From Kineococcus sp. NBC_00420 (lineage in GTDB: Bacteria > Actinomycetota > Actinomycetes > Actinomycetales > Kineococcaceae), in contig NZ_CP107930.1 of the NCBI RefSeq assembly GCF_036021035.1, positions 248,001 to 312,000 on the forward strand: DNA of 64,000 nucleotides. The letters run 5' to 3'. Both the position numbers and the translations under genes were made by a program. Shown here one piece after another: positions 1 to 64,000 of the stretch. Below the pieces are notes generated by a model that was not told the DNA's origin, made no database searches, and saw nothing but the letters and a program-made list of their open reading frames with translations. Position 1 is the first letter of the stretch. Each line of letters starts with the position of its first letter.

Positions 1-345
1 CAGGCGCTAGCGGACGTGGCCAGCGTCGCACTCGTGCAGCACGAGACCAGTTTCACCCCACCCCCGATCGCCCCACTCCCGACAGACTCGCCCACGGCGA
101 CCGCGTCGTTAGCCATTCCGCCCGCGATCACCCTGCGGCTGCAGGAAGCTCTGCATGCCCGGGTGCTGGTCGAGCAGGCCAAGGGTGTTCTGGCCTACCG
201 CGGCAAGATCAGCACCCACACCGCGTTCGAGGTCTTGCGCCACTACGCTGACAGTCACGATCAGCGCTTGAGCACCGTTGCTGGTTGGCTCGTGCACGGC
301 GATCTACCGGCCGCGGTGATCCTCGAGCACTCCGCCACGTCCTGA
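1..345 (+). CDS. ANTAR-domain protein, 3' end (probably GAF-ANTAR)
   Basis: The reading frame is open from base 1, so this is the tail of a longer gene. The first residues (QALADVASVAL) resemble the helix that ends the GAF domain in actinobacterial GAF-ANTAR proteins. Then come a Pro/Thr-rich linker and an ANTAR RNA-binding domain that starts near LQEALHARVLVEQAKGVL and continues through AFEVLRHYA. ANTAR proteins bind dual-hairpin nascent RNA and prevent termination; the GAF part would sense a signal. A GTG at base 16 is a possible internal start, but the homologous-looking residues before it argue that the gene begins outside the window. The target RNA is not visible. Confidence 0.8.
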   Translation, partial: QALADVASVALVQHETSFTPPPIAPLPTDSPTATASLAIPPAITLRLQEALHARVLVEQAKGVLAYRGKISTHTAFEVLRHYADSHDQRLSTVAGWLVHGDLPAAVILEHSATS

Positions 346-507
346 CCCACCCCAATCCCAGGGGTCGCCCCCAGGGGTTGAGCTAGCGGTACGCACGCAG
401 CTTCGTCGGTGCATCTCGGCGAGCGTAGAGCGAGCCCGCTTCCCGTTCGCGCCGTAACTGCGGTCGCCGTCATGTCCTGTCATCTGGCCGAAGCGCTAAC
501 CACACCG

Positions 508-852
508 TCATGGGGGTTCCCTCTTCAGGAGGTCAACTCCACCGCGGCGACTGCTGCCCACCGACGCTGGACGGCCTGGACGTGAGCAACGTCGAGCCGC
601 GGAGAAAGTCACCCTCGGTGCGGGCTGGTGGGGCCGGCGCTGCTGCTCGCGGCGCAGGAATTTTGCGACGCTCGAGGGCTGCGGTATGGCGTGAGGGTCG
701 GTAGCGGTGTCGAGCGCGACGCCGTACAGCAGAAGGGTGACGACGAGGTCGTCGGGCAGCGACTCGTGCGGCGACAGCGCACAGGCTCGGACACGCTCGG
801 ACGCGGACAGTTCCGACCACCACCATTCCACCGACTCAACATCGCCCCCCAC
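508..852 (-). CDS. small W-W family hypothetical protein
   Basis: I do not know a named family for this protein of about 114 residues. Its N-terminal part has a Trp run (EWWWSEL), then an Arg-rich helix, then LPDDLVVTLLLYGVAL. The same order (WW, 20-odd residues, PxDL, LxxHGV) recurs in three other small genes at the right end of the window (61699-61938, 61935-62260, 62889-63143). I chose the GTG at 852 because a GGGGAG lies just upstream and it places the Trp pair about ten residues from the start, as in the intact relative at 62889. The C-terminal 30 residues are Arg/Gly-rich and unlike the relatives, so the frame may be altered there. Confidence 0.45.
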   Translation of the reverse strand: MGGDVESVEWWWSELSASERVRACALSPHESLPDDLVVTLLLYGVALDTATDPHAIPQPSSVAKFLRREQQRRPHQPAPRVTFSAARRCSRPGRPASVGSSRRGGVDLLKREPP

Positions 853-1151
853 CTCCCCGGGATCCCCCTCCCTGCCAGGATCCACGGAATCCAGATAGTC
901 GACGCCACTGAAGTGGGTGACGTCGATCCCGGAGCCGATGCTGGACCGGATGTTGATGCTGGACGGGATTCGGGCCTGGATGTCGATGACCAGGCTGAGA
1001 GCCCGCCCCGCCCACTTTCGAAAGCAACCCCGCTGCGCGGGGATCCAGGCGAGGAGGGTCCGAAGCCACCACACCGGATGAGCGTGGTGGTGGGCAGCGG
1101 CAGCACTGCGTCGTTCGAAGACCAGCAGAGCTAGGTCACCGGTGTCAGTCT

Positions 1152-1505
1152 TCACGGCTGCTCGACCGCCTCGAGCGGCATCCACGCGATGGTGAAGTAC
1201 TCCGCCAGTTCGGTGACTTGCAACAGCTTGGCCACGATGGCAGGAACTGAGAGAAGCGCCAGCCGCGTCCCGGGGTAGTTGTTGGCCTGTACTAGGAGCG
1301 AGAGGATCGCGCAGTCGAGGAACGTGACCGCGGCCAAGTCGACGGTGAGGTCGACGACCGAGTCAGGATGGTCGTCGAGCAGGTGACCCCACGTTTTCGT
1401 CAGCGCTGGGACGTCGGCGGCGTCGAGCTCACCGCTCCATGTCCAGACAGAGCGCGGAGCAGGATCGCGGAGGGGTTGAAGAACGGTGCAGCTCATGAGC
1501 GCCAT
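1152..1505 (-). CDS. STAS-domain protein (anti-anti-sigma-like)
   Basis: The 117-residue product is a single STAS domain: an early beta strand (WTWSGELDAADVPAL), then VVDLTVDLAAVTFLDCAIL and a C-terminal segment VAKLLQVTELAEYF. STAS proteins such as SpoIIAA bind anti-sigma or switch kinases and are turned off by phosphorylation of a Ser in the D-S-x-G motif. Here that position reads D-C-A-I, so the usual phospho-acceptor Ser is missing; the protein may be constitutively active or respond differently. The ATG at 1505 has a weak GGGAA upstream, and the frame stays open further upstream without recognisable homology. No partner kinase is adjacent. Confidence 0.7.
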   Translation of the reverse strand: MALMSCTVLQPLRDPAPRSVWTWSGELDAADVPALTKTWGHLLDDHPDSVVDLTVDLAAVTFLDCAILSLLVQANNYPGTRLALLSVPAIVAKLLQVTELAEYFTIAWMPLEAVEQP

Positions 1506-1803
1506 TTCCCGGGCATCCGTTGGCGTGATGCGCAACCGGGTCCGGGGCGGCACAAGCAGGACAGTGAAACGTTCTGCGGTTCGATGAGCGAGCGATTGAG
1601 CGAGCAAGGCCACCGTAGGCCCCACCCGGTAGCTGGACAAGACTCCTGGCTTGGTGAGCTGGGGGACTTCACGCGCTGAACCGTGGTCCGCACCCCGGAC
1701 ACGGTGCAAGACCACCCCGGGCATGACGGTGTCGAGGGCCAGGACCGATCTGACGGGTCTGCCCCCGCCCTGAGCCGGACGTTCGGAACGGGGGCGCTGC
1801 AGC

Positions 1804-2001
1804 GTGCACGCCATCCGCCCCACCATCTGCCAGTTGTGGGGCGCTACCGCCTCGATGCCCTGCCCGCACGGCTGCGCCCCCGACGGCAGCTTCGTCGACG
1901 ATGCGACCGCGATGCGGTGGATGATCACCAGCTCGCAGATCGACGGCCACAGCGACCACCTCGACGACCCGGCCGTGCGGAGGCTGCCGAGCTGGCCCTG
2001 A
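1804..2001 (+). CDS. small hypothetical protein with CPHGC motif
   Basis: A 65-codon frame starts at a GTG preceded by a G-rich stretch. The product has one Cys at position 9 followed by MPCPHGCAP, then DDATAMRWMITSSQIDGH. The C-P-H-G-C spacing could bind a metal. The compact acidic/aromatic composition is unlike the random Arg/Pro-rich translations of the other frames here, which is the main reason to call it. No function is assigned, and it overlaps nothing recognisable on the other strand. Confidence 0.4.
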   Translation: MHAIRPTICQLWGATASMPCPHGCAPDGSFVDDATAMRWMITSSQIDGHSDHLDDPAVRRLPSWP

Positions 2002-2151
2002 CCGATCAGGTGGCTGCGGTCTGTTGAGCAGGTTCCTCCGCGGGGATCGGACCGTGGCCGAGTAGTTGTACGAGCGGATGGTTTCGTCAAGGACCTGACT
2101 CCTGGGTGGGGAGGTCAGGACGGCCTTCCCACCCTCAGATCCGAAGACCCG

Positions 2152-2889
2152 TCAATACTGCGAAACAGTGAGACACGACACTAGGAACAATGCCGCACCG
2201 GCGATCTCACGGGGCAGGGCGAAGCGTCCGACCGGGATCGCTGCCTTGGCCACTTCTCCCTTCGCTCCCGCCCAGGCGCTGCGGCCCAGGTCGGTCAACA
2301 CGACGGTAGGCGAGATGGAGTTAGCGGTCACTCCCCGGCCCGCCCACTCCAAGGCGAGGACGCGTGTTAGCCCGACGACGCCGGCTTTGGAGGCGCAGTA
2401 GGCAGCGTGTTCTTCGATGGCCACGGTGGCGGCCGGGGAAGCAATCGTGATGATCTTGCCCCGGCCGCGTGTGAGCATGCCCCGACCGATGGCCTGAGCG
2501 GTGAGGAAAGTACCTGTGAGGTTGATCGCCAGGGTCCGGGTGAACGTGGCCGCCGGGAGCTCCTCGGCGGGGGCCAGGGCGGCGATACCGGCGCAGGTGA
2601 CCAGGACGTCCACGTCACCTGCGTCGTGAGCGAACTACTCTACGGAGTGCGGGTCGGAGACATCGCCGGCCAGCCCGATGGCACCGCCGCCGAGGGCTCC
2701 GGCGCGTTGCTGTGCCGCCTCCGCGTTCAGGTCGACCACGATCACTCGGGCGCCTCGCTCGGCGAAGACGCCGGCGATGGCGGCGCCGATACCGGACGCA
2801 CCGCCTGTGCTCAACGCGGTACGGCCGTCAAGACGGAAGCTGAGGTCGACGCCCTCATCGGTGGGCTCGTCCGCGCTGATGTTGGTCAT
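2152..2889 (-). pseudogene. SDR-family dehydrogenase, broken by an in-frame TAG
   Basis: This is a short-chain dehydrogenase. The N-terminal part has the Rossmann signature TGGASGIGAAIAG and the acidic residue of VIVVDLNAEAA. The C-terminal part has the catalytic S...YCASKAG motif. Between them, at about 2635, lies a TAG in the same frame, exactly where the segment leading to DVLVTCAGIA is expected. The C terminus also ends early: after ALFLVS the normal TG...VDGG tail is lost, which suggests a second lesion near 2165. The ATG at 2889 follows AGAGGAACC. It lies downstream of the xylose-type ABC genes on the same strand and was probably their operon's dehydrogenase. The in-frame TAG could instead be read through, but the damaged tail favours decay. 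Confidence 0.75.
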
Positions 2890-3033
2890 GGTTCCTCTTC
2901 TCGCCATCGAGTAGGCAACCTGCACCCCGCAGTCTGCCGGGTAGTGGGCTGGTAAAACAGTAATTGTTCGCAGCCAGAATCCTGGCGCTCGGAGGCCTCG
3001 AACTTGGAGGCCTCGAACTCAGGGTCCTCGAGC

Positions 3034-4347
3034 TCAGGCGCGGCCTGCGGCGGCGCGGGTGCGTCGGGAAAGGCTGTCGACGATGACCGCGACCAGCAGC
3101 ACGACACCGATGATGATGAACCGGATGGGGTCGGGCAGCGACAGCAAGTTCAGGCCGCTAAAGATTGCGTAGATGACAAGGATGCCCAGCAGAGCCGACC
3201 ACGCCCGTCCCCGGCCACCGAAGAGGCTGGTGCCGCCAATGACTGCGGCGGCGATGGCGTTGAGGTTCTCATCCGCGGCTGCGGTGGCGACCGAGGCGGT
3301 ACCACCACGTGCGGCGAGCATGAGCCCGCCTAGGGCGGCGAGGGTGGAGCAGAGGACGAAGACTGAGACGTAGACCCGATTGACGTTGATGCCGGCCCGG
3401 CGGGCTCCTTCGACGTTGCCGCCGATGGCGTAGACCGATCGGCCCCAGGAGCTTCGCTGCAGCGCTACGTCAAGGGCGATGGTTAGTGCGATGAAGAGCA
3501 GAACGGGCAGCGCGATGCCGCGTCCTCCCTGCTGGTAGCTGTAGGCGGTGGGGATGAGCAGGAGGAGCAGCAACAGCAGCGAGGTGAGGAAGACGCTGCG
3601 GGTCGTGCGCGCCGACAGGCCCGCGACGATTCGGCGGCGGCCGCCAAGGAGGGCGAAGACGGTGCGGGCGGCGATGGCCAGGACGATGACCGCGTAAGCC
3701 AGGGCGGCGGGGACGAAGCTCTGGCCGAAGCGGACGAGGACGAGGTCGCTGGGCAAGGCGATCGAGTTGGAGGGGCCGGTGGAAATCACGTAGCGCTGCA
3801 CGCCTTGCAGGGCCAGCAGACCGGCGAGGGTGACCAGAAAGCTGGGGACGCCGAAGCGGGTATAAAGCAGGCCGTAGACCAGCCCGGTGAGGGCTCCGGA
3901 GGCCAGGGCGAGGACGAGCATCAGCGCGACCGGCCAGCCCTGGTTGATCGCTCCGACCGCGAACAGTGCGCTGGACAGGCCCGCGACTGATCCGACGGAG
4001 AGGTCGATCTCCCCTAGCAGGAGGACCAGCACGACGCCCAGGGCCATCAGGCCAACGGCGGCGGACTGCCACAACAGGTTGGAGACGTTGTATGGCGAAA
4101 GGTAGTTGGCGTTCAGCGCCTGAAAGATGACCCCGATGATCAGCAGTCCGACGACGACGGGCAGCGGTCCCAGGTCCCCGCCGCGGATGCGTTCGAAGGC
4201 GTTAGCCAGCAGGCCGGCCAGGCCCGGACGGGTGACGATGAGCCGTTCGTCCTGACGGTCCAGGGGGTTCTGCGCGCCCGGAAGGCCCGGGGTGCACTGC
4301 GGGTTCTGCGTGTTCTCAGGAGTCGTCGACCCGGTTGCCGTGCTCAT
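3034..4347 (-). CDS. xylose-type sugar ABC transporter permease
   Basis: The product is a 437-residue membrane protein of the branched-chain-permease-like sugar family (XylH/RbsC type). It has a long polar N terminus of about 55 residues, then roughly ten or more hydrophobic segments. The conserved cytoplasmic region ALGVVLVLLLGEIDLSVGS and the late loop GGTSLFGGRGR are both present. Its length, above 400, fits XylH-like permeases rather than the shorter RbsC. The ATG overlaps the TGA of the upstream ATPase by four bases (ATGA, 4344-4347), so the two are translationally coupled. It would form the channel for the binding protein encoded at 5359-6432. Confidence 0.93.
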   Translation of the reverse strand: MSTATGSTTPENTQNPQCTPGLPGAQNPLDRQDERLIVTRPGLAGLLANAFERIRGGDLGPLPVVVGLLIIGVIFQALNANYLSPYNVSNLLWQSAAVGLMALGVVLVLLLGEIDLSVGSVAGLSSALFAVGAINQGWPVALMLVLALASGALTGLVYGLLYTRFGVPSFLVTLAGLLALQGVQRYVISTGPSNSIALPSDLVLVRFGQSFVPAALAYAVIVLAIAARTVFALLGGRRRIVAGLSARTTRSVFLTSLLLLLLLLIPTAYSYQQGGRGIALPVLLFIALTIALDVALQRSSWGRSVYAIGGNVEGARRAGINVNRVYVSVFVLCSTLAALGGLMLAARGGTASVATAAADENLNAIAAAVIGGTSLFGGRGRAWSALLGILVIYAIFSGLNLLSLPDPIRFIIIGVVLLVAVIVDSLSRRTRAAAGRA

Positions 4348-5249
4348 GATGCTCCCTCCTGTGACGCGTACGATCCCTGACCGCCCTGGCTGACCTTGCC
4401 TGCGGCGGAGGTGGCGCCACCGGCGGCGATTCCAGCGGCGACTGTGGTGCGCTCGGAACGGCGGTTGGCTCGGGCGGTCACGACGTTGTCGCTGGCGCCG
4501 GTGATCGCGGCGACCAGTTCACTGGTCGGGGCTGACGCCTCGAAGGTTCCGTTGTCACGTCCCAGCCGCAGCACGTAGATCTTGTCGGCGACGGCTTGGA
4601 CATCGGCCATGTTGTGGCTGATGAGGATGACTCCGAGCCCGCGCTCGCGGATGCGCTCGACCATGTTCAGCACCTCGGCGGTCTGGGCGACGCCCAGGGC
4701 GGCGGTGGGCTCGTCGAGCATGATCAGCTTCGGCTCCCCCAGCAGGGAGCGCGCGATGGCCACGGTCTGGCGCTGCCCCCCGGACAGCGAGGCAATGGGG
4801 ATGCGCACCGAGGGGATGCGGGCGGACAGCTGGCCCAGCAGCTCCCACGACCGCCGCTCCATGGCGACCTCGTCGAGCATGCGCAGGGTCTTGGCCTCCT
4901 GGCCCAGGAAGAGGTTGGCGACCACGTCGAGGTTGTCGCAGAGTGCGAGGTCTTGAAAGACGGTCGCGACGCCGCTGCGCTGGGCGTCGCGGGGGCCGTG
5001 GAAGGTGACCTCCTGCCCGTCGAGCACGATGGAGCCACCATCTGGGGAGTAGACCCCGGAAATGATCTTGATGAGGGTCGATTTGCCGGCGCCGTTGTCA
5101 CCAACGAGGGCAACGACCTCCCCGGCGTTCACGGTGAGGTTGATGTCCTGCAGCGCCTGGACCACACCGAAACGCTTGCCGATTCCTTTCAGCTGCAGGA
5201 TCGGGCGGGTGCCGTGGTCGCCGGTCTGGGTGGGGTCGTTCTCGAGCAT
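4344..5249 (-). CDS. sugar ABC transporter ATP-binding protein (single domain)
   Basis: This is a 301-residue ABC ATPase with Walker A (GDNGAGKST, about residue 40), the signature LSGGQRQ, Walker B (LIMLDEP) and the switch His (ISHN). It has one nucleotide-binding domain, unlike the two-domain XylG or RbsA, so it should act as a homodimer, as FrcA-type ATPases do. A 60-residue Ala/Gly/Ser-rich tail follows the domain. I chose the ATG at 5249, which has GGAGGAGG upstream; a TTG at 5264 is in frame. It lies between the binding protein and the permease in a three-gene operon. Confidence 0.93.
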   Translation of the reverse strand: MLENDPTQTGDHGTRPILQLKGIGKRFGVVQALQDINLTVNAGEVVALVGDNGAGKSTLIKIISGVYSPDGGSIVLDGQEVTFHGPRDAQRSGVATVFQDLALCDNLDVVANLFLGQEAKTLRMLDEVAMERRSWELLGQLSARIPSVRIPIASLSGGQRQTVAIARSLLGEPKLIMLDEPTAALGVAQTAEVLNMVERIRERGLGVILISHNMADVQAVADKIYVLRLGRDNGTFEASAPTSELVAAITGASDNVVTARANRRSERTTVAAGIAAGGATSAAGKVSQGGQGSYASQEGAS

Positions 5250-5358
5250 CACGGCCTCCTCCAACTCGTCCTCGAACTGGTCCTCGAACTCGCCGAGGTC
5301 TTCGTGCCCGTGCGTGTGCTTGCTCTCGTGCCGGCCCGGTGCGTCACAGTCAGCTGCG

Positions 5359-6432
5359 TCACGACAGGCCCAGTTCGGTGCACGCGGCCTGCAGCTCGGG
5401 GGTACAGATGTCCTCGCTGGTGTAGACGCCGTCGGCGATGACGGTGTCGGCGATGTTCTGGGCGGTCATCGCCACCGGCGTCAGCAGGGTGGCGGGGATG
5501 CCGTCGGTGGTGGTCGCCGACGTCGGCTCGCTGTCACCGGCCAAAGCGACCGCGGCAGCGGCGGCGTCTTCGGCCTGCTGCTTGATCGACTTGTAGACGC
5601 TCATGTACTGGGTGCCGGCGACGACGCGCTGCACCGCGGTCAGTTCGGCGTCCTGCCCCGTGACCGGCGGGACGGGGGTGATGCCGGCGCCGCTGAGGGC
5701 GGCGATCACACCGCTGGCGGTGCTGTCGTTGCCGGCGTAGACGCCGAGGAGGGAAGCGCGGTCGATCGTGCCCAGCTGGCCCTCGACCCACTGCTGGGCG
5801 TCGTCAGCGGCCCAGTTGGGGGTGTCGAATTCCCCCACCACGCTGAATCCGCTCTTGTCGATGACGCTGTGGGCGCCCTGCTTGTACTGCGCGGCGTTAG
5901 GGTCGGTGGGAGCCCCGTTCACCATGAGCAGGTCCCCGGAGGTCTTCCCGAGGTCGTTCTTGAGGTGATCCACGAGGCTCTGGGCCTGCAGTTGCCCGAC
6001 GACGGGGTTGTCGAAGGAGACGTAGTAGCTGACGTCGTCGTTGTCGATGAAGCGGTCATAGGCGATGACCGGGACGTCAGCGGAGGCGGCGGTGGTGACC
6101 AGGGATTCGCCTTGCACGGAGTCGGCGGCGTTGAGCACCACCACGTCCGGGCCTTGCGCCAGGACCGACTCCAGCTGCGACTGCTGCTGGGTGGGATCCC
6201 CGTTGGCGTTGGAGTACAGGATCGTGGATCCGGGGGCAAGTTCCTTGACCTTGGCCTCGAAGAGGGGACGGTCGAAGGTTTCGTAGCGAGTGGTGTTGGA
6301 CTCCGGCATCAAGAACGCGATGGTGAGGCCGTCGCCGCCACCGCTTCCGCTGCTGCCGGAGCTGCACGCGGACAGCCCCAGCACGGCCACGCTGGCCGCG
6401 CCAGCCAAGGCGATCAGATTCGAGCGCTTCAT
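5359..6432 (-). CDS. xylose-type sugar-binding lipoprotein
   Basis: This is a periplasmic-binding-protein-fold lipoprotein of 357 residues. The signal peptide MKRSNLIALAGAASVAV ends in the lipobox LSAC, followed by a Ser/Gly linker. The body shows XylF-like blocks: an opening strand with ETFDRPLFEAK, then SNANGD, then DVVVLNAADS, then VIAYDRFI and YYVSFDN. It would capture a pentose or related sugar for the permease and ATPase downstream. The ATG at 6432 is preceded by AGGGGG, whereas the longer open frame upstream lacks a signal peptide. A SorC-type palindrome lies about 310 bases upstream (6745-6758), so regulation with the 10-21 kb cluster is likely. Confidence 0.92.
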   Translation of the reverse strand: MKRSNLIALAGAASVAVLGLSACSSGSSGSGGGDGLTIAFLMPESNTTRYETFDRPLFEAKVKELAPGSTILYSNANGDPTQQQSQLESVLAQGPDVVVLNAADSVQGESLVTTAASADVPVIAYDRFIDNDDVSYYVSFDNPVVGQLQAQSLVDHLKNDLGKTSGDLLMVNGAPTDPNAAQYKQGAHSVIDKSGFSVVGEFDTPNWAADDAQQWVEGQLGTIDRASLLGVYAGNDSTASGVIAALSGAGITPVPPVTGQDAELTAVQRVVAGTQYMSVYKSIKQQAEDAAAAAVALAGDSEPTSATTTDGIPATLLTPVAMTAQNIADTVIADGVYTSEDICTPELQAACTELGLS

Positions 6433-6744
6433 TGCGGACCCCCTGGTGAGTGACAGCCGCGACGATTGCCAGGTGCACCCGCTGGCCGCGAAATCAGTCA
6501 TCGCGGAACCAGCTGCTAGTGGCCTCGTCGTCGAATCCAGTACCGCCGTCGATGGGCAGGGAGACCGGTAGGTTTCCTTGCTCGTGCGTCGGCGCTGGAG
6601 ATTCGACCTGATGAGGTCTGGGTGGTGCCTCGTGAACCGCCCCGCGGCTGCTTCAATGACAATTGCGGTGTGCCGGCGTTCTTATCAGCCGGCAACGTCG
6701 ATGACCGTATGCAACCCAAAACCGCCACCGGGCGTCAACACGGA

Positions 6745-6758
6745 TGCTCACATGAGCA
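6745..6758. promoter_or_regulatory. predicted SorC-type operator, copy 1
   Basis: TGCTCACATGAGCA is two perfect 6-bp arms (TGCTCA/TGAGCA) around two bases. The identical 14-mer occurs at 20717-20730 in front of the SorC regulator. It lies upstream of the xylose-type importer operon and about 100 bases from the IS1380 insertion. That it binds SorC is an inference from its recurrence. Confidence 0.65.
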
Positions 6759-6979
6759 GCGCAGGAGATGGCCAACGGGTTCCGAGAACCGATCTGGATG
6801 TGACTCATGACGAGCGATTCGGGTACACCACCAGGACAGGCCTCCCTCTCGCACTCAGCCTGGATCCACCGTCCCGTGGTGCTGCGGGGGCCAGTACGTG
6901 AGGCGGCGGGTGGCTTCTGACCTGCAACGATGGGACTTCTCTACGGTTCCAACGCAGCAGCAAGGAAGACACCCGCCAA

Positions 6980-8497
6980 ATGCAAGTCTCGCACGCCCTC
7001 CCCACCACCGCGGCGGCGTCCTCGATCGCCTTCGACGACCCAAACCTCATCGCCCACGCCGGCCTGGCCCCGGCCCTGCAACTGGCCCAGACCGCGGGCC
7101 TGCACGACCTGCTCGGCCAGCACCTCACCCTCGCCGGGCCCGGGTCGGCTAACGCTGCGGCCAAGGCCACCGGCCTGGTCGCCGGGATGTTGGTCGGCGC
7201 CGACAGCATCGACGACATGGACGTCCTGCGACACGGCGCGAACACGAAACTGTTCGACGACGTCCGCGCCCCCTCGACCTTGGGGACGTTCCTGCGGACC
7301 TTCACTCACGGCCACGTCCGCCAACTCGACGCCGTCGCGGCCCGGTTCCTGACCGGCCTGCAGACCACGACCGCCGCGGTTGGGTCACCGCTGCTGGCCG
7401 ATGCCGACCAGATCCTCTACGTCGATGTCGACGACACCATCCGCCAGACCTACGGCTACGCCAAGCAGGGCGCCGGATACGGCTACTCGAAAGTCAAAGG
7501 CCTGAACGCGATGCTGGTGACCGCGACCACCCCGGCCAGCACGCCGGTGATCGTGGGAACCCGCTTGCGAAAGGGATCGGTCGCCAGCGCTAAGGGTGCG
7601 CCGAAACTACTGGGCGATGCCCTGGCGACCCTCAAACGCACCGGCACCGGCACCGGCACCGGCACCGGCACCGGCACCGGCACCGGCACCGGTGCTGGTG
7701 CTGGTGCTGGTGCTGGTGCTGGTGCGGCTACCGGTGGCGGGTTGGTGATCGTGCGGGCCGATTCGGCCTACTACAACCACGCCGTGATCGCCGCCGCCCG
7801 CCGCGGCCGGGCCCGCTTCTCCCTCACCGCTCGCAGCAATCCCGCTGTCCGGCGGGCGATCGCGGGCATCGCCGACGATACCTGGACGCCGATCAAGTAC
7901 ACCGACGCGGTCTGGGATGAAGACGACCGGCGCTGGGTTTCTGATGCCGAGGTCGCCGAGACGACCTACACCGCGTTCACCGGCCGCAGGAAGGCTGAGC
8001 ACGTGAGGGCGCGGTTGATCGTCCGCCGCGTCAAACGGTTGAACCCCGCCGCTCTCGGTCGGGGGCAGGGTGAGTTGTTCGAGACCTATCGCTATCACGC
8101 GGTGTTCACCGACTCCCCGCTGCCGATGCTGGTCGCGGAGAAAGATCACCGCGCGCACGCGGTGATCGAGTCGGTGATCGCCGAGGCCAAGGACGGGCCG
8201 TTGGCGCATCTGCCGTCGGGGAAGTTCCAGGCCAACGCTGCCTGGTTGGTGTTGGCCGCGATCACGCACAACCTGACCCGAGCCATTGCCGCGTTGGCGG
8301 GGACGACCCACCGTCGCGAACGTGCTGGGACGATCCGGGGCAAGCTGATCAGCTTGCCGGCGCGGGTCGCGTTCTCGGCTCGGCGGCTGCGGTTGCACGC
8401 CCCGTCCGGCTGGCCCTGGCAGTCCGGCTTGGAGAACGTGTTGGCCGCCATCGTTGAAATCGACCGGCATCAGCCGGTCGTGACCCGCCGGATCTGA
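6980..8497 (+). CDS. IS1380-family transposase
   Basis: A 505-residue DDE transposase. The first catalytic Asp is in ILYVDVDDTIRQTYGY, the second in IVRADSAYYN, and the Glu is probably in VIESVIAEAKDGPLAHLPS. This order and spacing are typical of IS1380-family enzymes, which catalyse cut-and-paste movement of the surrounding element. An internal insertion of alternating Thr-Gly then Gly-Ala dipeptides (about residues 221-249) comes from a hexanucleotide repeat and lies just before the second catalytic Asp. It keeps the frame, so the protein may still fold with a flexible loop, but activity is uncertain. Confidence 0.93.
   Translation: MQVSHALPTTAAASSIAFDDPNLIAHAGLAPALQLAQTAGLHDLLGQHLTLAGPGSANAAAKATGLVAGMLVGADSIDDMDVLRHGANTKLFDDVRAPSTLGTFLRTFTHGHVRQLDAVAARFLTGLQTTTAAVGSPLLADADQILYVDVDDTIRQTYGYAKQGAGYGYSKVKGLNAMLVTATTPASTPVIVGTRLRKGSVASAKGAPKLLGDALATLKRTGTGTGTGTGTGTGTGTGAGAGAGAGAGAATGGGLVIVRADSAYYNHAVIAAARRGRARFSLTARSNPAVRRAIAGIADDTWTPIKYTDAVWDEDDRRWVSDAEVAETTYTAFTGRRKAEHVRARLIVRRVKRLNPAALGRGQGELFETYRYHAVFTDSPLPMLVAEKDHRAHAVIESVIAEAKDGPLAHLPSGKFQANAAWLVLAAITHNLTRAIAALAGTTHRRERAGTIRGKLISLPARVAFSARRLRLHAPSGWPWQSGLENVLAAIVEIDRHQPVVTRRI
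7640..7726 (+). repeat. hexanucleotide tandem repeat inside transposase
   Basis: Eight perfect copies of ACCGGC (7640-7687) and one ACCGGT run directly into five copies of GGTGCT and one GGTGCG. They encode alternating Thr-Gly and then Gly-Ala. Every unit is six bases, so changes in copy number preserve the frame. Confidence 0.95.
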
Positions 8498-8586
8498 GCA
8501 CTGCCCGACGCCCACCGCCCGAGAGGGCACGACCAGGAATCGCCGTGGAAGAGCCAACACCCGGTCGGCGGCTATCTGATGCCCTG

Positions 8587-8621
8587 CTCGTGGTGACCTG
8601 CCTTCGGCAGGTCACCACGAG
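8587..8621. terminator. strong hairpin with UUCG loop inside the IS1380 right end
   Basis: A 16-bp perfect stem (arms 8587-8602 and 8606-8621) closes on a C(UUCG)G-type loop. It lies about 90 bases after the transposase stop and inside the element. It could terminate the transposase transcript or shield it from outside transcription. No clear T-run follows. Confidence 0.6.
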
Positions 8622-8729
8622 CCCATCGGTCATTCGGTGGTGGATCCAGGCTCAGACGTAGCCGGACGGTTCGGGAGCGAGGACGAGACGCTATTTTTCT
8701 CAGGCGGACGCGGGGTCGCGGAACGTCAA

Positions 8730-8776
8730 AGGGCGGTCCGGGACACGGCGAGGAACGCCGTGTCCTGAACCGCCCT
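8730..8776. terminator. long two-part hairpin, probably the catabolic operon terminator
   Basis: Outer arms AGGGCGGT (8730-8737) and ACCGCCCT (8769-8776) enclose a perfect 10-bp inner stem (8741-8750 with 8756-8765, loop AGGAA). In the uninterrupted chromosome it would follow the SDR gene that ends at 10361. The IS701-like element now separates the two. Confidence 0.7.
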
Positions 8777-8779
8777 GAG

Positions 8780-10347
8780 CTTGACGTTTAACCTGCGCTC
8801 ACAGCTGGATGGGCAAAGTCAGCGGTCGTCGCGTGGTCTTGCCGACGTCGTAGCGCGGCGCCAGTCGCTGGTTTTGAGTTCCGGGTGGACGTCCTGGACC
8901 GGGTCGGGTGGGTTTCGGTGCGCGGGCCGGTCTGGCGACTGTCGTGCGGATGTTCCGAAACCCGCGGCGAACGCGTGCCGAGGTCAGGCGACCAGGTCGA
9001 GAACGCGGCTCCCACGGTCGGCGCAGCTCCTCGGACAAAGGGCGAGCCAAGCGCAGCTGCGTGTGCGCGACCAAAACCAGCCACGTCCAGCGATCAGCGG
9101 CCTCGGGAGCCCGGATCTTCGGGCGAGTCCAACCCAAGGTCTGCTTGAACATGCGGAAGGTGTGCTCGAGGTCGAAGCGGCGCAGGAACATCTGCCAGCA
9201 GGCGATGACCTCAGCGGCGTTCAGCCCGATGGCGGAGGACCACAGCCAGACCGGTGCAGCTTCGCGGTCACCGGGTAGATGATCGACCTGGAGGCGGATT
9301 ACCGTCCCTTCGATGACCGGTAGCTGCCCGTCGTGAGCCAGCCAGCTGCTGCGATGGGTCAGACGAGGATGGACCCGGTCCCAGCTGCTGGCTGCGGCGA
9401 TGCCGTAGCGACTGGTAGAGGTGGTCGTCTGATGAGTCGGAACGGGCCAGGTTTCGGGTCGGCGCAGCGCGAACGTAGCCCCGTGTCGAGGGGGACGTCC
9501 CACGGTTCTTCTGGATCTCGTCGGGAGGGGAAGGCGGAACACCCGGTCTGAACGCAGACGGCCCAGCAGCTGCACCGGCAGGTCGGCGAGCGTAAACGCC
9601 AGCCGGGCGATGTCGTAGCCGGCGTCGGCGACGATCAGCACGTCGGGATCACCTGGGCGCCACTGGCCGTCGCGGATCAGTCGAGTCACGACGGCCCGCA
9701 GTTGCTGGGCAGTAATCGCCATCGCGTCGTCATCAGGTCCCAGCCGCACGACGTCCAGGACGGCTGTCCACGATGACCTGCCTTCCTCCAGGGCGGCGAT
9801 CATTGAGTACTGCCATCCTGGGATCAGCTGCGCCGTACGCTTGGTTCTCCCGTAGACGTGGCAGAACAACCGGGCGGCGCTGGTGGTGGCATCCGGGCGC
9901 AGCCAGCAGGTGACGTCGACGGCCAAGACGAGTCGGCCTCGCTCGGTGCGCGGCAGTGGCAACGCCGCGAGATGATCGCGCAGCGTCTCGACGTCGAGAT
10001 TGCCACAACTCAGGGCGTCATACATTGCGCCGTGTCCGCGGCGATGTTCGGCGACCAGGCTGAGCTCGACCAGGCTGCGCACCGCGCCGTCGGTGCACAA
10101 CAACGCCTCGGTCAGCTCGAATAGTGCATCCGCTCGAGCCTGCAGGCAGCCGAAGAAGTCCCGACGAAACCGCGACAACACCTCGCGAGCCTCGACAGCG
10201 TCAGCATCTTGGGACACACTTCACCTCACGGCCTTGAGTTGGTTTACAGCGCCTCGACAACGCTGACGATCACCTCAAGGCCGCTTCGCTGTCCAGACCC
10301 GTAGTCTCCACTGTCCGGGCCAGCCTGCTCAAAGGTTAAACGTCAAG
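8780..10347 (-). mobile_element. IS701/IS4-superfamily insertion sequence
   Basis: The element is 1568 bp. Its inverted ends share CTTGACGTTTAACCT (8780-8794 and, inverted, 10333-10347). The 5-bp sequence CTGAG flanks both ends (8775-8779 and 10348-10352) as a target duplication. It landed between the SDR stop codon at 10361 and that operon's terminator. Family assignment rests on the transposase, so the exact family name is tentative. Confidence 0.88.
8799..10217 (-). CDS. DDE transposase (IS701/IS4-like)
   Basis: This 472-residue transposase fills the element. Candidate catalytic residues are Asp in LVLAVDVTCWLRPDA, Asp in VLIVADAGYDIA, and Glu in RRFDLEHTFRMFKQTLGW. The last has the E-(6)-K spacing of the IS4 superfamily. 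The C-terminal 60 residues are basic and Pro-rich. The ATG at 10217 is the first in frame after the right inverted repeat. The gene is complete and reads opposite to the neighbouring IS1380 transposase. Confidence 0.9.
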   Translation of the reverse strand: MSQDADAVEAREVLSRFRRDFFGCLQARADALFELTEALLCTDGAVRSLVELSLVAEHRRGHGAMYDALSCGNLDVETLRDHLAALPLPRTERGRLVLAVDVTCWLRPDATTSAARLFCHVYGRTKRTAQLIPGWQYSMIAALEEGRSSWTAVLDVVRLGPDDDAMAITAQQLRAVVTRLIRDGQWRPGDPDVLIVADAGYDIARLAFTLADLPVQLLGRLRSDRVFRLPLPTRSRRTVGRPPRHGATFALRRPETWPVPTHQTTTSTSRYGIAAASSWDRVHPRLTHRSSWLAHDGQLPVIEGTVIRLQVDHLPGDREAAPVWLWSSAIGLNAAEVIACWQMFLRRFDLEHTFRMFKQTLGWTRPKIRAPEAADRWTWLVLVAHTQLRLARPLSEELRRPWEPRSRPGRLTSARVRRGFRNIRTTVARPARAPKPTRPGPGRPPGTQNQRLAPRYDVGKTTRRPLTLPIQL

Positions 10348-10360
10348 CTGAGGTCGTGTC

Positions 10361-11131
10361 TCAGAAGACCGTGTACCCGCCATCGGTGATGATGACGGCA
10401 CCGGTGGAAAAGCTCGAGGCGTCCGAGGCCAGGTACACCACGCTGGCGGCGATCTCCTCGGGGGTGGAGTAGCGCTGCATCGGCGCGTCCTCGATCCACA
10501 TGCGGCGGAACTCGGGTTTGTCGACGGGGGCCATCTCGGTCTTGACGTACCCGGGGGCGAGGGCGTTGACCCGGATGCCCAGCGGGGCCCACTCCGCCGC
10601 GAGCGACTTCGTGAGCTGGTGCACGGCGGCCTTGGAGGCGTTGTAGACCGGCTGCAGCTGCGGGCGGTTCACGATCTCTCCACTGATGGAGCCGATGTTG
10701 ATGATGTTGCCGCCGCCGTTCTGCGCCATCCACTTCGCGGTGACGACGCTGGGCAGCCACACCCCCTTGAGGTTGGTGGTGATGACGTCGTCGTACTGCT
10801 CGTCGGTCACCTCCAACGCGGGGGCGTGCACGCAGGTACCCGCGTTGTTGACGAGGATGTCGAGGCGGCCGAACTGCCCAGTGACGGCAGCGACGGCGGC
10901 CTCGACCTCAAGGCGGGAGGTGACGTCCAGGCGGACGCCGAGGGTCTTGCGCCCGGTGGACGCAGCGATGTCCTCCGCGGCCTGGATCGACTTGGCCTCG
11001 TTGCGGGCGCCGATGACGACGTCGGCACCGGCCTCGGCCAGGGCCTGGGCGAAACCGCGGCCCAGGCCGGTGTAACCGCCGGTGACGAGGGCGACCTTGC
11101 CTTCGAGAGAAAACCTCTCCATGACGCTCAT
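10361..11131 (-). CDS. SDR-family oxidoreductase (sugar or polyol dehydrogenase)
   Basis: A complete classical SDR of 256 residues. It has the cofactor motif TGGYTGLGRGFA, NNAG, a catalytic Ser in INIGSISGEI, YNASK, and the C-terminal STGAVIITDGGYT. SDRs of this type oxidise sugars or polyols with NAD(P)+. The ATG at 11131 has GGAGG eight bases upstream; earlier in-frame ATGs do not. It is the last gene of the nine-gene cluster and starts 34 bases after the Zn-dehydrogenase at 11166. The IS701-like element begins just after its stop. Confidence 0.93.
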   Translation of the reverse strand: MSVMERFSLEGKVALVTGGYTGLGRGFAQALAEAGADVVIGARNEAKSIQAAEDIAASTGRKTLGVRLDVTSRLEVEAAVAAVTGQFGRLDILVNNAGTCVHAPALEVTDEQYDDVITTNLKGVWLPSVVTAKWMAQNGGGNIINIGSISGEIVNRPQLQPVYNASKAAVHQLTKSLAAEWAPLGIRVNALAPGYVKTEMAPVDKPEFRRMWIEDAPMQRYSTPEEIAASVVYLASDASSFSTGAVIITDGGYTVF

Positions 11132-11165
11132 TGCACTGTCCTCCATCAGAACTTCAGTTGGCACT

Positions 11166-12230
11166 TCAGTTGGTTGGATTCACGACGACGACGGCCTTCA
11201 TGCTCAGCGGGTCGGAGTCGGCGTTCAACGCGTCCTCGACCTGCTCCAGCGGGTAGCGGGCCGTCACCATGTCGTCGAGGTGGACGGCACCGGAGGTGGT
11301 GAGTTCGATGCCCCGGGGCCAGGTGTCGATGTAGCGGAAGACGCCGGTGAGGTTGATCTCGCGGGTCGCGATGAGCTGCACCGGAATCGGCATCTCCTCC
11401 GCGCCCAGACCGACGAGGACGACGGTCCCGCCACCGCGGGTGCTGTTGATCCCGGAGATCACCGCGGGCGTCGCCCCCGAGCAGTCGATGAACGCGTCGG
11501 CGCGGATCTCCGCGATCTCGGCCGCGTCCTGGACGGGGTGCAGCGCCCGGGTCGCCCCGAACCCGGTGATCCGCTCCCGGCGGGAGTCGACGAAGTCGGT
11601 GACGACCACGTCGGTGGCGCCCCGGGCGCGGACGGCCTGCGCAGCCATCGCCCCGATCGGGCCGGCCCCGGCGATCAGCACCTGGTCGCCCGGGCCGACG
11701 TTCGCCTTGTGCGCCGCCCAGAGCCCGACGCTCAGGGGTTCCAGCAGCGCCGCGGACTCGTCCGAGAGGCTGTCCGGCACGGTGTAGGCCTGGTCCGCGG
11801 GCGCGGTCACGTAGTCGCAGAACGTCCCGTCGAAGGGGGGCGTGGCGTAGAACTCCATGAACGGGCACAGGTTCGAGCGACCGGTCTTGCACTGCCGGCA
11901 CGTCCGGCACGGGACCTGCGGGTCGATCGCGACCCGGTCACCGAGGCGTTCCTCGGGAACTCCGCGCCCGACGCCGACGACGGTCCCGGAGACCTCGTGG
12001 CCCAGGACGATCGGCGCGGTGACGACCATGTCGCCGATGCGGCCGTGCTTGTAGTAGTGGACGTCGGACCCGCAGACGCCGACGGAACCGACCTTCACCA
12101 GCACCTCCCCGTCACCGGGGTTTGGCACCGACCGCTCCTGCATCTCGATCACCCCCTGTCGCAGCAGGACACTCGCGCGCATCGTCCTTGGAATACTCGT
12201 GGGGATTGAACTGGGGGCTGATGTGGTCAT
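11166..12230 (-). CDS. Zn-dependent polyol dehydrogenase, copy 1
   Basis: A medium-chain Zn dehydrogenase of 354 residues. Catalytic-zinc ligands lie in VGVCGSDVHYYKHG and LGHE. The structural-zinc Cys cluster is PCRTCRQCKTGRSNLC, and the NAD-binding loop is GAGPIGAMAA. The sequence type is sorbitol/xylitol dehydrogenase, which interconverts a polyol and a ketose. The start at 12230 (RBS GAGGAG) overlaps the stop of the epimerase-like gene by four bases. The protein is almost identical to the one encoded at 32569-33612, with about a dozen substitutions plus a different N-terminal 15 residues and C-terminal tip. Confidence 0.93.
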   Translation of the reverse strand: MTTSAPSSIPTSIPRTMRASVLLRQGVIEMQERSVPNPGDGEVLVKVGSVGVCGSDVHYYKHGRIGDMVVTAPIVLGHEVSGTVVGVGRGVPEERLGDRVAIDPQVPCRTCRQCKTGRSNLCPFMEFYATPPFDGTFCDYVTAPADQAYTVPDSLSDESAALLEPLSVGLWAAHKANVGPGDQVLIAGAGPIGAMAAQAVRARGATDVVVTDFVDSRRERITGFGATRALHPVQDAAEIAEIRADAFIDCSGATPAVISGINSTRGGGTVVLVGLGAEEMPIPVQLIATREINLTGVFRYIDTWPRGIELTTSGAVHLDDMVTARYPLEQVEDALNADSDPLSMKAVVVVNPTN

Positions 12231-12910
12231 CTGCGACTCTCCTCGGTGCCTCGACGGGTGGGCTGGGATTGGATCGATGGGCTCGAGGTGGGCCGCGCGA
12301 GCAGAGCACGCCCGGAGACCAGGTGCTCGACGCCGGCGGCGCGGCACTCTGCCTCATGGTGCGGTCCTACTCCCCCGTCGACCCCGATGGTGCAGTCGGT
12401 GGGGAGGTCGGCGACAGCGCTGAGGCGATTCAAGTCGATGCTCTGCGTGGTGCCCGGTTCGATGAGCATGACCAGCACTCCGTCCACCACACCATCGGCA
12501 AAGACGTATTCGGGCAGGGGCGTGCGGTTCAGTTCCGCCCACAGCTGTACGCCGTGGGCCTTCACGCGGTTCCCCTCACGGAGGCACCAGGCGCTGGGCA
12601 GCACCAGCCGGTCGGCGCCGATCGAGAGGACCTGGTCGAGCACGGCGGCGACTCGGTCGGTGCCCACGAGGTCGACGATGTGCACCTCAACTTTGGCCTC
12701 TGGCAAGTCTTGAGCTACCGCGGCGAGCTCATCCAGCCCCACCCCGAGCAAAGGCCCCTCGCCGGGCACGATGATGTCGACGTGGATCCACCAGCCGGCC
12801 TCGGCCAGCTGCTGTGCGGCGGCGTGTCGCTGCGCGGGCTGGACCGCGTACAGCGACCCGGCGTGCTCAACCGTGTCCGACCAGCCGGTGAGGTGTAGGG
12901 GTCCGATCAC
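12227..12910 (-). CDS. ribulose-phosphate 3-epimerase-like protein
   Basis: This 227-residue TIM-barrel protein keeps the metal-binding positions of ribulose-5-phosphate 3-epimerase: His and Asp in WIHVDIIVPGEG, His in VEVHIVD, and Asp in IGVDGGV. The surrounding motifs differ from housekeeping Rpe (no HxDxMDG), so it is a divergent paralogue such as an allulose-6-phosphate or other ketose-phosphate epimerase. It overlaps the isomerase gene upstream and the dehydrogenase downstream by four bases each. With the kinase and isomerase it would feed a ketose phosphate into the pentose phosphate pathway. Confidence 0.78.
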   Translation of the reverse strand: MIGPLHLTGWSDTVEHAGSLYAVQPAQRHAAAQQLAEAGWWIHVDIIVPGEGPLLGVGLDELAAVAQDLPEAKVEVHIVDLVGTDRVAAVLDQVLSIGADRLVLPSAWCLREGNRVKAHGVQLWAELNRTPLPEYVFADGVVDGVLVMLIEPGTTQSIDLNRLSAVADLPTDCTIGVDGGVGPHHEAECRAAGVEHLVSGRALLARPTSSPSIQSQPTRRGTEESRR

Positions 12911-13533
12911 GAGCTGGCCTGAGTGGGCGGCGCTGCGGTGGTTCCGGAGTGCCCGACGATCCCGGCGGGGTGCACGGCGACGACGTCGGCGGCGGAGTGA
13001 CCGCGGGCGTCCTTGAGGACGGCGGTGAGCGCGTCGCCCCAGGCCGCGGCCACCAAGGTACTCCCGGTGGCGACGAGGCCGTCGAGGTCGGCGTTGCTGG
13101 GACGCGTCTGCACGGTCACCACCGTGTCGGCGGCCGCGGCGAACGGGGAGTCCGGGGCCTCGGTGACCGCGATGACGCGCACGCCGCGTCCATGCAGCAA
13201 ACGGACCAGGTCGGTGAGCTCGCTGGAGCGCCCACCCTTGGAGAAGGCGACAACCAGGTCCTCAGGGGTGACCGCACCGGCCCCACCATGCAACGCATCG
13301 AGGGTTGGCAAGCTGAAGGCGGGGGTGCCGCACACCGAGAGGAGGTGGGCGAAGCGTTCGGCCATGATGCCGGAGGTTCCGGACCCGATGGCGACGATCT
13401 TTCCCTGCACGGCGAGCACGGCTGACGCCACCTCAGCGAAGACGTCGTCGATCTGGTCGGCCAGCGCAGCAATTGCTTCGGCCTGCCGGCGAACCTGAGC
13501 ACGGCCCGCAGCGATGAGCGTGGGCTTGTCCAT
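12907..13533 (-). CDS. SIS-domain sugar-phosphate isomerase (KpsF/GutQ-like, no CBS domains)
   Basis: A 208-residue SIS protein. Motifs match D-arabinose-5-phosphate isomerases: IGSGTSGIMAERFAHLL, DALHGGAGAVTPEDLVVAFS, KGGRSSEL and DARGHSAADVVAVHPAG. Standard KdsD/GutQ enzymes carry two C-terminal CBS domains, which are absent here, so this is the isomerase core alone. The ATG at 13533 has GGAGG upstream. Its likely role is an aldose-ketose phosphate conversion next to the epimerase, with which it overlaps by four bases. Confidence 0.82.
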   Translation of the reverse strand: MDKPTLIAAGRAQVRRQAEAIAALADQIDDVFAEVASAVLAVQGKIVAIGSGTSGIMAERFAHLLSVCGTPAFSLPTLDALHGGAGAVTPEDLVVAFSKGGRSSELTDLVRLLHGRGVRVIAVTEAPDSPFAAAADTVVTVQTRPSNADLDGLVATGSTLVAAAWGDALTAVLKDARGHSAADVVAVHPAGIVGHSGTTAAPPTQASS

Positions 13534-13975
13534 CCCGGCCTCCTTCTCGTTCGGTGTGATTCGTTCGGTGTGGTCCAACGGCACAGGCCGGACGCGCAGA
13601 TCATCGACCCAGATCGTGGACGCAGATCGTGGACGGCGCGGATTGGTGGGTGAGAGCCCCGCACGCGGGCGGCTGATGGTCACAGCCGGGTTCGGTACGG
13701 AGTATTTCTTGAGGTTTCGGGTCCAGGATTCCGCGCCCAGGTTTCGGGTTCGAGCTGCTACACACAGGCGACAGCAAGGCGATGAGGCACCGTTGTGGTG
13801 CGCCCTACCCCGTCCTTGGGCTTAGAGGTTGATGCGTACGTCACGCCTCAAACCATCAGTCTGGAGGCTGGCGATGGGCCCCGTTGACGGACAGTGCAAC
13901 AAGTCCATGAAGGACGTCGCCAGCACCATCACGTGGGTGGCCATCTCAACGATGACCCCCACGTGTGGTGGCTAT
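13534..13975. other. intergenic region within the catabolic cluster
   Basis: This stretch separates the binding-protein gene from the isomerase gene. I see no convincing gene, only a short direct repeat of AGGTTTCGGGT near 13721 and 13749. Its length suggests an internal promoter or processing site, but none is clear. Confidence 0.5.
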
Positions 13976-15058
13976 CTACTGACCGTCGATGCCCTCAGCG
14001 GCGATGTCGCCGGTCTTCAGGTTTTCCTCGGTCATCTCGGGGATCTGAGCGAGGAACGCCTCGCGGTCGGTGACGACGTGCTTGATCGCGATGTCGACGT
14101 TGTCCTTGGTGATGGCCGGCATGATGTAGACCGGGTCGGTGTCGACCTCCTCGCCGCGGGCGATCTTCGCGGCGACAGCGAGCCCGGCGGAGAGTTCTAC
14201 GGTGCCGTTCTGCAGCGAGGTGCCGATGAATTCCCCACTCTTGACGGCGTTGAGGCCGTCTTCGATGCCGTCGATGCCGACAATGGGGATGGTCTTGCCG
14301 GACTCCTTCAGCGCCTGCAGGGCGCCGAGGCCCATGTCGTCGTTCTGGGAGACGATACCGTTGATCTGGTCCCCGAAGGCGGAGAGCCAGTTCTTGACCT
14401 TGTTGACGGCCTCGTCGCGCTTCCAGTTGGCGGTGTCCTTGGCCAGGACCTTGATGTCGGGGTACTTGGCCAAGACCTGGTCGATCCCCTTGCCGCGATT
14501 GATCTCCCCCGAGCCGCCGAGCGGGCCCTGCAGGATGACGATGCTGCCCTTGCCGCCAAGAGTGTCGGCCATCATCTGCATCTCCTGGGCACCGGCGGCG
14601 ACGTCGTCGGGCTGGACGTTGCCGGCGATGTCGGTGGAGTTCAGCTCGGCGTTGACCGGGATGAGGGGGATGCCAGCGGTCTTGGCCGCCGTGACCTGGG
14701 GTTCGAGAGAGTCGGCCTGGACGGGGACGACGATGATGGCGTCGACGCCGGCGTTGACGTACTGGTCGACCTGGGAGGCCTGGGTGTTGACGTCGAGGCT
14801 TGCGGAGTTCCAGAGCAGCTCGATGTCGTTGGCGTCGGCGTAGGACTGCATGCCCTCCTTGCCGGCGGTGATGAACGAGCTCATGTCGTACACGCTGACA
14901 CCGATGCGGATCTTTTTCGCCCCGCCGGAGGCAGTGGAGTCGGAGCCGCTGTCGGCGTTGGGGTCACCGGCGCCACACGCGGTGAGCGCGAGGGCGAGGG
15001 TTCCAGCGCCGAAGGCGCCGGTGAAGAGGGTGCGGCGCGAGAACGGGGACTGCGACAC
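13976..15058 (-). CDS. sugar-binding lipoprotein, ribose-type ABC importer
   Basis: A 360-residue periplasmic-binding protein. The N terminus [19 protein letters not shown] has a twin-Arg character and ends in the lipobox LTAC. The mature part shows RbsB-like blocks: [19 protein letters not shown], then [15 protein letters not shown], then [10 protein letters not shown], then [15 protein letters not shown] and IVGIDG. It should deliver a sugar or polyol to the permease and two-domain ATPase encoded immediately upstream. It lies 152 bases after the permease stop, and expression may be boosted separately. Confidence 0.93.
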
Positions 15059-15210
15059 GGGGGTCTCCTTCGATCGAGGGTCGCGAACGGGTCGGTCACG
15101 GCGTCAGTGCTGTCGTGACAGGTTCTGCCCTGGTGGGTCCGGATGTGGTGGTTCACCGTGGTGAGGCTCAGGTTCAGGTCAACCGCGGCGAGAATCAGAC
15201 AAGGTGGGCG

Positions 15211-16215
15211 TTAAGCGCGGCGCTTGGTGGACCACACGTCGACCGCGACGGCAGCGACGATGAGGACCCCCTTGATGACGTCCTGCCAGTAGGCCGGCAC
15301 GAGTAGCAGGTCCAGGCCGTTGTTCAGGGTCTGGATGAGCAGCAGCCCCAGGGCGGTGCCCCAGACCGTGCCGCGACCACCCATGAGGCTGGCGCCGCCG
15401 ATGACGACGGCGGCGATCGCGTCCAGCTCGTAGCCCTGGCCGAGGTTGGGGGGGCCGGAGATGACGCGGGAGGCGAGCATGACCCCGGACAGCCCGGCAA
15501 GCAGGCCGGAAATTGCGTAGACGCTGAACAGGGTGCGGCGGGCATTGACGCCGGCGATCTCCGCGGCGACGCGGTTGCCGCCGACGGCATAGACGCGCAT
15601 GCCGTAAGAGGTTCGGCGCATCACGATCCCCAGCAGGATGATGCCGACGATCATGACGATGACGGGGATCTGCAGGCCGAGAATCTTGGTGTTCGCGATG
15701 GAGCCGAACTCCGCGGGCAGGCCGTTGATGGGCGCGCCGCCGCCGATGACGTAGGCGATGCCGGAGCCGGCCGTCAGCATCCCCAAGGTGGCGATGAATG
15801 GTGGCACATCGACCCGGGAGACGAGAATGCCGTTGATCGTGCCAGCCAGGAGACCGACCGCCATCGCGGAGAGAACAGTCAGCCACACCTGGCCCGGATT
15901 GGCCTTGGCCACCGCGGCTGATGTCATCGCGGCGACCGCGATGACCGAACCGACCGAGAGGTCGATGCCACCGGTGAGGATGACCAGCGTCTGCCCCAGC
16001 GCGATCAGGGCGAAGGGAGCGGCGGCGATGAGGATGTTCTGCAGGTTCTCCGGTGAGGAGAACCGCAGGGACCGATAGGAGAAGAAGGCGATGACCAGCA
16101 GCATCACGATGAGCATGGCGCGGCGGATCAGCTGAGCGATGATCCACTCGCGGGAGAATCGTCGTCGTTCTGCAGGAGCCGGGGTCGTCTCGAGCGGGGT
16201 GGTCGCGGTCATCAC
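15211..16215 (-). CDS. ribose-type ABC transporter permease
   Basis: A 334-residue RbsC-like permease with about nine hydrophobic segments. The family signature LILTGGIDLSVGSVIAV-like stretch appears as LVILTGGIDLSVGS, and the late loop GGASLMGGRGTVWGT is present. Its start overlaps the ATPase stop by four bases (16212-16215). It would be the membrane channel of the importer, whose substrate is probably the polyol or sugar degraded by the surrounding enzymes. Confidence 0.94.
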   Translation of the reverse strand: MMTATTPLETTPAPAERRRFSREWIIAQLIRRAMLIVMLLVIAFFSYRSLRFSSPENLQNILIAAAPFALIALGQTLVILTGGIDLSVGSVIAVAAMTSAAVAKANPGQVWLTVLSAMAVGLLAGTINGILVSRVDVPPFIATLGMLTAGSGIAYVIGGGAPINGLPAEFGSIANTKILGLQIPVIVMIVGIILLGIVMRRTSYGMRVYAVGGNRVAAEIAGVNARRTLFSVYAISGLLAGLSGVMLASRVISGPPNLGQGYELDAIAAVVIGGASLMGGRGTVWGTALGLLLIQTLNNGLDLLLVPAYWQDVIKGVLIVAAVAVDVWSTKRRA

Positions 16216-17789
16216 AGGTCCTTCGTCGGATCGCTGGAAGCCCCCGCGGCGGGCGGGGTCGGCTTCGATGCCAGTCCTGAACTGAGGCGGAAGATGAGTT
16301 CCTGCACGTCCGGGGAGTTGAGCTGATCGCGGGTCAGTTCCTCGACCACTCCTCCATCACGCAGGACGAGGGCACGGTGGGAGAGACCGAGCACCTCGGT
16401 CATGTCCGAGGAGGCCATGACGACGGCCATCCCCGCCGCAGCGAGCTCGGAGATGATGCGGTAGATCTCCGAGCGGGCGCCGACGTCGACGCCGCGGGTT
16501 GGCTCGTCCAGCAGCAGGACATCGACGTGCCCGGTGAGCCAGCGCGCGAGCACGACCTTCTGCTGATTGCCTCCGGAGAGGGTGCCGACGTCCTGGGATA
16601 GGCCCCGGCTGCGCAGGCGGACGGAGTCCATGGCCTCCCCCACCGCCCGGCGACGCGAGGCGCCCTTGAGCCAGCCGGCGACGGAGAACTTCGCCAGCCG
16701 GGGCAGAGTGCCGTTGTCAAGGACGGACAGGCCCATGACGGCCCCGGCGTGCTTGCGGTCCTCAGGCACCAGGGCCATGCCGGCAGTGATGGCGGCGGCG
16801 GGGTTCTTGCGCTTGACGTCCTGGCTGGCGACGGTGATCTGCCCGGCGGTGGTAGCGCGGACACCGAAGATTCCCTCTAGCAGTTCAGTACGTCCAGCCC
16901 CTACCAGTCCGGCCAAGCCGAGGATCTCCCCGCGGCGGACCTGCAGACTGACGGTGCCGTGTTGACCCACGACGGCCAGGTCGCGCACCTGCAGCACCTG
17001 TTCCGCCTCGGCGGGGACGGTGTGCAGGGGCGGGAAGAGGTCCTCCAGCTCGCGCCCGATCATCGCGGTGACGATGTCGTCGTCGGAGACGGCAGTCATC
17101 GCCTCGTCCAAGACCAGCCCGCCGTCGCGCAGGATCACGACGCGGTCGGCGAGGTCGCGGATCTCGGCCATCTTATGGGTGGTGAACATGATTGCCACCC
17201 CGGAATCGCGCAGCTGCCGCACGACCCGGTACAGGCCCTCGACCTCCCGCTCGGAGATCGCCGAGGACGGCTCGTCCAGCAGCACGACTTTCGCCCCGCG
17301 GCTGGAGTTCTTGACGATCTCGACGATCTGCTGCAGACCGACGGGCAGGGTGCCCATCCGGGCGCCGGGGTCGATGGCGACCCCGAACACCTCCAGCAGC
17401 TTCGCCGACTCCGACGTCATCCGGCGCCGGTCCAGGGTACCGAGCTTGCTCTTCAGCTCCCGTCCGACGAAGAGGTTCTCGTAGACGGTCATGTGCGCGA
17501 TCGAGGCGAGTTCCTGGGGGACGATCGCCACGCCGAGGCGGTGGGAGTCGCGGATGCTGCCGGCCTGCAGCTCTTCTCCGCGAACCAAGACGCTGCCCTC
17601 GTCGGCTCGGTACTGACCGGCGGCAATCTTCATCATCGTCGACTTGCCGGCACCGTTCTCCCCCGCCAGGGCGGTGACGGTGCCGAGTTGCAGAGACAGG
17701 GAGACGCCTTTGAGGACGGGGACGCCGCCGAAGGATTTGCGCAGGTCCCGGCACTCCAGGACGGCCGTCTGCACGGTGGTGGCGGTCAT
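16212..17789 (-). CDS. ribose-type ABC transporter ATPase (two domains)
   Basis: A 525-residue protein with two ABC domains, as in RbsA and XylG. Domain 1 has Walker A GENGAGKST and VVLLDEPSSAI; its signature LSGGQ is degenerate (MGTLPVGLQQ). Domain 2 lacks a canonical Walker A (LAGLVGAGRTEL) but has an intact LSGGNQQK and LLLDEPTRGVDVG. This asymmetry is normal for the family. The start overlaps the dehydrogenase stop by four bases, and the stop overlaps the permease start by four. Confidence 0.95.
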   Translation of the reverse strand: MTATTVQTAVLECRDLRKSFGGVPVLKGVSLSLQLGTVTALAGENGAGKSTMMKIAAGQYRADEGSVLVRGEELQAGSIRDSHRLGVAIVPQELASIAHMTVYENLFVGRELKSKLGTLDRRRMTSESAKLLEVFGVAIDPGARMGTLPVGLQQIVEIVKNSSRGAKVVLLDEPSSAISEREVEGLYRVVRQLRDSGVAIMFTTHKMAEIRDLADRVVILRDGGLVLDEAMTAVSDDDIVTAMIGRELEDLFPPLHTVPAEAEQVLQVRDLAVVGQHGTVSLQVRRGEILGLAGLVGAGRTELLEGIFGVRATTAGQITVASQDVKRKNPAAAITAGMALVPEDRKHAGAVMGLSVLDNGTLPRLAKFSVAGWLKGASRRRAVGEAMDSVRLRSRGLSQDVGTLSGGNQQKVVLARWLTGHVDVLLLDEPTRGVDVGARSEIYRIISELAAAGMAVVMASSDMTEVLGLSHRALVLRDGGVVEELTRDQLNSPDVQELIFRLSSGLASKPTPPAAGASSDPTKDL

Positions 17790-18856
17790 GACGGTTGACC
17801 GGCTCCGACGCGCACGACGATCTTGACCTGCTCGGGGTCAGCGGATGCGGCGTAGGCGGCAGCGACGTCTTCGACGTCAAAGGTGCCAGTGATGATGTCG
17901 GCGACCGGAACTACCCCTTCGCGCAGCATGGCGATGGCCTCCTGAACGTCTTCGCGGACGAACATCAGGCAGCCGAGGATGTCCAGCTCGCGGTCTTGCA
18001 CGAGGTCCAGCGGGATCGAGGTGGCGCCAGCGGCGACACCGACGGTCATGAGCTTGCCGCCCTTGCGCAGCAGGTCCACACCCTGGCGCACCGAGCTGTC
18101 CCGCGAGACGCAGTCGAAGACGACGTCGGCGGCACCGCCAAGCAGCATGCGCGCCTGCTCGACGGCGTCCTCGGCGGCGGCGTCGACCGCGCCGGCGGCT
18201 CCGAAGCTCACTGCGCGGTTCCGTTTGCTGCCGACGAGGTCAGCGGAGACGACCGCGCTGGCTCCGGCCCGCACCGCGCCGAGCAGGATGAACAGCCCGA
18301 TCGGGCCGGCACCCAAGACGACAACGCGCTTGTCCTTGAGCGCTCCGGCGCGGCGCACCGCGCGCAGCGGGGTGGACAGCGGTTCCACCAGGACCGCGGC
18401 GGTGTCGTCGAGGTCGTCAGGCAGGACGTGCAGGCGGTCGGCGGCGACGGTGAACGCGTCGGTCATCCCGCCCGGGGTCTGGCAGCCGATGACGTCGAGG
18501 ACGTCGCAAATGTTGTAGCGGCCCTCCTGGCACGGTGGGCACTTGCCGCAGGCCAGGTTTGGTTCCAGAACCACGCGGGTGCCGGGAGCAAACTGCGCGT
18601 CGACGCCCTCACCAGTAGCGGCGACGCGCCCGACAACCTCGTGGCCGGGGCGGTAGGGCAGGGTGATGAAGGGGTGCACTCCGCGGGCAGCGTGCAGGTC
18701 GGAGCCGCAGATGCCGACCAGCGTCGGTTCGAGGAGCACTTCGCCCGGCCCAGGGATCGGGCGGGCGTGGTGTTCGACCTGGATGTCGTCTAGGGAGTTC
18801 ACGACGACCTGACGAACAGTGCCGGTCGTCTGTGGCGCGGTCACTGCACTGGTCAT
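17786..18856 (-). CDS. Zn-dependent alcohol/polyol dehydrogenase
   Basis: A 356-residue medium-chain dehydrogenase. Catalytic-zinc motifs are VGICGSDLHAARG and PGHE, structural-zinc cysteines are NLACGKCPPCQEGRYNIC, and the NAD loop is GAGPIGLFILLG. It is only distantly similar to the dehydrogenases at 11166 and 32569. It would oxidise a polyol before phosphorylation. The ATG at 18856 has GGAG upstream. It is preceded by a 222-base gap that carries a SorC-type palindrome (19010-19023), so it probably heads a transporter-enzyme transcript separate from the kinase gene. Confidence 0.92.
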   Translation of the reverse strand: MTSAVTAPQTTGTVRQVVVNSLDDIQVEHHARPIPGPGEVLLEPTLVGICGSDLHAARGVHPFITLPYRPGHEVVGRVAATGEGVDAQFAPGTRVVLEPNLACGKCPPCQEGRYNICDVLDVIGCQTPGGMTDAFTVAADRLHVLPDDLDDTAAVLVEPLSTPLRAVRRAGALKDKRVVVLGAGPIGLFILLGAVRAGASAVVSADLVGSKRNRAVSFGAAGAVDAAAEDAVEQARMLLGGAADVVFDCVSRDSSVRQGVDLLRKGGKLMTVGVAAGATSIPLDLVQDRELDILGCLMFVREDVQEAIAMLREGVVPVADIITGTFDVEDVAAAYAASADPEQVKIVVRVGAGQPS

Positions 18857-19009
18857 GAGCAGGCTCCAGTCACGAGCGAGGTGGAGGGGTGGCGTGGGGG
18901 ACGAGGCGAGAGATGAAGTAGATGAGCGCGAAGCTCGAAGGAACGATCCTCGTGCTGCTGTGCACGTTGCATCAGGATCCAGGGTGGCTAGCTCGGAAGT
19001 CAAAGGAGC

Positions 19010-19023
19010 TGCTCACCTGAGCA
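19010..19023. promoter_or_regulatory. predicted SorC-type operator, copy 2
   Basis: TGCTCACCTGAGCA has the same 6-bp arms as the sites at 6745, 20717 and 20758. It lies 154 bases before the dehydrogenase start at 18856, in the gap after the kinase gene. Identity with the site at 20758 supports control by the same regulator. Confidence 0.68.
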
Positions 19024-19078
19024 CCAGTCGGCGCGTAAAGTATCTGTTCGACACACTTCCTAGCAGATCCAGCCCACC

Positions 19079-20638
19079 TCAGATGGACGGCCTGGAAAGG
19101 TTCCCCAACGACTGCCCAGAGGGCGGTGCACCCGGTGGTGCGACAGTTGGCACGATCGGAAGGCTTTCGTTGAACGCCAGGTTTTCGTTGAACGCCGCAA
19201 CCTGGGCGTACAGCCCTTCGGGATCCCGGTCAGTTGCTCGAGGTGTGGTGGTGAACAGGGTTCCCGGCCGCCAGGCGTCGCGGACAGAGCGCACATCGGC
19301 CCCCGAGGCGACAGCCGCGGCCTGCACGCAGGCTCCCCGTGCGGTCGCCTCGTCGGCGGCGGAGAGTTCGACTTCGCGATGCAACAAGTCGGCGAGCAGT
19401 TGCCGGTAGGCCACGGAGCGGGCACCGCCACCGACGACCAAGACGCGCCCGGTGGTGTCGACACCGTTGCGGTGCAAGTGCTGCACACCGCGAACGAGGC
19501 CGAGCAGCACTCCCTCGTGGGCGGCCCGGGCGATCTCCTCGCGGGTCGTGGCTGAGGTGATCCCGGCCAGCAACCCCCGTGCGTGCGGGAGGTCCGGTTT
19601 ACGCTCACCGTCGAGGTGGGCGACCAAAACCGGGCCCGTGCCGGGGCCAGCCGCCAAGGCCATCTCGGCGAGGGTCGCAATGTCGACCCCGAGGAGGCGG
19701 GCGAACTGGTCGGTGACACGAGCGGCGTTGAGGGTGGAGACCAGCGGCAGGTAGCCGCCGGTCATATCGGCCACGCCGTCCACGGTGCCGCTCGCGTCGT
19801 GCACGGGGTGGACGCTAGGGGTGAAGACGACCCCACTGGTGCCGAGCGAGAAGGTGAGGTCTCCCGGCTCGACGCCGAGTCCAAGAGCGGCTGCGTGCTG
19901 GTCCCCGCCGCCGGCGGCGACCGGGATCCCGGCCTGCAGCCCGAGTGCCTGGGCGGCCTGCGCGGAGAGGGTCCCGCCCGCCTCAGAGGCCGCCACGAGC
20001 CGCGGCAACGTGGAGCCCCAGTCCATTGAGGGGTCGACGAGGTCCAGCAGCTCCAGCAGGTAGTCCCCTGCATCTTCTTCGGCGCTCGCGTCGAAGTAAC
20101 CGGTGCCACTGGCCTCGGAGCGATCGGTGAACCGCTGCCCGGTGAGGCGAAAGTTCAGGTAGTCGTGCGGGAGCAGCATGCTGCGTACCCGGCGCAGGTT
20201 CTGGGGCTCGTGACGGGCCAACCATGCCACCTTGCCGATCGTGAAAGCGGCAGTGGGCACCGAGCCGGTGCGTCGAGCCCAGGTCGCGTCGTCGATCAGC
20301 TGACGCAACCGGATGACCTCGTCGGTGGAGGTGGTGTCGTTCCACAGCTTGGCGGGGCGGATAACCACCCCCTGCTCATCGAGAACGACCAAACCATGGC
20401 ACTGTGCAGCCACGGAGATCGCGATCACGTCGCCACCATGGATCCCGGCAGCGCTCAAGCCGGCGATGCAGGCGGTCTGCAGAGCCTGCCACCACGCTGT
20501 CGGGTCCTGCTCGCTGACCGGCCCGGTGGCCGGTGGGTGCGGTGCGCGCCCGGTGCCCACCAGCTTGCCGGTGTCGGCGTCGCGCAGTTCCGCCTTGCAC
20601 GACTGGGTGGAAGAGTCGACTCCCAATACCAGGCCCAT
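19079..20638 (-). CDS. xylB: xylulokinase-like FGGY carbohydrate kinase
   Basis: A 519-residue FGGY kinase. The N-terminal phosphate loop is LGVDSSTQSCKAEL, then VAAQCHGLVVLDEQG, with RPAKLWNDTTS for substrate contact. GGGDQHAAALG, LGTSGVVF and the late VVGGGARS complete the fold. The block order (LWND, LPHDYLNFRLTG, SGTGYFD) matches xylulokinase best, so the product is likely a ketopentose 5-phosphate. The ATG at 20638 has GGAGG upstream; the longer frame lacks support. It is the first minus-strand gene of the cluster, divergent from the SorC regulator, with two predicted operators between them. Confidence 0.85.
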   Translation of the reverse strand: MGLVLGVDSSTQSCKAELRDADTGKLVGTGRAPHPPATGPVSEQDPTAWWQALQTACIAGLSAAGIHGGDVIAISVAAQCHGLVVLDEQGVVIRPAKLWNDTTSTDEVIRLRQLIDDATWARRTGSVPTAAFTIGKVAWLARHEPQNLRRVRSMLLPHDYLNFRLTGQRFTDRSEASGTGYFDASAEEDAGDYLLELLDLVDPSMDWGSTLPRLVAASEAGGTLSAQAAQALGLQAGIPVAAGGGDQHAAALGLGVEPGDLTFSLGTSGVVFTPSVHPVHDASGTVDGVADMTGGYLPLVSTLNAARVTDQFARLLGVDIATLAEMALAAGPGTGPVLVAHLDGERKPDLPHARGLLAGITSATTREEIARAAHEGVLLGLVRGVQHLHRNGVDTTGRVLVVGGGARSVAYRQLLADLLHREVELSAADEATARGACVQAAAVASGADVRSVRDAWRPGTLFTTTPRATDRDPEGLYAQVAAFNENLAFNESLPIVPTVAPPGAPPSGQSLGNLSRPSI

Positions 20639-20716
20639 GCGTCCTCCGCTTCGTTGCGAACGGTTTTTCTTCCGCCACAGATGGTGAGCCCTTCGATGCT
20701 CACGGGTCAAAAGACC

Positions 20717-20730
20717 TGCTCACATGAGCA
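20717..20730. promoter_or_regulatory. predicted SorC-type operator, copy 3
   Basis: TGCTCACATGAGCA lies in the divergent kinase/regulator promoter. A half-matching TGCTCACGGGTCAA lies 20 bases away at 20697-20710. Pairs of operators at such spacing suit a tetrameric SorC regulator. Confidence 0.7.
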
Positions 20731-20757
20731 TCTGGGGTGCATCGAGGTACTGTTCCG

Positions 20758-20771
20758 TGCTCACCTGAGCA
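20758..20771. promoter_or_regulatory. predicted SorC-type operator, copy 4, next to the regulator start
   Basis: TGCTCACCTGAGCA, extended by one pair to GTGCTCACCTGAGCAC (20757-20772), directly abuts the ATG at 20773. Binding here would block initiation or translation of the regulator, which implies autorepression. Confidence 0.7.
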
Positions 20772-20772
20772 C

Positions 20773-21696
20773 ATGGGTCCGGAAGAACTGACTGAGATGG
20801 TGGCCATCGCCCGCCGCCACTACGTCGACGGCGTCTCACGCATCGACATCGCCACCGAACGCGGCCTCTCCCGCTTCAAGATCGGCCGGATCCTGCAGGC
20901 CGCCCTCGAAGCCGGCATCGTCCGTATTGAAGTCCGAGCCCCGGCCGGCATCGACTATGAGCTGTCAGAAGAGCTGCGCACCCGCTACGGCCTGCGGCGG
21001 GCGCTGGCCGTCCAGACCGCCGATGAGGCGCGGGTACGCCAGCCCCTCGGCCAGGTTGCGGCAGATCTGCTACGCGAGATCGTCACCACCGACGACGTTC
21101 TCGGCATCGACTGCGGCCGCACCCTGCGCGAGATGACCGGACACCTGGGCGGCATCGCCCATTGCGACGTCGTACAGATCACCGGGCTCGGCGGCATGGT
21201 GGGCGACACTGCCATCGACATCACCCGCGTGGTCAGCGAAGCCAGCGGCGGGCGCGTCTTCTCCCTCTTTGCCCCCATCGTCGTCGCCGATGCTCGGACC
21301 GCAGAAGCCATGCGCACCCACCGCGCCTTCCGCTCCACCTTCGCCGCCTACAGCAGGGTCACCAAGGCCGTCGTCGCCATGGGCGCCTGGTCCCAAGATC
21401 TCTCCCAGATCCCCGCTCTGATCAGCGAAGAAGAAACTGCACGGCTCGTCACCGCCGGCGCAGTCGGGGAAACTGGGGCACTGCTCGTCGACGCCGACGG
21501 TCGACGCGTCATCGACCTGGACTCCCGCCGGGTCGCCATCAGCGAATCGCAATTGCGCGCCGTCCCCGACGTCATCGGCGTCGGAGGCGGGCGGGGCAAG
21601 ACCACCGCCGTGCACGCCATCCTCAAGGCCGGCTTGCTCAATTCCATCGTTACTGACGTCCACCTTGCGCGGCGGCTCCTGCGCCGCCCCAGCTGA
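20773..21696 (+). CDS. SorC/DeoR-family sugar-responsive regulator
   Basis: A 307-residue regulator. The N-terminal winged helix reads RHYVDGVSRIDIATERGLSRFKIGRILQAA. The rest is a SorC-type sugar-phosphate-binding domain with VLGIDCGRTLREM, VQITGLGG, VVAMGAW, and GVGGGRGKTTAVHAILKAGLLNSIVTD at the end. Such proteins sense a phosphorylated intermediate, here perhaps the kinase product. I prefer the ATG at 20773 because the helix then starts about eight residues in; a GTG at 20737 is in frame. Transcription is divergent from the kinase gene, and four matching palindromes in the window define its probable regulon. Confidence 0.9.
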   Translation: MGPEELTEMVAIARRHYVDGVSRIDIATERGLSRFKIGRILQAALEAGIVRIEVRAPAGIDYELSEELRTRYGLRRALAVQTADEARVRQPLGQVAADLLREIVTTDDVLGIDCGRTLREMTGHLGGIAHCDVVQITGLGGMVGDTAIDITRVVSEASGGRVFSLFAPIVVADARTAEAMRTHRAFRSTFAAYSRVTKAVVAMGAWSQDLSQIPALISEEETARLVTAGAVGETGALLVDADGRRVIDLDSRRVAISESQLRAVPDVIGVGGGRGKTTAVHAILKAGLLNSIVTDVHLARRLLRRPS

Positions 21697-22031
21697 GCGC
21701 AGGAAGCACCCAGCACGGCTGGGAGCTTGACCCGGTGGAGCCTGACACGGTTTCTCGGACAGGTTGATTGCGACCAGTTGACTGAACAGCGATCCTGCGC
21801 TGACCTGCGGGAAGTGTTGAACGCGATCGGCTACATCGTCGACAACGGCACGAAGTGGCGCACCTTGCCTCACGACTTCCTGCCCGTGGCAGACCTACCT
21901 GGGCTAGTAGCAGAAGCTGGCCTTGGGCGGCTTCTTCGAACGCCTCGCCGATGAGACCAGGACCCGTAACCGCCCGGGAAAACGCGCAACAGTGCCCCAC
22001 GTACTGATCATCGACTCCCCGTCATTAAAGG

Positions 22032-23484
22032 GGCTCTCCTGACACATGTGTGAAGCCGTCACCGGCCTCCCCGCCCCGGTAGCGGCGGGCAGAACCCACC
22101 CAACGCCAGCATCGCCAACCCCACCAACGGTGCCGAAGAGTGGAACCCGAACGCCACCCGCGTCAGGACCCGGATCTTCGTGTTCATCGACTCCACCAAC
22201 CCATTCGAGAGGCCATGCTCGAACGTCGCCTCGATCGCCGGCCGGTGCCTGATGATGTTGCGCGAGAGAGCCACAAACGCCGGGATCCGACACCGCCGGG
22301 CCCACCCGATCCACCGATCCAACGCCTGGCTCGCCGCGCCCGGACCGTCCTGACGGGCGATCCGGAAAACCATCCGCAGACCCTCCTTCAACAGGTACGC
22401 CCGATGCAGGCGCGGATCCGTCCGCGCGATCCATCCCAACTGCGCCGCCTGGTTCTCGCTCAAGTCTTCAGGGTTCCTCCACAACGCCCACCGCGCCCCC
22501 TTCAACGACCGCGCACCCCCGGTCGCCGCCGGCGCTCTACCCAGCGATCGGTCACGACCAACCGCGCCTCGAGCCCGGTTCCACGAACCCCGACGCTCCT
22601 CGTCCAACGCCTTGCTCGCCCACTGCACGACATGGAACGGATCAGCACAGCGCACCGCGTTCGCACACCGCTGCGCCACAACCGTCGCGATCCAGTTCGC
22701 ACCGTCGGCGGAGACGTGCGTGATCGACGCCGACCGCTCGGGACCGAGTGCGTCGAAGAACCCCCGCAGCGTCTCCTTGTCCCGACCCGGCGCGGCCCAC
22801 ACCAACCGCCCGGTGTCGTGATCCACCACGACGGTCAGGTACTTGTGGCCGCGTTTGTAGGAGATCTCATCGATGCCGATCCGAGCCAGCCCCGCGAACC
22901 GGTCCGCCCCTGTCAATGCGCCCGCCGTGACCCGCTCGACGATCACCCCAACCGTCCGCCACGCCACCCGCATCAACTGCGCACAGCTGATCGGGACGTG
23001 TGAACCGCCAGCCACGCGACCTGCTCGTCAAAGGCGAGAGTGTGACCGGCGTCGTGACGAGCCCACGGCACGGCAGCCACCACCACTCCATGCCTTCGGC
23101 ACTGGACCCGCGGCGCTGCCGCTTGGACGAACGCGCGCACACTGCCCACGTCCAGCGCCCGCCACCGCCGGACTCCGCGCCCGGCATCGAAGCGGCGGCA
23201 CGGCCGCCGACACCGCCCGCACCGGTTAGCGGCGCGCTTAGGCACCCGCACCGACACGACGAGCACCCCGGCGTCCTCGTCGAGCTCGACGTCTTCGACG
23301 ACGGCCTGCTGCAGTCCGAGCAGCTCAACCCATATCCTGGCTCCGCGCACGCCGTTCTCCCGTGGTGACGATCATGATCTCGACAATCAGGACCGTAGCC
23401 ACCAGGACGGCGTGCGCCCTGCATCTCAGCTGCTCAGAGGCGTCGGGACAGCCAATCTGAGCTCATACATGTGTCACAAGAGCC
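22032..23484 (-). mobile_element. ISL3-family insertion sequence, copy A
   Basis: The element is 1453 bp. The ends GGCTCTCCTGACACATGTGT and (inverted) GGCTCTTGTGACACATGTAT are imperfect inverted repeats. The flanks are the 8-bp duplication ATTAAAGG (22024-22031 and 23485-23492). It is nearly identical to copy B (24922-26375) but one base shorter. Confidence 0.95.
22059..23350 (-). pseudogene. ISL3-family transposase with 1-nt deletion
   Basis: The sequence matches the intact transposase of copy B except for a one-base deletion near 22982. There CTGTGGCGCAG in copy B reads CTGTGCGCAG here. The frame breaks after HTSRSA, about residue 126, and splits the protein into a zinc-ribbon N-terminal part (22973-23350) and a catalytic part (22059-23015). 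I noted one further silent difference. The copy is therefore unable to make full-length transposase itself, although copy B could move it in trans. Confidence 0.92.
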
Positions 23485-24921
23485 ATTAAAGGTCGCCGAA
23501 GGCGGTGCCAGTCGCGGTTTCGACGCAGGCAAGAAGATCAGCCGCCGTCAGCGCTTCGCTGGCGTCGACTGGGGGCACCTCCCGCTTGCGGGGGACGAGG
23601 TCAACTCGGTAGAGGTGGTGGTCATCGGTGCCGAGGTCAGCGACAACGCGGGCGGAATCACCCTACCGAACCGGTCGCCGAGCAAGTCCCAGCGTGCGGG
23701 CAATCTGGTGCGATCAAGGCTTCAAGAAGGCTTCCGTCGATCACGCTGCCAGCTTGGCATCGACACCGTGGTGGTCCCTCGTCAGCCGGACAGCACCGAA
23801 TTACGGTGCTGTCCCGTCGGTGGGTCACGAAACGCTTCTACGCCTGGATCCATCGGGCACGTCGTCTAGCCTGCAACTGTAAGCCGGCGATCTCCTCAGC
23901 GCTGGCATGGCGCCGGTCGCCTGCTCGAGGACGATGCTGCGGCGTCTCAGCCGAACCTTTCGGAATCGGCCTCTGAGCCCAGGAAAGTCAGAGTATCCAG
24001 ACCTCAGGGCGGAGGCTCGTGGTCGGATCGTCAGGCGGTTCGGACGCGCAATGCCGCTGTCACCGAGAGGGTGCCGAGCCGTTGAGCAAGTTCACCCATC
24101 CTCTGGCGATGGCAGCGTGCCCGGCCACGTTCGGATGCACGTGGTCGGCGACGAGACCGTCGCGCGCAGCCCTGCCGTATCCACCCCACGCCGGCTCAAT
24201 CTCGAGCAGGGGAATGCCAAACTTCTCCGCAACAGGCCGGTAGAGGTCGCGGTAGGCATCGCGCACCCGCCACGGCCCGGGTTGGTAGTCCTCACGGACG
24301 GGGACGGCACCCATCAGCGCGACGCAGGCGGACTGTCTGTCGAGCAAGTTTCTCACCAGCGTCTCAAGCGCGGCGGCGCTGCCGGCCAAGGCTTGCTCAT
24401 CGGCGTGGATGCTGTCGTTGACGCCGATGGCCACGGTGATCAAATCTGCCGCCACCGCACGGTAGACATCGGCGGCACCGCCAACGGCCGACACCGCGCG
24501 GGCCACATCAGGAGTTCGGGCGCCGGGGATGCCACTGGTGTACCACCGGAGTGCCGTCCGCCGATTGTCGCGGGCGGTGAGGTAGTGGATCGTGCAGCCG
24601 GGTCCTGCCGCCCTGAGCATGATCCGACCTTTGGTGGTCGCGGCAGGAACATCCACTCGCGCTGACGCGCTGGAGGTGGTCGCGCCAGGCCGCCAGACCC
24701 GCCCTCCGTCCGTGCTGAACTCAAAGCTCGAATCGCCATCCATACCGATGGAGAAAGTACTCGCTGGTCGTGGCGGCGTGAAGGTCAGAACGCTGTCGCT
24801 GCGAGGATTCGCGTGCCAGCTCCCGGCACCAAAAAGGCCCGCACGCGCGGCCTGAACCGGCCACGGTGCGCCCGACCAGCTGACCGCTCCTTCTTGCGGC
24901 CCCTGGGGGGTGTGCAAAAAA

Positions 24922-26375
24922 GGCTCTTGTGACACATGTATGAGCTCAGATTGGCTGTCCCGACGCCTCTGAGCAGCTGAGATGCAGGGCGCACGCCGTC
25001 CTGGTGGCTACGGTCCTGATTGTCGAGATCATGATCGTCACCACGGGAGAACGGCGTGCGCGGAGCCAGGATATGGGTTGAGCTGCTCGGACTGCAGCAG
25101 GCCGTCGTCGAAGACGTCGAGCTCGACGAGGACGCCGGGGTGCTCGTCGTGTCGGTGCGGGTGCCTAAGCGCGCCGCTAACCGGTGCGGGCGGTGTCGGC
25201 GGCCGTGCCGCCGCTTCGATGCCGGGCGCGGAGTCCGGCGGTGGCGGGCGCTGGACGTGGGCAGTGTGCGCGCGTTCGTCCAAGCGGCAGCGCCGCGGGT
25301 CCAGTGCCGAAGGCATGGAGTGGTGGTGGCTGCCGTGCCGTGGGCTCGTCACGACGCCGGTCACACTCTCGCCTTTGACGAGCAGGTCGCGTGGCTGGCG
25401 GTTCACACGTCCCGATCAGCTGTGGCGCAGTTGATGCGGGTGGCGTGGCGGACGGTTGGGGTGATCGTCGAGCGGGTCACGGCGGGCGCATTGACAGGGG
25501 CGGACCGGTTCGCGGGGCTGGCGCGGATCGGCATCGATGAGATCTCCTACAAACGCGGCCACAAGTACCTGACCGTCGTGGTGGATCACGACACCGGGCG
25601 GTTGGTGTGGGCCGCGCCGGGTCGGGACAAGGAGACGCTGCGGGGGTTCTTCGACGCACTCGGTCCCGAGCGGTCGGCGTCGATCACGCACGTCTCCGCC
25701 GACGGTGCGAACTGGATCGCGACGGTTGTGGCGCAGCGGTGTGCGAACGCGGTGCGCTGTGCTGATCCGTTCCATGTCGTGCAGTGGGCGAGCAAGGCGT
25801 TGGACGAGGAGCGTCGGGGTTCGTGGAACCGGGCTCGAGGCGCGGTTGGTCGTGACCGATCGCTGGGTAGAGCGCCGGCGGCGACCGGGGGTGCGCGGTC
25901 GTTGAAGGGGGCGCGGTGGGCGTTGTGGAGGAACCCTGAAGACTTGAGCGAGAACCAGGCGGCGCAGTTGGGATGGATCGCGCGGACGGATCCGCGCCTG
26001 CATCGGGCGTACCTGTTGAAGGAGGGTCTGCGGATGGTTTTCCGGATCGCCCGTCAGGACGGTCCGGGCGCGGCGAGCCAGGCGTTGGATCGGTGGATCG
26101 GGTGGGCCCGGCGGTGTCGGATCCCGGCGTTTGTGGCTCTCTCGCGCAACATCATCAGGCACCGGCCGGCGATCGAGGCGACGTTCGAGCATGGCCTCTC
26201 GAATGGGTTGGTGGAGTCGATGAACACGAAGATCCGGGTCCTGACGCGGGTGGCGTTCGGGTTCCACTCTTCGGCACCGTTGGTGGGGTTGGCGATGCTG
26301 GCGTTGGGTGGGTTCTGCCCGCCGCTACCGGGGCGGGGAGGCCGGTGACGGCTTCACACATGTGTCAGGAGAGCC
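24922..26375 (+). mobile_element. ISL3-family insertion sequence, copy B
   Basis: The element is 1454 bp with the same imperfect inverted repeats as copy A, in the opposite orientation. The 8-bp duplication GCAAAAAA lies at 24914-24921 and 26376-26383. The intact transposase and perfect duplication indicate a young insertion. Confidence 0.96.
25056..26348 (+). CDS. ISL3-family transposase, intact
   Basis: A 430-residue transposase. An N-terminal zinc ribbon reads RCGRCRRPCRRFDAG. A helix-turn-helix linker follows, then the DDE domain: IGIDEISYKRGHKYLTVVV (first Asp), CADPFHVVQWASKAL (second Asp) and HGLSNGLVESMNTKIR (Glu). This is the complete ISL3 domain order. The protein should mobilise both ISL3 copies in this window. 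Transcription is on the plus strand, opposite to copy A. Confidence 0.95.
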   Translation: MRGARIWVELLGLQQAVVEDVELDEDAGVLVVSVRVPKRAANRCGRCRRPCRRFDAGRGVRRWRALDVGSVRAFVQAAAPRVQCRRHGVVVAAVPWARHDAGHTLAFDEQVAWLAVHTSRSAVAQLMRVAWRTVGVIVERVTAGALTGADRFAGLARIGIDEISYKRGHKYLTVVVDHDTGRLVWAAPGRDKETLRGFFDALGPERSASITHVSADGANWIATVVAQRCANAVRCADPFHVVQWASKALDEERRGSWNRARGAVGRDRSLGRAPAATGGARSLKGARWALWRNPEDLSENQAAQLGWIARTDPRLHRAYLLKEGLRMVFRIARQDGPGAASQALDRWIGWARRCRIPAFVALSRNIIRHRPAIEATFEHGLSNGLVESMNTKIRVLTRVAFGFHSSAPLVGLAMLALGGFCPPLPGRGGR

Positions 26376-26599
26376 GCAAAAAAGTTCGGCCCGCAGTTTC
26401 ACCATCCGCGCCAGCTCGTCACTGGCGAGCGCCGTGTAGTGATCGTCTGCGGTCTCGATGCCTATCCGTCCGGTGGCAATCGAATCGCCGACGTTGATCC
26501 AGGAGAAGTCGCTCACCCCCGCTCGGCAGCGCTGGAACGAGGTGAGCACTCGCTGGTGCCAGGCGTCGGTCAGGTTGTGAAAGTTCGCGGTCGCGGTCA

Positions 26600-27619
26600 T
26601 CAGCCGCGGGGGGCTGGTCCTGTCGAGGCCCGCCACACGACGTGGGTGATGGGCTCATGCGGGGGTGGCTGTGGTTGGTCACCCAGGACAGCCAGCAGTT
26701 GAGCCACCGCGTGTCGACCCAGGATCGCGTGCTCGATGGAGACGCTTGTCAGGGCGGGCGCCATGGCTGCCGCGACCGGGTTGTTGTCCCATCCGGTGAC
26801 GCTGAGATCATTGGGGACGTCCCACCCCCGTTCCCGCGCGCCGCTGATCGCCCCCGCGGCGAGCGAGTCGTTGGCGGCGATGACGGCGGTGACGCCGCTG
26901 TCGTCGGGCAGGTCCAGCAGTGCCCGGTGGGCCAGGGGCGCCGACCATGAGCAGTCGGCTACCGCGTAGGAGCGCAACCCGAGGCGGTGCAGAGTGTCGA
27001 GGTAGACCTCGAGTCGTTGACGGGCCGAGGTGTGGGCGTAGTCCCCGGAGACGTGCAGGAAGGTGTGGTGCCCCTGCTCGGCGAGCCCTTCGATGATTTC
27101 CACCATGGAGGAGGCGTCGGCGACCTCGCCTATGCCGCGCATATGCTCGTCGTAGTTGGGTGCGACGAGCACGGGGGTGGTGGATCGAAGACCGGGGCGC
27201 TCAGCTGGCAAGGGCAGCGGGGTCAGGGACACGATGCCCTCGAAGAGCCCAGAGTCTGCCAGTTCCAGTACCCGAGCCGCTCGGAGCTCGGGGGGGCCGG
27301 CCAGGGTGACGAGCTCGACGAAGTAGCCGGCCTCGGAGGCCTCTGCGGCGGCGCCGGCCAGCATCTCCAGGGAACTGACGGCGGTGCCGTTGGGCAGCAG
27401 CAGCGCTAGTCGGCCCGTTTTGCGGCTGCGCATAGCGCGAGCCAGCAGGTTGGGGCGGTAGTCGAGCTCGACGATGGCTGAGGCTACCCGTTCACTGGTC
27501 GCCGTCTTCAGTCCGCCCTCGAAGCGCAGGTAGCGGGAGACGGTTTGGTGGGAAACCCCTGCTAGGCGCGCTACTTCCATGATTGTGGGACGTCGCTGGG
27601 TTGAGCGGTCAACGCTCAT
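26600..27619 (-). CDS. LacI-family transcriptional regulator
   Basis: A 339-residue LacI-type repressor. The N-terminal helix-turn-helix is TIMEVARLAGVSHQTVSRYL, with the hinge LDYRPNLLARAMRS. The periplasmic-binding-like domain has VTAVIAANDSLAAGA and SVTGWDNNPVA near its end. I chose the ATG at 27619 because GGAGG precedes it; the open frame extends further without homology. It is divergent from the permease pair at 28024. Three GTGAACGTTCAC-like palindromes lie between them and are its likely operators, one only 55 bases from its own start. Confidence 0.93.
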   Translation of the reverse strand: MSVDRSTQRRPTIMEVARLAGVSHQTVSRYLRFEGGLKTATSERVASAIVELDYRPNLLARAMRSRKTGRLALLLPNGTAVSSLEMLAGAAAEASEAGYFVELVTLAGPPELRAARVLELADSGLFEGIVSLTPLPLPAERPGLRSTTPVLVAPNYDEHMRGIGEVADASSMVEIIEGLAEQGHHTFLHVSGDYAHTSARQRLEVYLDTLHRLGLRSYAVADCSWSAPLAHRALLDLPDDSGVTAVIAANDSLAAGAISGARERGWDVPNDLSVTGWDNNPVAAAMAPALTSVSIEHAILGRHAVAQLLAVLGDQPQPPPHEPITHVVWRASTGPAPRG

Positions 27620-27673
27620 GGTGGCCTCCTCGCCCCGGCCGTCCACTCGAGGGACGACGCGTTGACGCTGATG

Positions 27674-27685
27674 GTGAACGTTCAC
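27674..27685. promoter_or_regulatory. LacI-type operator O1
   Basis: GTGAACGTTCAC is a perfect palindrome with the central CG typical of LacI-family sites, in the context TGGTGAACGTTCACTA. It is the site nearest to the lacI-type gene and may mediate autorepression. Confidence 0.82.
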
Positions 27686-27806
27686 TACCGTAGCAGCCGA
27701 GCGCGCTGCTGTCACCATGTCAGAACGGACGGCATGATTACTGTTGGGACGGACGGTGCAATCGCCGACAACCCCCGGGTGTCGGGGCACACCTCTTGCG
27801 CACAGG

Positions 27807-27818
27807 GTGATCGTTCAC
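27807..27818. promoter_or_regulatory. LacI-type operator O2 (one mismatch)
   Basis: GTGATCGTTCAC differs from the perfect palindrome by one base. It is followed by TACC, as O1 is. It lies about 35 bases from O3. Confidence 0.7.
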
Positions 27819-27841
27819 TACCGTCACAACGAGTGCGGATG

Positions 27842-27853
27842 GTGAACGTTCAC
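27842..27853. promoter_or_regulatory. LacI-type operator O3
   Basis: GTGAACGTTCAC again, in the context TGGTGAACGTTCACTA, upstream of the permease genes. The 168-base distance to O1 would allow looping between the divergent promoters. Confidence 0.82.
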
Positions 27854-28023
27854 TATCCGATGGCCACCGCCCCCCGGCTGAGTCACTCGAGCGAAGGAGC
27901 TCGCATGTACACCGCGCCACCGCCTCCCGTCGTTTGTCGGTCCCGGGCATCCCGACCGTTCGCCCCGCCAGTCCTCGATCTGACCCACCGCTGGCCCCGC
28001 AGGGACTCCCGAGGGGGAACCCT

Positions 28024-28944
28024 GTGAGCGCCCTGGGCGAACTGAGAGACCTCAAGAAGAACTCCGGCACCGGTCGACGAGAGACCCGGACCGGCTACCT
28101 GTTCCTGGCCCCCTGGTTCATCGGCCTCATCGTCATCACCCTCGGCCCGATGCTGGCGTCGCTGTACCTGAGTTTCACCGACTACAACCTCATCCAGGCG
28201 CCCCAGTGGATCGGCCTGGACAACCTGACCCGAATGCTGGGCGACGAGCGACTCCACAAGTCGCTGGCGGTCACCTTCCTGTACGTATTCATCTCGGTGC
28301 CCGTGCAGCTGGCCCTCGCCCTGGGTCTGGCGTTGCTGCTGGACCGCGGTATGAAAGGGCTGGCGTTCTACCGCTCGATCTTCTACCTGCCCTCCCTCCT
28401 CGGCGGTTCGGTGGCCATCGCCGTTCTGTGGCGCCAGCTCTTCGGAACCCAGGGTCTGGTCAACCAAGTCCTGGCTCTGGTGGGTGTCGAGGGGCGGGGA
28501 TGGGTTTCCGACCCCTCCACCGCGCTGAGCACCATCATCATCCTGAACGTCTGGACGTTCGGTTCACCGATGGTCATCTTCCTCGCCGGGCTGCGCCAAA
28601 TACCGCGCATGTACTACGAGGCCGCCGCGACCGAGGGCGCCGGTCGACTGCGCACCTTCTTTGCGATCACCTTGCCGCTACTGACTCCGATCGTGTTCTT
28701 CAACTTCGTGCTGCAGCTCATCCACGCTTTCCAGTCCTTCACCCAGGCCTTCGTGGTCTCGGGTGGGACGGGCGGCCCCAGCGACTCGACGCTGTTCTAC
28801 ACGCTCTACCTCTACCAACGCGGTTTCGGGAACTTCGACATGGGTTACGCATCGGCCATGGCCTGGGTGCTCCTGCTCATCATCGGAGCCTTCACCGCGA
28901 TCAACTTCTATGCGTCGAAGTGGTGGGTCTTCTATGACGACTGA
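28024..28944 (+). CDS. sugar ABC permease, MalF/UgpA-type
   Basis: A 306-residue inner-membrane permease of the CUT1 family with six hydrophobic segments. The cytoplasmic EAA-like loop is YEAAATEGAGRLRTFFAITLPLLTPI. The GTG at 28024 has AGGGGG upstream. It is followed by an 11-base overlap with the second permease. Permeases of this type need an extracellular binding protein, but none is encoded next to them: upstream is the LacI gene and downstream, 27 bases after the second permease, an IS5-like element. Confidence 0.93.
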   Translation: MSALGELRDLKKNSGTGRRETRTGYLFLAPWFIGLIVITLGPMLASLYLSFTDYNLIQAPQWIGLDNLTRMLGDERLHKSLAVTFLYVFISVPVQLALALGLALLLDRGMKGLAFYRSIFYLPSLLGGSVAIAVLWRQLFGTQGLVNQVLALVGVEGRGWVSDPSTALSTIIILNVWTFGSPMVIFLAGLRQIPRMYYEAAATEGAGRLRTFFAITLPLLTPIVFFNFVLQLIHAFQSFTQAFVVSGGTGGPSDSTLFYTLYLYQRGFGNFDMGYASAMAWVLLLIIGAFTAINFYASKWWVFYDD

Positions 28945-29830
28945 CGTGCTGTCCCCGCCCCGCGCCCCACAGGGAGCGCCTCGTCCCAACCGCCCGCGCT
29001 CCTCCCTCATGGCCTCACGCCTCCGCTCGGTGATCAAGCACATCGTGTTGCTGGCCGCCGCCTTGCTCATGCTCTACCCGTTGTTGTGGATGGTCGCCGG
29101 CTCGTTGCGACCACAGGCGGAGATTTTCCAGGCACCGGGTCTGCTGGTCAAAGATCCCCAGTTCCAGAACTACTCGACCGGGTGGGAGGCGCTAGCCTCC
29201 CCCTTCGGGCACTACCTGCTGAACTCCTTCACCGTCGTCCTCGGCGCCGTCCTGGGCAACCTGATCTCGTGTTCGCTGGCCGCCTACGCCTTCGCCCGCA
29301 TCGACTTCAAGGCCAAGAAGGCGCTGCTCGCCATCATGCTGCTGACGATCATGCTGCCGTTCCACGTGGTGATCGTTCCCCAGTACGTCCTCTTCTCCCA
29401 CCTGGGCTGGGTGAACACCATCCTACCGCTGGTGATCCCCAAATTCCTGGCCCCCGACGCGTTCTTCATCTTCCTCATGGTGCAGTTCATCCGCGGTATC
29501 CCCACCGAACTGGACGAGGCCGCGCGCATCGACGGCTGTGGACACATCCGCATCTTCGGCCAGATCATCCTGCCGCTCATGGTGCCCGCGCTGGCCACCA
29601 CCGCGATCTTCACCTTCATCTGGACCTGGAACGACTTCTTCGGCCAGCTCATCTACCTGACCGACCCCGACAAGTACACCGTGCCGGTAACGTTGCGCTC
29701 CTTCATCGACTCCACCTCCGAGTCCTCCTGGGGTGCAATGTTTGCGATGAGCGTGGTTTCCCTGCTGCCGGTCTTCCTCTTCGGCCAGCGGTTCCTCATC
29801 AAGGGCATCGCGACCACCGGCGGCAAGTGA
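28934..29830 (+). CDS. sugar ABC permease, MalG/UgpE-type
   Basis: A 298-residue CUT1 permease partner. The EAA loop is LDEAARIDGCGHIRIFGQIILPLMVP, and six hydrophobic segments are visible. It starts inside the end of the first permease gene (ATG 28934), so translation is coupled. No cognate ATPase is present, which is common because MsiK-type ATPases are shared. The absent binding protein is less usual and may reflect loss at the IS5-like insertion just downstream. Confidence 0.94.
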   Translation: MTTDVLSPPRAPQGAPRPNRPRSSLMASRLRSVIKHIVLLAAALLMLYPLLWMVAGSLRPQAEIFQAPGLLVKDPQFQNYSTGWEALASPFGHYLLNSFTVVLGAVLGNLISCSLAAYAFARIDFKAKKALLAIMLLTIMLPFHVVIVPQYVLFSHLGWVNTILPLVIPKFLAPDAFFIFLMVQFIRGIPTELDEAARIDGCGHIRIFGQIILPLMVPALATTAIFTFIWTWNDFFGQLIYLTDPDKYTVPVTLRSFIDSTSESSWGAMFAMSVVSLLPVFLFGQRFLIKGIATTGGK

Positions 29831-29856
29831 GGGCTCCACTCACCGTCCCTCTCACT

Positions 29857-30884
29857 GAGCTCTTCTCAGTAGCGGCCTGACAGTCGCAGCTGGTGACGTC
29901 GGTCGTGCTTCCTCGAGGGCTGAGGTGGCGGGTGAGGGTGGAACTCCGATAGACGGAGGGCTTCCTACGGCAACATCCACCACCGGAGCTCCACCGTGTC
30001 TGATCCTGTCATCTACACCGCCGTGCTGCCTACTTCCCGGGCCACCGTCCAACACATCGCCGCCCTCCTGCTGAGCCACCGTGTGCAGGTAGGGACCCGC
30101 GCCGGACGGCGGGTGCTGGGCGTCTTCGCCCACGCGGTACTGATCTGCCGGTTCCTGATCGACGCCACCCGGGTGACGCAGCTGGCCCGCGACAACGGCA
30201 TGGGCACCTCCACCGCCTACCGCTACGTGCACGAAGCCCTCGAGGTTCTGGCTGCGCAGGCGCCAGGACTGCGTCCGACGCTGCTGGCCGCGCACGCCGC
30301 TGGGCACACTCACGTGAACCTCGACGGGACGCTGGTGACCACCAACCGTGTTGCGGTCCAAGGACCCACGACCCGGAGAGGTCGACAAGCGAAGCGACGG
30401 GTAGACCTCTGGTGGTCAGGGAAACACCGCCGTCACGGCGGCAACATCCAAGTTGTCACCGCTCCTGACGGTTGGCCGCTCTGGGTTTCGCCGGTGCGCC
30501 CAGGTCGCGAACACGACACCAGCTGCGCCCGCACCCACACCGATCTGCTTCCCGCCCTGGTCGAGTTCAGCGACGCCGGGCACAGAGTGCTGGCCGACCT
30601 CGGCTACGAAGGCGAACGAGCCCGTCTCACCTGCCCGTACAAAGTTCTAAAGGACCGCGACCTGAGCGTCGATGAGCGTAGTTTCAACCGCGTTCATGCC
30701 TACGTGCGCGCCCGCGCCGAGCAGGGCAACGCCTGGTTAAAGAACTACCGCGTCCTGCAGAAGGTCAGCCTCTGCCCCTGGCGAATCGGGGTGATCACCG
30801 CCGCCGTCCTCGTCGTCCTACACCTCGAACACGAGCGGACGACATGACCGAACGTCACGGTCAGGCCGCTACGGAGAAGAGCTC
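29857..30884 (+). mobile_element. IS5-superfamily insertion sequence
   Basis: The element is about 1.0 kb. Its left end GAGCTCTTCTCAGTAGCGGC and the inverted right end (30857-30884) match over 28 bases with two mismatches. Because GAGCTC is itself palindromic, the exact boundary and target duplication cannot be fixed; GAGCTC may be the end or part of the duplication. Confidence 0.85.
29996..30847 (+). CDS. IS5-superfamily transposase (DDE_Tnp_4 type)
   Basis: A 283-residue transposase. The N-terminal helix-turn-helix is VTQLARDNGMGTSTAYRYVHEA. The DDE triad is visible as HVNLDGTLVTTNRV (Asp), VLADLGYEGERARL (Asp) and RARAEQGNAWLKNYRVL (Glu). The GTG at 29996 follows GGAGCTCCACC. The gene is complete and fills the element. 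It is unrelated to the decayed IS5 copies elsewhere in the window, which encode a longer transposase with the DLREVLNAI block. Confidence 0.92.
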   Translation: MSDPVIYTAVLPTSRATVQHIAALLLSHRVQVGTRAGRRVLGVFAHAVLICRFLIDATRVTQLARDNGMGTSTAYRYVHEALEVLAAQAPGLRPTLLAAHAAGHTHVNLDGTLVTTNRVAVQGPTTRRGRQAKRRVDLWWSGKHRRHGGNIQVVTAPDGWPLWVSPVRPGREHDTSCARTHTDLLPALVEFSDAGHRVLADLGYEGERARLTCPYKVLKDRDLSVDERSFNRVHAYVRARAEQGNAWLKNYRVLQKVSLCPWRIGVITAAVLVVLHLEHERTT

Positions 30885-30946
30885 AATACCCCGCCATCTT
30901 CAGGTTTGCACCACCCGGGAATGCTTAGCGTTAGCAGTGATCGCCT

Positions 30947-31153
30947 CTATCTACAAAAAACAACAATCGAAGATCTTAGTGAAGCCCACGTTGACACCTC
31001 CCAGCCCTCGTAGCGCAGGGTCATGCTGAGCAGCTCCGACAGCGTCGACTCGTCGTCCACGACGAGGACCCGCAGGGCGGTGCCGTCGGGGCGGGTGAGT
31101 TCCGATCGGCGGTTGATCAAGGTTGTGGTGGACGCGGTGGCGGTCACGGTCAT
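30947..31153 (-). pseudogene. response regulator, truncated receiver domain
   Basis: The first 50-odd residues are the start of an OmpR-type receiver domain: ALRVLVVDDESTLSELLSMTLRYEGWEV, with the acidic pocket DDE. After about residue 54 the homology stops, and the phospho-acceptor Asp and output domain are missing. The ATG at 31153 has GAGG upstream, so the original start is preserved. The sequence beyond is A/T-richer than its surroundings (30930-30990) and close to the IS5-like element, so deletion linked to that insertion is likely. Confidence 0.72.
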
Positions 31154-31431
31154 GGCCTCATCGTTCGCGCTGCAGTCGAAGGATCGTCAGTACGCGGACT
31201 GTGGCCAGTCTGTGCGTCGCGAACTGTCCAGCTGTGCCCCTTACCGGCCGTGCCTTCACCGCGGTGGGGTCACGGCCAAGGCTGAGGCAAGGCCAACGCG
31301 GCGGGAGCCGGCCGTCAAGACTCCGACGACCGCGCACGGTCTGCGCTCACAGCTGATGCACACCTCAAACATGTCAAGTGTCTGACTGGATCACCGATGG
31401 TGATGAGGTCAACCCCGCAGGAAGGACCATC

Positions 31432-32499
31432 ATGGCCCAGCACGACCGCAACTTCGTCTCCGACCACGAGGCTCGCAGCGCCCGCGTCGCGCCTCTCAGC
31501 GCGTCTCGCGCCGCCGCGGTTCGCACCTACGAGGGCCGTGTCCTGCCCCGCCAGGAGGAGGACGTCGACGACCAGGGCCTCGCCTTCGACATCGCCACCA
31601 TGCTCGACCGCCGCGGGCTCGACCGTCGCCGGATGCTGGGCCTGCTCACCCTCGGCGCTGCCGGGCTCGGCCTGGCCGCCTGCGGCGATGACGACACCGC
31701 CAGCGCCACCAGCACCAGCAACACCGCCAGTACCAGCGCGTTGAGCGAGATCCCCGACGAGACCGCTGGCCCCTACCCCGGCGACGGCTCCAACGGAACC
31801 AACGTCCTCACCCAGTCCGGCGTCGTCCGCTCCGACATCACCTCCAGCTTCGGCACCTCCACCACCACCGCCCCCGGCATCCCGATGACCTTGACGCTGA
31901 ACATCGTGGACATGGTCGCCGACGACTCCCCGATGGAAGGGGCCGCGGTCTACGTCTGGCACTGCGACCGCGACGGGAACTACTCCCTCTACTCCGACGG
32001 CATCACCAACGAGAACTACCTGCGCGGGGTCCAGGCCGTCGACGCCAACGGCGACGTCACCTTCACCAGCATCTTCCCCGCCTGCTACTCCGGACGCTGG
32101 CCCCACATCCACTTCGAGGTCTACCCCTCCGTCGACGACATCACCGACGCCACCAACGCCATCGCCACGTCCCAGCTGGCCCTGCCAGAAGATGTCTGTG
32201 ACACCGTCTACGCCACCACCGGCTACGAGCAGTCCATCACCAACCTCGCCGGGGTCACCCTCGCCAGTGACAACGTCTTCAGCGACGACTCCGGCGCCAC
32301 GCAGCTGGCCACCGTCACCGGGGACACCACCAACGGTTACGCCGTGACGTTGAAGGTCGGCGTCGATACCTCCACTACCCCCACCGCGGGCTCCGCCCCC
32401 TCCGGCGGCGGGGGTGGTGGCATGGGCGGGACCCCGCCTTCGGGGGCGCCCAGCGGGATGCCCACCGACATGCCGACCGACCGACCCACCTCGGCCTAA
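31432..32499 (+). CDS. intradiol dioxygenase-like exported lipoprotein
   Basis: A 355-residue protein. A long polar N terminus leads to DRRRMLGLLTLGAAGLGLAAC, a Tat-like twin-Arg followed by a lipobox. The body has the intradiol ring-cleavage fold motifs: ETAGPYPGDG, GAAVYVWHCDRDGNYSLY, FPACYSGRWPHIHFEVY, with the expected Tyr and His iron ligands. The C terminus is Gly/Ser/Pro-rich with Met repeats. Such extracytoplasmic dioxygenase-like proteins are common in actinobacteria but poorly characterised, and a catechol substrate is not proved. The ATG at 31432 has AAGGA upstream. Confidence 0.85.
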   Translation: MAQHDRNFVSDHEARSARVAPLSASRAAAVRTYEGRVLPRQEEDVDDQGLAFDIATMLDRRGLDRRRMLGLLTLGAAGLGLAACGDDDTASATSTSNTASTSALSEIPDETAGPYPGDGSNGTNVLTQSGVVRSDITSSFGTSTTTAPGIPMTLTLNIVDMVADDSPMEGAAVYVWHCDRDGNYSLYSDGITNENYLRGVQAVDANGDVTFTSIFPACYSGRWPHIHFEVYPSVDDITDATNAIATSQLALPEDVCDTVYATTGYEQSITNLAGVTLASDNVFSDDSGATQLATVTGDTTNGYAVTLKVGVDTSTTPTAGSAPSGGGGGGMGGTPPSGAPSGMPTDMPTDRPTSA

Positions 32500-32568
32500 A
32501 CCCGAGGACGTCAGCATGGGTCTTATCGGCTCATCCGACGGCGATAGTTCCGGGCCCCAGTGCGCGAC

Positions 32569-33612
32569 TCAGCCATTGACGATCACGACGGCCTTCATGC
32601 TCAGCGGGTCGGAGTCGGCGTTCAACGCGTCCTCGACCTGCTCCAGCGGGTAGCGGGCCGTCACCATGTCGTCGAGGTGGACGGCACCGGAGGTGGTGAG
32701 TTCGATGCCCCGGGGCCAGGTGTCGATGTAGCGGAAGACGCCGGTGAGGTTGATCTCGCGGGTCGCGATGAGCTGCACCGGGATCGGCATCTCCTCCGCG
32801 CCGAGACCGACGAGGACGACGGTCCCACCACCGCGGGTGGAGTTGATGCCCGACAGGACAGCGGGCGTCGCCCCCGAGCAGTCGATGAACGCGTCGGCGC
32901 GGATCTGCGCGATCTCGGCCGCGTCCTGGACGGGGTGCAGCGCCCGGGTCGCCCCGAACCCGGTGATCCGCTCCCGGCGGGAGTCGACGAAGTCGGTGAC
33001 GACGACGTCGGTGGCGCCCCGGGCGCGGACGGCCTGCGCAGCCATCGCCCCGATCGGGCCGGCCCCGGCGATCAGCACCTGGTCGCCCGGGCCGACGTCG
33101 GCCTTGTGCGCGGCCCAGAGCCCGACGCTCAAGGGTTCCAGCAGCGCCGCGGACTCGTCGGACAGGCTGTCCGGCACGGTGTAGGCCTGGTCCACGGGTG
33201 CGGTCACGTAGTCGCAGAACGTCCCGTCGAAGGGGGGCGTGGCGTAGAACTCCATGAAGGGGCACAGGTTCGAGCGACCGGTCTTGCACTGCCGGCACGT
33301 CCGGCACGGGACCTGCGGGTCGATCGCGACCCGGTCACCGAGGCGTTCCTCGGGAACTCCGCGCCCGACGCCGACGACGGTCCCGGAGACCTCGTGGCCC
33401 AGGACGATCGGCGCGGTGACGACCATGTCGCCGATGCGGCCGTGCTTGTAGTAGTGGACGTCGGACCCGCAGACGCCGACCGAACCGACCCTCACCAGCA
33501 CCTCGCCGTCGGCAGGGGTGGGCACGGGTCGTTCCTGCATTTCGATCACGCCCTGCTTCAGCAGGACACTTACTCGCATCGTCATAGGAACGCCCTCAGT
33601 AATGGTCGCCAT
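32569..33612 (-). CDS. Zn-dependent polyol dehydrogenase, copy 2
   Basis: A 347-residue medium-chain Zn dehydrogenase with VGVCGSDVHYYKHG, LGHE, the Cys cluster PCRTCRQCKTGRSNLC and GAGPIGAMAA. It matches the protein at 11166-12230 at all but about a dozen positions, and the nucleotide sequences are also nearly the same. Its start (MATITEG, GGAAG upstream) differs. It lies downstream of a complete polyol-type ABC importer on the same strand, matching the arrangement of sorbitol/mannitol operons where the dehydrogenase ends the cluster. Confidence 0.93.
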   Translation of the reverse strand: MATITEGVPMTMRVSVLLKQGVIEMQERPVPTPADGEVLVRVGSVGVCGSDVHYYKHGRIGDMVVTAPIVLGHEVSGTVVGVGRGVPEERLGDRVAIDPQVPCRTCRQCKTGRSNLCPFMEFYATPPFDGTFCDYVTAPVDQAYTVPDSLSDESAALLEPLSVGLWAAHKADVGPGDQVLIAGAGPIGAMAAQAVRARGATDVVVTDFVDSRRERITGFGATRALHPVQDAAEIAQIRADAFIDCSGATPAVLSGINSTRGGGTVVLVGLGAEEMPIPVQLIATREINLTGVFRYIDTWPRGIELTTSGAVHLDDMVTARYPLEQVEDALNADSDPLSMKAVVIVNG

Positions 33613-33798
33613 ACTTTCTTCCTAATCTCTGCAAGAATTACAACTCCGACGCCGTTCAACAGATGGGTACCCAGTGAGACGCCTTGGTCTGCGGCAGACG
33701 GACCGTAACTTTGCCGCATGCCGCGCACGACGTGCACAGTGGCGTCCGTCTCCGGACCTATCAGCAGCACCATCGGTGTAGTGCCTACTAGCTGCAGC

Positions 33799-33823
33799 CT
33801 TCCCCTAAGGAAACCTAGGGAAG
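33799..33823. terminator. imperfect hairpin after the MalG-type permease
   Basis: Arms CTTCCCCTAAGG and CCTAGGGAAG pair imperfectly. They lie in the 300-base gap between the permease stop (33913) and the dehydrogenase start (33612), which otherwise holds no gene. It may reduce read-through into the dehydrogenase. Confidence 0.4.
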
Positions 33824-33912
33824 CCGGGTGCCATCCCCCCGGTTCTCACAACCAAGCCGTCATGGCACCACTGCGATAACCGTTCCCCCGCACACCGCCC
33901 CGCGCCGCACGT

Positions 33913-34809
33913 CTACTTCACGGCACCCATGGACAGACCCTGCACTAGCTTGTCCTGGGCGGCGAACCCGGCCACGAGGACCGGCAGCGAGATCACGGTC
34001 GCCGCGGCGCACAGCTGCGCCAGGAACAGGCCCTGGCTGGTGACGAAACCGGTGAGGAACACCGGAGCGGTGCCGGCGATCGTCCCGGTCAGGGTCCGCG
34101 CCAGCAGCAGTTCGTTCCAGCTGAAGATGAAGCAGATCAGCGCCGTGGCGGCCACCCCCGGCATGGCGACGGGACGGACGATCGACCAGAGCATCCGGAT
34201 CAGCCCGGCACCGTCGATGGAGGCCGCCTCGAGCATCTCGCCGGGGACCTCGGCCAGGAACGACTGCATCATCCAGACCGCGATGGGCAGGTTCATCGAG
34301 GTGTAGAGGACGATCAGCAGCCAGATGTTGTCCAGCGTGCCCGTCTTGGTCGCGAACAGGTACAGCGGCAGCAGCCCGGCGACGAGCGGCATGAACTTCG
34401 TCGACAGGAAGAAGAACATGACGTCGGTCCACTTCTGGACCGGACGGATCGAGAGCGCGAACGCCGCGGGGATCGCCAGGGCCAGGACGATCAGGGTCGA
34501 GATGACCGACGCCATCGCCGAGTTGATGAGCGGTGCGGCGGGCTGCGCGGAGAAGAACGAGCGGTACCCGTCGAGGGTCAGCCCGGCGGCGATCGACGGC
34601 GGGTTGGTCGCCGCGTCGGTCTCGGAGTGCAGCGAGGTGAGGACCATCCACAGGACCGGCAGCACGAAGAGGATGCCGACGATCCAGGCGATGAGACCCC
34701 AGACCGGCTTGCTGCGGTTCATCTCGCGGGCACGCTGTTCCCGCTTCGAGGTCGGGACGTGGGCGTTGGTGTTCGCCTTGAGCGTCCCACTGTTCGCGAT
34801 GGTGCTCAT
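33913..34809 (-). CDS. polyol ABC permease, MalG-type
   Basis: A 298-residue CUT1 permease with six hydrophobic segments. A long cytoplasmic N terminus precedes PVWGLIAWIVGILFVLPVLW. The EAA-like loop is MLEAASIDGAGLIRMLWSIVRPVAMPG. Its ATG (34809) overlaps the stop of the MalF-type gene by four bases. An open frame continues upstream through the partner gene, but the coupled ATG is the natural start. Confidence 0.93.
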   Translation of the reverse strand: MSTIANSGTLKANTNAHVPTSKREQRAREMNRSKPVWGLIAWIVGILFVLPVLWMVLTSLHSETDAATNPPSIAAGLTLDGYRSFFSAQPAAPLINSAMASVISTLIVLALAIPAAFALSIRPVQKWTDVMFFFLSTKFMPLVAGLLPLYLFATKTGTLDNIWLLIVLYTSMNLPIAVWMMQSFLAEVPGEMLEAASIDGAGLIRMLWSIVRPVAMPGVAATALICFIFSWNELLLARTLTGTIAGTAPVFLTGFVTSQGLFLAQLCAAATVISLPVLVAGFAAQDKLVQGLSMGAVK

Positions 34810-35777
34810 CGACCGGCCTCCTGCTTGAACATGCTCGCGACGACGCGCAGGGCGAAGTTCGCGACGATGATGGTGGCGATGACGACGACGACACCCATCG
34901 CCGAGGCGAGGCCGTAGTCGTGGGCGGAGAACACGGTCTGGTAGATCGTGTACGGCAGGTTCGCGGTGCCCAGACCACCGGCGGTGATGGTGAACACGGC
35001 GTCGAAGTTCTGCACGATGTAGATGGCCCCGAGCAGACCGCCGAGTTCGAGGTACTGGCGCAGGTGCGGGAAGGTCAGGTAGCGGAAGATCTGGAACCCG
35101 GTGGCGCCGTCCATGCGGGCGGCCTCCTCGGCGTCGGCCGGCTTGGACTGCAGGCCGGCGAGCAGGATCAGCATCATGAACGGGGTCCACTGCCAGATGA
35201 GGGAGACCTCGATGGCGATCTTCGGGGCGGTCGAGAGCCAGTCGACCTGGGGTGCGCCGTCGGAGCCGAAGAGCTTCCAGATCGCGTTGAGCGTGCCGTT
35301 GAGCAGGCCGTAGTTCGGGTTGAACAGGGCGTGCTTCCACAGCAGCGCAGCCGCGATCGGGACGACCAGGAACGGCGCGATCATCATCGTGCGGACGGCC
35401 CCGCGGCCCATGAACTTCCGGTCCAGCAGCAGGGCGATGAGCATGCCCAGGACGAGGCTGACCGCGACGACGGTGACGGTCAGCAGGACGGTGTTCCACA
35501 CCGCACCGCGGAGCTGGGCGTTCGTGAAGACCGAGACGTAGTTGGAGATGCCACCGAACCCGCGGTCCTGCGGGTAGTAGGAGTTCCAGTTCATGAACGA
35601 GATGACGATGGTCGCCAGGAACGGCAACTGCGTCACGACGATCGTGAACAGCAGCGCGGGGAGGAGGGGCGCCCGGCGGGCCCAGTCGGCGGCTCTGCGC
35701 GCCTGACCCGCGTTGCGCTGGGGCCTGTCCGGCCCCACCTTGGAGCGGTTGTCAGCCGTGGTGCTCGATGTGCTCAT
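34806..35777 (-). CDS. polyol ABC permease, MalF-type
   Basis: A 323-residue CUT1 permease. After a polar N terminus come six hydrophobic segments. The EAA loop is AEEAARMDGATGFQIFRYLTFPHL. The blocks NSYYPQDRGFGGISNYV and the following helix resemble SmoF/MtlF-type polyol permeases. It starts 110 bases after the binding-protein stop, with a strong hairpin between. Confidence 0.93.
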   Translation of the reverse strand: MSTSSTTADNRSKVGPDRPQRNAGQARRAADWARRAPLLPALLFTIVVTQLPFLATIVISFMNWNSYYPQDRGFGGISNYVSVFTNAQLRGAVWNTVLLTVTVVAVSLVLGMLIALLLDRKFMGRGAVRTMMIAPFLVVPIAAALLWKHALFNPNYGLLNGTLNAIWKLFGSDGAPQVDWLSTAPKIAIEVSLIWQWTPFMMLILLAGLQSKPADAEEAARMDGATGFQIFRYLTFPHLRQYLELGGLLGAIYIVQNFDAVFTITAGGLGTANLPYTIYQTVFSAHDYGLASAMGVVVVIATIIVANFALRVVASMFKQEAGR

Positions 35778-35854
35778 GGAAGGACGTCCTCCGAGGACTG
35801 AGGTGGGTCCGGCGTGCTCTTGGCGACCGACCCGGTTACCCGGGGAGACCGCGA

Positions 35855-35874
35855 CCGCCCCCGTGCGGGGGCGG
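35855..35874. promoter_or_regulatory. intercistronic hairpin after the binding-protein gene
   Basis: Nine perfect G-C-rich pairs, CCGCCCCCG and CGGGGGCGG, close on two bases, and the stem can extend outward. It lies between the binding-protein stop (35887) and the permease start (35777). Such a hairpin usually protects the binding-protein mRNA or limits read-through, giving more binding protein than permease. Confidence 0.65.
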
Positions 35875-35886
35875 CCGCGGTGTGGG

Positions 35887-37314
35887 TCACTTCTTGTACT
35901 TGTCGCTGACCAGCTTGGTCGCGATGTCCTGGCCCTGGTCGAGGGCGTCCTCGACGCTCATCTGACCGGCGATGGCCGAGGACACGAGCTGGGAGACCTG
36001 GGTCGCCATGTCGGCGAACTCGGGGATGGCCACGAACTGGATGCCGGCGGCCGGACGCTTCTGCACACCCGGGTCCTCCGGGTTCGCGGCGTTGATGGCG
36101 TCCTGGGTGGCCTTGTAGAACGGGGCGGCCGACTTCTGGTAGTCGGCGTTCTCGTAGGTCGAGGTGCGCTTGCCCGCGGGCACGCTGGCCCAGCCGACCT
36201 GCTTGCCCACGAGTTCCTCGTACTCCTTGCTGGAGGCCCAGGAGACGAACTTCCAGGCGTTCTCCTGGTTCTTGGAGGCCTTCTGGATGCCCCACGCCCA
36301 GGTGTACAGCCAGCCCGAGGAGTCGGTCTGGTTGACCGGCGCGGCGACGTAGCCCATCTTGCCGGCCACCGGGGAACCGCTGGCGTCCAGCGAACCGGCG
36401 GCGGAGGTCGCGTCGTACCACATGGCGACCTGCGACTGGGTCATGCCGTTGAGGCACTCGGTGAACCCGGCCTGCGGGGCGCCGGACTCGCCGTGGGCCG
36501 TGACGAGATCGACGTAGAACTTCGTCGCGGCCACGAACTCCGGGGCGTTGACCTGGGCGGTCCAGTCCTCGTCGAACCAGGTGCCACCGAAGGTGTTGAC
36601 CACCGTCGTGAGCGGGGCGAAGACCTGGCCCCAACCGGGCTGGCCGCGCAGCGCGATGCCCTTCATGCCGGGCGTCTTGCCGTCGAGCTGGGCCGCGAAA
36701 CCCGCGACCTCGTCCCAGGTCGGCTTGTCCGGCATGGTGATGCCGTTGGCCTCGAAGACGTCCTTGCGGTACATGAGGAACGAGGACTCGCCGTAGAACG
36801 GCTCGCCGTAGACCTTGCCGTCGTCGCCGGTGAGCGCGGTGGCCAGCGGCTTGAGGATGTCGTCCTGACCGAACGCGGAGTCCGCCGCGATGAAGTCGTC
36901 CATCGGGGCGAGCCAGTCGTTCTTGGAGTAGAACGGGACCTCGTAGTTCGAGATCGACGCGACGTCGTACTGACCGGCCTGGCTGGAGAACTCCTGGCTG
37001 ATCTTGTCGCGGACGTCGTTCTCGGGCAGGACCGTGTACTTCACGGTGATGCCGGTGTCCTTGGTGAAGTTGTCCGCGGTGAGCTTCTGCAGGTCCACCA
37101 TCTGCGGGTTGTTGACCATGATGACGTTGATCGTCTTGCTGTCGCCGCCACCACCGCCGCCGCCCGTGGTCCCGCCACCGGCGCCCGAGCAGGCGGTCAG
37201 TGCGGCGGCAGCGCCGAGGCCGGCCGCGCCGCCCAAGGCTGCGCGGCGGCTGCAAGCGCCGTCCCACGTGGTGGCCACCTGGGTACTCAGCTTTCGAGAC
37301 GTCTGGTCATTCAT
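35887..37314 (-). CDS. polyol-binding lipoprotein (family 1 extracellular SBP)
   Basis: A 475-residue binding protein. The N terminus has the twin-Arg SRRAALGGAAGLGAAAALTAC with a lipobox Cys, followed by Gly-rich spacer. The mature part has NVIMVNNPQMVDLQKLT, FSSQAGQYDVASISNYEVPF and WLAPMDDF, characteristic of sorbitol/mannitol-type binding proteins (SmoE/MtlE). The ATG at 37314 has AGGAG upstream. With the permeases and the dehydrogenase it forms an uptake and oxidation operon for a hexitol or pentitol. A divergent AraC regulator is adjacent. Confidence 0.93.
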   Translation of the reverse strand: MNDQTSRKLSTQVATTWDGACSRRAALGGAAGLGAAAALTACSGAGGGTTGGGGGGGDSKTINVIMVNNPQMVDLQKLTADNFTKDTGITVKYTVLPENDVRDKISQEFSSQAGQYDVASISNYEVPFYSKNDWLAPMDDFIAADSAFGQDDILKPLATALTGDDGKVYGEPFYGESSFLMYRKDVFEANGITMPDKPTWDEVAGFAAQLDGKTPGMKGIALRGQPGWGQVFAPLTTVVNTFGGTWFDEDWTAQVNAPEFVAATKFYVDLVTAHGESGAPQAGFTECLNGMTQSQVAMWYDATSAAGSLDASGSPVAGKMGYVAAPVNQTDSSGWLYTWAWGIQKASKNQENAWKFVSWASSKEYEELVGKQVGWASVPAGKRTSTYENADYQKSAAPFYKATQDAINAANPEDPGVQKRPAAGIQFVAIPEFADMATQVSQLVSSAIAGQMSVEDALDQGQDIATKLVSDKYKK

Positions 37315-37555
37315 GAGTTCTCCTGATGTCGTCATTGACGGATATTTTCCTCGGGAGGCCCTCAACGGTCTCTGGGGCCCGCGAAGTGCTCGACGGACCC
37401 CGCAGACCCGCCCAGCGAGTCCACCAACCGATCGCGCTCGTCGCGACGCGCTCCCGCCCTGTCGCTGCCGAGGAGTCTAGGCAGCGGCGCCAGAGGCTGA
37501 CTAGCGCCGCAGATGCCTCGCTTCTGATACTTTGATGCGCCTTGAGGAGGTCTTC

Positions 37556-38503
37556 ATGGGCTCTGCTCCCCACCAAAGCCACCACCAGTCACCGCGTCGG
37601 GCGTCTGCGGTCGCCGTCCGCGAACTGGTCCCACCCGATCCTGACCTCTCGGCCCGCTGGCATGTCCACGACTACCCCAGCTCCTTCGCTCGATGGAACT
37701 TCCACCCTGAATATGAGGTGCACCTGGCTCGCTCGGGACCAGGCCGCTACATCGTGGGTGACACTGTCGGTGTCTTCGGGGCCGGGCAGCTAGCCCTGAT
37801 CGGTCCCAATGTGCCACACGACTGGATCTCCGACGTGGAGCCCGGCGAGGTGCTCATCGGCCGCGACGTGGTCTTTCAATTCAGTAGTCGCTGGCTGCAG
37901 GGGTGCGAGGAACTGTTACCGGAGTTGCGGGCATTGACCCCGTTATGGTCACGATCACGTTCAGGGGTGTCGTTCAGCGGGGCCACGGCTGCCGCGGGGG
38001 CGATAGCGCTGGAACGGATCGGCGCGGCCCGGGGTGCGGACCGATTGACACACATCTTCGGGCTCTTTCACCTGATGGTCACAGCTCCCGAAGAGGAGTA
38101 CGAACTGATGTCCGGGGTATGGGAGCCCCGAGTGGATGATCCGCTCGCCGAGCAGGTGGTGGGCACCGCTCTGACCTACGTCGTGAAGAACCTTACGGAC
38201 GCTGTTCGTCTGTCGGCCGCGGCCAGCTTGGTAGGTATGAATGAGTCGTCCTTCTCGCGATACTTCAAGCGGGCAAGCGGACTCAGCTTCACCGACATGG
38301 TCCGGAAGCTGCGTTTGACGCAAGCGGCAAACCTCCTACTGGAAACGAAGCGGCCAGTGCATGAGATCTGCACAATGGTTGGCTACCAGAACCTTTCCAA
38401 CTTCAATCGACAATTTCTTGCCTATTTCGGTCATACCCCGTCGACGCATCGCCAACGAGGCGGAGTGGATGCGGGGTGGATCCCGCCGGCCCACCGACGA
38501 TGA
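37556..38503 (+). CDS. AraC-family transcriptional regulator
   Basis: A 315-residue AraC-type activator. The N-terminal cupin-like half includes WHVHDYPSSFARWNFHPEYEVHL and GPNVPHDW. The C-terminal DNA-binding half has two helix-turn-helix units: LSAAASLVGMNESSFSRYFKRASG and VHEICTMVGYQNLSNFNRQFLAYFGHTPS. The ATG at 37556 follows GAGGAGG. It is divergent from the polyol importer (start 37314), which it most likely activates in response to the polyol. Its stop is 20 bases from the convergent UbiB-like gene. Confidence 0.92.
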   Translation: MGSAPHQSHHQSPRRASAVAVRELVPPDPDLSARWHVHDYPSSFARWNFHPEYEVHLARSGPGRYIVGDTVGVFGAGQLALIGPNVPHDWISDVEPGEVLIGRDVVFQFSSRWLQGCEELLPELRALTPLWSRSRSGVSFSGATAAAGAIALERIGAARGADRLTHIFGLFHLMVTAPEEEYELMSGVWEPRVDDPLAEQVVGTALTYVVKNLTDAVRLSAAASLVGMNESSFSRYFKRASGLSFTDMVRKLRLTQAANLLLETKRPVHEICTMVGYQNLSNFNRQFLAYFGHTPSTHRQRGGVDAGWIPPAHRR

Positions 38504-38523
38504 CACGCGAGGAGTGACGCGTG

Positions 38524-40446
38524 TCAATCCGTTCGGCGAGCTTCGGAGAGCAGCTGCACGATCACTCGCAGCAGCAGCAGCACTGAGAACGCCAGCCCGA
38601 CGCCGCCCACCGACCGCACCAGCCCGACCAGCTGTCCCGGACCAGGATCGACGGTCATCAAGACCGCCGAGGCCAGCACCAGCGCCGCGCCCACCAGCCC
38701 TGTCGTCAACAGGTTCACGATCCCGCGCACGGCCTTCACGTCCTCCGGCTCGGAGAAGAGACTGACCCGCAGCCGGAGGTCCCCCCGCACCAGGGACCGC
38801 GCGACGTCGTCCACGTCACGCGGCAGCCGCGCCAGGACGGGGGCGGAACTCAGGACCTCCCGCTGCACGAAGTCCTTCACGGTGCGCGGGGACGTCAGGG
38901 ATGACCCCCGACCGCCCTCGAGTGTCCGGACGGCATTGATGAGGTCAAACGACGGGCTGATCACCTCGAGGGTCGAGATCGCGATGGCCAGGGCCCGAAA
39001 CAGCGTGGTGGTCGATCGGGGCAGCGAGATGCCGAAGTCACGGAAGACGAACACGACGTCCGCGAAGATGCCCGGGTCGAGGTTCTTCCCCGGCTGCAGC
39101 GACCGCGCCAGCAACCGTCCAAGTTCCCGGTCGAGCGCCTCGGAGTCGACGCGACCCGCCGGAGTCCCGATGCGCAGTGCGGCCTGCCGCAGCAACGTCG
39201 GATCCTCCGCCTGCAACCCGCGAAAGATGTCCACCAACGCGGCACGCTCGTAGCGGTCGAGGCGCCCCACGGACCCGAAGTCGATGAGGGCCAACCGACC
39301 GTCGCTGCACAGCAGCACGTTCCCGGGGTGGGGGTCGGCGTGGTACTTCTCACCGTTGGCCATCTGGCGGACCATCAGTTTCAGGAACCCGTCGGCGAGG
39401 GCGGTGCGCTGGGCGCTGTCGAGGCCGTCCAGAGCCCCGACTCCCCCGATCCCACGACCTTGGACTCGTTCCTGGACCATCACCCGACGAGTGGTGAACT
39501 CTGCGATGACGTTGGGGATCATCAGGTCATCGGAGTCCAGGAGCGAGTCTCGAGCAGATGTCGTGTTGGCCGCCTCGAGACGGAAGTCGAGTTCCTCCCG
39601 GGTGGCTTCGGCGAAACCGGCCGCGAGTTCCCGCAGACCGATGCTCCGGGCCCAGGCCGCGCGTAGGTGCAGTGTCTCAGCGAGCCGGTCGAGGATGTCG
39701 AGGTCGCGTTCGACGGACTCCCGGATACCGGGGCGTTGCACCTTCACCACGACGTGACGCCCGTCGAGCAGGGTGGCGAAGTAGGTCTGGCCGATGGAGG
39801 CCGCGGCGACCGGTTCCGGCGCGAACTCAGCGAAGATCGCCGTCGGGTCGCCGATCTCGTCGTGGATGACCTGCAGGGCAGCCCGTGCGTCGGCCGGAAC
39901 CACCTGGTCGTTGAGCCGCGAGAGCTCTGCGGCGACCGCAGGGGTCACCAGGCGGGGTTGCGCGGCCATCGCCTGACCGAGTTTGACGAAGAGCCCGCCG
40001 GCCTCCTCCAGGGTCGCGGCCAAGGAGCGCCCGAGCCGCGACCCGCTCACCTCGGTGTCGTTGCCACCGGGCCGAAGCAGACCCTTGCGCAGCGCGATCC
40101 GACTGACCTGAACGTAACGGGCCGCCCGCTGCAGACGCCGCCGCGCTCCGGAGATCGGATGCGGCAGAACGAAGCCCCGGGGAGCACGGGGTCGAAAAAA
40201 CATCTCGATGACGACGAAGACCGCCATCGACAACACCACGGCCAGAGCGATCCCGACGGGGTACCACCGGGTGGGGAGGGTGAGGAAGTCACCCGTGACC
40301 GACTGCAGGATCCCCAGCGACGCGGCCTGACCGAGGAGGGCCGCGACGAAGGTGGCGAACCAGCGACCCCGGGTGATGCCAAGCAGCCGTCGTACCGTCC
40401 ACGCGGAGAAGAAGATGATGCCCAGGGTGATGAGGGTTAGACGCAT
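38524..40446 (-). CDS. ABC1/UbiB-family atypical kinase
   Basis: A 640-residue membrane protein. Two or three hydrophobic segments lie near the N terminus and two at the C terminus. Between them is the ADCK/UbiB kinase-like domain: the family KxGQ motif in FVKLGQAMAAQPRLV, VVVKVQRPGI, then the catalytic loop HADPHPGNVLL and LIDFGSVG. UbiB-like proteins support isoprenoid-quinone or lipid metabolism as ATPases rather than protein kinases. The ATG at 40446 has TTGGAG upstream; a GTG at 40452 is also in frame. It has no operon partner here. Confidence 0.9.
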   Translation of the reverse strand: MRLTLITLGIIFFSAWTVRRLLGITRGRWFATFVAALLGQAASLGILQSVTGDFLTLPTRWYPVGIALAVVLSMAVFVVIEMFFRPRAPRGFVLPHPISGARRRLQRAARYVQVSRIALRKGLLRPGGNDTEVSGSRLGRSLAATLEEAGGLFVKLGQAMAAQPRLVTPAVAAELSRLNDQVVPADARAALQVIHDEIGDPTAIFAEFAPEPVAAASIGQTYFATLLDGRHVVVKVQRPGIRESVERDLDILDRLAETLHLRAAWARSIGLRELAAGFAEATREELDFRLEAANTTSARDSLLDSDDLMIPNVIAEFTTRRVMVQERVQGRGIGGVGALDGLDSAQRTALADGFLKLMVRQMANGEKYHADPHPGNVLLCSDGRLALIDFGSVGRLDRYERAALVDIFRGLQAEDPTLLRQAALRIGTPAGRVDSEALDRELGRLLARSLQPGKNLDPGIFADVVFVFRDFGISLPRSTTTLFRALAIAISTLEVISPSFDLINAVRTLEGGRGSSLTSPRTVKDFVQREVLSSAPVLARLPRDVDDVARSLVRGDLRLRVSLFSEPEDVKAVRGIVNLLTTGLVGAALVLASAVLMTVDPGPGQLVGLVRSVGGVGLAFSVLLLLRVIVQLLSEARRTD

Positions 40447-40504
40447 GCGCACTCCAAGGTCAGCGGGGACGTTCTTGGCGGCGAATCCAGGGCGACCCTA
40501 TGAC

Positions 40505-40535
40505 GGGATCCGCGGTGGCCTCCACCGCGGATCCC
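40505..40535. terminator. perfect hairpin between UbiB-like and MFS genes
   Basis: A 14-bp perfect stem (40505-40518 with 40522-40535, loop CCT) lies after the MFS stop codon at 40574. It probably ends the MFS transcript, since both neighbours read on the minus strand. Confidence 0.7.
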
Positions 40536-40573
40536 ACAGGCCTTGTCCTGCAGATCTTTTTTTGGGGGTCTCC

Positions 40574-42985
40574 TCAGGGTGTCGAGGCACCCTCACGGTG
40601 GACGCGGGACGACACCGAGACAGAACTGTCGCCGAGGTGCAGGTCGAGGTACACGAGACCGTCCTCCTTCAGCGAGACGGAAGTCGGAACAGGGGTGTGA
40701 CTGCTGGCCGAGACCGTGTAAGTGCCGCCAGGGACGTCGATGAACTCGTAGCGCCCGTCGGACGCCGCCGCGGTCACGGAGACCAGCCGACCGAGGCCGT
40801 CGACCAACTGCACCGTGGCCTCCGGCAATGGGTGCTCCGCTCCACCGGCGGTGACCGTCCCCTTCAGAGTGGCCCCCCGGGTGAGGACGAGCTCCACGAA
40901 CACCTCCGTGTCACCGTCGGCCACCACCTGACGGGCGATGGGCCGACCGACCGGCCCACGAGCGCTGAGGACGTAGGAACCTCCGGCAAGACCACAGAAG
41001 GCGAAGTTCCCGAGGTCGTCCGTCGTGGCGGAAGCCACGACGCGCCCGGTCGTGTCGATGAGGGTGAGGCGGGCCGGCGTCCCCGCACGCTCCTCGCTCG
41101 CAGACCGGCCGAGGACCTGACCACTCAATGCCGCACGCCCGGTGAGGGTGACGTCGTGCACGACGTCGTTCCCGTCCACCGCGACGAGGTCCGCTCGCGG
41201 ACTGAGGGAGGGCGCCGCGACGACCACAAGATAAGAACCTTCGACCGGGACGGTGAGGTGGTACTCACCGGCCGCACCGGTGGCAGCACGGGCGATCTGT
41301 CGCCCCGCTGAGTCGGCGATGGTCACGACCGCACCTGCCAGGGGTCGCACTGCGTCGGTGTGCACCGTTCCACGGACCTCCCACGTCGAGGTGGGCAAGC
41401 TCGAGGCCGCGGGCACGGGGTGGGTGTCGTGCTGATTCTGCAGTGCTGGTTCCGGCAGTGCCGGTTCCAGCTCCTCCGCACCCGACCGCGGGGCACCGCT
41501 CTCCAGCGAGTCGGACGCGATGGCCGCGGCGGGGGCGAGCTGGCTGTCCACGCGTTGGCGACCTGGGATGCAAGCGGCGATCAGCAGAGCGACGAGGGCC
41601 GTCCCGGCGGCCACTCCGAGGATGGTCCGGAACCCGTTCTGCGACGGGACGCTCACCCCACCGAGGGTCGTGGCGGAGGCGGCCAGGACGGCACCCGCGA
41701 CAGCGCTGGACACGGAGGTGCCCACCGAGCGGATGAGGGTGTTGAAGCTGTTCGCCGAGGCGGTCTCGGTGACCGGCACGGCGGACATGATGAGGGCGGG
41801 CAGCGCTCCGTAGGCGAAGCCGATGCCCAGGCCGATGACTCCGGAGACGATCGAGAGCTGCCAGACGGCGCCCATCATGACGATCCCGAGGACGTAGCCG
41901 ATCGAGGTGATGAGCGCTCCGATCATCAGGCTGACCTTGGCGCCGTAGGTCGCGGTGATCTTTGAGGAGATGCCCGCGCCGATCATCATCACGAGGCCGG
42001 AGGGGATCATCGCCAGTCCGGCCACCAGCATCGACTTACCCAGTCCGTACCCGGTGGTGGACGGCAGCTGAATCAGCTGGGGGAAGACCAGGGACATCGC
42101 GAAGAGGGAGAAGCCGAAGAGCAAGGAGGCGAGGTTGGTCAGCAGGACCTGCGGTTTCGCGGTGGTGCGCAGGTCGACCAGGGGTTGCTTGGTGCGCAGT
42201 TCGTAGCGGCCCCAGAGCAGGGCCAGGAGGACACCGCCGCTCAGGAGGGCGAGGGTCCGCCCGCTGGTCCATCCCCAGGCAGAACCCTTCGAGACGCCGA
42301 GCAGGAGTCCGACGAGGGCACCGGACAGGCCCAGCGCACCCACGACGTCGAGACGCCCGCCGGGTCTTCGCGGAGTCCCGGGGATGAGGGTGGCCACCAG
42401 CAGCAGCACGACAGCACCCAACCCGGCCGCGACCCAGAACAGGACGTGCCAGTTGAAGTTGTCGGCGATCAGCGCCGCGGCCGGCAGACCGAGGGCGCCA
42501 CCCACGCCGAGGGAGGCGCTCATGAGCGCTGTCGAGGGTCCCACGCGCTCGGCCGGGAGGACGTCGCGCATGAGGCTGATGCCCAATGGGATGACCCCGG
42601 CGGCGAATCCTTGCAGAGCCCGTCCGACGACGAGGGGGACGAGGGAGTCGGCGAGAGCGCAGACGACGGAGCCGATCACCATCATCGCCAGACTGACCAT
42701 GAGCAACGGCCGTTTGCCGATCATGTCGCCGAGGCGACCGGCGATGGGCGTGACGATTGCGCCGGCGAGAAGGGTCGCCGTCACGGCCCACGCGGTGTTC
42801 GCCGCTGTGGAGCCGAGCAGGGCGGGAAGCTCGGAGACGATGGGGATGACCAGCGTCTGCATGAGGGAGACGGCGATCCCGGCCAAGGCCAGGACGGCCA
42901 CGATCCGCCCGACGGGCGCCGCCGACGGGGTTGCTGCTGCGGTGGCTACGTGCTGGCCGGGCGGGTCAGGGGTGGGGCTGGACAC
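40574..42985 (-). CDS. MFS transporter fused to carboxypeptidase-regulatory-like domains
   Basis: About 803 residues. The first 490 form a 14-helix DHA2-type drug/H+ exporter, with motif A as GRLGDMIGKRPL and motif C-like GVGGALGLPAAALIADNFNW. After a Pro/Ala-rich linker come three tandem beta-sandwich repeats of the carboxypeptidase-regulatory type, recognisable by GTVHTDAVRPLAGAVVTI, LSGQVLGRS..ARLTLID and LKGTVTAGGAEHPLPEATV. I prefer the GTG at 42985, since GGAGG precedes it, over the ATG at 42997. The repeats would lie on one membrane face and could bind a partner or wall polymer. A small membrane protein gene lies 23 bases upstream of the ATG. Confidence 0.88.
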   Translation of the reverse strand: MSSPTPDPPGQHVATAAATPSAAPVGRIVAVLALAGIAVSLMQTLVIPIVSELPALLGSTAANTAWAVTATLLAGAIVTPIAGRLGDMIGKRPLLMVSLAMMVIGSVVCALADSLVPLVVGRALQGFAAGVIPLGISLMRDVLPAERVGPSTALMSASLGVGGALGLPAAALIADNFNWHVLFWVAAGLGAVVLLLVATLIPGTPRRPGGRLDVVGALGLSGALVGLLLGVSKGSAWGWTSGRTLALLSGGVLLALLWGRYELRTKQPLVDLRTTAKPQVLLTNLASLLFGFSLFAMSLVFPQLIQLPSTTGYGLGKSMLVAGLAMIPSGLVMMIGAGISSKITATYGAKVSLMIGALITSIGYVLGIVMMGAVWQLSIVSGVIGLGIGFAYGALPALIMSAVPVTETASANSFNTLIRSVGTSVSSAVAGAVLAASATTLGGVSVPSQNGFRTILGVAAGTALVALLIAACIPGRQRVDSQLAPAAAIASDSLESGAPRSGAEELEPALPEPALQNQHDTHPVPAASSLPTSTWEVRGTVHTDAVRPLAGAVVTIADSAGRQIARAATGAAGEYHLTVPVEGSYLVVVAAPSLSPRADLVAVDGNDVVHDVTLTGRAALSGQVLGRSASEERAGTPARLTLIDTTGRVVASATTDDLGNFAFCGLAGGSYVLSARGPVGRPIARQVVADGDTEVFVELVLTRGATLKGTVTAGGAEHPLPEATVQLVDGLGRLVSVTAAASDGRYEFIDVPGGTYTVSASSHTPVPTSVSLKEDGLVYLDLHLGDSSVSVSSRVHREGASTP

Positions 42986-43020
42986 GATTTCCTCCATGCG
43001 TCGGTGGGTGGTGGTCGGGT

Positions 43021-43221
43021 TCAGCGCTGCGGGTCGGCTCGAGGTCCCGGCTCGCGCCGACTCACCAGGGCGGCGAGGGCACCGAGGGAGACGACGCCCA
43101 TCCCAATTGAGGTGGCCAGGCCCTGGGACCCGTCGACGACAAAATACGCGGCGATCGCGACGATCGCGTTGAAGACGAAGAGGAAGAGCAGGACAGGCTT
43201 GGAGGAGAGGAACTTCTTCAC
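43021..43221 (-). CDS. small two-helix membrane protein
   Basis: A 66-residue protein with two hydrophobic segments (VLLFLFVFNAIVAIAAYFVV and a second around GMGVVSLGALAALV) and a basic tail. The GTG at 43221 is preceded by AGGAG. It lies directly upstream of the MFS fusion gene and is likely co-transcribed. No named family is recognised. Confidence 0.65.
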   Translation of the reverse strand: MKKFLSSKPVLLFLFVFNAIVAIAAYFVVDGSQGLATSIGMGVVSLGALAALVSRREPGPRADPQR

Positions 43222-43356
43222 GGGGGGCTCCTGAGTTCGAGGTTGAGGACGAGGTGCCCGGGGTGGACGCGCGTTCTGCGGAACGTGCCGCCCGAGTGGT
43301 CTCAGACTCCCCTGGGCCCCGATGCCGTCGCGTCGTCCCGCCGACCCGTCTGCAGC

Positions 43357-43373
43357 TACTGCGTTTGACGTAC
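43357..43373. promoter_or_regulatory. weak match to the palindrome of the two-component system
   Basis: TACTGCGTTTGACGTAC shares the left arm TACTGCGTT and the final TAC with the palindrome at 48579-48598. It lies about 190 bases upstream of the lipid-kinase/P450 operon. The right arm is imperfect, so this is a tentative operator. Confidence 0.3.
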
Positions 43374-43561
43374 GTCGGGACTTTCGACCGGGTCGTCAGC
43401 CAGGCGAGGTCCTATTCCCGCAACGGATACCGCGGTCGCAGTACCCGAGAACACCCCTCGGGGACGACGCCACTGACCTCCGCGGCGACGACGATCAGGT
43501 CACGCCGACGACTGACCCGGAGTTCTGGGGCAGTCGCGCCCCGACCGCAGAGAGACGAACC

Positions 43562-44602
43562 ATGACCGCCACCCCGCACCGCACTGCCTCTCCCACGGCG
43601 CCGGCCGCCCCCGGACCGCGGGCGGCGATCATCGTCAACCCCACGAAGTTCGACAACCGCCACGCCGGTTTCCGCGCGCGGCGTGCTGCGGTGGACGAAC
43701 TATTCCTGCAGCGGGGGTGGCAGCGACCGCTGTGGGCGTCCACGGCGGCTGAATTCCCCGGCACGGCCCAGGCTGAGCAGGCGCTACGCGCGGACGTGGA
43801 CGTGGTCGTCGTCGGGGGCGGGGGACGGCACCGTCCGGGCGGTGGCGACCCGGCTCGCCGGTCATGGGGTCCCTCTCGTCCTGCTCGCCGCCGGCACCGG
43901 AAACCTGTGGCCCGCAACCTGGACATCCCGATCGGTGACCTCCACGCCGCGTTCGGGGTGGTCTTCCACGGGATCGATCGGGCCGTCGACGTGGTCCGGG
44001 TGAGCGTCGACCGGACCGGCCACGACGTCGAGCCGGAGGAGCACGTCAGCCTGGTGATGGCCGGTGTGGGGTTCGACGCCGCAGTCATGGCCGGAGCCGG
44101 CCACAGCCTGAAACGGCACCTTGGTCACCTCGCCTACGTCGTCTCCGGGCTGCGTGCCGTTCGCCGCGCCCCCGGAGAGTTCTCGGTGGCGGTGGACGGC
44201 AAAGCGCCCTTGACCCGCCGCAGTCATGGTGCAATGGCGGGCAACTGCGGGACCGTGACGATGGGGCTCACCCTGATGCCCGCGGCCCAGCTCTCGGACG
44301 GTCTCCTCGACGGCGTCGTCTTCGCCCCCCAGAACCTCACCCAGTGGGCACGGCTCCTGCTGCAGGTCGCGCTGCGACGACCGTCTCCGCGACTGATGCC
44401 GACCACCCGGGGCCGGCAGATCCGCATCAGCTGCCCGAACCCGCAGCCCGTGCAGATCGACGGCGACGTCCTCGGGACGGCGGTCGCTCTGACCCTCACC
44501 GTCGACGCCGGCGCGCTGCTGGTGCGCTGCACACCGCGGACGTCCGTCCGCCTCCAGCTGGAGTTGGAGGAGCGGGGCACGGCCCACGGGCTCGCAGCGT
44601 GA
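43562..44602 (+). CDS. diacylglycerol/lipid kinase-like protein with internal frameshift pair
   Basis: A 346-residue frame of the DAGK-catalytic family. N-terminal AAIIVNPTKF and later VSLVMAGVGFDAAVMAG, GNCGTVTMGLTLMP and PVQIDGD fit. The nucleotide-binding block is missing in this frame: between about 43825 and 43909 the expected GDGTVRAVATRLAGHGVP and AAGTGNL are encoded one frame over. An extra G in a G-run and a compensating loss near AACCTGTGG explain this. As written, the catalytic GGDGT motif is destroyed over about 28 residues, so the enzyme is probably inactive unless these are sequence errors. Its stop overlaps the PAP2 gene start. Confidence 0.8.
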   Translation: MTATPHRTASPTAPAAPGPRAAIIVNPTKFDNRHAGFRARRAAVDELFLQRGWQRPLWASTAAEFPGTAQAEQALRADVDVVVVGGGGRHRPGGGDPARRSWGPSRPARRRHRKPVARNLDIPIGDLHAAFGVVFHGIDRAVDVVRVSVDRTGHDVEPEEHVSLVMAGVGFDAAVMAGAGHSLKRHLGHLAYVVSGLRAVRRAPGEFSVAVDGKAPLTRRSHGAMAGNCGTVTMGLTLMPAAQLSDGLLDGVVFAPQNLTQWARLLLQVALRRPSPRLMPTTRGRQIRISCPNPQPVQIDGDVLGTAVALTLTVDAGALLVRCTPRTSVRLQLELEERGTAHGLAA

Positions 44603-45513
44603 TCTCCGGTTCAGCGTCAGGAGGCGCTTCCGGCAGCCCGACCGGAGGTCCCCGGGTAATCCGGGAAGTCCTGGTCCTCGTGGCGCTCTACTCGGCGTAC
44701 ACCCTCACCCGTCTGCTGGCCTCGGACAACCTCGGCATCGCCACCGAGAACGCGCACCGCGTCCTCGCTCTCGAACGGTTCCTCCGGATCGACGGGGAGT
44801 CGTCGATCAACCGCATGGTTGCCGGGACCGGTTGGGCCGCAACGCTGTCCTCGTACTGGTACGCCTCGTTGCACTACGTCGTGACCCTGGGGGTCCTGGT
44901 CGTCCTGCACCGCAGGGCACCGGCCCACTACCGCCGGCTGCGGACCATCCTCGTCGTGGCGACCCTGCTGGCGCTGGTCGGCTACATCCTGCTGCCCACT
45001 GCCCCTCCTCGCCTCCTGGGCGGGTACCTCGACGTCCTGGCGGCGACGTCGGAGCACGGGTGGTGGGGCGCTGACGCCTCCGCACCACGCGGCCTGGGCG
45101 CAGCGACGAACGAACTCGCGGCGATGCCCTCGATGCACGTCGGGTGGTCCGTGTGGGTCGCCATCGCGCTGCGGACGCTCCTCCACCGTCCCCGGCTGCG
45201 CACTCTCGTCTGGGCCTACCCGGCCACCACCACGTTCGTCGTCGTCGCGACGGGGAACCACTGGGTCCTCGACGCGGTCGCCGGGGCCGCCCTCGTCGTC
45301 CTCGTCTCCGGGGTCCTGGGAGCGCGCGTACGCCGGACGCAGTACGCGAGGTCACCACGGACGGACGACGAACGGACGCCGTCTCCCGAGCACAGTGGGC
45401 CGCACACCGCGACGTTCGCGGCGGTGCCCGGCGGAGCACCACGGAACCCGTCGACCAGCACCAGTCCGAGGAACAGGACAGAGGAGGAACCGTGCACATC
45501 GGTGTCGACATGA
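44599..45513 (+). CDS. PAP2-family membrane phosphatase/transferase
   Basis: A 304-residue protein with about five or six hydrophobic segments. It has the PAP2 catalytic signatures AMPSMHVGWSVWVA and GNHWVLDAVAGA; the first KxxxxxxRP motif is absent, as in the AUR1/inositol-phosphotransferase branch. The GTG at 44599 overlaps the kinase stop (GTGA). The last 70 residues are hydrophilic, and the 3' end overlaps the ferredoxin-reductase gene by 22 bases. Lipid kinase plus PAP2 suggests phospholipid or isoprenoid-phosphate turnover. Confidence 0.87.
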   Translation: MISGSASGGASGSPTGGPRVIREVLVLVALYSAYTLTRLLASDNLGIATENAHRVLALERFLRIDGESSINRMVAGTGWAATLSSYWYASLHYVVTLGVLVVLHRRAPAHYRRLRTILVVATLLALVGYILLPTAPPRLLGGYLDVLAATSEHGWWGADASAPRGLGAATNELAAMPSMHVGWSVWVAIALRTLLHRPRLRTLVWAYPATTTFVVVATGNHWVLDAVAGAALVVLVSGVLGARVRRTQYARSPRTDDERTPSPEHSGPHTATFAAVPGGAPRNPSTSTSPRNRTEEEPCTSVST

Positions 45514-47018
45514 CGAAGTGCAAGAGCTACGCGCAGTGCTGCTTCCTGGCCCCCGACACGTTCGAGTTCGACGGCGAGGAGGCCCTCGTCTACGACCCCG
45601 CCCCGGACGACACGCACCGGCTGCGGATCCTGCAGGCCGCGGCCGCGTGCCCGGTCCAGGCCATCCGCATCGACCACCGGGACCTGGAGGCGGACGCGAG
45701 CCCCGCTCCGGCCACCGGAACTCCCGGCAGCCTCACCGCGACGGACCGGGTCGTGGTCGTCGGCGCGTCCCTGGCCGGACTGCGCACCGCGGAGGCGTTG
45801 CGGCGCGAGGGGTTCACCGGCCGTCTCGTCGTCATCGGGGCGGAGAGCCACGAACCCTATGACCGGCCGCCCCTGTCCAAGCAGGTCCTCACCGGCACGA
45901 CGTCCGCCGGGGACACCACCCTCCCCCGGACCCGGGACGTGGACGCCGAGTGGCGGCTCGGTGTCGCCGCGACCGGCCTCGACCTCGACGCCCACGAGGT
46001 GGTGCTCGCCGGCGGTGAACGCGTCGGGTTCGACCGTCTCGTCATCGCCACCGGCAGCAGCGCCCGGCCGTGGCCCGACGCGGAACAGGCTGCGCTGGAG
46101 GGGGTGCACACGCTGCGCACCGCCGACGACGCGGCCGGACTGCGCCGGCACCTGCAGGACCGGCCGAGGAGGGTCCTGGTCGTCGGTGGTGGTTTCACCG
46201 GATCGGAGGTCGCCTCCGTCTGCCGGACGCTGGACCTGCCGGTGACGCTGATCGACCGCGGACCCGCACCCCTCACCGGGGGTCTCGGCGAGGCGGTCGG
46301 CGCCGTCGCCGCGGAGATCCAGCGCGAGCACGGCGTCGACCTGCGCTCCCGCACCAGCGTCACCGCGCTCGAGGGCGACGCCGACGGGCGACTCCGACGC
46401 GCACGCCTCTCCGACGGCAGCACGCTCGAGGTCGACGTCGCCGTGATCGCCCTGGGGGCCGTGCGCAACGTCGGGTGGTTGGTCGAGGCGGGACTCGACG
46501 CGGACGAACGTGGGGTGACGGTCGACGCGCAGTGCCGGGCCCTCGACCGCGACGGGCAAGTCGTCCCCCACGTGTTCGTCGCCGGCGACGTCGCCCGTTT
46601 CCCGCACCCGATCCTCGACGGAGGCCTGCTCTCGGTCGAGCACTGGGGCAACGCCGTCGCCCAGGCGGAGGTCGTCGCCCACAACCTGGTGACGGGCGGC
46701 ACCGCCGAGCACGACGCGGTTCCGGTCTTCTGGTCCATCCAGTTCGGCCACGTCCTCAAGGCCGTTGGCGTCCCGTCCTGCGCGGACGAGAGCGTGGTGG
46801 CCCAGGGTTCCCTGGAGTCCCGGTCCTTCGTCGTCGTCTACGGCGCCCGCGGCCGGACGGTGGGGGCCGTCGCCCTCGATCAGTCCAAGTGGCTGGACCA
46901 CTACGCGCGCCAGATCGCGGCCGGCGCACCGTTCCCACCGCGGGACCGCACCGTCCACGGCCCCCCGAACCTGACCACCGTTTCTGCCGGCGCCCGTCCC
47001 ACGGCATCGGTCCAGTAA
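45492..47018 (+). CDS. ferredoxin-ferredoxin reductase fusion
   Basis: A 508-residue fusion. Residues 1-65 form a small iron-sulfur ferredoxin with Cys in MTKCKSYAQCC and ACPVQAI, the spacing of [3Fe-4S] ferredoxins that serve P450s. Residues 80-480 are a putidaredoxin-reductase-type flavoprotein: VVVVGASLAGLRTAEALR (FAD), ESHEPYDRPPLSK, VLVVGGGFTGSEVAS (NADH) and HVFVAGDVARF. The GTG at 45492 has GAGGAGG upstream. Fusion puts both electron carriers in one chain, immediately upstream of the P450 they should reduce. Confidence 0.92.
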   Translation: MHIGVDMTKCKSYAQCCFLAPDTFEFDGEEALVYDPAPDDTHRLRILQAAAACPVQAIRIDHRDLEADASPAPATGTPGSLTATDRVVVVGASLAGLRTAEALRREGFTGRLVVIGAESHEPYDRPPLSKQVLTGTTSAGDTTLPRTRDVDAEWRLGVAATGLDLDAHEVVLAGGERVGFDRLVIATGSSARPWPDAEQAALEGVHTLRTADDAAGLRRHLQDRPRRVLVVGGGFTGSEVASVCRTLDLPVTLIDRGPAPLTGGLGEAVGAVAAEIQREHGVDLRSRTSVTALEGDADGRLRRARLSDGSTLEVDVAVIALGAVRNVGWLVEAGLDADERGVTVDAQCRALDRDGQVVPHVFVAGDVARFPHPILDGGLLSVEHWGNAVAQAEVVAHNLVTGGTAEHDAVPVFWSIQFGHVLKAVGVPSCADESVVAQGSLESRSFVVVYGARGRTVGAVALDQSKWLDHYARQIAAGAPFPPRDRTVHGPPNLTTVSAGARPTASVQ

Positions 47019-47053
47019 ACCCAGCCCGAGCCTTCGAGAGGACATCCGAAACC

Positions 47054-48361
47054 ATGACCAGAACCACCGCGACCACAACCGGCGTGACCACAACGGGCGT
47101 GACCACGACAACCGAGAACCCCGATGAGTTGTGGGCCGATCTGCTGGAACACGGTAACCGCGTCGACCCTTACCCGCTCTATGCCCGGCTGCGGGCGGAA
47201 CCCGTGCGGCGCCTCGCCGACGGCGCGTTCGTCGTCAGCGGTTATGAGGAGATCCTCCAGCTCACCGGCGACCCACGGATCAGTTCCGAACCCGGCAAGG
47301 CGCAGCCGTCGGACGATCGTGCGGGCCACGACGAGGACGGCGCCGCGGATCCCGGGCTCACCTCCGCGTTCGTGATGCTCGACCCGCCGAAGCACGACCG
47401 GCTGCGCCGGCAGACGATGCGCCACTTCGGTCCCCCGCACGCCGCCGGGTACGTCGACGGCCTCCGCGCCGAGATCCACCGCGTCGCGAACGACCTCATC
47501 GACGGGTTCGGCGACCGCCGGGAGATCGACCTCGTCGCCGACTTCGCCTACCCGCTCCCGGTCTGGATGATCTGCGACGTCCTCGGCGTCCCGGCCGAGG
47601 ACGAACCCCTGTTCCACGCCTGGAGCGAGGCGATCATCGCTCCGGCCGAGGCCACCACGCCGGAGGAGAACGAGGAGAAGCAGCGGGAAGCCGCCGCCGC
47701 GACCGGGCAGATGGCCCGCTACCTCGGGGCCCTCGCGGAGTCCCGGCGCGGCGACGGACAGGGAGACCTGCTGTCCGGCCTCGTCAACGACCACGGTCCC
47801 GACGGGGCGATGTCCTCCGTCGAGGTGCTCAACACCTCGATCATGCTGCTGATCGGAGGTCACGAGACCACCGTCAACATGATCGCCAACGGAGTCCTGA
47901 CCCTGCTCCGCCACCCGGACGTGCTCGCCCGTGTGCGGCAGGACCCGGACGTCATGCCGCGGGTCTTCGAGGAGCTCCTGCGCCTCGAACCTCCCGCGCA
48001 GGTCACCCCGAAGTACGTGGCCCTCGCTGACGTCCAGGTCGACGATGTCACGATCCCGGCCGGCGCTCCGGTGTGGATGGTCTGGGCCGCGGCGAACCGC
48101 GATCCGCGCCACTTCAGCGACCCCGACCGCCTCGACCCCGACCGCGAGGCGATCGACCACCTCGGTTTCGGGGCCGGACTCCACAGCTGCTTCGGTGCGC
48201 CGCTGGCCCGGCTCGAGACGCAGATCGCCCTGAACGAGTTGTTCCGGCGCCTGGTGAACCCGCGCCTGGTCACCGACCCGCCCCCGTACCGGCGCAACCC
48301 CTTCCTCCGGGGGCCCGCGAGCCTGCGGCTCACCTTCGACGGAGTCCTCCCCGCCGGCTGA
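47054..48361 (+). CDS. cytochrome P450
   Basis: A 435-residue soluble bacterial P450. The I-helix oxygen-binding motif is LLIGGHETTVNM, the ExxR pair is in VFEELLRLEPPA, and the heme loop is FGAGLHSCFGAPLAR with the Cys ligand. A Thr-rich N-terminal 20 residues precede the first helix. The ATG at 47054 lies 36 bases after the reductase stop. With the fused redox partner it should hydroxylate a small hydrophobic substrate, and the downstream dehydrogenase could oxidise the alcohol, as in terpene or camphor catabolism. That substrate class is inference. Confidence 0.95.
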   Translation: MTRTTATTTGVTTTGVTTTTENPDELWADLLEHGNRVDPYPLYARLRAEPVRRLADGAFVVSGYEEILQLTGDPRISSEPGKAQPSDDRAGHDEDGAADPGLTSAFVMLDPPKHDRLRRQTMRHFGPPHAAGYVDGLRAEIHRVANDLIDGFGDRREIDLVADFAYPLPVWMICDVLGVPAEDEPLFHAWSEAIIAPAEATTPEENEEKQREAAAATGQMARYLGALAESRRGDGQGDLLSGLVNDHGPDGAMSSVEVLNTSIMLLIGGHETTVNMIANGVLTLLRHPDVLARVRQDPDVMPRVFEELLRLEPPAQVTPKYVALADVQVDDVTIPAGAPVWMVWAAANRDPRHFSDPDRLDPDREAIDHLGFGAGLHSCFGAPLARLETQIALNELFRRLVNPRLVTDPPPYRRNPFLRGPASLRLTFDGVLPAG

Positions 48362-48552
48362 TCCCGCCGGCTGATCCCGCCGGCTGATCCCGCCGGCTGA
48401 TCCCGCCGGCTGATCCCGCCGACTGATCCCGCCGACTGATCCCGCCGACTGATCCCGCCGACTGATCCCGCCGGCTGATCCCGCCGGGTGACCGCGTCGA
48501 CTGATCCCGCCGACTGATCCCGCCGGCTGATCCCGCCGGGTGACCGCGTCGG
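48358..48552 (+). repeat. 13-bp tandem repeat, 15 units, starting on the P450 stop codon
   Basis: Fifteen head-to-tail 13-mers with consensus CTGATCCCGCCGG. Units 5-8 and 12 end in A, and units 11 and 15 are the variant GTGACCGCGTCGR. The P450 TGA is inside the first unit. Because 13 is not a multiple of 3, the TGA recurs in all three plus frames. A related 13-mer repeats four times at 61525-61576. Confidence 0.97.
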
Positions 48553-48578
48553 ATCCGACGGGTGACGACAACTCCTCC

Positions 48579-48598
48579 TGTACTGCGTTCGCAGTACA
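48579..48598. promoter_or_regulatory. palindrome, candidate operator of the response regulator (site 1)
   Basis: TGTACTGCGTTCGCAGTACA has perfect 9-bp arms around TT. It lies 138 bases before the sensor-kinase start. The core TACTGCGnnCGCAGTACACG is repeated at 50624-50643. It could also act as a small terminator hairpin, but the repeat before the dehydrogenase favours a protein site. Confidence 0.65.
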
Positions 48599-48736
48599 CG
48601 AGGGGTGTCCCGGGGGAGGACGCCACCGGAGGAGTCCTGGGCGACGATGGCCGGTGTCAGGCAGCGACCGGAACGACGAGGGGACGTGGATCCAGACCGA
48701 TGACGATGCGAGCACTGGTCGTGCAGTCTGAGCACC

Positions 48737-49957
48737 GTGGTTGAGCCGTCGAAGGATCCGGCCGCCCTCGAGGCCGTGGGCGACCGTCCCCGATGGCCTC
48801 CACCCGTCTATCTGCTCACGGGCGGGGCGCACGTCGCGACCTTCGCCGCCTTGACGGTCGCGGTCGTCACCAGCACGGGCAACCACCACGCTGCGCTGCT
48901 GTGCGCCGTGCTGTCCGGCGCGGGCACGCTCCTGACCACGCGCCGTCCCTGCCCCGGTTTCGTCCTGACGGCAGCGGTCCCTCTGTTCGCGGTCGTCGCG
49001 CACCTCGATCCGCTCATCTTCTGGACCGTCACCGTCTTTACGACCTTCGCCGTCACGGTTCGCGGGCTGCCGGCACCGGTCACCGCTCCCGTCGCGTGCC
49101 TCACGAGCCTCGCCGCCGAGGCCCTCGCCACCGGGACCGTCAGCGTCCACGCCAACCCCGTGGCCTCCATCGCCGGCTTCTGCGCCCTCATGTCGGCCCT
49201 GGCCGGGAGTTCGGTGCGCGCTCAGCACCGGTACTGGCTGGCCGTGCGTCAGCGGACCCTGGACGCCGTCGCCACCCGGGAGTCGCTCGTGCGGCGTAGC
49301 GTCGCCGAGGAGCGCGTCCGCATCGCCCGCGACCTGCACGACAGCGTGGGCCACCACATCGCGGTGCTCAGCATGCATCTGGGCGCCGCCGAGGTCAGCC
49401 TGCCCACCGGTTCGGACGTGCCCCTCGGGCACCTGAGGAACGCCCGCGGCAGCGTCCAGGACGTGCTCGCCGAGGTGCAGCAGATCCTCGCCGTGCTCCG
49501 ACTGGAGACCGGGGCCGACGACCTCGTACCCACCCCGGAACTCAGCCACGTCTCGGAACTGGTCGCGTCCTTTCGCAACGCCGGTCTCGACCTCGAGGAA
49601 CATCTGACGGGATGCGACCTGCTCCTCCCCCACGACGTTTCCGCTGCCGCCTACCGCATCGCCCAGGAGGCCCTGACGAACGCCCAGAAGCACGGGACGC
49701 ACGGCGTGCGGTTCACCGTCCACGCCGATGAGGAGACAGTGAGGATCGAAGTGGTAAACACCATGAAGAAGACACCCGGCGCACAGGCCGGCACACGTTC
49801 CCGCACGACGCCCAGCACGTCGGCGGGTCGTGGGGGCAGAGGCCTGGTCGGGGTGGGCGAACGTGCCGAATCGGTGGGCGGCCGCATCGAGTTCCACGAG
49901 CAGGGCGGCCTGTTCTCCTTCCGCGCTGAACTGCCCGTGCACGGCGGACGAGCGTGA
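48737..49957 (+). CDS. NarL-type sensor histidine kinase
   Basis: A 406-residue kinase. About five hydrophobic segments form an N-terminal membrane domain (residues 25-155) without a large extracytoplasmic loop. The dimerisation domain has the phospho-His in IARDLHDSVGHHIAVLSM. The HATPase part has AYRIAQEALTNAQKHG (N box) and RGLVGVGERAESVGGRIEF. The GTG at 48737 lies soon after the palindrome at 48579. The stop overlaps the regulator start by four bases. With so little exposed sensor surface it may sense a membrane-soluble compound. Confidence 0.93.
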   Translation: MVEPSKDPAALEAVGDRPRWPPPVYLLTGGAHVATFAALTVAVVTSTGNHHAALLCAVLSGAGTLLTTRRPCPGFVLTAAVPLFAVVAHLDPLIFWTVTVFTTFAVTVRGLPAPVTAPVACLTSLAAEALATGTVSVHANPVASIAGFCALMSALAGSSVRAQHRYWLAVRQRTLDAVATRESLVRRSVAEERVRIARDLHDSVGHHIAVLSMHLGAAEVSLPTGSDVPLGHLRNARGSVQDVLAEVQQILAVLRLETGADDLVPTPELSHVSELVASFRNAGLDLEEHLTGCDLLLPHDVSAAAYRIAQEALTNAQKHGTHGVRFTVHADEETVRIEVVNTMKKTPGAQAGTRSRTTPSTSAGRGGRGLVGVGERAESVGGRIEFHEQGGLFSFRAELPVHGGRA

Positions 49958-50613
49958 TCCGCGTGGCGCTGGTCGACGACCAGGAGATGATCCGCACGGG
50001 GTTGCGCACCATCATCAACGCCCATCCCCGCCTCACCGTCGTCGCCGAGGCCGCCGACGGTCTCGCCGCCCTCGACCTGCTCGACTCCGTTCAGGTCGAC
50101 GTCGTGGTCATGGACATCCGGATGCCCGGGATCGACGGCGTCGAGGCCACCCGCAGGATCCGGGCCCGCCCGTCGTCAGAACAGGTCCGCATCCTCGTCC
50201 TCACCACCTTCGACCAGGACGAGAACGTGCTGCGCGCCCTGCAGGCCGGTGCGGACGGCTTCTTCGGCAAGGGCGCCGGACCCACGGAGATCACCGACGG
50301 AATCCTCGGCCTGCACGACGGCGACAAGGCGTTGTCGCGACCGGCCGTCACCGCCCTGGTCGAACACGTCGCCGACCGCACCCCCGTTCCCGGCGACCCG
50401 GAGATCTCCGCCCGCTTCGAACAACTCACCGCCCGCGAACTCGAGGTGGTCAAAGCCATCGTCACCGGACTCGACAACGCCGAGATCGCGGCCAGCTTCT
50501 TCGTCTCCCCGTTCACCGTGAAGACCCACGCGAACCGCGCCATGAGCAAGGTCGGTGCCCGCGACCGCGCACAGCTCGTCTCCCTCGCCGTCCGAGCCGG
50601 CATGCGTCCCTGA
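49954..50613 (+). CDS. NarL/LuxR-family response regulator
   Basis: A 219-residue regulator. The receiver domain has the acidic pair in ALVDDQEM, the phospho-acceptor Asp in VVVMDIRMPGIDG, and the conserved Lys in GFFGKGAGP. The C-terminal LuxR helix-turn-helix is LTARELEVVKAIVTGLDNAEIAASFFVSPFTVKTH. It overlaps the kinase gene by four bases (GTGA). Two matching palindromes bracket this gene pair and are plausible binding sites, one in front of the kinase and one in front of the dehydrogenase. Confidence 0.95.
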   Translation: MIRVALVDDQEMIRTGLRTIINAHPRLTVVAEAADGLAALDLLDSVQVDVVVMDIRMPGIDGVEATRRIRARPSSEQVRILVLTTFDQDENVLRALQAGADGFFGKGAGPTEITDGILGLHDGDKALSRPAVTALVEHVADRTPVPGDPEISARFEQLTARELEVVKAIVTGLDNAEIAASFFVSPFTVKTHANRAMSKVGARDRAQLVSLAVRAGMRP

Positions 50614-50623
50614 CGCCCCCGCC

Positions 50624-50643
50624 TACTGCGGACGCAGTACACG
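50624..50643. promoter_or_regulatory. palindrome, candidate operator of the response regulator (site 2)
   Basis: TACTGCGGACGCAGTACACG matches site 1 (48579-48598) at 18 of 20 positions, the two differences being the spacer between the arms. It lies 80 bases upstream of the dehydrogenase ATG. Confidence 0.68.
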
Positions 50644-50722
50644 TCGCTGGTCTCGGCGCACGACGACGACGGGGGCGAGTTCCGCGAGAGTTGATTCGCC
50701 ACAACGCATCCCGAGGAGAATC

Positions 50723-51739
50723 ATGAGATCCGTCCACGTCACCGCCCCCGCCACGAACTCCTGGGTCGAGGTTGCCCGCCCGACGACCGGCCCCACAGAC
50801 GTCTTACTGAAGGTCCGCGCCTGCGGCATCTGCGGATCGGACGCCCTGTACTCCACCCACGGCGGCATCCCGCCCCGCCAGGGCGCCACCCCGCTGGGAC
50901 ACGAACCCGCGGCCGAGGTCGTCGAGGTCGGCGCCCAGGTCGTGGGGATCACCGTCGGAGACCACGTCGTCGTCGACACCATGGCCTTCGCCGACGGGTT
51001 GCTCGGCAGCGGGGGCGCCCAGGGCGCGCTCTCCGAATTCGTCCTCGTCACCGACGCCGCACCTGGACGCCAACTGAAGGTCATCCCGGACCACGTGCCG
51101 TGGGAGGTCGCCGCGCTCAACGAGCCGATGGCCGTCGCCCTGCACGCCGTCAACCGCACCGACCCGAAGCCCGGCGACAAGGTCGTCGTGTTCGGCGCCG
51201 GACCCATTGGGCTCGGCGCGGTCCTGGCCTACCGGCGCAAGGGCGTTGGGCACGTCGTCGTGATCGACATCCTGCCCTCCCGCCTCGAGAAGGCCCTGCA
51301 GGTGGGAGCCGACGCGGTGATCAACTCCGCCGAGGAGGACGTCGCGGCCCGCCTCGTGGAATTGCACGGGGACGGTTCCTCGGCCCACGTCCGCGGGGTC
51401 CGCCCCGGGACCGACGTCTACCTCGACGCGGCCGGCGCACCGGCGGTCCCTCGCACCGTGACGTCGATCGCCAAGCACGGCGCGACCTTCGGCGTCGTCG
51501 CCGTGCACAAGAAACCCGTCGAGATCGACTTCGGAGCCGTCCTGACGACGGAACTGAACCTGGTCTGGGCGATGGGTTACCCGACTGAGATCTTCGAGGT
51601 GACCGACGACATCGTCGAAAACTGGGAGAAGTACGCCCTCATCATCAGTGATGTCCTGCCCTTCGTTCGGGCTCTGGACGCGCTGTCGCTGGCGGCCACC
51701 CCGGGAGCTGCGGACAAGGTTGTAGTGCTCTTCGATTAA
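50723..51739 (+). CDS. Zn-type alcohol dehydrogenase
   Basis: A 338-residue medium-chain dehydrogenase. The catalytic Cys is in RACGICGSDALYS, with LGHEPAAEVVEVG and the NAD loop FGAGPIGLGAVLAY. The usual structural-zinc Cys cluster is absent: that region reads DTMAFADGLLGSGGAQG. The ATG at 50723 has GAGGAG upstream. It follows the two-component genes and a palindrome, so it is probably induced by them. It would oxidise the alcohol made by the P450; this is inferred from context only. Confidence 0.9.
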   Translation: MRSVHVTAPATNSWVEVARPTTGPTDVLLKVRACGICGSDALYSTHGGIPPRQGATPLGHEPAAEVVEVGAQVVGITVGDHVVVDTMAFADGLLGSGGAQGALSEFVLVTDAAPGRQLKVIPDHVPWEVAALNEPMAVALHAVNRTDPKPGDKVVVFGAGPIGLGAVLAYRRKGVGHVVVIDILPSRLEKALQVGADAVINSAEEDVAARLVELHGDGSSAHVRGVRPGTDVYLDAAGAPAVPRTVTSIAKHGATFGVVAVHKKPVEIDFGAVLTTELNLVWAMGYPTEIFEVTDDIVENWEKYALIISDVLPFVRALDALSLAATPGAADKVVVLFD

Positions 51740-51828
51740 TACACCTGCCCCACCCAGGACAGCAGCAACCAGGTCTCTAACGCCGCATGTGCGAGCTCGG
51801 ATCAGCGCTGGCGGTGCCCCAAGCAGCT

Positions 51829-52703
51829 GAGAGACCGATTTCAAAGGGTTCGGGTGAGTCGGCGCAGCATCATCCGCGAATAGGCGATCTGCACCATCGC
51901 CACCGCCGAAGAGATCGTGCGCTCGTAGTCACGGGCGAGGCGACGGGCTCGGCTGATCCAAGCGAAGAAGCGTTCCACGACCCAGCGACGAGGCAGCACC
52001 GTGAACCCGGTGCTGCCTGGCTGACGGCAGATCACCACGACCTGCAACCCCAACCTCTCGGCGTGCTCGACGAAAGCCCTCTTGAAACCCTGGTCGCACC
52101 AGATCGCCCGTACGCTGGGGAACTGCTCCGCGATGAGATCGAGCAACGCGATGCCGCCAGCGTTGTCACTGACGTCGGCGCCGGTGACCACCACATCGAC
52201 GAGGTTACCTTCCTCCCCCGCAAGCGGGAGGTGCCCCCAGTCGCGACGGCGGCGAACCGTTTGCGACCGCTGGTCTTCTTGCCCGCGTCGAAGCCGCGGT
52301 GGTGCCCGCCTTCGGCGGTTTTGACCGACTGGGAGTCGATGATCAGCGCACTTGGAGCTGTGCTGCGCGTTTTCTCAAGCGGTCACGGGTCCTGGTCTCA
52401 TCGGCGAGGCGTTGGAAGAAGCCGTCGAGGGTGAGCTTCCGCTTCCAGCCCAGGCAGGTCTACCAAGGCGGGAAGTCGTGGGGCAGGGCACGCCACTTCG
52501 TGCCGTTGTCGACTCGTGCCGTTGTCGACGACGTAGAAGATCGCGTTCAGCACTTCCCGCAGGTTTGCCCGAGGTCGTCCCGGTTTCTCCGTCGGCGGCG
52601 GCAGGAGAAGCTCCACGATGGCCCACTCGTCGTCGGTGAGGTCGGTGAGGTCGGTGGCGCGGTCACCGGGTCAGGATGCCGCACCATCCTTTGAATCACT
52701 CTC
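51829..52703 (-). pseudogene. decayed IS5-family element
   Basis: Left end GAGAGACCGATTTCAAAGG and inverted right end GAGAGTGATTCAAAGG are imperfect inverted repeats. Transposase blocks appear in different frames: LREVLNAIFYVVDNGT (52398-52616), then a middle part around 52300, and the intact C-terminal [22 protein letters not shown] with RWVVERFFAWISRARRLARDYERTISSAVAM (51841-52194). Several frameshifts prevent a full protein. It is related to the remnant at 21727-23980. Confidence 0.85.
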
Positions 52704-53200
52704 TGAGATGCAGGGTGTACGCCGTCCTCGGCGGTTACGGTTTTGGATGTCGAGTTCACGGTCACGACCAGGGTACGCTGTGCGTTGGACTCTCCTCAGG
52801 TAATCGTCTTGGTGCGGGTACCCCAACGAGCGTTGAACCGGTGCGGGGTGTGCTAGCGGAGGTACCGTCGTTTCGACAACGGTTGCGGAGTATGTCGATG
52901 ACGGGTGTTCGTACTGGACACTACCCTCGATCTTTCATCGCGCCGGGATGGCAGTATGTCAGGCGCTGGAACGGCGGGTCGGGTAGGCCCGTCGGTGCCG
53001 GGTCCCAGCATCGCCGTGCCATGGCATCAGGAACCGACTGGCGACCGAGACGATGTCCCGGCATGGGCTGCTCAGGTAGTCTGCTGGAGTCGTCGAATAG
53101 GAAGATTCGGGTGCTGACCTGGTTGACGCTTGGGCTCCTTCGCCCCGAAACCACTGGTCGGGCTAGCGATGCGGGTACTCGGTAATTCTACCCGTCGCTA
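52704..53200 (+). pseudogene. decayed, internally deleted ISL3 element
   Basis: The start aligns with the left part of the intact ISL3 copy: GAGATGCAGGGTGTACGCCG here corresponds to 24978 onward there. It encodes NRCG then RRYRRFD of the zinc ribbon. It then jumps to the C-terminal part, LLESSNRKIRVLTW, which matches the GLVESMNTKIRVLTR block. Most of the catalytic domain is missing and all frames are broken. The divergence from the two other copies shows it is much older. Confidence 0.75.
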
Positions 53201-53250
53201 CGGGGTCGTTAAGGCCATAAAAGCTTGAAGCATATGCAGAGGAACTTGGC

Positions 53251-54353
53251 TCATTTTCTCATCTTTTTCGCCGTATACATGGCAGCATCTGCGCGCTGCA
53301 GCAATTCGTCTGCCGTAACCGAACCATCGGCGGCTACGGCCGATCCGATGCTTCCCGAGATGCGCACGACGACATCGCCCAGGTGGAAAGGTTGCCGCAG
53401 CGCGGAATCTACGCGAGCCGCAACGTCATCTGGCAACTGCGGATCATCGACACGCTCCAAGACCAGGATGAACTCATCTCCCCCAATGCGAGCTACGGAA
53501 TCGTCTGCTCGCAGCAGCCCAGCGAGACGTTGTGCGGTCAACTGCAGGAGGTGGTCTCCGGCGGCGTGACCGTGGCGGTCGTTCACCGGCTTGAAGTAGT
53601 CCAGGTCGACGTAGATCACCGCAGTGAGGGCACGGGGGCCACTCGACCTCAGAGACCTCTCCAGCTTCTGGTACAACCCGTACCGATTGAGTGTTTGCGT
53701 CAACGGGTCATGGTTTGCGGTATGCACCAGCTCCTCGTGTTGACTGCGCCGCTCAACCTCCAAGGCGGCCCGCTCCACGGCGAGAGCCGCCATCTCGCTC
53801 TCCTGTCGCGCCGTCAACCACGTGATGTTGAAGATCAGCACGAGGGTTCCGATCAGGACGGTGCCCGTGGTGAGGTGACTCAGTGTTAACGGCAGGGGGT
53901 CCGCTGCCAACCAAGGACGATCAGCCCCTGGACAGTCGCCGTCGCCACGGTGATGATCACCATGCTGGGTCGCCACGCACGGGACCCGCTCCATTGCAGA
54001 TGGGCACAGGCCGTCACGGCGGCGAAGATGGGAACCAGGAAACTCATCCCCGTCGGTGCCACAGCCAGCGTGCAAGCGCTACAGCCGAGGAAGACCCGCA
54101 ACCACACCCGATTATCCAATCGTCCGCCGCCGAGCAAGCGCTGCACCGGCTCAGATCGGAGCAGGAAAGCCAGCGGCCACCCCACCGCCTGCGTCCACAG
54201 AGGCGAGATGATGGCTCCGGTCGGCAGCAGGAGGTGCCAGATCACGACGGCAGCGATCGCGTTCGTCACAGCTCCCCCCACAGGAAGCAGCCACGGTCTC
54301 GCGACCTGCAGTAGCGGTGGAGGCGTACCGCCGTTCTCCTTCTGCAACCACAT
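53251..54353 (-). pseudogene. membrane GGDEF diguanylate cyclase with frameshift
   Basis: The N-terminal frame starts MWLQKENGGTPPP (54353) and encodes six or so hydrophobic segments ending at LIVLGWQ. It then hits a stop. The continuation lies one frame over from about 53905 (PLTLSHLTTGTVLIGTLVLIF). The C-terminal GGDEF domain is complete: DPLTQTLNRYGLYQKL, VIYVDLDYFKPVNDRHGHAAGD, an inhibitory RxxD (RADD) five residues before GGDEF, and the final DAAMYTAKK. A single-base indel near 53905 explains the split. Without it this would make cyclic di-GMP. Confidence 0.82.
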
Positions 54354-55150
54354 CAGCCTTCCTCTAGTCGCTGGTGATCTTGATCGTCCGAACCGGCTAG
54401 TACCCGGCGAGGATGATCGGCCGCCCCGCCGCGGGGCGCACCAGACAGAACATCGGCAACCACGATCGTCAGCTGCATCCCCCAGTCGAGTGGTGGAAAT
54501 CAGCGCCCACCTGCTCATCGCCTGCGATGAGCCCCACCTGGTGCACATGGAGTCGCGAAGAGTCGCTGTCCGGAAGGCACGTGCAGGCTTACAGCGAGGC
54601 GGTGATGACTCCCGCATCCCGCTCCTCCCCGCCTTGGGTGATTGAAGCAGCCAATCGAGAGATATCGGTAAAGTAGTGCGGTGAGAAGCTCTGGCTAAGC
54701 GTCACCACCGCTGCGCACTGGGAGGTATCAGTGGAAGACTTATGCTCAAGCTGTGACAACTCCGAGCAGCTGACGGTCGCCGTCATGGGCATGGGTGGAC
54801 CAGAGACCGGTCGTGGCACTACGACATCCCGCTTCTTACTAGGGCCCGCTGCCGTGGGCAGTCGACCAGTTCAGCTGCCGGCCAGGCCCGAGTGCTGATG
54901 CACCATCAGCATCCAGCACCCATGCCGGATGCGTCCTGCAGTGATCATGCTGAGTGCTCGGGATGGCTGACACCACGCGAGAGGAGCTTGACCCGATCTC
55001 CTGGAAGGCAAGACCCGATAAACCAATCATGACTAGACGACGACCACCTCGCTGTCTGCGACGACGCGCCGGAGACGGGGACGGGCTTCAGGTAGCCCCG
55101 CACCGCTGGCATCTCCTGGGCAGCCCACGGATTGACTACGCAAGGATGCA
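54354..55150. other. stretch without recognisable genes
   Basis: About 800 bases between the cyclase remnant and the IS1380 element. Only short open frames without family features occur. A G/C hairpin-like GCCGCCCCGCCGCGGGGCG lies near 54420. I see no tRNA or other RNA gene. Confidence 0.5.
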
Positions 55151-55154
55151 CTAG

Positions 55155-56814
55155 CCTCAATCTTTCACGAGGTCGGGGCTGGGCGGTGGCCACGCTGATT
55201 CTTGTGTGAGTTGAGGGATGTTCTGCTCGGGGCAGGACTGATCGCCGCGCCTGTACGCGGTTTCCAAGATCCTGGTCGTCGGGGCGAGGTTTGGGGGTCA
55301 GGGGCTCAAGGCGGCCAGTCGGTGCTGGCCGGTGAGGAGCAGCTGGCTCCAGGGCCAGTCCCGGGCCAGCCGTAGGGTTCGTCGACGGGCGCTACTGACC
55401 AGGCGTCCGGCGACCGCGAACAACCGCAGCCGCAGGGTCTTGGGTTCCCAGCACCTGGCTGGTGTGCCGGACAAGGCCAGGTGCTGGGTCCAGGCGATCA
55501 GGTCGTTGGCCAACCCCACGATCTGCAGCCAGATCTGGTTGGCGGCGAAAGAGTGCAGGGGCAGGTTGCGGGCGCCGGTGTCTTTCAGACACCGGATGCG
55601 GTCCTCAGCCCGGGCCCGCAGGCGATGGGTGAGTTCGTGCTCAGCAACCCGGCCGCCAGAGATGTTGGTGGCGAAGATCGTGATCCGCCAGCCGTCGACG
55701 TCGGTCAGGCCGAGCTGGGCGCCGGGGTTGGGTCGTTCCCTGCGGGCGATGATCCGCATGCCGGGTGGCCAGGGACGGGCGGTCCAGGAAGGGGCCAGGT
55801 CCTCGATCCAGGCGGAGATGTCAGCGACCTGGGCGCCGTCGCGGCGGGAACCATCGGGGTCGATCGCAGCTCGCCAGGCTTGACGCGGGACTCTCGGGAT
55901 AGCTGCGGCGATCCGTTGTCCGGCCTGCAGCCCAATCGAATACGACAGATCTGCGTTGTGCAGGTGCCATATGAACTCCTTCACTCCGGCGCCGGCGTCG
56001 CCGCGGATCATCACCCGATTCCGAACATCCTCGGGCAGCTGGGCCAGGACGTCGGTGGTCAGGTTGATGTGAGCCCCGGCGTCGTTGGCGGTGGCCCGAC
56101 CGATCCGCAGTGTTCCGCCGACGTACTCTCCGGTCCCACCGGGACCGTGATCCACGAACGCTAGGATCGGGTGAAACCCGAAGGTCCGTTTCCAGGTTGA
56201 AGTGGCCCCTTCCTTGTCCGAATGGGCAGCCAGGATCGTGGCGTCCAGATCCACGATGACCGGACCGTCCTGGGGAATCGGAGCGGGTACCTGCGCGGTG
56301 GACCACACTCGTTGGCGGGTGATGGCGTGGGCGGCGCGCAGCGCCGCCAAGGCTGCGGGAGCGTCGGCGGCCAGGCGCGTGATGAGGCGGGAGACGGTGG
56401 GGTCGGAGGCGACGTGTCCGAACAGGGCTGGTTGGGCACGGATGGCGGCCAGGTCGGCCAGACAGTCCCCGCCCAGTGCGATCGCGGTCGTCAGGTCCAG
56501 GACGATCTTGCCGGGGTCGTGGATGGCCAGGGGTGCGCGCCACGGTGAGAGTGCCTGGCTCAAGGTCTTGGTCAGGCCGATGATGTCGGCGGTTTGACGC
56601 AAGAGACTGGCGCCAGAGTGGGTGGTCAGCGACTCGCCGCCGGTGGTCAAGACGGTGCTGGAGTGGGGTCGTCTACTCTGCACTTGCGGAGTGCCTCTCT
56701 GGAGCGGGATCGTTTGCCTTCGACGAGCGAAATGATCTACTGCAGGGCAGGCACTTCCGTGTATTTCGGGTTGGTGTCAACGCAGACGCTTCAGTTCCGC
56801 GTGAAAGATCGAGG
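55155..56814 (-). mobile_element. IS1380-family insertion sequence, second type
   Basis: The element is 1660 bp. The ends CCTCAATCTTTCACGAGG and (inverted) CCTCGATCTTTCACGCGG are inverted repeats with two mismatches. The 4-bp CTAG is duplicated at 55151-55154 and 56815-56818. It is not a copy of the element at 6859-8650: ends and transposase differ. Confidence 0.93.
55298..56683 (-). CDS. IS1380-family transposase
   Basis: A 461-residue transposase. The DDE candidates are PVIVDLDATILAAHSDKEG (Asp), NRVMIRGDAGAGVKEF (Asp) and RARAEDRIRCLKDTGARNLP (Glu). The FAANQIWLQIVGLANDLIAW helix follows, as is typical of IS1380 enzymes. The start is a GTG at 56683, inside the right inverted repeat by about 130 bases. 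The gene looks complete. Confidence 0.93.
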   Translation of the reverse strand: MQSRRPHSSTVLTTGGESLTTHSGASLLRQTADIIGLTKTLSQALSPWRAPLAIHDPGKIVLDLTTAIALGGDCLADLAAIRAQPALFGHVASDPTVSRLITRLAADAPAALAALRAAHAITRQRVWSTAQVPAPIPQDGPVIVDLDATILAAHSDKEGATSTWKRTFGFHPILAFVDHGPGGTGEYVGGTLRIGRATANDAGAHINLTTDVLAQLPEDVRNRVMIRGDAGAGVKEFIWHLHNADLSYSIGLQAGQRIAAAIPRVPRQAWRAAIDPDGSRRDGAQVADISAWIEDLAPSWTARPWPPGMRIIARRERPNPGAQLGLTDVDGWRITIFATNISGGRVAEHELTHRLRARAEDRIRCLKDTGARNLPLHSFAANQIWLQIVGLANDLIAWTQHLALSGTPARCWEPKTLRLRLFAVAGRLVSSARRRTLRLARDWPWSQLLLTGQHRLAALSP

Positions 56815-56818
56815 CTAG

Positions 56819-57868
56819 TGGTTCTCGCGTGGCTTGGACGCCAGGGAGGGATTGCAGAAGGACCGGAGGAACGGTGGGTCATTACGGCTTCACCTGTATC
56901 TGACCGGGCCCGCGGTAGTCCTTCGCAGATCAGCACTATCCGTCGCCTGCGTCGCTCGCGGCCGTGGTGGCCTGACGTTGTCATCAGCTCCCCCCGGGTG
57001 TCGCGTCGTCACTGCGTGCAGTAACGCTAGCCCGAACGGGTGATGATCGTGGCGTCTTGACGAAGATTCTGTACAACGAACGCTCAGCCGCTCAAGAACC
57101 AGTGCCCAGAAGGAACAGATGCGATGCCTGGCCTCGCCTTGTTGCTGGACACGCTGGTTCAGCCCTCGATCGGGAGTCGAGGAGTGCCTACTCCGCCCGG
57201 TACGTGTTGGCGACCCACAAATTTTCCCGCCTGCCACGGCCTACCACGACCTGCCACGGCCTGCCCGTCGCCGCGAGCTGCCCGCCGACGCCGTTCAGGC
57301 ATCGGACACCTCAGCCCTGTGAAGTACGAAGCTCTTCAGACCGCGGCGACTGCGGCCTGATCAGTTTGTCCGAGAACCCGGGTCGAGCTGCTTAAGTCAA
57401 CCCCTCGACGTGCACCTGTCTGCTTGGCCTACCTGCTCGACCTACCTGCTCGGACCACCACCGCCCCGAGCGTGACGACGCTCGGGCTCACCGACCCCGG
57501 CCAGCTCCCGGATCCAACCCGGGGTCTCCACACCACGCTTCACATCAGCCGCCACCCGCGCCCGAGCCGCCACCGCCCGCACCCGCGGCAAGACCACGCA
57601 CCCGCCCGTCACCGCGGTGCGGCTTCCCAACCTACCGCTGACCCGACCCGTCACCGCAACGTCACGACCTGTGACGTCCCCGACGCGCCGGAATGGCGCG
57701 ACCGGACTCCACCCGCACCCGCACCCGGCGCCCCGCGACGTGCCACAGCCGGTACACCAACCGCTCACCTCTTCACCAAACATCACCCCAACGGCCCAAC
57801 AACAGGTCTACGGTGACCCCCGACCGGCGAAGACGCCGGCCAGCCGTAACTTGCTGGGGGGCAACATC
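56819..57868. other. stretch without recognisable genes
   Basis: About 1 kb between the IS1380 element and the CARDB gene. Short frames here are Arg/Pro/Thr-rich translations without motifs. A local repeat of CTACCACGACCTGCCACGGC-like sequence is seen at 57230-57270. It should hold the promoter of the CARDB gene near its right end, but no clear boxes are visible. Confidence 0.5.
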
Positions 57869-58789
57869 ATGGGAACGAAGAACTCTTCCACCGTCCGGGC
57901 GTTCGCTGCGGTGGGGGCCGCAGCGCTCGCCCTCGTGGGCTTGGCCGGGTCGGCCGACGCCGCCACCGCTCGCGCGGCCGCCGCCAGGCCCGACCTCGTG
58001 GTGTCCTCCCTGAAGTGGGCACCACTGTCACCGGCGGCCGGGCAACAGCTCCGATTCAACGCGGTCATCACCAACCAGGGCACCGCCGCCACACCGGCAG
58101 GGACCATCAGCGGGGTCGCGTTCGAGGTCGACGGGCGCAAGCGCACCTGGTCCGACACCACGACCACCGCCATCCAGCCCGGCCAATCGGTCCTGGTCAC
58201 CGCCAACGGCGGCCCCACCGGGTCGGCGACCTGGACGACCACTGCCGGCTCGCATACGCTGCGGGCCGTCGTCGATGACGTGGCGCGCATCCCCGAGTCG
58301 AACGAGGGGAACAACACCCGCAACGCGACGGTGACGGTCGCTTCGGGGCTGTCCGTCCGGCCCGGTGGCGCGGGGCTGCTCGTCGGTTTTGCGAACCTGA
58401 ACCGGCCCACGGTCTTAACGACCAACATCACCGGTGACCTCTACGCCGGGTGCTTCGACCAGCAGGACGTCCTCGTTGACGGCACGGAGCAGTTCGTCGG
58501 CGCCTGGACGATCGGGCGCAACACCCCGAACTACGGCGGGAAGTTCTTCGACGGGGAGGTGATGCTGTCCGCGGTCCAGACGCAGCAGACGGTCGGCGCC
58601 GACCTGCAGGAGGTCTACTACTCCTACCAAGGTCACAGCCCCGTCCCGTGCGCCACCGGTCAGACCGCGCGCTTCACCGGCTTCCACGCCTCCTCCATCA
58701 CCCTCACCCGCTGGCCGGGGAAGTTCGGCTCCGAAGGCCCGGCGCTAGCCCGGGTGCAGCAAGACGTAGACCTGGTGCTGCCGGTCTGA
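57869..58789 (+). CDS. secreted CARDB-domain protein
   Basis: A 306-residue protein. A signal peptide (AFAAVGAAALALVGLAGSADA) is followed by ARPDLVVSSLKWAPLSPAAGQQLRF, INQG-type TNQGTAATPAG, and SHTLRAVVDDVARIPESNEGNN, the hallmarks of a CARDB adhesion-like beta-sandwich (residues 45-150). The C-terminal 150 residues have no family I recognise; they contain one Cys pair (YAGCFDQQD and VPCATGQ). The ATG at 57869 is preceded by GGGGGG. It is probably extracellular or wall-associated. Confidence 0.82.
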   Translation: MGTKNSSTVRAFAAVGAAALALVGLAGSADAATARAAAARPDLVVSSLKWAPLSPAAGQQLRFNAVITNQGTAATPAGTISGVAFEVDGRKRTWSDTTTTAIQPGQSVLVTANGGPTGSATWTTTAGSHTLRAVVDDVARIPESNEGNNTRNATVTVASGLSVRPGGAGLLVGFANLNRPTVLTTNITGDLYAGCFDQQDVLVDGTEQFVGAWTIGRNTPNYGGKFFDGEVMLSAVQTQQTVGADLQEVYYSYQGHSPVPCATGQTARFTGFHASSITLTRWPGKFGSEGPALARVQQDVDLVLPV

Positions 58790-58924
58790 CCCGGCCGGAC
58801 TCCCCTCGAAGAGATTCCGCCGGCCGCGAGCGCCGTCGGACCCGAGCGCCGCGGCGCAGGTGCAGGTCAGGGCCGGGAGCTGCTCAAGCACGCAGGGCCG
58901 TCAACCGCGCGAACAGTTCACCGG

Positions 58925-59113
58925 TCACCGACCGATCACCCACAGGAACCGGCCAAACATCCCCGCCGCTACCGCGTCAGACAACCCAACCTCGAATAGT
59001 TCGCGGAGCGCGGGGTCGTCCCAGCCCACGTCGTGGCCGCCGGCCTTCACGGGCGAGGCGAACAAACTTTCGCAAAGTCGCGAAACCCTGGACGTACCGC
59101 GATCGCAGAACAA
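58925..59113 (-). other. possible short coding remnant after pobA
   Basis: The gap between the CARDB gene and pobA holds a minus-strand frame ending LRELFEVGLSDAVAAGMFGR. This looks more protein-like than other frames here, but I recognise no family and no start is convincing. It could be the tail of a lost gene. Confidence 0.25.
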
Positions 59114-59114
59114 G

Positions 59115-60290
59115 TCAGATGTGCAGCGACAGGCCGGCGAAGTTCTCGGCCAGCCCTGTGCGTGCGGCGTGACTGCTGGCCAACCACCGCAGTTGCGACA
59201 GTTGCAGCTGTGCGGCGAAGGGGTCGCTGCCGGTGTGCAACATGTCGGTCATCCACCATGCGAAGTGCGTCGCGCGCCAGACCCGCCGCAGGGCAAGGTC
59301 AGAGTAGGACTCCGCCAGAACATGGTCATCTTTGCGGAGCAGCGACACCAACGCCGGGGCGAGGAGGGCGACGTCCGCGATGGCCAGATTCAACCCCTTC
59401 GCCCCGGTGGGCGGCAGAATGTGGGCGGCGTCACCAGCCAGGAACAACTGACCATGCCGCATCGGGGTCTGAACCAGACTCCGCATCGGCAGGACCGACT
59501 TCTCCGTGATGGGCCCGCTCGTCAGATGGAAACCCCGCCGACCCGAGCCCAGCCTGTGTGACAACGTCTCCCAGATCCGATCGTCTGACCAGTCCGCGAG
59601 ATCGGTGCCGTTGGGAACCTGCAGGTAGAGCCGGCTGACACTCGACGAACGCATGGAGTGCATGGCGAATCCGTCGGAGTGCCAGGCGTATCTGACGTGG
59701 TCGGTGGAGGGGGCCACCTGGGCCAGGACTCCCAACCAGGAGTGCGGGTAGACCCGCTCGAAGCGGGTACGGACAGCTTCGGGGACCGCTGAGCGACTGG
59801 GACCAAATGATCCATCGCAACCCGCCACCACCGCCGCCTCGACTCGGCCGGGGGCTCCGTCCGCGTCGAGGTAGGTGACGTAGGGAGAGTCTGAATCGAC
59901 GTCGTGGACCCGGGTGTCGCTCACCTCGTACACGATCTGCTGTCCGCGTCGTTGTGCCGCGGCATCGAGGTCCTTCTGCACCTCGGCTTGGCCGTAGACC
60001 ACCGTGCTACGTCCGGTCAGTTCCTCAAAGTCGATGAACACCTCGTCATCAGGCCAGGTGAGGTAGATGCCCCGATGCTCTCCACCCTCGGCCTTCAGGC
60101 GGTCGCCGAGACCAGCGGCGGTGAGTACGTCCACGCTGGACTGCTCGAGCACCCCAGCACGGATGCGGGCACCGACGTGAGCTCGCGACCTGCTCTCCAA
60201 CAGGATGGAGTCGACGCCGTCCGCAGCGAGAAGGTGGGAGAGGAGAAGGCCGGCAGGCCCGGCACCGATGATGACGACTTCAGTTCGCAC
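59115..60290 (-). CDS. pobA: 4-hydroxybenzoate 3-monooxygenase
   Basis: A 391-residue flavin monooxygenase, close to the usual 390-395 length. It has the FAD motif IIGAGPAGLLLSHLL, ESRSRAHVGARIRAGVLEQ, VYGQAEVQKDL, the DG motif GCDGSFGPSRSAVP, and LFLAGDAAHILPPTGAKGLNLAIAD. These are specific for PobA, which converts 4-hydroxybenzoate to protocatechuate with NADPH. The start is a GTG at 60290. No protocatechuate genes and no pobR regulator lie in the window. The intradiol-like lipoprotein at 31432 is not a standard protocatechuate dioxygenase. Confidence 0.93.
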   Translation of the reverse strand: MRTEVVIIGAGPAGLLLSHLLAADGVDSILLESRSRAHVGARIRAGVLEQSSVDVLTAAGLGDRLKAEGGEHRGIYLTWPDDEVFIDFEELTGRSTVVYGQAEVQKDLDAAAQRRGQQIVYEVSDTRVHDVDSDSPYVTYLDADGAPGRVEAAVVAGCDGSFGPSRSAVPEAVRTRFERVYPHSWLGVLAQVAPSTDHVRYAWHSDGFAMHSMRSSSVSRLYLQVPNGTDLADWSDDRIWETLSHRLGSGRRGFHLTSGPITEKSVLPMRSLVQTPMRHGQLFLAGDAAHILPPTGAKGLNLAIADVALLAPALVSLLRKDDHVLAESYSDLALRRVWRATHFAWWMTDMLHTGSDPFAAQLQLSQLRWLASSHAARTGLAENFAGLSLHI

Positions 60291-61271
60291 GCAAACACCA
60301 TGGCACCCCCGTCGCGTCCGCGTCCTCGATTCGATGGATGCTCTGGCGAACTACTGATCCGTTCGAGTGAGCACATCGTCGCCGAGTCCGACAAGTTGAC
60401 AATTTTCTGACAGTTCTTGGTGAGCGCCAGAACAGAACCCCGTGAAGAGTGCAGCAGCAACCTTCTGCTTCTACCAGGCCCCTGATCGCGGCGGACAGAC
60501 CCGGCGCGATCAGGCCCGGCGCGCGATAGGTATCGGCTAGAGCCAGCAACCCCGACCTTGAGTCCGCGAGCGCCGGAAGGCTCGAACGCTGCAGCGCAAC
60601 TCGACCAAATCATGAACCGGATGGCGTGCACCGAGCACCGTCCGGTCGCGACGGTGCGGGAGAGCGTCGGGTAGGACCCGTTGGTGGTCGCGGGGTGCAG
60701 GTGGGCCCCGGCGGATGGCAGTCGCTGGTGTTCGAGGGTGGAGGCGTCGGTGTGCTCCCCGCAAGAGTCCGCGCGCAACCCCTAATACGCCAGGACCAAT
60801 AGCTGGTCATACAGCTCTTCTCGCCGCGCTACCGCGGCTACGAACCTCGCCGCACGTAACGGCTCCGTACCTGGTCTTGCGCTCGTTTGGGTTCATGCGA
60901 CCAGGACCCGCGGAGGTCGACGGGGCAACGAAATCTCGCCTGCCGGGCCTGGGAGTACGCCCTGGAGTCTGCCGTACTGCCGGGCCGGTCACGGTCATCG
61001 AGCCACCCCCCGCGTCGCCTGTCGACAACGTACCGCGTCGACTGCCTTGGGCGGCCAGTCCGCCCGACTCGCTAGCGGGCTGCTAGCCGGATCAGCGGAT
61101 GCAGACGACTTCCCCGGTGACGCCTACCGCGCCGGACGCGGCATCACCGGGCCCGGCAGGAGCCGGATGGCCTCCTCCACCGCGTCAGCCCACCGAAGCA
61201 CTGAAGGCACCATGTCTGTCAATGGCCAGGTTGCGGGGGTCCCTCGGCAGGAGCCGCACCGGGACTCTGTG
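60291..61271. other. stretch without recognisable genes
   Basis: About 980 bases between pobA and whiB. Overlapping frames are low-complexity and have no motifs. A TTGACA lies at 60396, followed by an imperfect palindrome GTTCTTGG...CCAGAAC at 60413-60433, which could be a regulatory site for pobA or a lost divergent gene. Confidence 0.45.
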
Positions 61272-61508
61272 TCATACGCCGCGCCGGGAGAAGCGCTCAC
61301 GCTGAACAGGCATGAGACCACCCAGCAGACCATGGCGCCGCGACGTCACGCTCTCCACGGAGAGTGCCTCATCCAGGCAGGCCCGTCGCACCGGGCAGGC
61401 GTCGCAGATCTGCAGAGCGCGGGGGTGGGCTCGTCGGGTGGAGTCGAAGGTCTCATCGAAAAGTTCAACGAAATCGCGGCAGGCAGCGCGGTGACGCCAC
61501 TCGTTCAT
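61272..61508 (-). CDS. WhiB-family iron-sulfur transcription factor
   Basis: A 78-residue WhiB-like protein. The four Fe-S cysteines appear as ACRDF and ICDACPVRRACLDEA (spacing C...CxxCxxxxxC). The usual GxWGG turn reads GLLGGL, so the Trp is replaced by Leu, and a basic tail follows. WhiB proteins are found in actinobacteria and their phages and act with sigma factor as redox or NO-responsive regulators. The ATG at 61508 has GGAGGG upstream. A 13-bp tandem repeat (61525-61576) lies in its leader or promoter. Confidence 0.85.
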   Translation of the reverse strand: MNEWRHRAACRDFVELFDETFDSTRRAHPRALQICDACPVRRACLDEALSVESVTSRRHGLLGGLMPVQRERFSRRGV

Positions 61509-61524
61509 CGGTTGCCCTCCTCGG

Positions 61525-61576
61525 CTGATCTGCCGCTCTGATCTGCCGCTCTGATCTACCGGTCTGATCTACCAGT
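61525..61576. repeat. 13-bp tandem repeat, four units, upstream of whiB
   Basis: Two CTGATCTGCCGCT units are followed by CTGATCTACCGGT and CTGATCTACCAGT. The period and the CTGATC start match the 15-unit array at 48358-48552. It lies 16 bases upstream of the whiB ATG. Confidence 0.93.
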
Positions 61577-61581
61577 CTGGT

Positions 61582-61630
61582 GCTCAGCCGGCGGGTGTCG
61601 CGATGTGACCCGCTGTCCCGCCAGCTGAGC
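61582..61630. repeat. conserved hairpin repeat, copy 1
   Basis: Arms GCTCAGCCGGCGGG (61582-61595) and CCCGCCAGCTGAGC (61617-61630) pair with one G-U or mismatch around 21 bases. The right arm is followed by GGCCCGCATCCG. The same structure recurs at 62361-62408. Confidence 0.8.
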
Positions 61631-61698
61631 GGCCCGCATCCGGAGGGCCACCCCTTCGATCGACCAAGACCGTCAAGAGCTGAGGACCACCCCGACGC

Positions 61699-61938
61699 TC
61701 ACGCGAGACGCCGCGCCAGGAGCAGGTCCAGGAGGATGTGCGGCTGTTGCCACCAGCGTTCGACGACACCGTCACCGCGGTCATCGACACCGACCAGGAT
61801 GACGGTGATGCCGTGGGCCTGGAGATCGGTGGCGATGTCGTCGGGTAGGAGGTCGTTGACCTGCAGGCGGTGCACCCGGCGGCGGGTGAAGTCGTCCAGC
61901 TCATCCCACTACGCCTGCAGCGAGTCAGCTTGAGTCAC
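61699..61938 (-). pseudogene. small W-W family gene with TAG at a Trp position
   Basis: From GTG 61938 the frame reads VTQADSLQA, then TAG (61909-61911), then WDELDDFTRRRVHRLQVN and LLPDDIATDLQAHGITVILVG to a TGA at 61699. Aligned with the intact gene at 62889-63143 (VTTEPSSFDTWW...), the TAG falls exactly on the first Trp of the WW pair. A TGG to TAG change explains it. No good start follows the TAG, so the gene is probably dead. It overlaps the end of the adjacent paralogue by four bases (GTGA). Confidence 0.7.
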
Positions 61939-62260
61939 CACAGGGCCCGCTGTCTCGGAGGTGCCCACGAGTTGAGGTCGCTGTCGTCGCAGCCGTCCCA
62001 GGCCTCGACCCGAACCCGCACTGCATTGAGGAAGACCTTCACGGCTTCAGACTGGACGTGGAGGCGGAGGATCCGCTGCCGGCCCTGGACGTTGAAGATG
62101 GCACTGGCGTAGTCGACATGGACGCCGTGGACGCCGTGGGACCGCAGCTGGTGCACGAACCGTTCGGGGATGAAGTCGCTCGGGCGAGGCTGTAGGCGTC
62201 GAGGCGGTCTCGAGAGCCGAGGTTGGCCCACCAGTCGGCCACGGCGAGGTGTTGGGTCAC
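61935..62260 (-). pseudogene. small W-W family gene with frameshift
   Basis: GTG 62260 starts VTQHLAVADWWANLGSRDRL. After DAYSL the frame must change near 62185 to continue with PSDFIPERFVHQLRSHGVHG and a longer tail ending at 61935. The joined protein would be about 107 residues with the WW, PxDx and HGV blocks of the family. A one-base deletion accounts for the break. Its stop overlaps the GTG of the next paralogue, so the two once formed a coupled pair. Confidence 0.68.
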
Positions 62261-62360
62261 GACTTCGGTATCGGCTCCCCAACCCCGGTCGCATGAGAGC
62301 GGGTCACTCGACCAGCCGAGCGTTCGGGTTGACCGACCGGTCGCGGTCAGGGGCTTCGGT

Positions 62361-62408
62361 GCTCAGCCGGTGGGCCCGCGCTACGACCCGCCCTCCCGCC
62401 GGCTGAGC
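62361..62408. repeat. conserved hairpin repeat, copy 2
   Basis: Arms GCTCAGCCGGTGGG (62361-62374) and CCCGCCGGCTGAGC (62395-62408) pair with one G-U around 20 bases. GGCCCGCATCCG follows, as in copy 1 at 61582-61630. The flanking 20 bases on each side are also similar. Confidence 0.8.
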
Positions 62409-62470
62409 GGCCCGCATCCGCTGGGCAACTTCCAATCGACCACTTTCACCCACACCTGAGGAGACAGTCG

Positions 62471-62680
62471 TCACCGTTCGGACCTGGAGATGCGTCGTCG
62501 TAGCAGGACCTGGACCGTCGCCGTCGCCGGCCAGCAGACCAACTGCACGCCGCCGAGGACCGCACCGACCGCGTTGCCTGCCCGAGCAAACGCGATGAGC
62601 TCCAGGGCCGCCACCATCGTCAGCCCCGCCCACGTGAGCAGCGCGTTACGGTGTCTGCGTCTGCTGACCAGTGGCGGCAC
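62471..62680 (-). CDS. small membrane protein
   Basis: A 69-residue frame with a GTG start. It has two hydrophobic segments (LTWAGLTMVAALELIAFARA and AVGAVLGGVQLVCWPATATV) and basic ends, giving an inside-positive topology. No family is recognised. It lies upstream of the broken W-W pair on the same strand. Confidence 0.45.
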   Translation of the reverse strand: MPPLVSRRRHRNALLTWAGLTMVAALELIAFARAGNAVGAVLGGVQLVCWPATATVQVLLRRRISRSER

Positions 62681-62888
62681 CGCTCAAGAATGCCACCGCC
62701 GATCGCCGCCGATCGCCGCCGATCACCACCGATCACTGACGTTGGTGGCCCCGCTCGAGGCGGGTCACCAGATCGGCGTAGGGCCACCTCCCCCGTTGAG
62801 ACGTCAGTCGATGGGTCCATCCGGCGGACAGGGCGCACAACTATGGTGTCCGGTCCTGCAGACCTTGCTCAGGGGGGACGCTGGAGGT

Positions 62889-63143
62889 GTGACTACCGAG
62901 CCTTCCAGCTTCGACACCTGGTGGGCGGGTGTGGATGACGTAACGCGCCAGCGAATCTTGAATCTCCAGGCCGGCGACCACGTCCCGGGGGACTTGGCCC
63001 TGGCCATGCAGCTGCACGGAGTCCGAGTCCTTGCCGTGGGCGTGGTGTGGTCGCAGATGGAGGAAGAGTGGATCGGGCTGTATGAGCAGCCGCCGGAGGT
63101 CATCGACCTGCTCGCCAGCGTCAGTGGCGATCACCCCGGCTGA
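62889..63143 (+). CDS. small W-W family protein, intact
   Basis: An 84-residue protein: VTTEPSSFDTWWAGVDDVTR, then a helix, VPGDLALAMQLHGVRVLAV, and a C-terminal EQPPEVIDLLASV. It is the only apparently whole member of a family with three other members in the window (508-852, 61699-61938, 61935-62260). The GTG at 62889 is preceded by GGAG and a G-run. Unlike the two broken copies it reads on the plus strand. The predicted fold is alpha/beta with no catalytic motif that I recognise. Confidence 0.65.
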   Translation: MTTEPSSFDTWWAGVDDVTRQRILNLQAGDHVPGDLALAMQLHGVRVLAVGVVWSQMEEEWIGLYEQPPEVIDLLASVSGDHPG

Positions 63144-63152
63144 CAGGGCGGT

Positions 63153-63341
63153 TCAGGAGGCTTCGCGGGGCCCACTCGCGATGGGTGTGCCATCACCGGC
63201 GAGGAGGTGGCCGTTGAGGCACTCGAACTGCAGCGGCTTCTCGAGGGCGCGACCTCCGGCCAGCTGGAAGACGAGCCATCTGCGTATGCCCTGTGCTTGG
63301 CACTCGGGGCATGTCTGGGGTCGTTGGGTAATCACCGGCAC
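63153..63341 (-). CDS. small zinc-ribbon-like protein
   Basis: A 62-residue frame with a GTG start. It contains TCPECQAQG near the start and FECLNGHLLAGDG later, a C-x2-C...C-x3-H pattern that could bind zinc. WLVFQLAGGR lies between. It ends ten bases from the convergent W-W gene. No function is assigned. Confidence 0.5.
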   Translation of the reverse strand: MPVITQRPQTCPECQAQGIRRWLVFQLAGGRALEKPLQFECLNGHLLAGDGTPIASGPREAS

Positions 63342-63857
63342 ATCATTACGCTACGTCACAAAATGCGACCACGGGTTACGCCCGTCAGTATCGGCGGACC
63401 GCGATCTTGAGGTCTGGGTTGCCTTCCCGGGAACGGTCTGGGCTGACATAGCCAGCGAGCGTCAAGTGAGCGCCGAGGAGGCATCCGGCCCTTCGACTGT
63501 GACACGACCCCACCCAAGCCGCCCGCCTCGGCGACCGCTCAGCCTCCTGCATCATTGGTCGATCCAGGCTGGGAGCTCAACGGATACGGGCTGGCAGCCG
63601 GTGGCGACGGTCGGGTCACGTCGCGCGGTCCCGCCGACTGAGCCGCGACCTCGAGCGCGACCTGCTCTCAAGAGCGCACCGCCGCCAGGCCGGACGCTGC
63701 AGCCACCCGAAGCCCGCGCGGCGGTTGGAGAGTGGTGTCAACCGCAGCAACCGCACCGTTGCCAACCCGACCAAAGCGGGGGTAAGTCAAGAATTCCTTC
63801 CCCCGCGTCGATGTCCTACTTCCGGGGGTTGCCCCGGTGATCGGGATCACCGCAGGA
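63342..63857. other. stretch without recognisable genes
   Basis: About 500 bases before the MASE1 gene. Frames here have no motifs. The right part should contain the promoter of that gene. Confidence 0.45.
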
Positions 63858-63875
63858 GTGAGGGAGGAAGCGGTC

Positions 63876-64000
63876 GTGGGGAGAGCTGCGCTGGCACGTA
63901 GTGCCGGGTTCGCCGTGCTGTTCGCGCTGACCGTGGCGCTGGGACGGTTGACGGTCATGGACGGCACCAGCTTGAGCTTGGTGTGGCCGGCCGCCGGGGT
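63876..64000 (+). CDS. MASE1-domain sensor protein, 5' end
   Basis: The gene begins at GTG 63876 (GGAGG about eight bases upstream) or at an in-frame GTG at 63858, and runs off the right edge. The 41 residues visible include FAVLFALTVALGRLTVMDGT and SLSLVWPAAGV. This is the opening of a MASE1 membrane sensor domain, in which the LSLVWPAAG block is highly conserved. Such domains usually precede GGDEF, histidine-kinase or PAS modules, which are not visible here. Confidence 0.75.
   Translation, partial: MGRAALARSAGFAVLFALTVALGRLTVMDGTSLSLVWPAAG

Follow-up and report, generated by a model that had tools for sequence, protein, structure and literature searches.

A SorC-family regulator with predicted operators and a fixed promoter layout at a probable polyol locus of Kineococcus sp. 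NBC_00420

Gene content of the locus

The window analysed here, a stretch of 64,000 nucleotides from Kineococcus sp. NBC_00420, carries the following genes and elements (coordinates are window positions; identities to relatives refer to the loci of six relatives).

3034..4347, minus strand: XylH-like permease
4344..5264, minus strand: XylG-like ATPase, one ABC domain
5359..6432, minus strand: XylF-like solute-binding protein of the second importer
6854..8655, plus strand: IS1380-like element, 17-bp inverted repeats (16/17)
8771..10356, minus strand: IS701-like element, 24-bp inverted repeats (22/24)
10361..11164, minus strand: short-chain dehydrogenase, 81–84% identical in 4/6 relatives
11166..12230, minus strand: zinc dehydrogenase ADH2, sorbitol/xylitol dehydrogenase-like, 91–94% in 4/6 relatives
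12227..12910, minus strand: ribulose-phosphate-3-epimerase-like protein (weak match)
12907..13533, minus strand: SIS-domain sugar-phosphate isomerase (KpsF/GutQ-like)
13976..15058, minus strand: RbsB-type solute-binding protein, 78–80% identical to M. smegmatis MSMEG_3598/3599 structures
15211..16215, minus strand: RbsC-type permease, 95–96% in 3/6 relatives
16212..17789, minus strand: RbsA-type ATPase, 82–93% in 4/6 relatives
17786..18856, minus strand: zinc polyol/alcohol dehydrogenase ADH1 (Pfam ADH_N and ADH_zinc_N)
19079..20638, minus strand: FGGY kinase, xylulokinase-like (XylB TIGR01312, 413 bits, cut-off 380.25)
20773..21696, plus strand: SorC-family regulator, 307 aa (PF04198, 149.4 bits, cut-off 27)

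The first-pass annotation of this DNA described two separate sugar gene sets; what is found instead is one colinear minus-strand locus, interrupted only by the IS1380-like and IS701-like elements, the former recurring, at 97–98%, at two further genomic positions. No target-site duplication could be cleanly resolved for either element, and the CTCAG found at each end of the IS1380-like element was rejected as one because the copies elsewhere also align over CTCAG. The kinase passes the XylB equivalog cut-off, and the solute-binding protein of the second importer falls below that of xylF (211.5 versus 389.55 bits), so that it is named XylF-like only. The RbsB-type protein resembles the MSMEG_3598/3599 solute-binding proteins (PDB 5hko, 4rs3, 4rsm), whose ligands we take to be xylitol, a sorbitol and D-threitol; the likeness concerns the transporter part, and the structure model of the protein, which is poor (pLDDT 55.8), served only to find these sequence-similar PDB entries. 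The substrate of the locus is likely a polyol, namely a pentitol or a related polyol.

The C-terminal sugar-binding domain of the regulator scores above its cut-off. None of the Pfam helix-turn-helix models reaches its own cut-off on the protein, and the N-terminal helix-turn-helix of the DeoR/LsrR subgroup is recognised through alignments, from query residue 6–10 on, to full-length PDB chains of LsrR, DeoR and the sorbitol operon regulator, together with an SRFKIGR helix. Two further SorC-domain proteins are encoded in the same genome.

Operator sites and their association with SorC

Four exact copies of the palindrome TGCTCAN2TGAGCA lie at the locus.

Site 1, 6745..6758, minus strand: upstream of the xylFGH-like operon, with a 6-bp gap and TTGAC
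Site 2, 19010..19023, minus strand: upstream of the ADH1-rbsACB operon, with a TTGAC module
Site 3, 20717..20730, minus strand: upstream of the kinase and also inside the region upstream of sorC
Site 4, 20758..20771, plus strand: separated from the sorC ATG by one base; the sole window site lacking a TTGAC module

A pattern search of the window recovers these four sites where the first-pass annotation had placed them, two with a CA and two with a CC centre, and bears out its statement that no other full match is present: there are no additional sites at zero or one mismatch, and one, at 62627, at two mismatches. Its description of site 4 as abutting the regulator's ATG is right as to adjacency, the site lying just before the sorC start, but not to the letter, the palindrome ending one base short of the ATG at 20773. 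Site 4 presumably serves sorC autoregulation. The whole-genome search suggested there as a check returns four exact matches in 5.43 Mb, all at this locus, within 14 kb and upstream of its genes, against about 0.15 exact sites expected by chance per genome from the window base composition, 0.00 in dinucleotide shuffles of the window and 0 genomic matches for the reversed pattern. One-mismatch sites in the genome were considered as operators and set aside, the six extra sites looking like chance beside five for the reversed control; the nearest, at genome position 245094 and 2.9 kb beyond the window, falls within an ORF with GAF/ANTAR domains. The motif was not found in titles or abstracts among the literature matches listed.

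The sites follow the regulator across genomes. In a set of 11 genomes of the genus (apparently Kineococcus), with an orthologue defined by a SorC identity of 70% or more, 13 exact sites occur; site 1 of the window is one of them, and the other 12 are all no more than 1.8 kb from the start of sorC. A site is present in each of the seven genomes that carry the orthologue and in none of the four that lack it (Fisher p = 1/330, the loci being related and not independent trials), and the position of site 3, −56 to −43 from the sorC start, is common to five of the seven loci. Among 187 other genomes of the order there are 58 exact sites, 14 of them 41–139 bp upstream of an aligned SorC gene start, where about 0.02 would be expected less than 140 bp upstream on an assumed figure of three SorC genes per genome. 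Plasmid relatives of SorC (646 matching records) have no exact motif in the four loci examined; a two-mismatch site occurs in a Rhodococcus opacus plasmid locus, upstream of the SorC (46%) encoded there. A chance origin of the palindromes, for which one could adduce the shortness of the motif and the fact that 44 of the 58 sites in other genomes of the order have no SorC match within the fetched stretch (about 1.5 kb each side), is contradicted by the excess and clustering of the four sites, by the co-occurrence with SorC in the genus and by the TTGAC at 6 bp described below, and its probability is negligible.

It is also very improbable that another protein binds the sites and that SorC is a neighbour by chance: two further SorC-domain proteins are indeed available in the genome, but site presence or absence follows the SorC orthologue in all 11 genus genomes, and a paralogous SorC has an operator form of its own, CGCTCAN2TGAGCG, upstream in 11/11. 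One base pair (TGCTCA versus CGCTCA) may separate the two SorC regulons; for the third SorC-domain gene, no 6+6 palindrome with a 2-bp centre was found in the 410-bp stretch examined. The two-importer regulon proposed in the first pass is supported by comparison, through genome-unique sites and their tracking of SorC, as a predicted regulon of both importers, the kinase and sorC itself, although in none of the six relatives examined does the xylFGH importer belong to it.

The operator–promoter module and the mode of control

Sites 1–3 are each part of a minus-strand promoter, a feature absent from the first-pass annotation, with the following inferred −35 elements.

6733..6738, minus strand: TTGACG of the xylF promoter; 18-bp spacer, then TTGCAT at 6709–6714 (without the A of nAnnnT)
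18998..19003, minus strand: TTGACT of the ADH1-rbsACB promoter; −10 GATCCT at 18974–18979
20705..20710, minus strand: TTGACC of the kinase promoter; −10 CACCAT at 20681–20686, half-site TGAGCA 20 bp downstream

TTGAC stands exactly 6 bp from the operator at 12 of the 13 genus sites versus 0 of the 58 sites outside the genus, and nAnnnT follows TTGAC after 17–18 bp in 11 of the 12 genus modules, against at most two modules at gap pairs touching neither 17 nor 18. When up to four mismatches are allowed in the palindrome, followed by 6 bp and TTGAC, a search of the window plus ten loci of the genus yields no module beyond the 12 exact ones, and the same count at the other gaps from 0 to 19 is at most 3. 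In a class sample of 394 genomes, which lists no other genus member, the composite pattern occurs in one genome, the window's own, at three places. As judged from sequence, operator, 6 bp, TTGAC, 17–18 bp and nAnnnT constitute a fixed operator–promoter module with a DeoR-operator-like layout. Duplication of one promoter was rejected as the origin of the three window modules, only 9–12 of 60 upstream and 26–35 of 110 downstream positions being equal; since these modules are without clear similarity beyond operator and TTGAC, the spacing would have been selected or have arisen more than once. The conserved TTGAC might instead belong to a longer operator and be no −35 element, TGAC resembling TGAGC and TTGACn-nn-TGAGC having, in some modules, the look of a second, degenerate half-operator at a distance of 20 bp from the first; the 17–18 bp to nAnnnT, which is the spacing of sigma-70-type promoters, makes this improbable.

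In B. subtilis, according to PMC11229326, the DeoR operator of dra-nupC-pdp spans −60 to −21, with a palindrome upstream and a direct repeat downstream of the −35; a count on the sequence printed there puts the repeat at a distance of 21 bp from its partner. To that extent the likeness comprises the SorC family and a palindrome upstream of the −35 plus, in most modules, a candidate downstream repeat, whereas the half-site (TTGAACA in DeoR, TGCTCA here) and the targets (deoxynucleosides for DeoR; here three promoters plus the regulator's own, and polyol genes) differ. A downstream half-site with at least 4/6 matches is present at +20/+21 in 9 of the 12 modules, the others being that of window site 1 (2/6) and two relatives' modules (3/6 and 1/6).

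We hold with good confidence that the palindromes are operators of SorC (20773–21696), three in promoter modules and the fourth, directly before sorC, for autocontrol, and that SorC most likely is a repressor released by a sugar phosphate. Each of the three modules would serve one minus-strand transcription unit with predicted limits: that of site 1 the xylFGH-like operon, that of site 2 the ADH1-rbsACB-isomerase-epimerase-dehydrogenase genes and that of site 3 the kinase. SorC would bind as a pair of dimers (a putative tetramer), the first on the palindrome just upstream of the −35 and the second on the weaker half-operator 20–21 bp further down, overlapping the −35, and polymerase would be excluded until the product of the kinase, a sugar phosphate and perhaps xylulose 5-phosphate, releases SorC. 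The operator centre is about 49 bp upstream of the transcription start, as reckoned from the hexamers, which is also a position used by activators. That SorC is an activator or dual regulator, aiding polymerase from upstream of the −35 at promoters with a poor −10, would agree with the fixed 6-bp spacing, as expected for polymerase contact, and with the weak −10 hexamers; it is nonetheless unlikely, given that the −35 elements agree with TTGACA in at least 5 of their 6 positions, that the half-site lies over or after the −35 in most modules and that repression is what B. subtilis DeoR exerts from a similar arrangement (PMC11229326). The autorepression put forward in the first pass may be what site 4 provides; the other three sites each lie immediately ahead of a −35, a place from which an activator, too, could act.

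Related systems and growth of the regulon

The best PDB sequence match to the regulator, nearly full length (residues 7–304), is enterobacterial LsrR. LsrR (autoinducer-2 uptake) controls an FGGY kinase as well as an Rbs-like importer, but the gene content of its locus differs from that of this locus, as does its ligand from that here.

No close genus orthologue was found of the xylFGH-like importer or of the kinase, and no kinase was found at the loci of the six relatives examined. A comparison is offered by ROK-linked actinobacterial xylFGH importers (loci L208–L210), with XylF 52.6–54.4% and XylG 70.7–71.9% identical over the aligned parts; a ROK gene adjoins xylF in 3/3 loci examined there, whereas here the scanned ORFs include no ROK gene and a SorC operator stands instead. 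Since related importers adjoin ROK genes, the xylFGH-like importer was likely rewired from ROK to SorC control, as far as gene neighbourhoods indicate. More tentatively, and with somewhat less than even confidence, we suggest that SorC captured an incoming ROK-type importer via an independently emerged module at a non-homologous promoter, and that the paralogue is insulated by the outermost base pair.

Taken as a whole, this seems to be a local control circuit of an ordinary kind, belonging to a known family; what stands out is the unusual rigidity of its promoter layout and a second importer that was apparently recruited to it. Operator, promoter layout and target set are thereby defined, as predictions, for an actinobacterial SorC regulator, and two SorC paralogues whose operators are distinguished by one outer base pair would give a handle on the DNA-specificity code of the family. 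The added importer would be a compact case of regulon growth and, if the capture proposal is true, the genus would be an example of such growth by promoter rewiring together with the insulation of two sister regulators.

Distribution of the palindrome in genome, genus and order

The four exact TGCTCAN2TGAGCA sites listed by the first-pass annotation are all present, and the whole-genome search that it proposed returned exactly these four in 5,434,400 bases:

6745-6758, minus-strand promoter, site 1
19010-19023, minus-strand promoter, site 2
20717-20730, minus-strand promoter, site 3
20758-20771, one base 5' of the sorC ATG, site 4
20773-21696, plus strand, sorC, gene of the SorC-family regulator

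About 0.15 exact sites per genome are expected from base composition, and the reversed pattern, used as a control, has 0 matches in the same 5,434,400 bases. With one mismatch allowed, 6 further sites were found versus 5 for the reversed pattern, a surplus so small that the exact sites alone stand out. Nothing on this motif was among the matches listed by a literature search, mostly of journals without subscription.

Across 11 genomes of the genus, 13 exact sites occur (4 here and 9 in six others), of which 12 lie at most 1.8 kb from a SorC gene start, the thirteenth being site 1, 14 kb off in the same locus; none was found in G014, G106, G120 and G134, the genomes without a SorC orthologue of 70% or more. 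Among 198 genomes of the order, which include the source genome and ten genus members, the pattern is found in 47, with 71 sites versus 5 for the reversed pattern. Outside the genus, 14 of 58 sites lie 41-139 bp upstream of an aligned SorC gene start, where 0.02 would be expected by chance at an assumed three SorC genes per genome; the stretches fetched around the remaining 44 contain no SorC match, and these sites may represent chance, other regulons or distant targets. The palindromes of the window are, with high confidence, predicted operators of the local SorC protein.

Promoter module and mode of control

On the minus strand, TTGAC, the putative -35 element, comes 6 bp after each of sites 1, 2 and 3. 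The 9 sites in the six relatives all show this spacing too (12 of 13 genus sites in total), and it is seen at 0 of the 58 exact sites outside the genus. In 11 of the 12 modules the sequence nAnnnT, a candidate -10 element, is found 17 or 18 bp beyond TTGAC; gap pairs without 17 or 18 reach at most 2. Apart from the operator and TTGAC, the promoters of the window have little in common, with 9-12 of 60 upstream positions equal among the three.

Site 4 is the sole genus site outside the module. Upstream of sorC, five loci have the exact site at -56 and three have it at -15; both positions are occupied in the window. Some relatives carry a palindrome-like series near -77, -56, -35 and -15, in steps of 20-21 bp; the series has 3, 0, 2 and 2 mismatches, respectively, in G078, is weaker in G048, and is reduced to -56 and -35 in G162.

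One report describes the SorC-family proteins DeoR and CggR as tetramers on two half-operators, and places the DeoR operator between -60 and -21, its palindrome lying upstream of the -35 and its direct repeat downstream (PMC11229326). The genus modules likely have a DeoR-like layout: in 9 of 12 modules a half-site at +20/+21 matches at 4 or more of its 6 positions, and the mean match there (4.17 of 6) is the highest of all spacing pairs except the palindrome with itself, the runner-up being -8, the left arm of the same palindrome (mean 4.0). The likeness is imperfect, however, as the half-site is clearly poor at window site 1 (2 of 6 matches). Repression by a pair of SorC dimers covering palindrome and -35 would be the somewhat favoured mechanism, and activation or dual control by the same protein appears unlikely.

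Gene order, insertion sequences and probable substrate

On the minus strand, away from sorC, the genes encode a xylulokinase, the zinc dehydrogenase ADH1, an RbsA-RbsC-RbsB importer, a SIS isomerase, an epimerase-like protein, the zinc dehydrogenase ADH2 and a short-chain dehydrogenase; beyond the latter come two insertion sequences and then a XylF-XylG-XylH-like importer. What had been described as two separate sugar gene sets is better regarded as one colinear locus, its two parts separated by:

6854-8655, IS1380-like element, 17-bp inverted repeats (16/17), with 97-98% copies at two other places in the genome
8771-10356, IS701-like element, 24-bp inverted repeats (22/24)

Reckoned from the coordinates, the short-chain dehydrogenase would lie about 215 bp from site 1 without both elements. 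Since no clean target-site duplication was found for either and the xylFGH part is missing in relatives, we only infer that the dehydrogenase end and the xylFGH part were formerly contiguous. An ISL3-type transposase gene (22059-23015) lies directly downstream of sorC, so that insertion sequences occur on one flank of the locus as well as inside it. A short-chain dehydrogenase fragment (2152-2613; profile positions 72-218 of 236) lies 3' of the XylH-like gene and seems to lack its N-terminal end.

The loci of G162, G048 and G078 comprise SorC, a divergent short-chain dehydrogenase, RbsA-RbsC-RbsB, another short-chain dehydrogenase, ADH2 and a further short-chain dehydrogenase. That of G148 comprises SorC, a short-chain dehydrogenase, ADH2 and a short-chain dehydrogenase, with no RbsABC found in the 37 kb retrieved. 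The short contigs of G032 and G092 carry SorC and a short-chain dehydrogenase, with RbsA also in G032. None of these six loci gave a SIS, epimerase-like or XylF match, and the sole kinase match there (27%) is in Kineococcus vitellinus; in whole genus genomes the best XylF match reaches 39% and the best kinase match 51%.

The kinase exceeds the curated cut-off of the XylB profile. The RbsB-type protein shares 78-80% identity with M. smegmatis proteins (PDB 5hko, 4rs3, 4rsm), whose ligands we take to be xylitol, a sorbitol and D-threitol, and the nearest PDB matches of ADH2 are sorbitol, arabinitol and xylitol dehydrogenases and a ketose reductase. Because of these two resemblances, a pentitol or related polyol is the likely substrate judging by gene content, from which we also infer the effector of the SorC protein. 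One paper records D-xylitol assimilation for a Kineococcus species in such a way that a xylitol phenotype is not expected across the whole genus.

Just outside the window (L136, genome 240001-252000), a run of GAF, GAF-ANTAR and GAF-MCP proteins near a STAS protein is a possible sensor and antiterminator array:

319-2028, 4079-5170, 5638-6414, 6607-7455 and 7452-8345 of L136, open reading frames of the run

Importer control and the paralogous regulator

An xylFGH match at the threshold used is present in 27 of 394 genomes of the class. At three related loci in other genera (L208-L210; a fourth fetched locus, L211, was left out of the count) a ROK-family gene adjoins xylF in 3 of 3, and the part of the ORFs scanned around the window xylFGH showed no ROK domain. 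On the simplest reading, control of the importer would have passed from ROK to SorC.

A second SorC gene (genome 3251583-3252494), whose product is 36% identical to the window SorC, is matched by a counterpart in each of the 11 genus genomes and is preceded in 11 of 11 by CGCTCAN2TGAGCG. This pattern totals 14 sites in these genomes, versus 1 for its reverse; of the three others, one precedes another SorC gene (G148), one is in G048, and the third (C1:2403117-2403130, L194) is in the source genome, where it precedes the aligned start of a second gene for a XylF-like binding protein by about 120 bp. In another genus, g18 of family f17, three genomes (L208, L212, L213) likewise have CGCTCAN2TGAGCG a short way upstream of SorC genes; a xylulokinase-like gene adjoins the SorC locus in L213 and is 7 kb away in L212.

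In the recognition helices, SRFKIGR or SRFKVGR stands where the paralogue has SRFKVAR. Given this difference and the paralogue's own operator form, the outermost base pair (TGCTCA versus CGCTCA) may separate the two SorC regulons.
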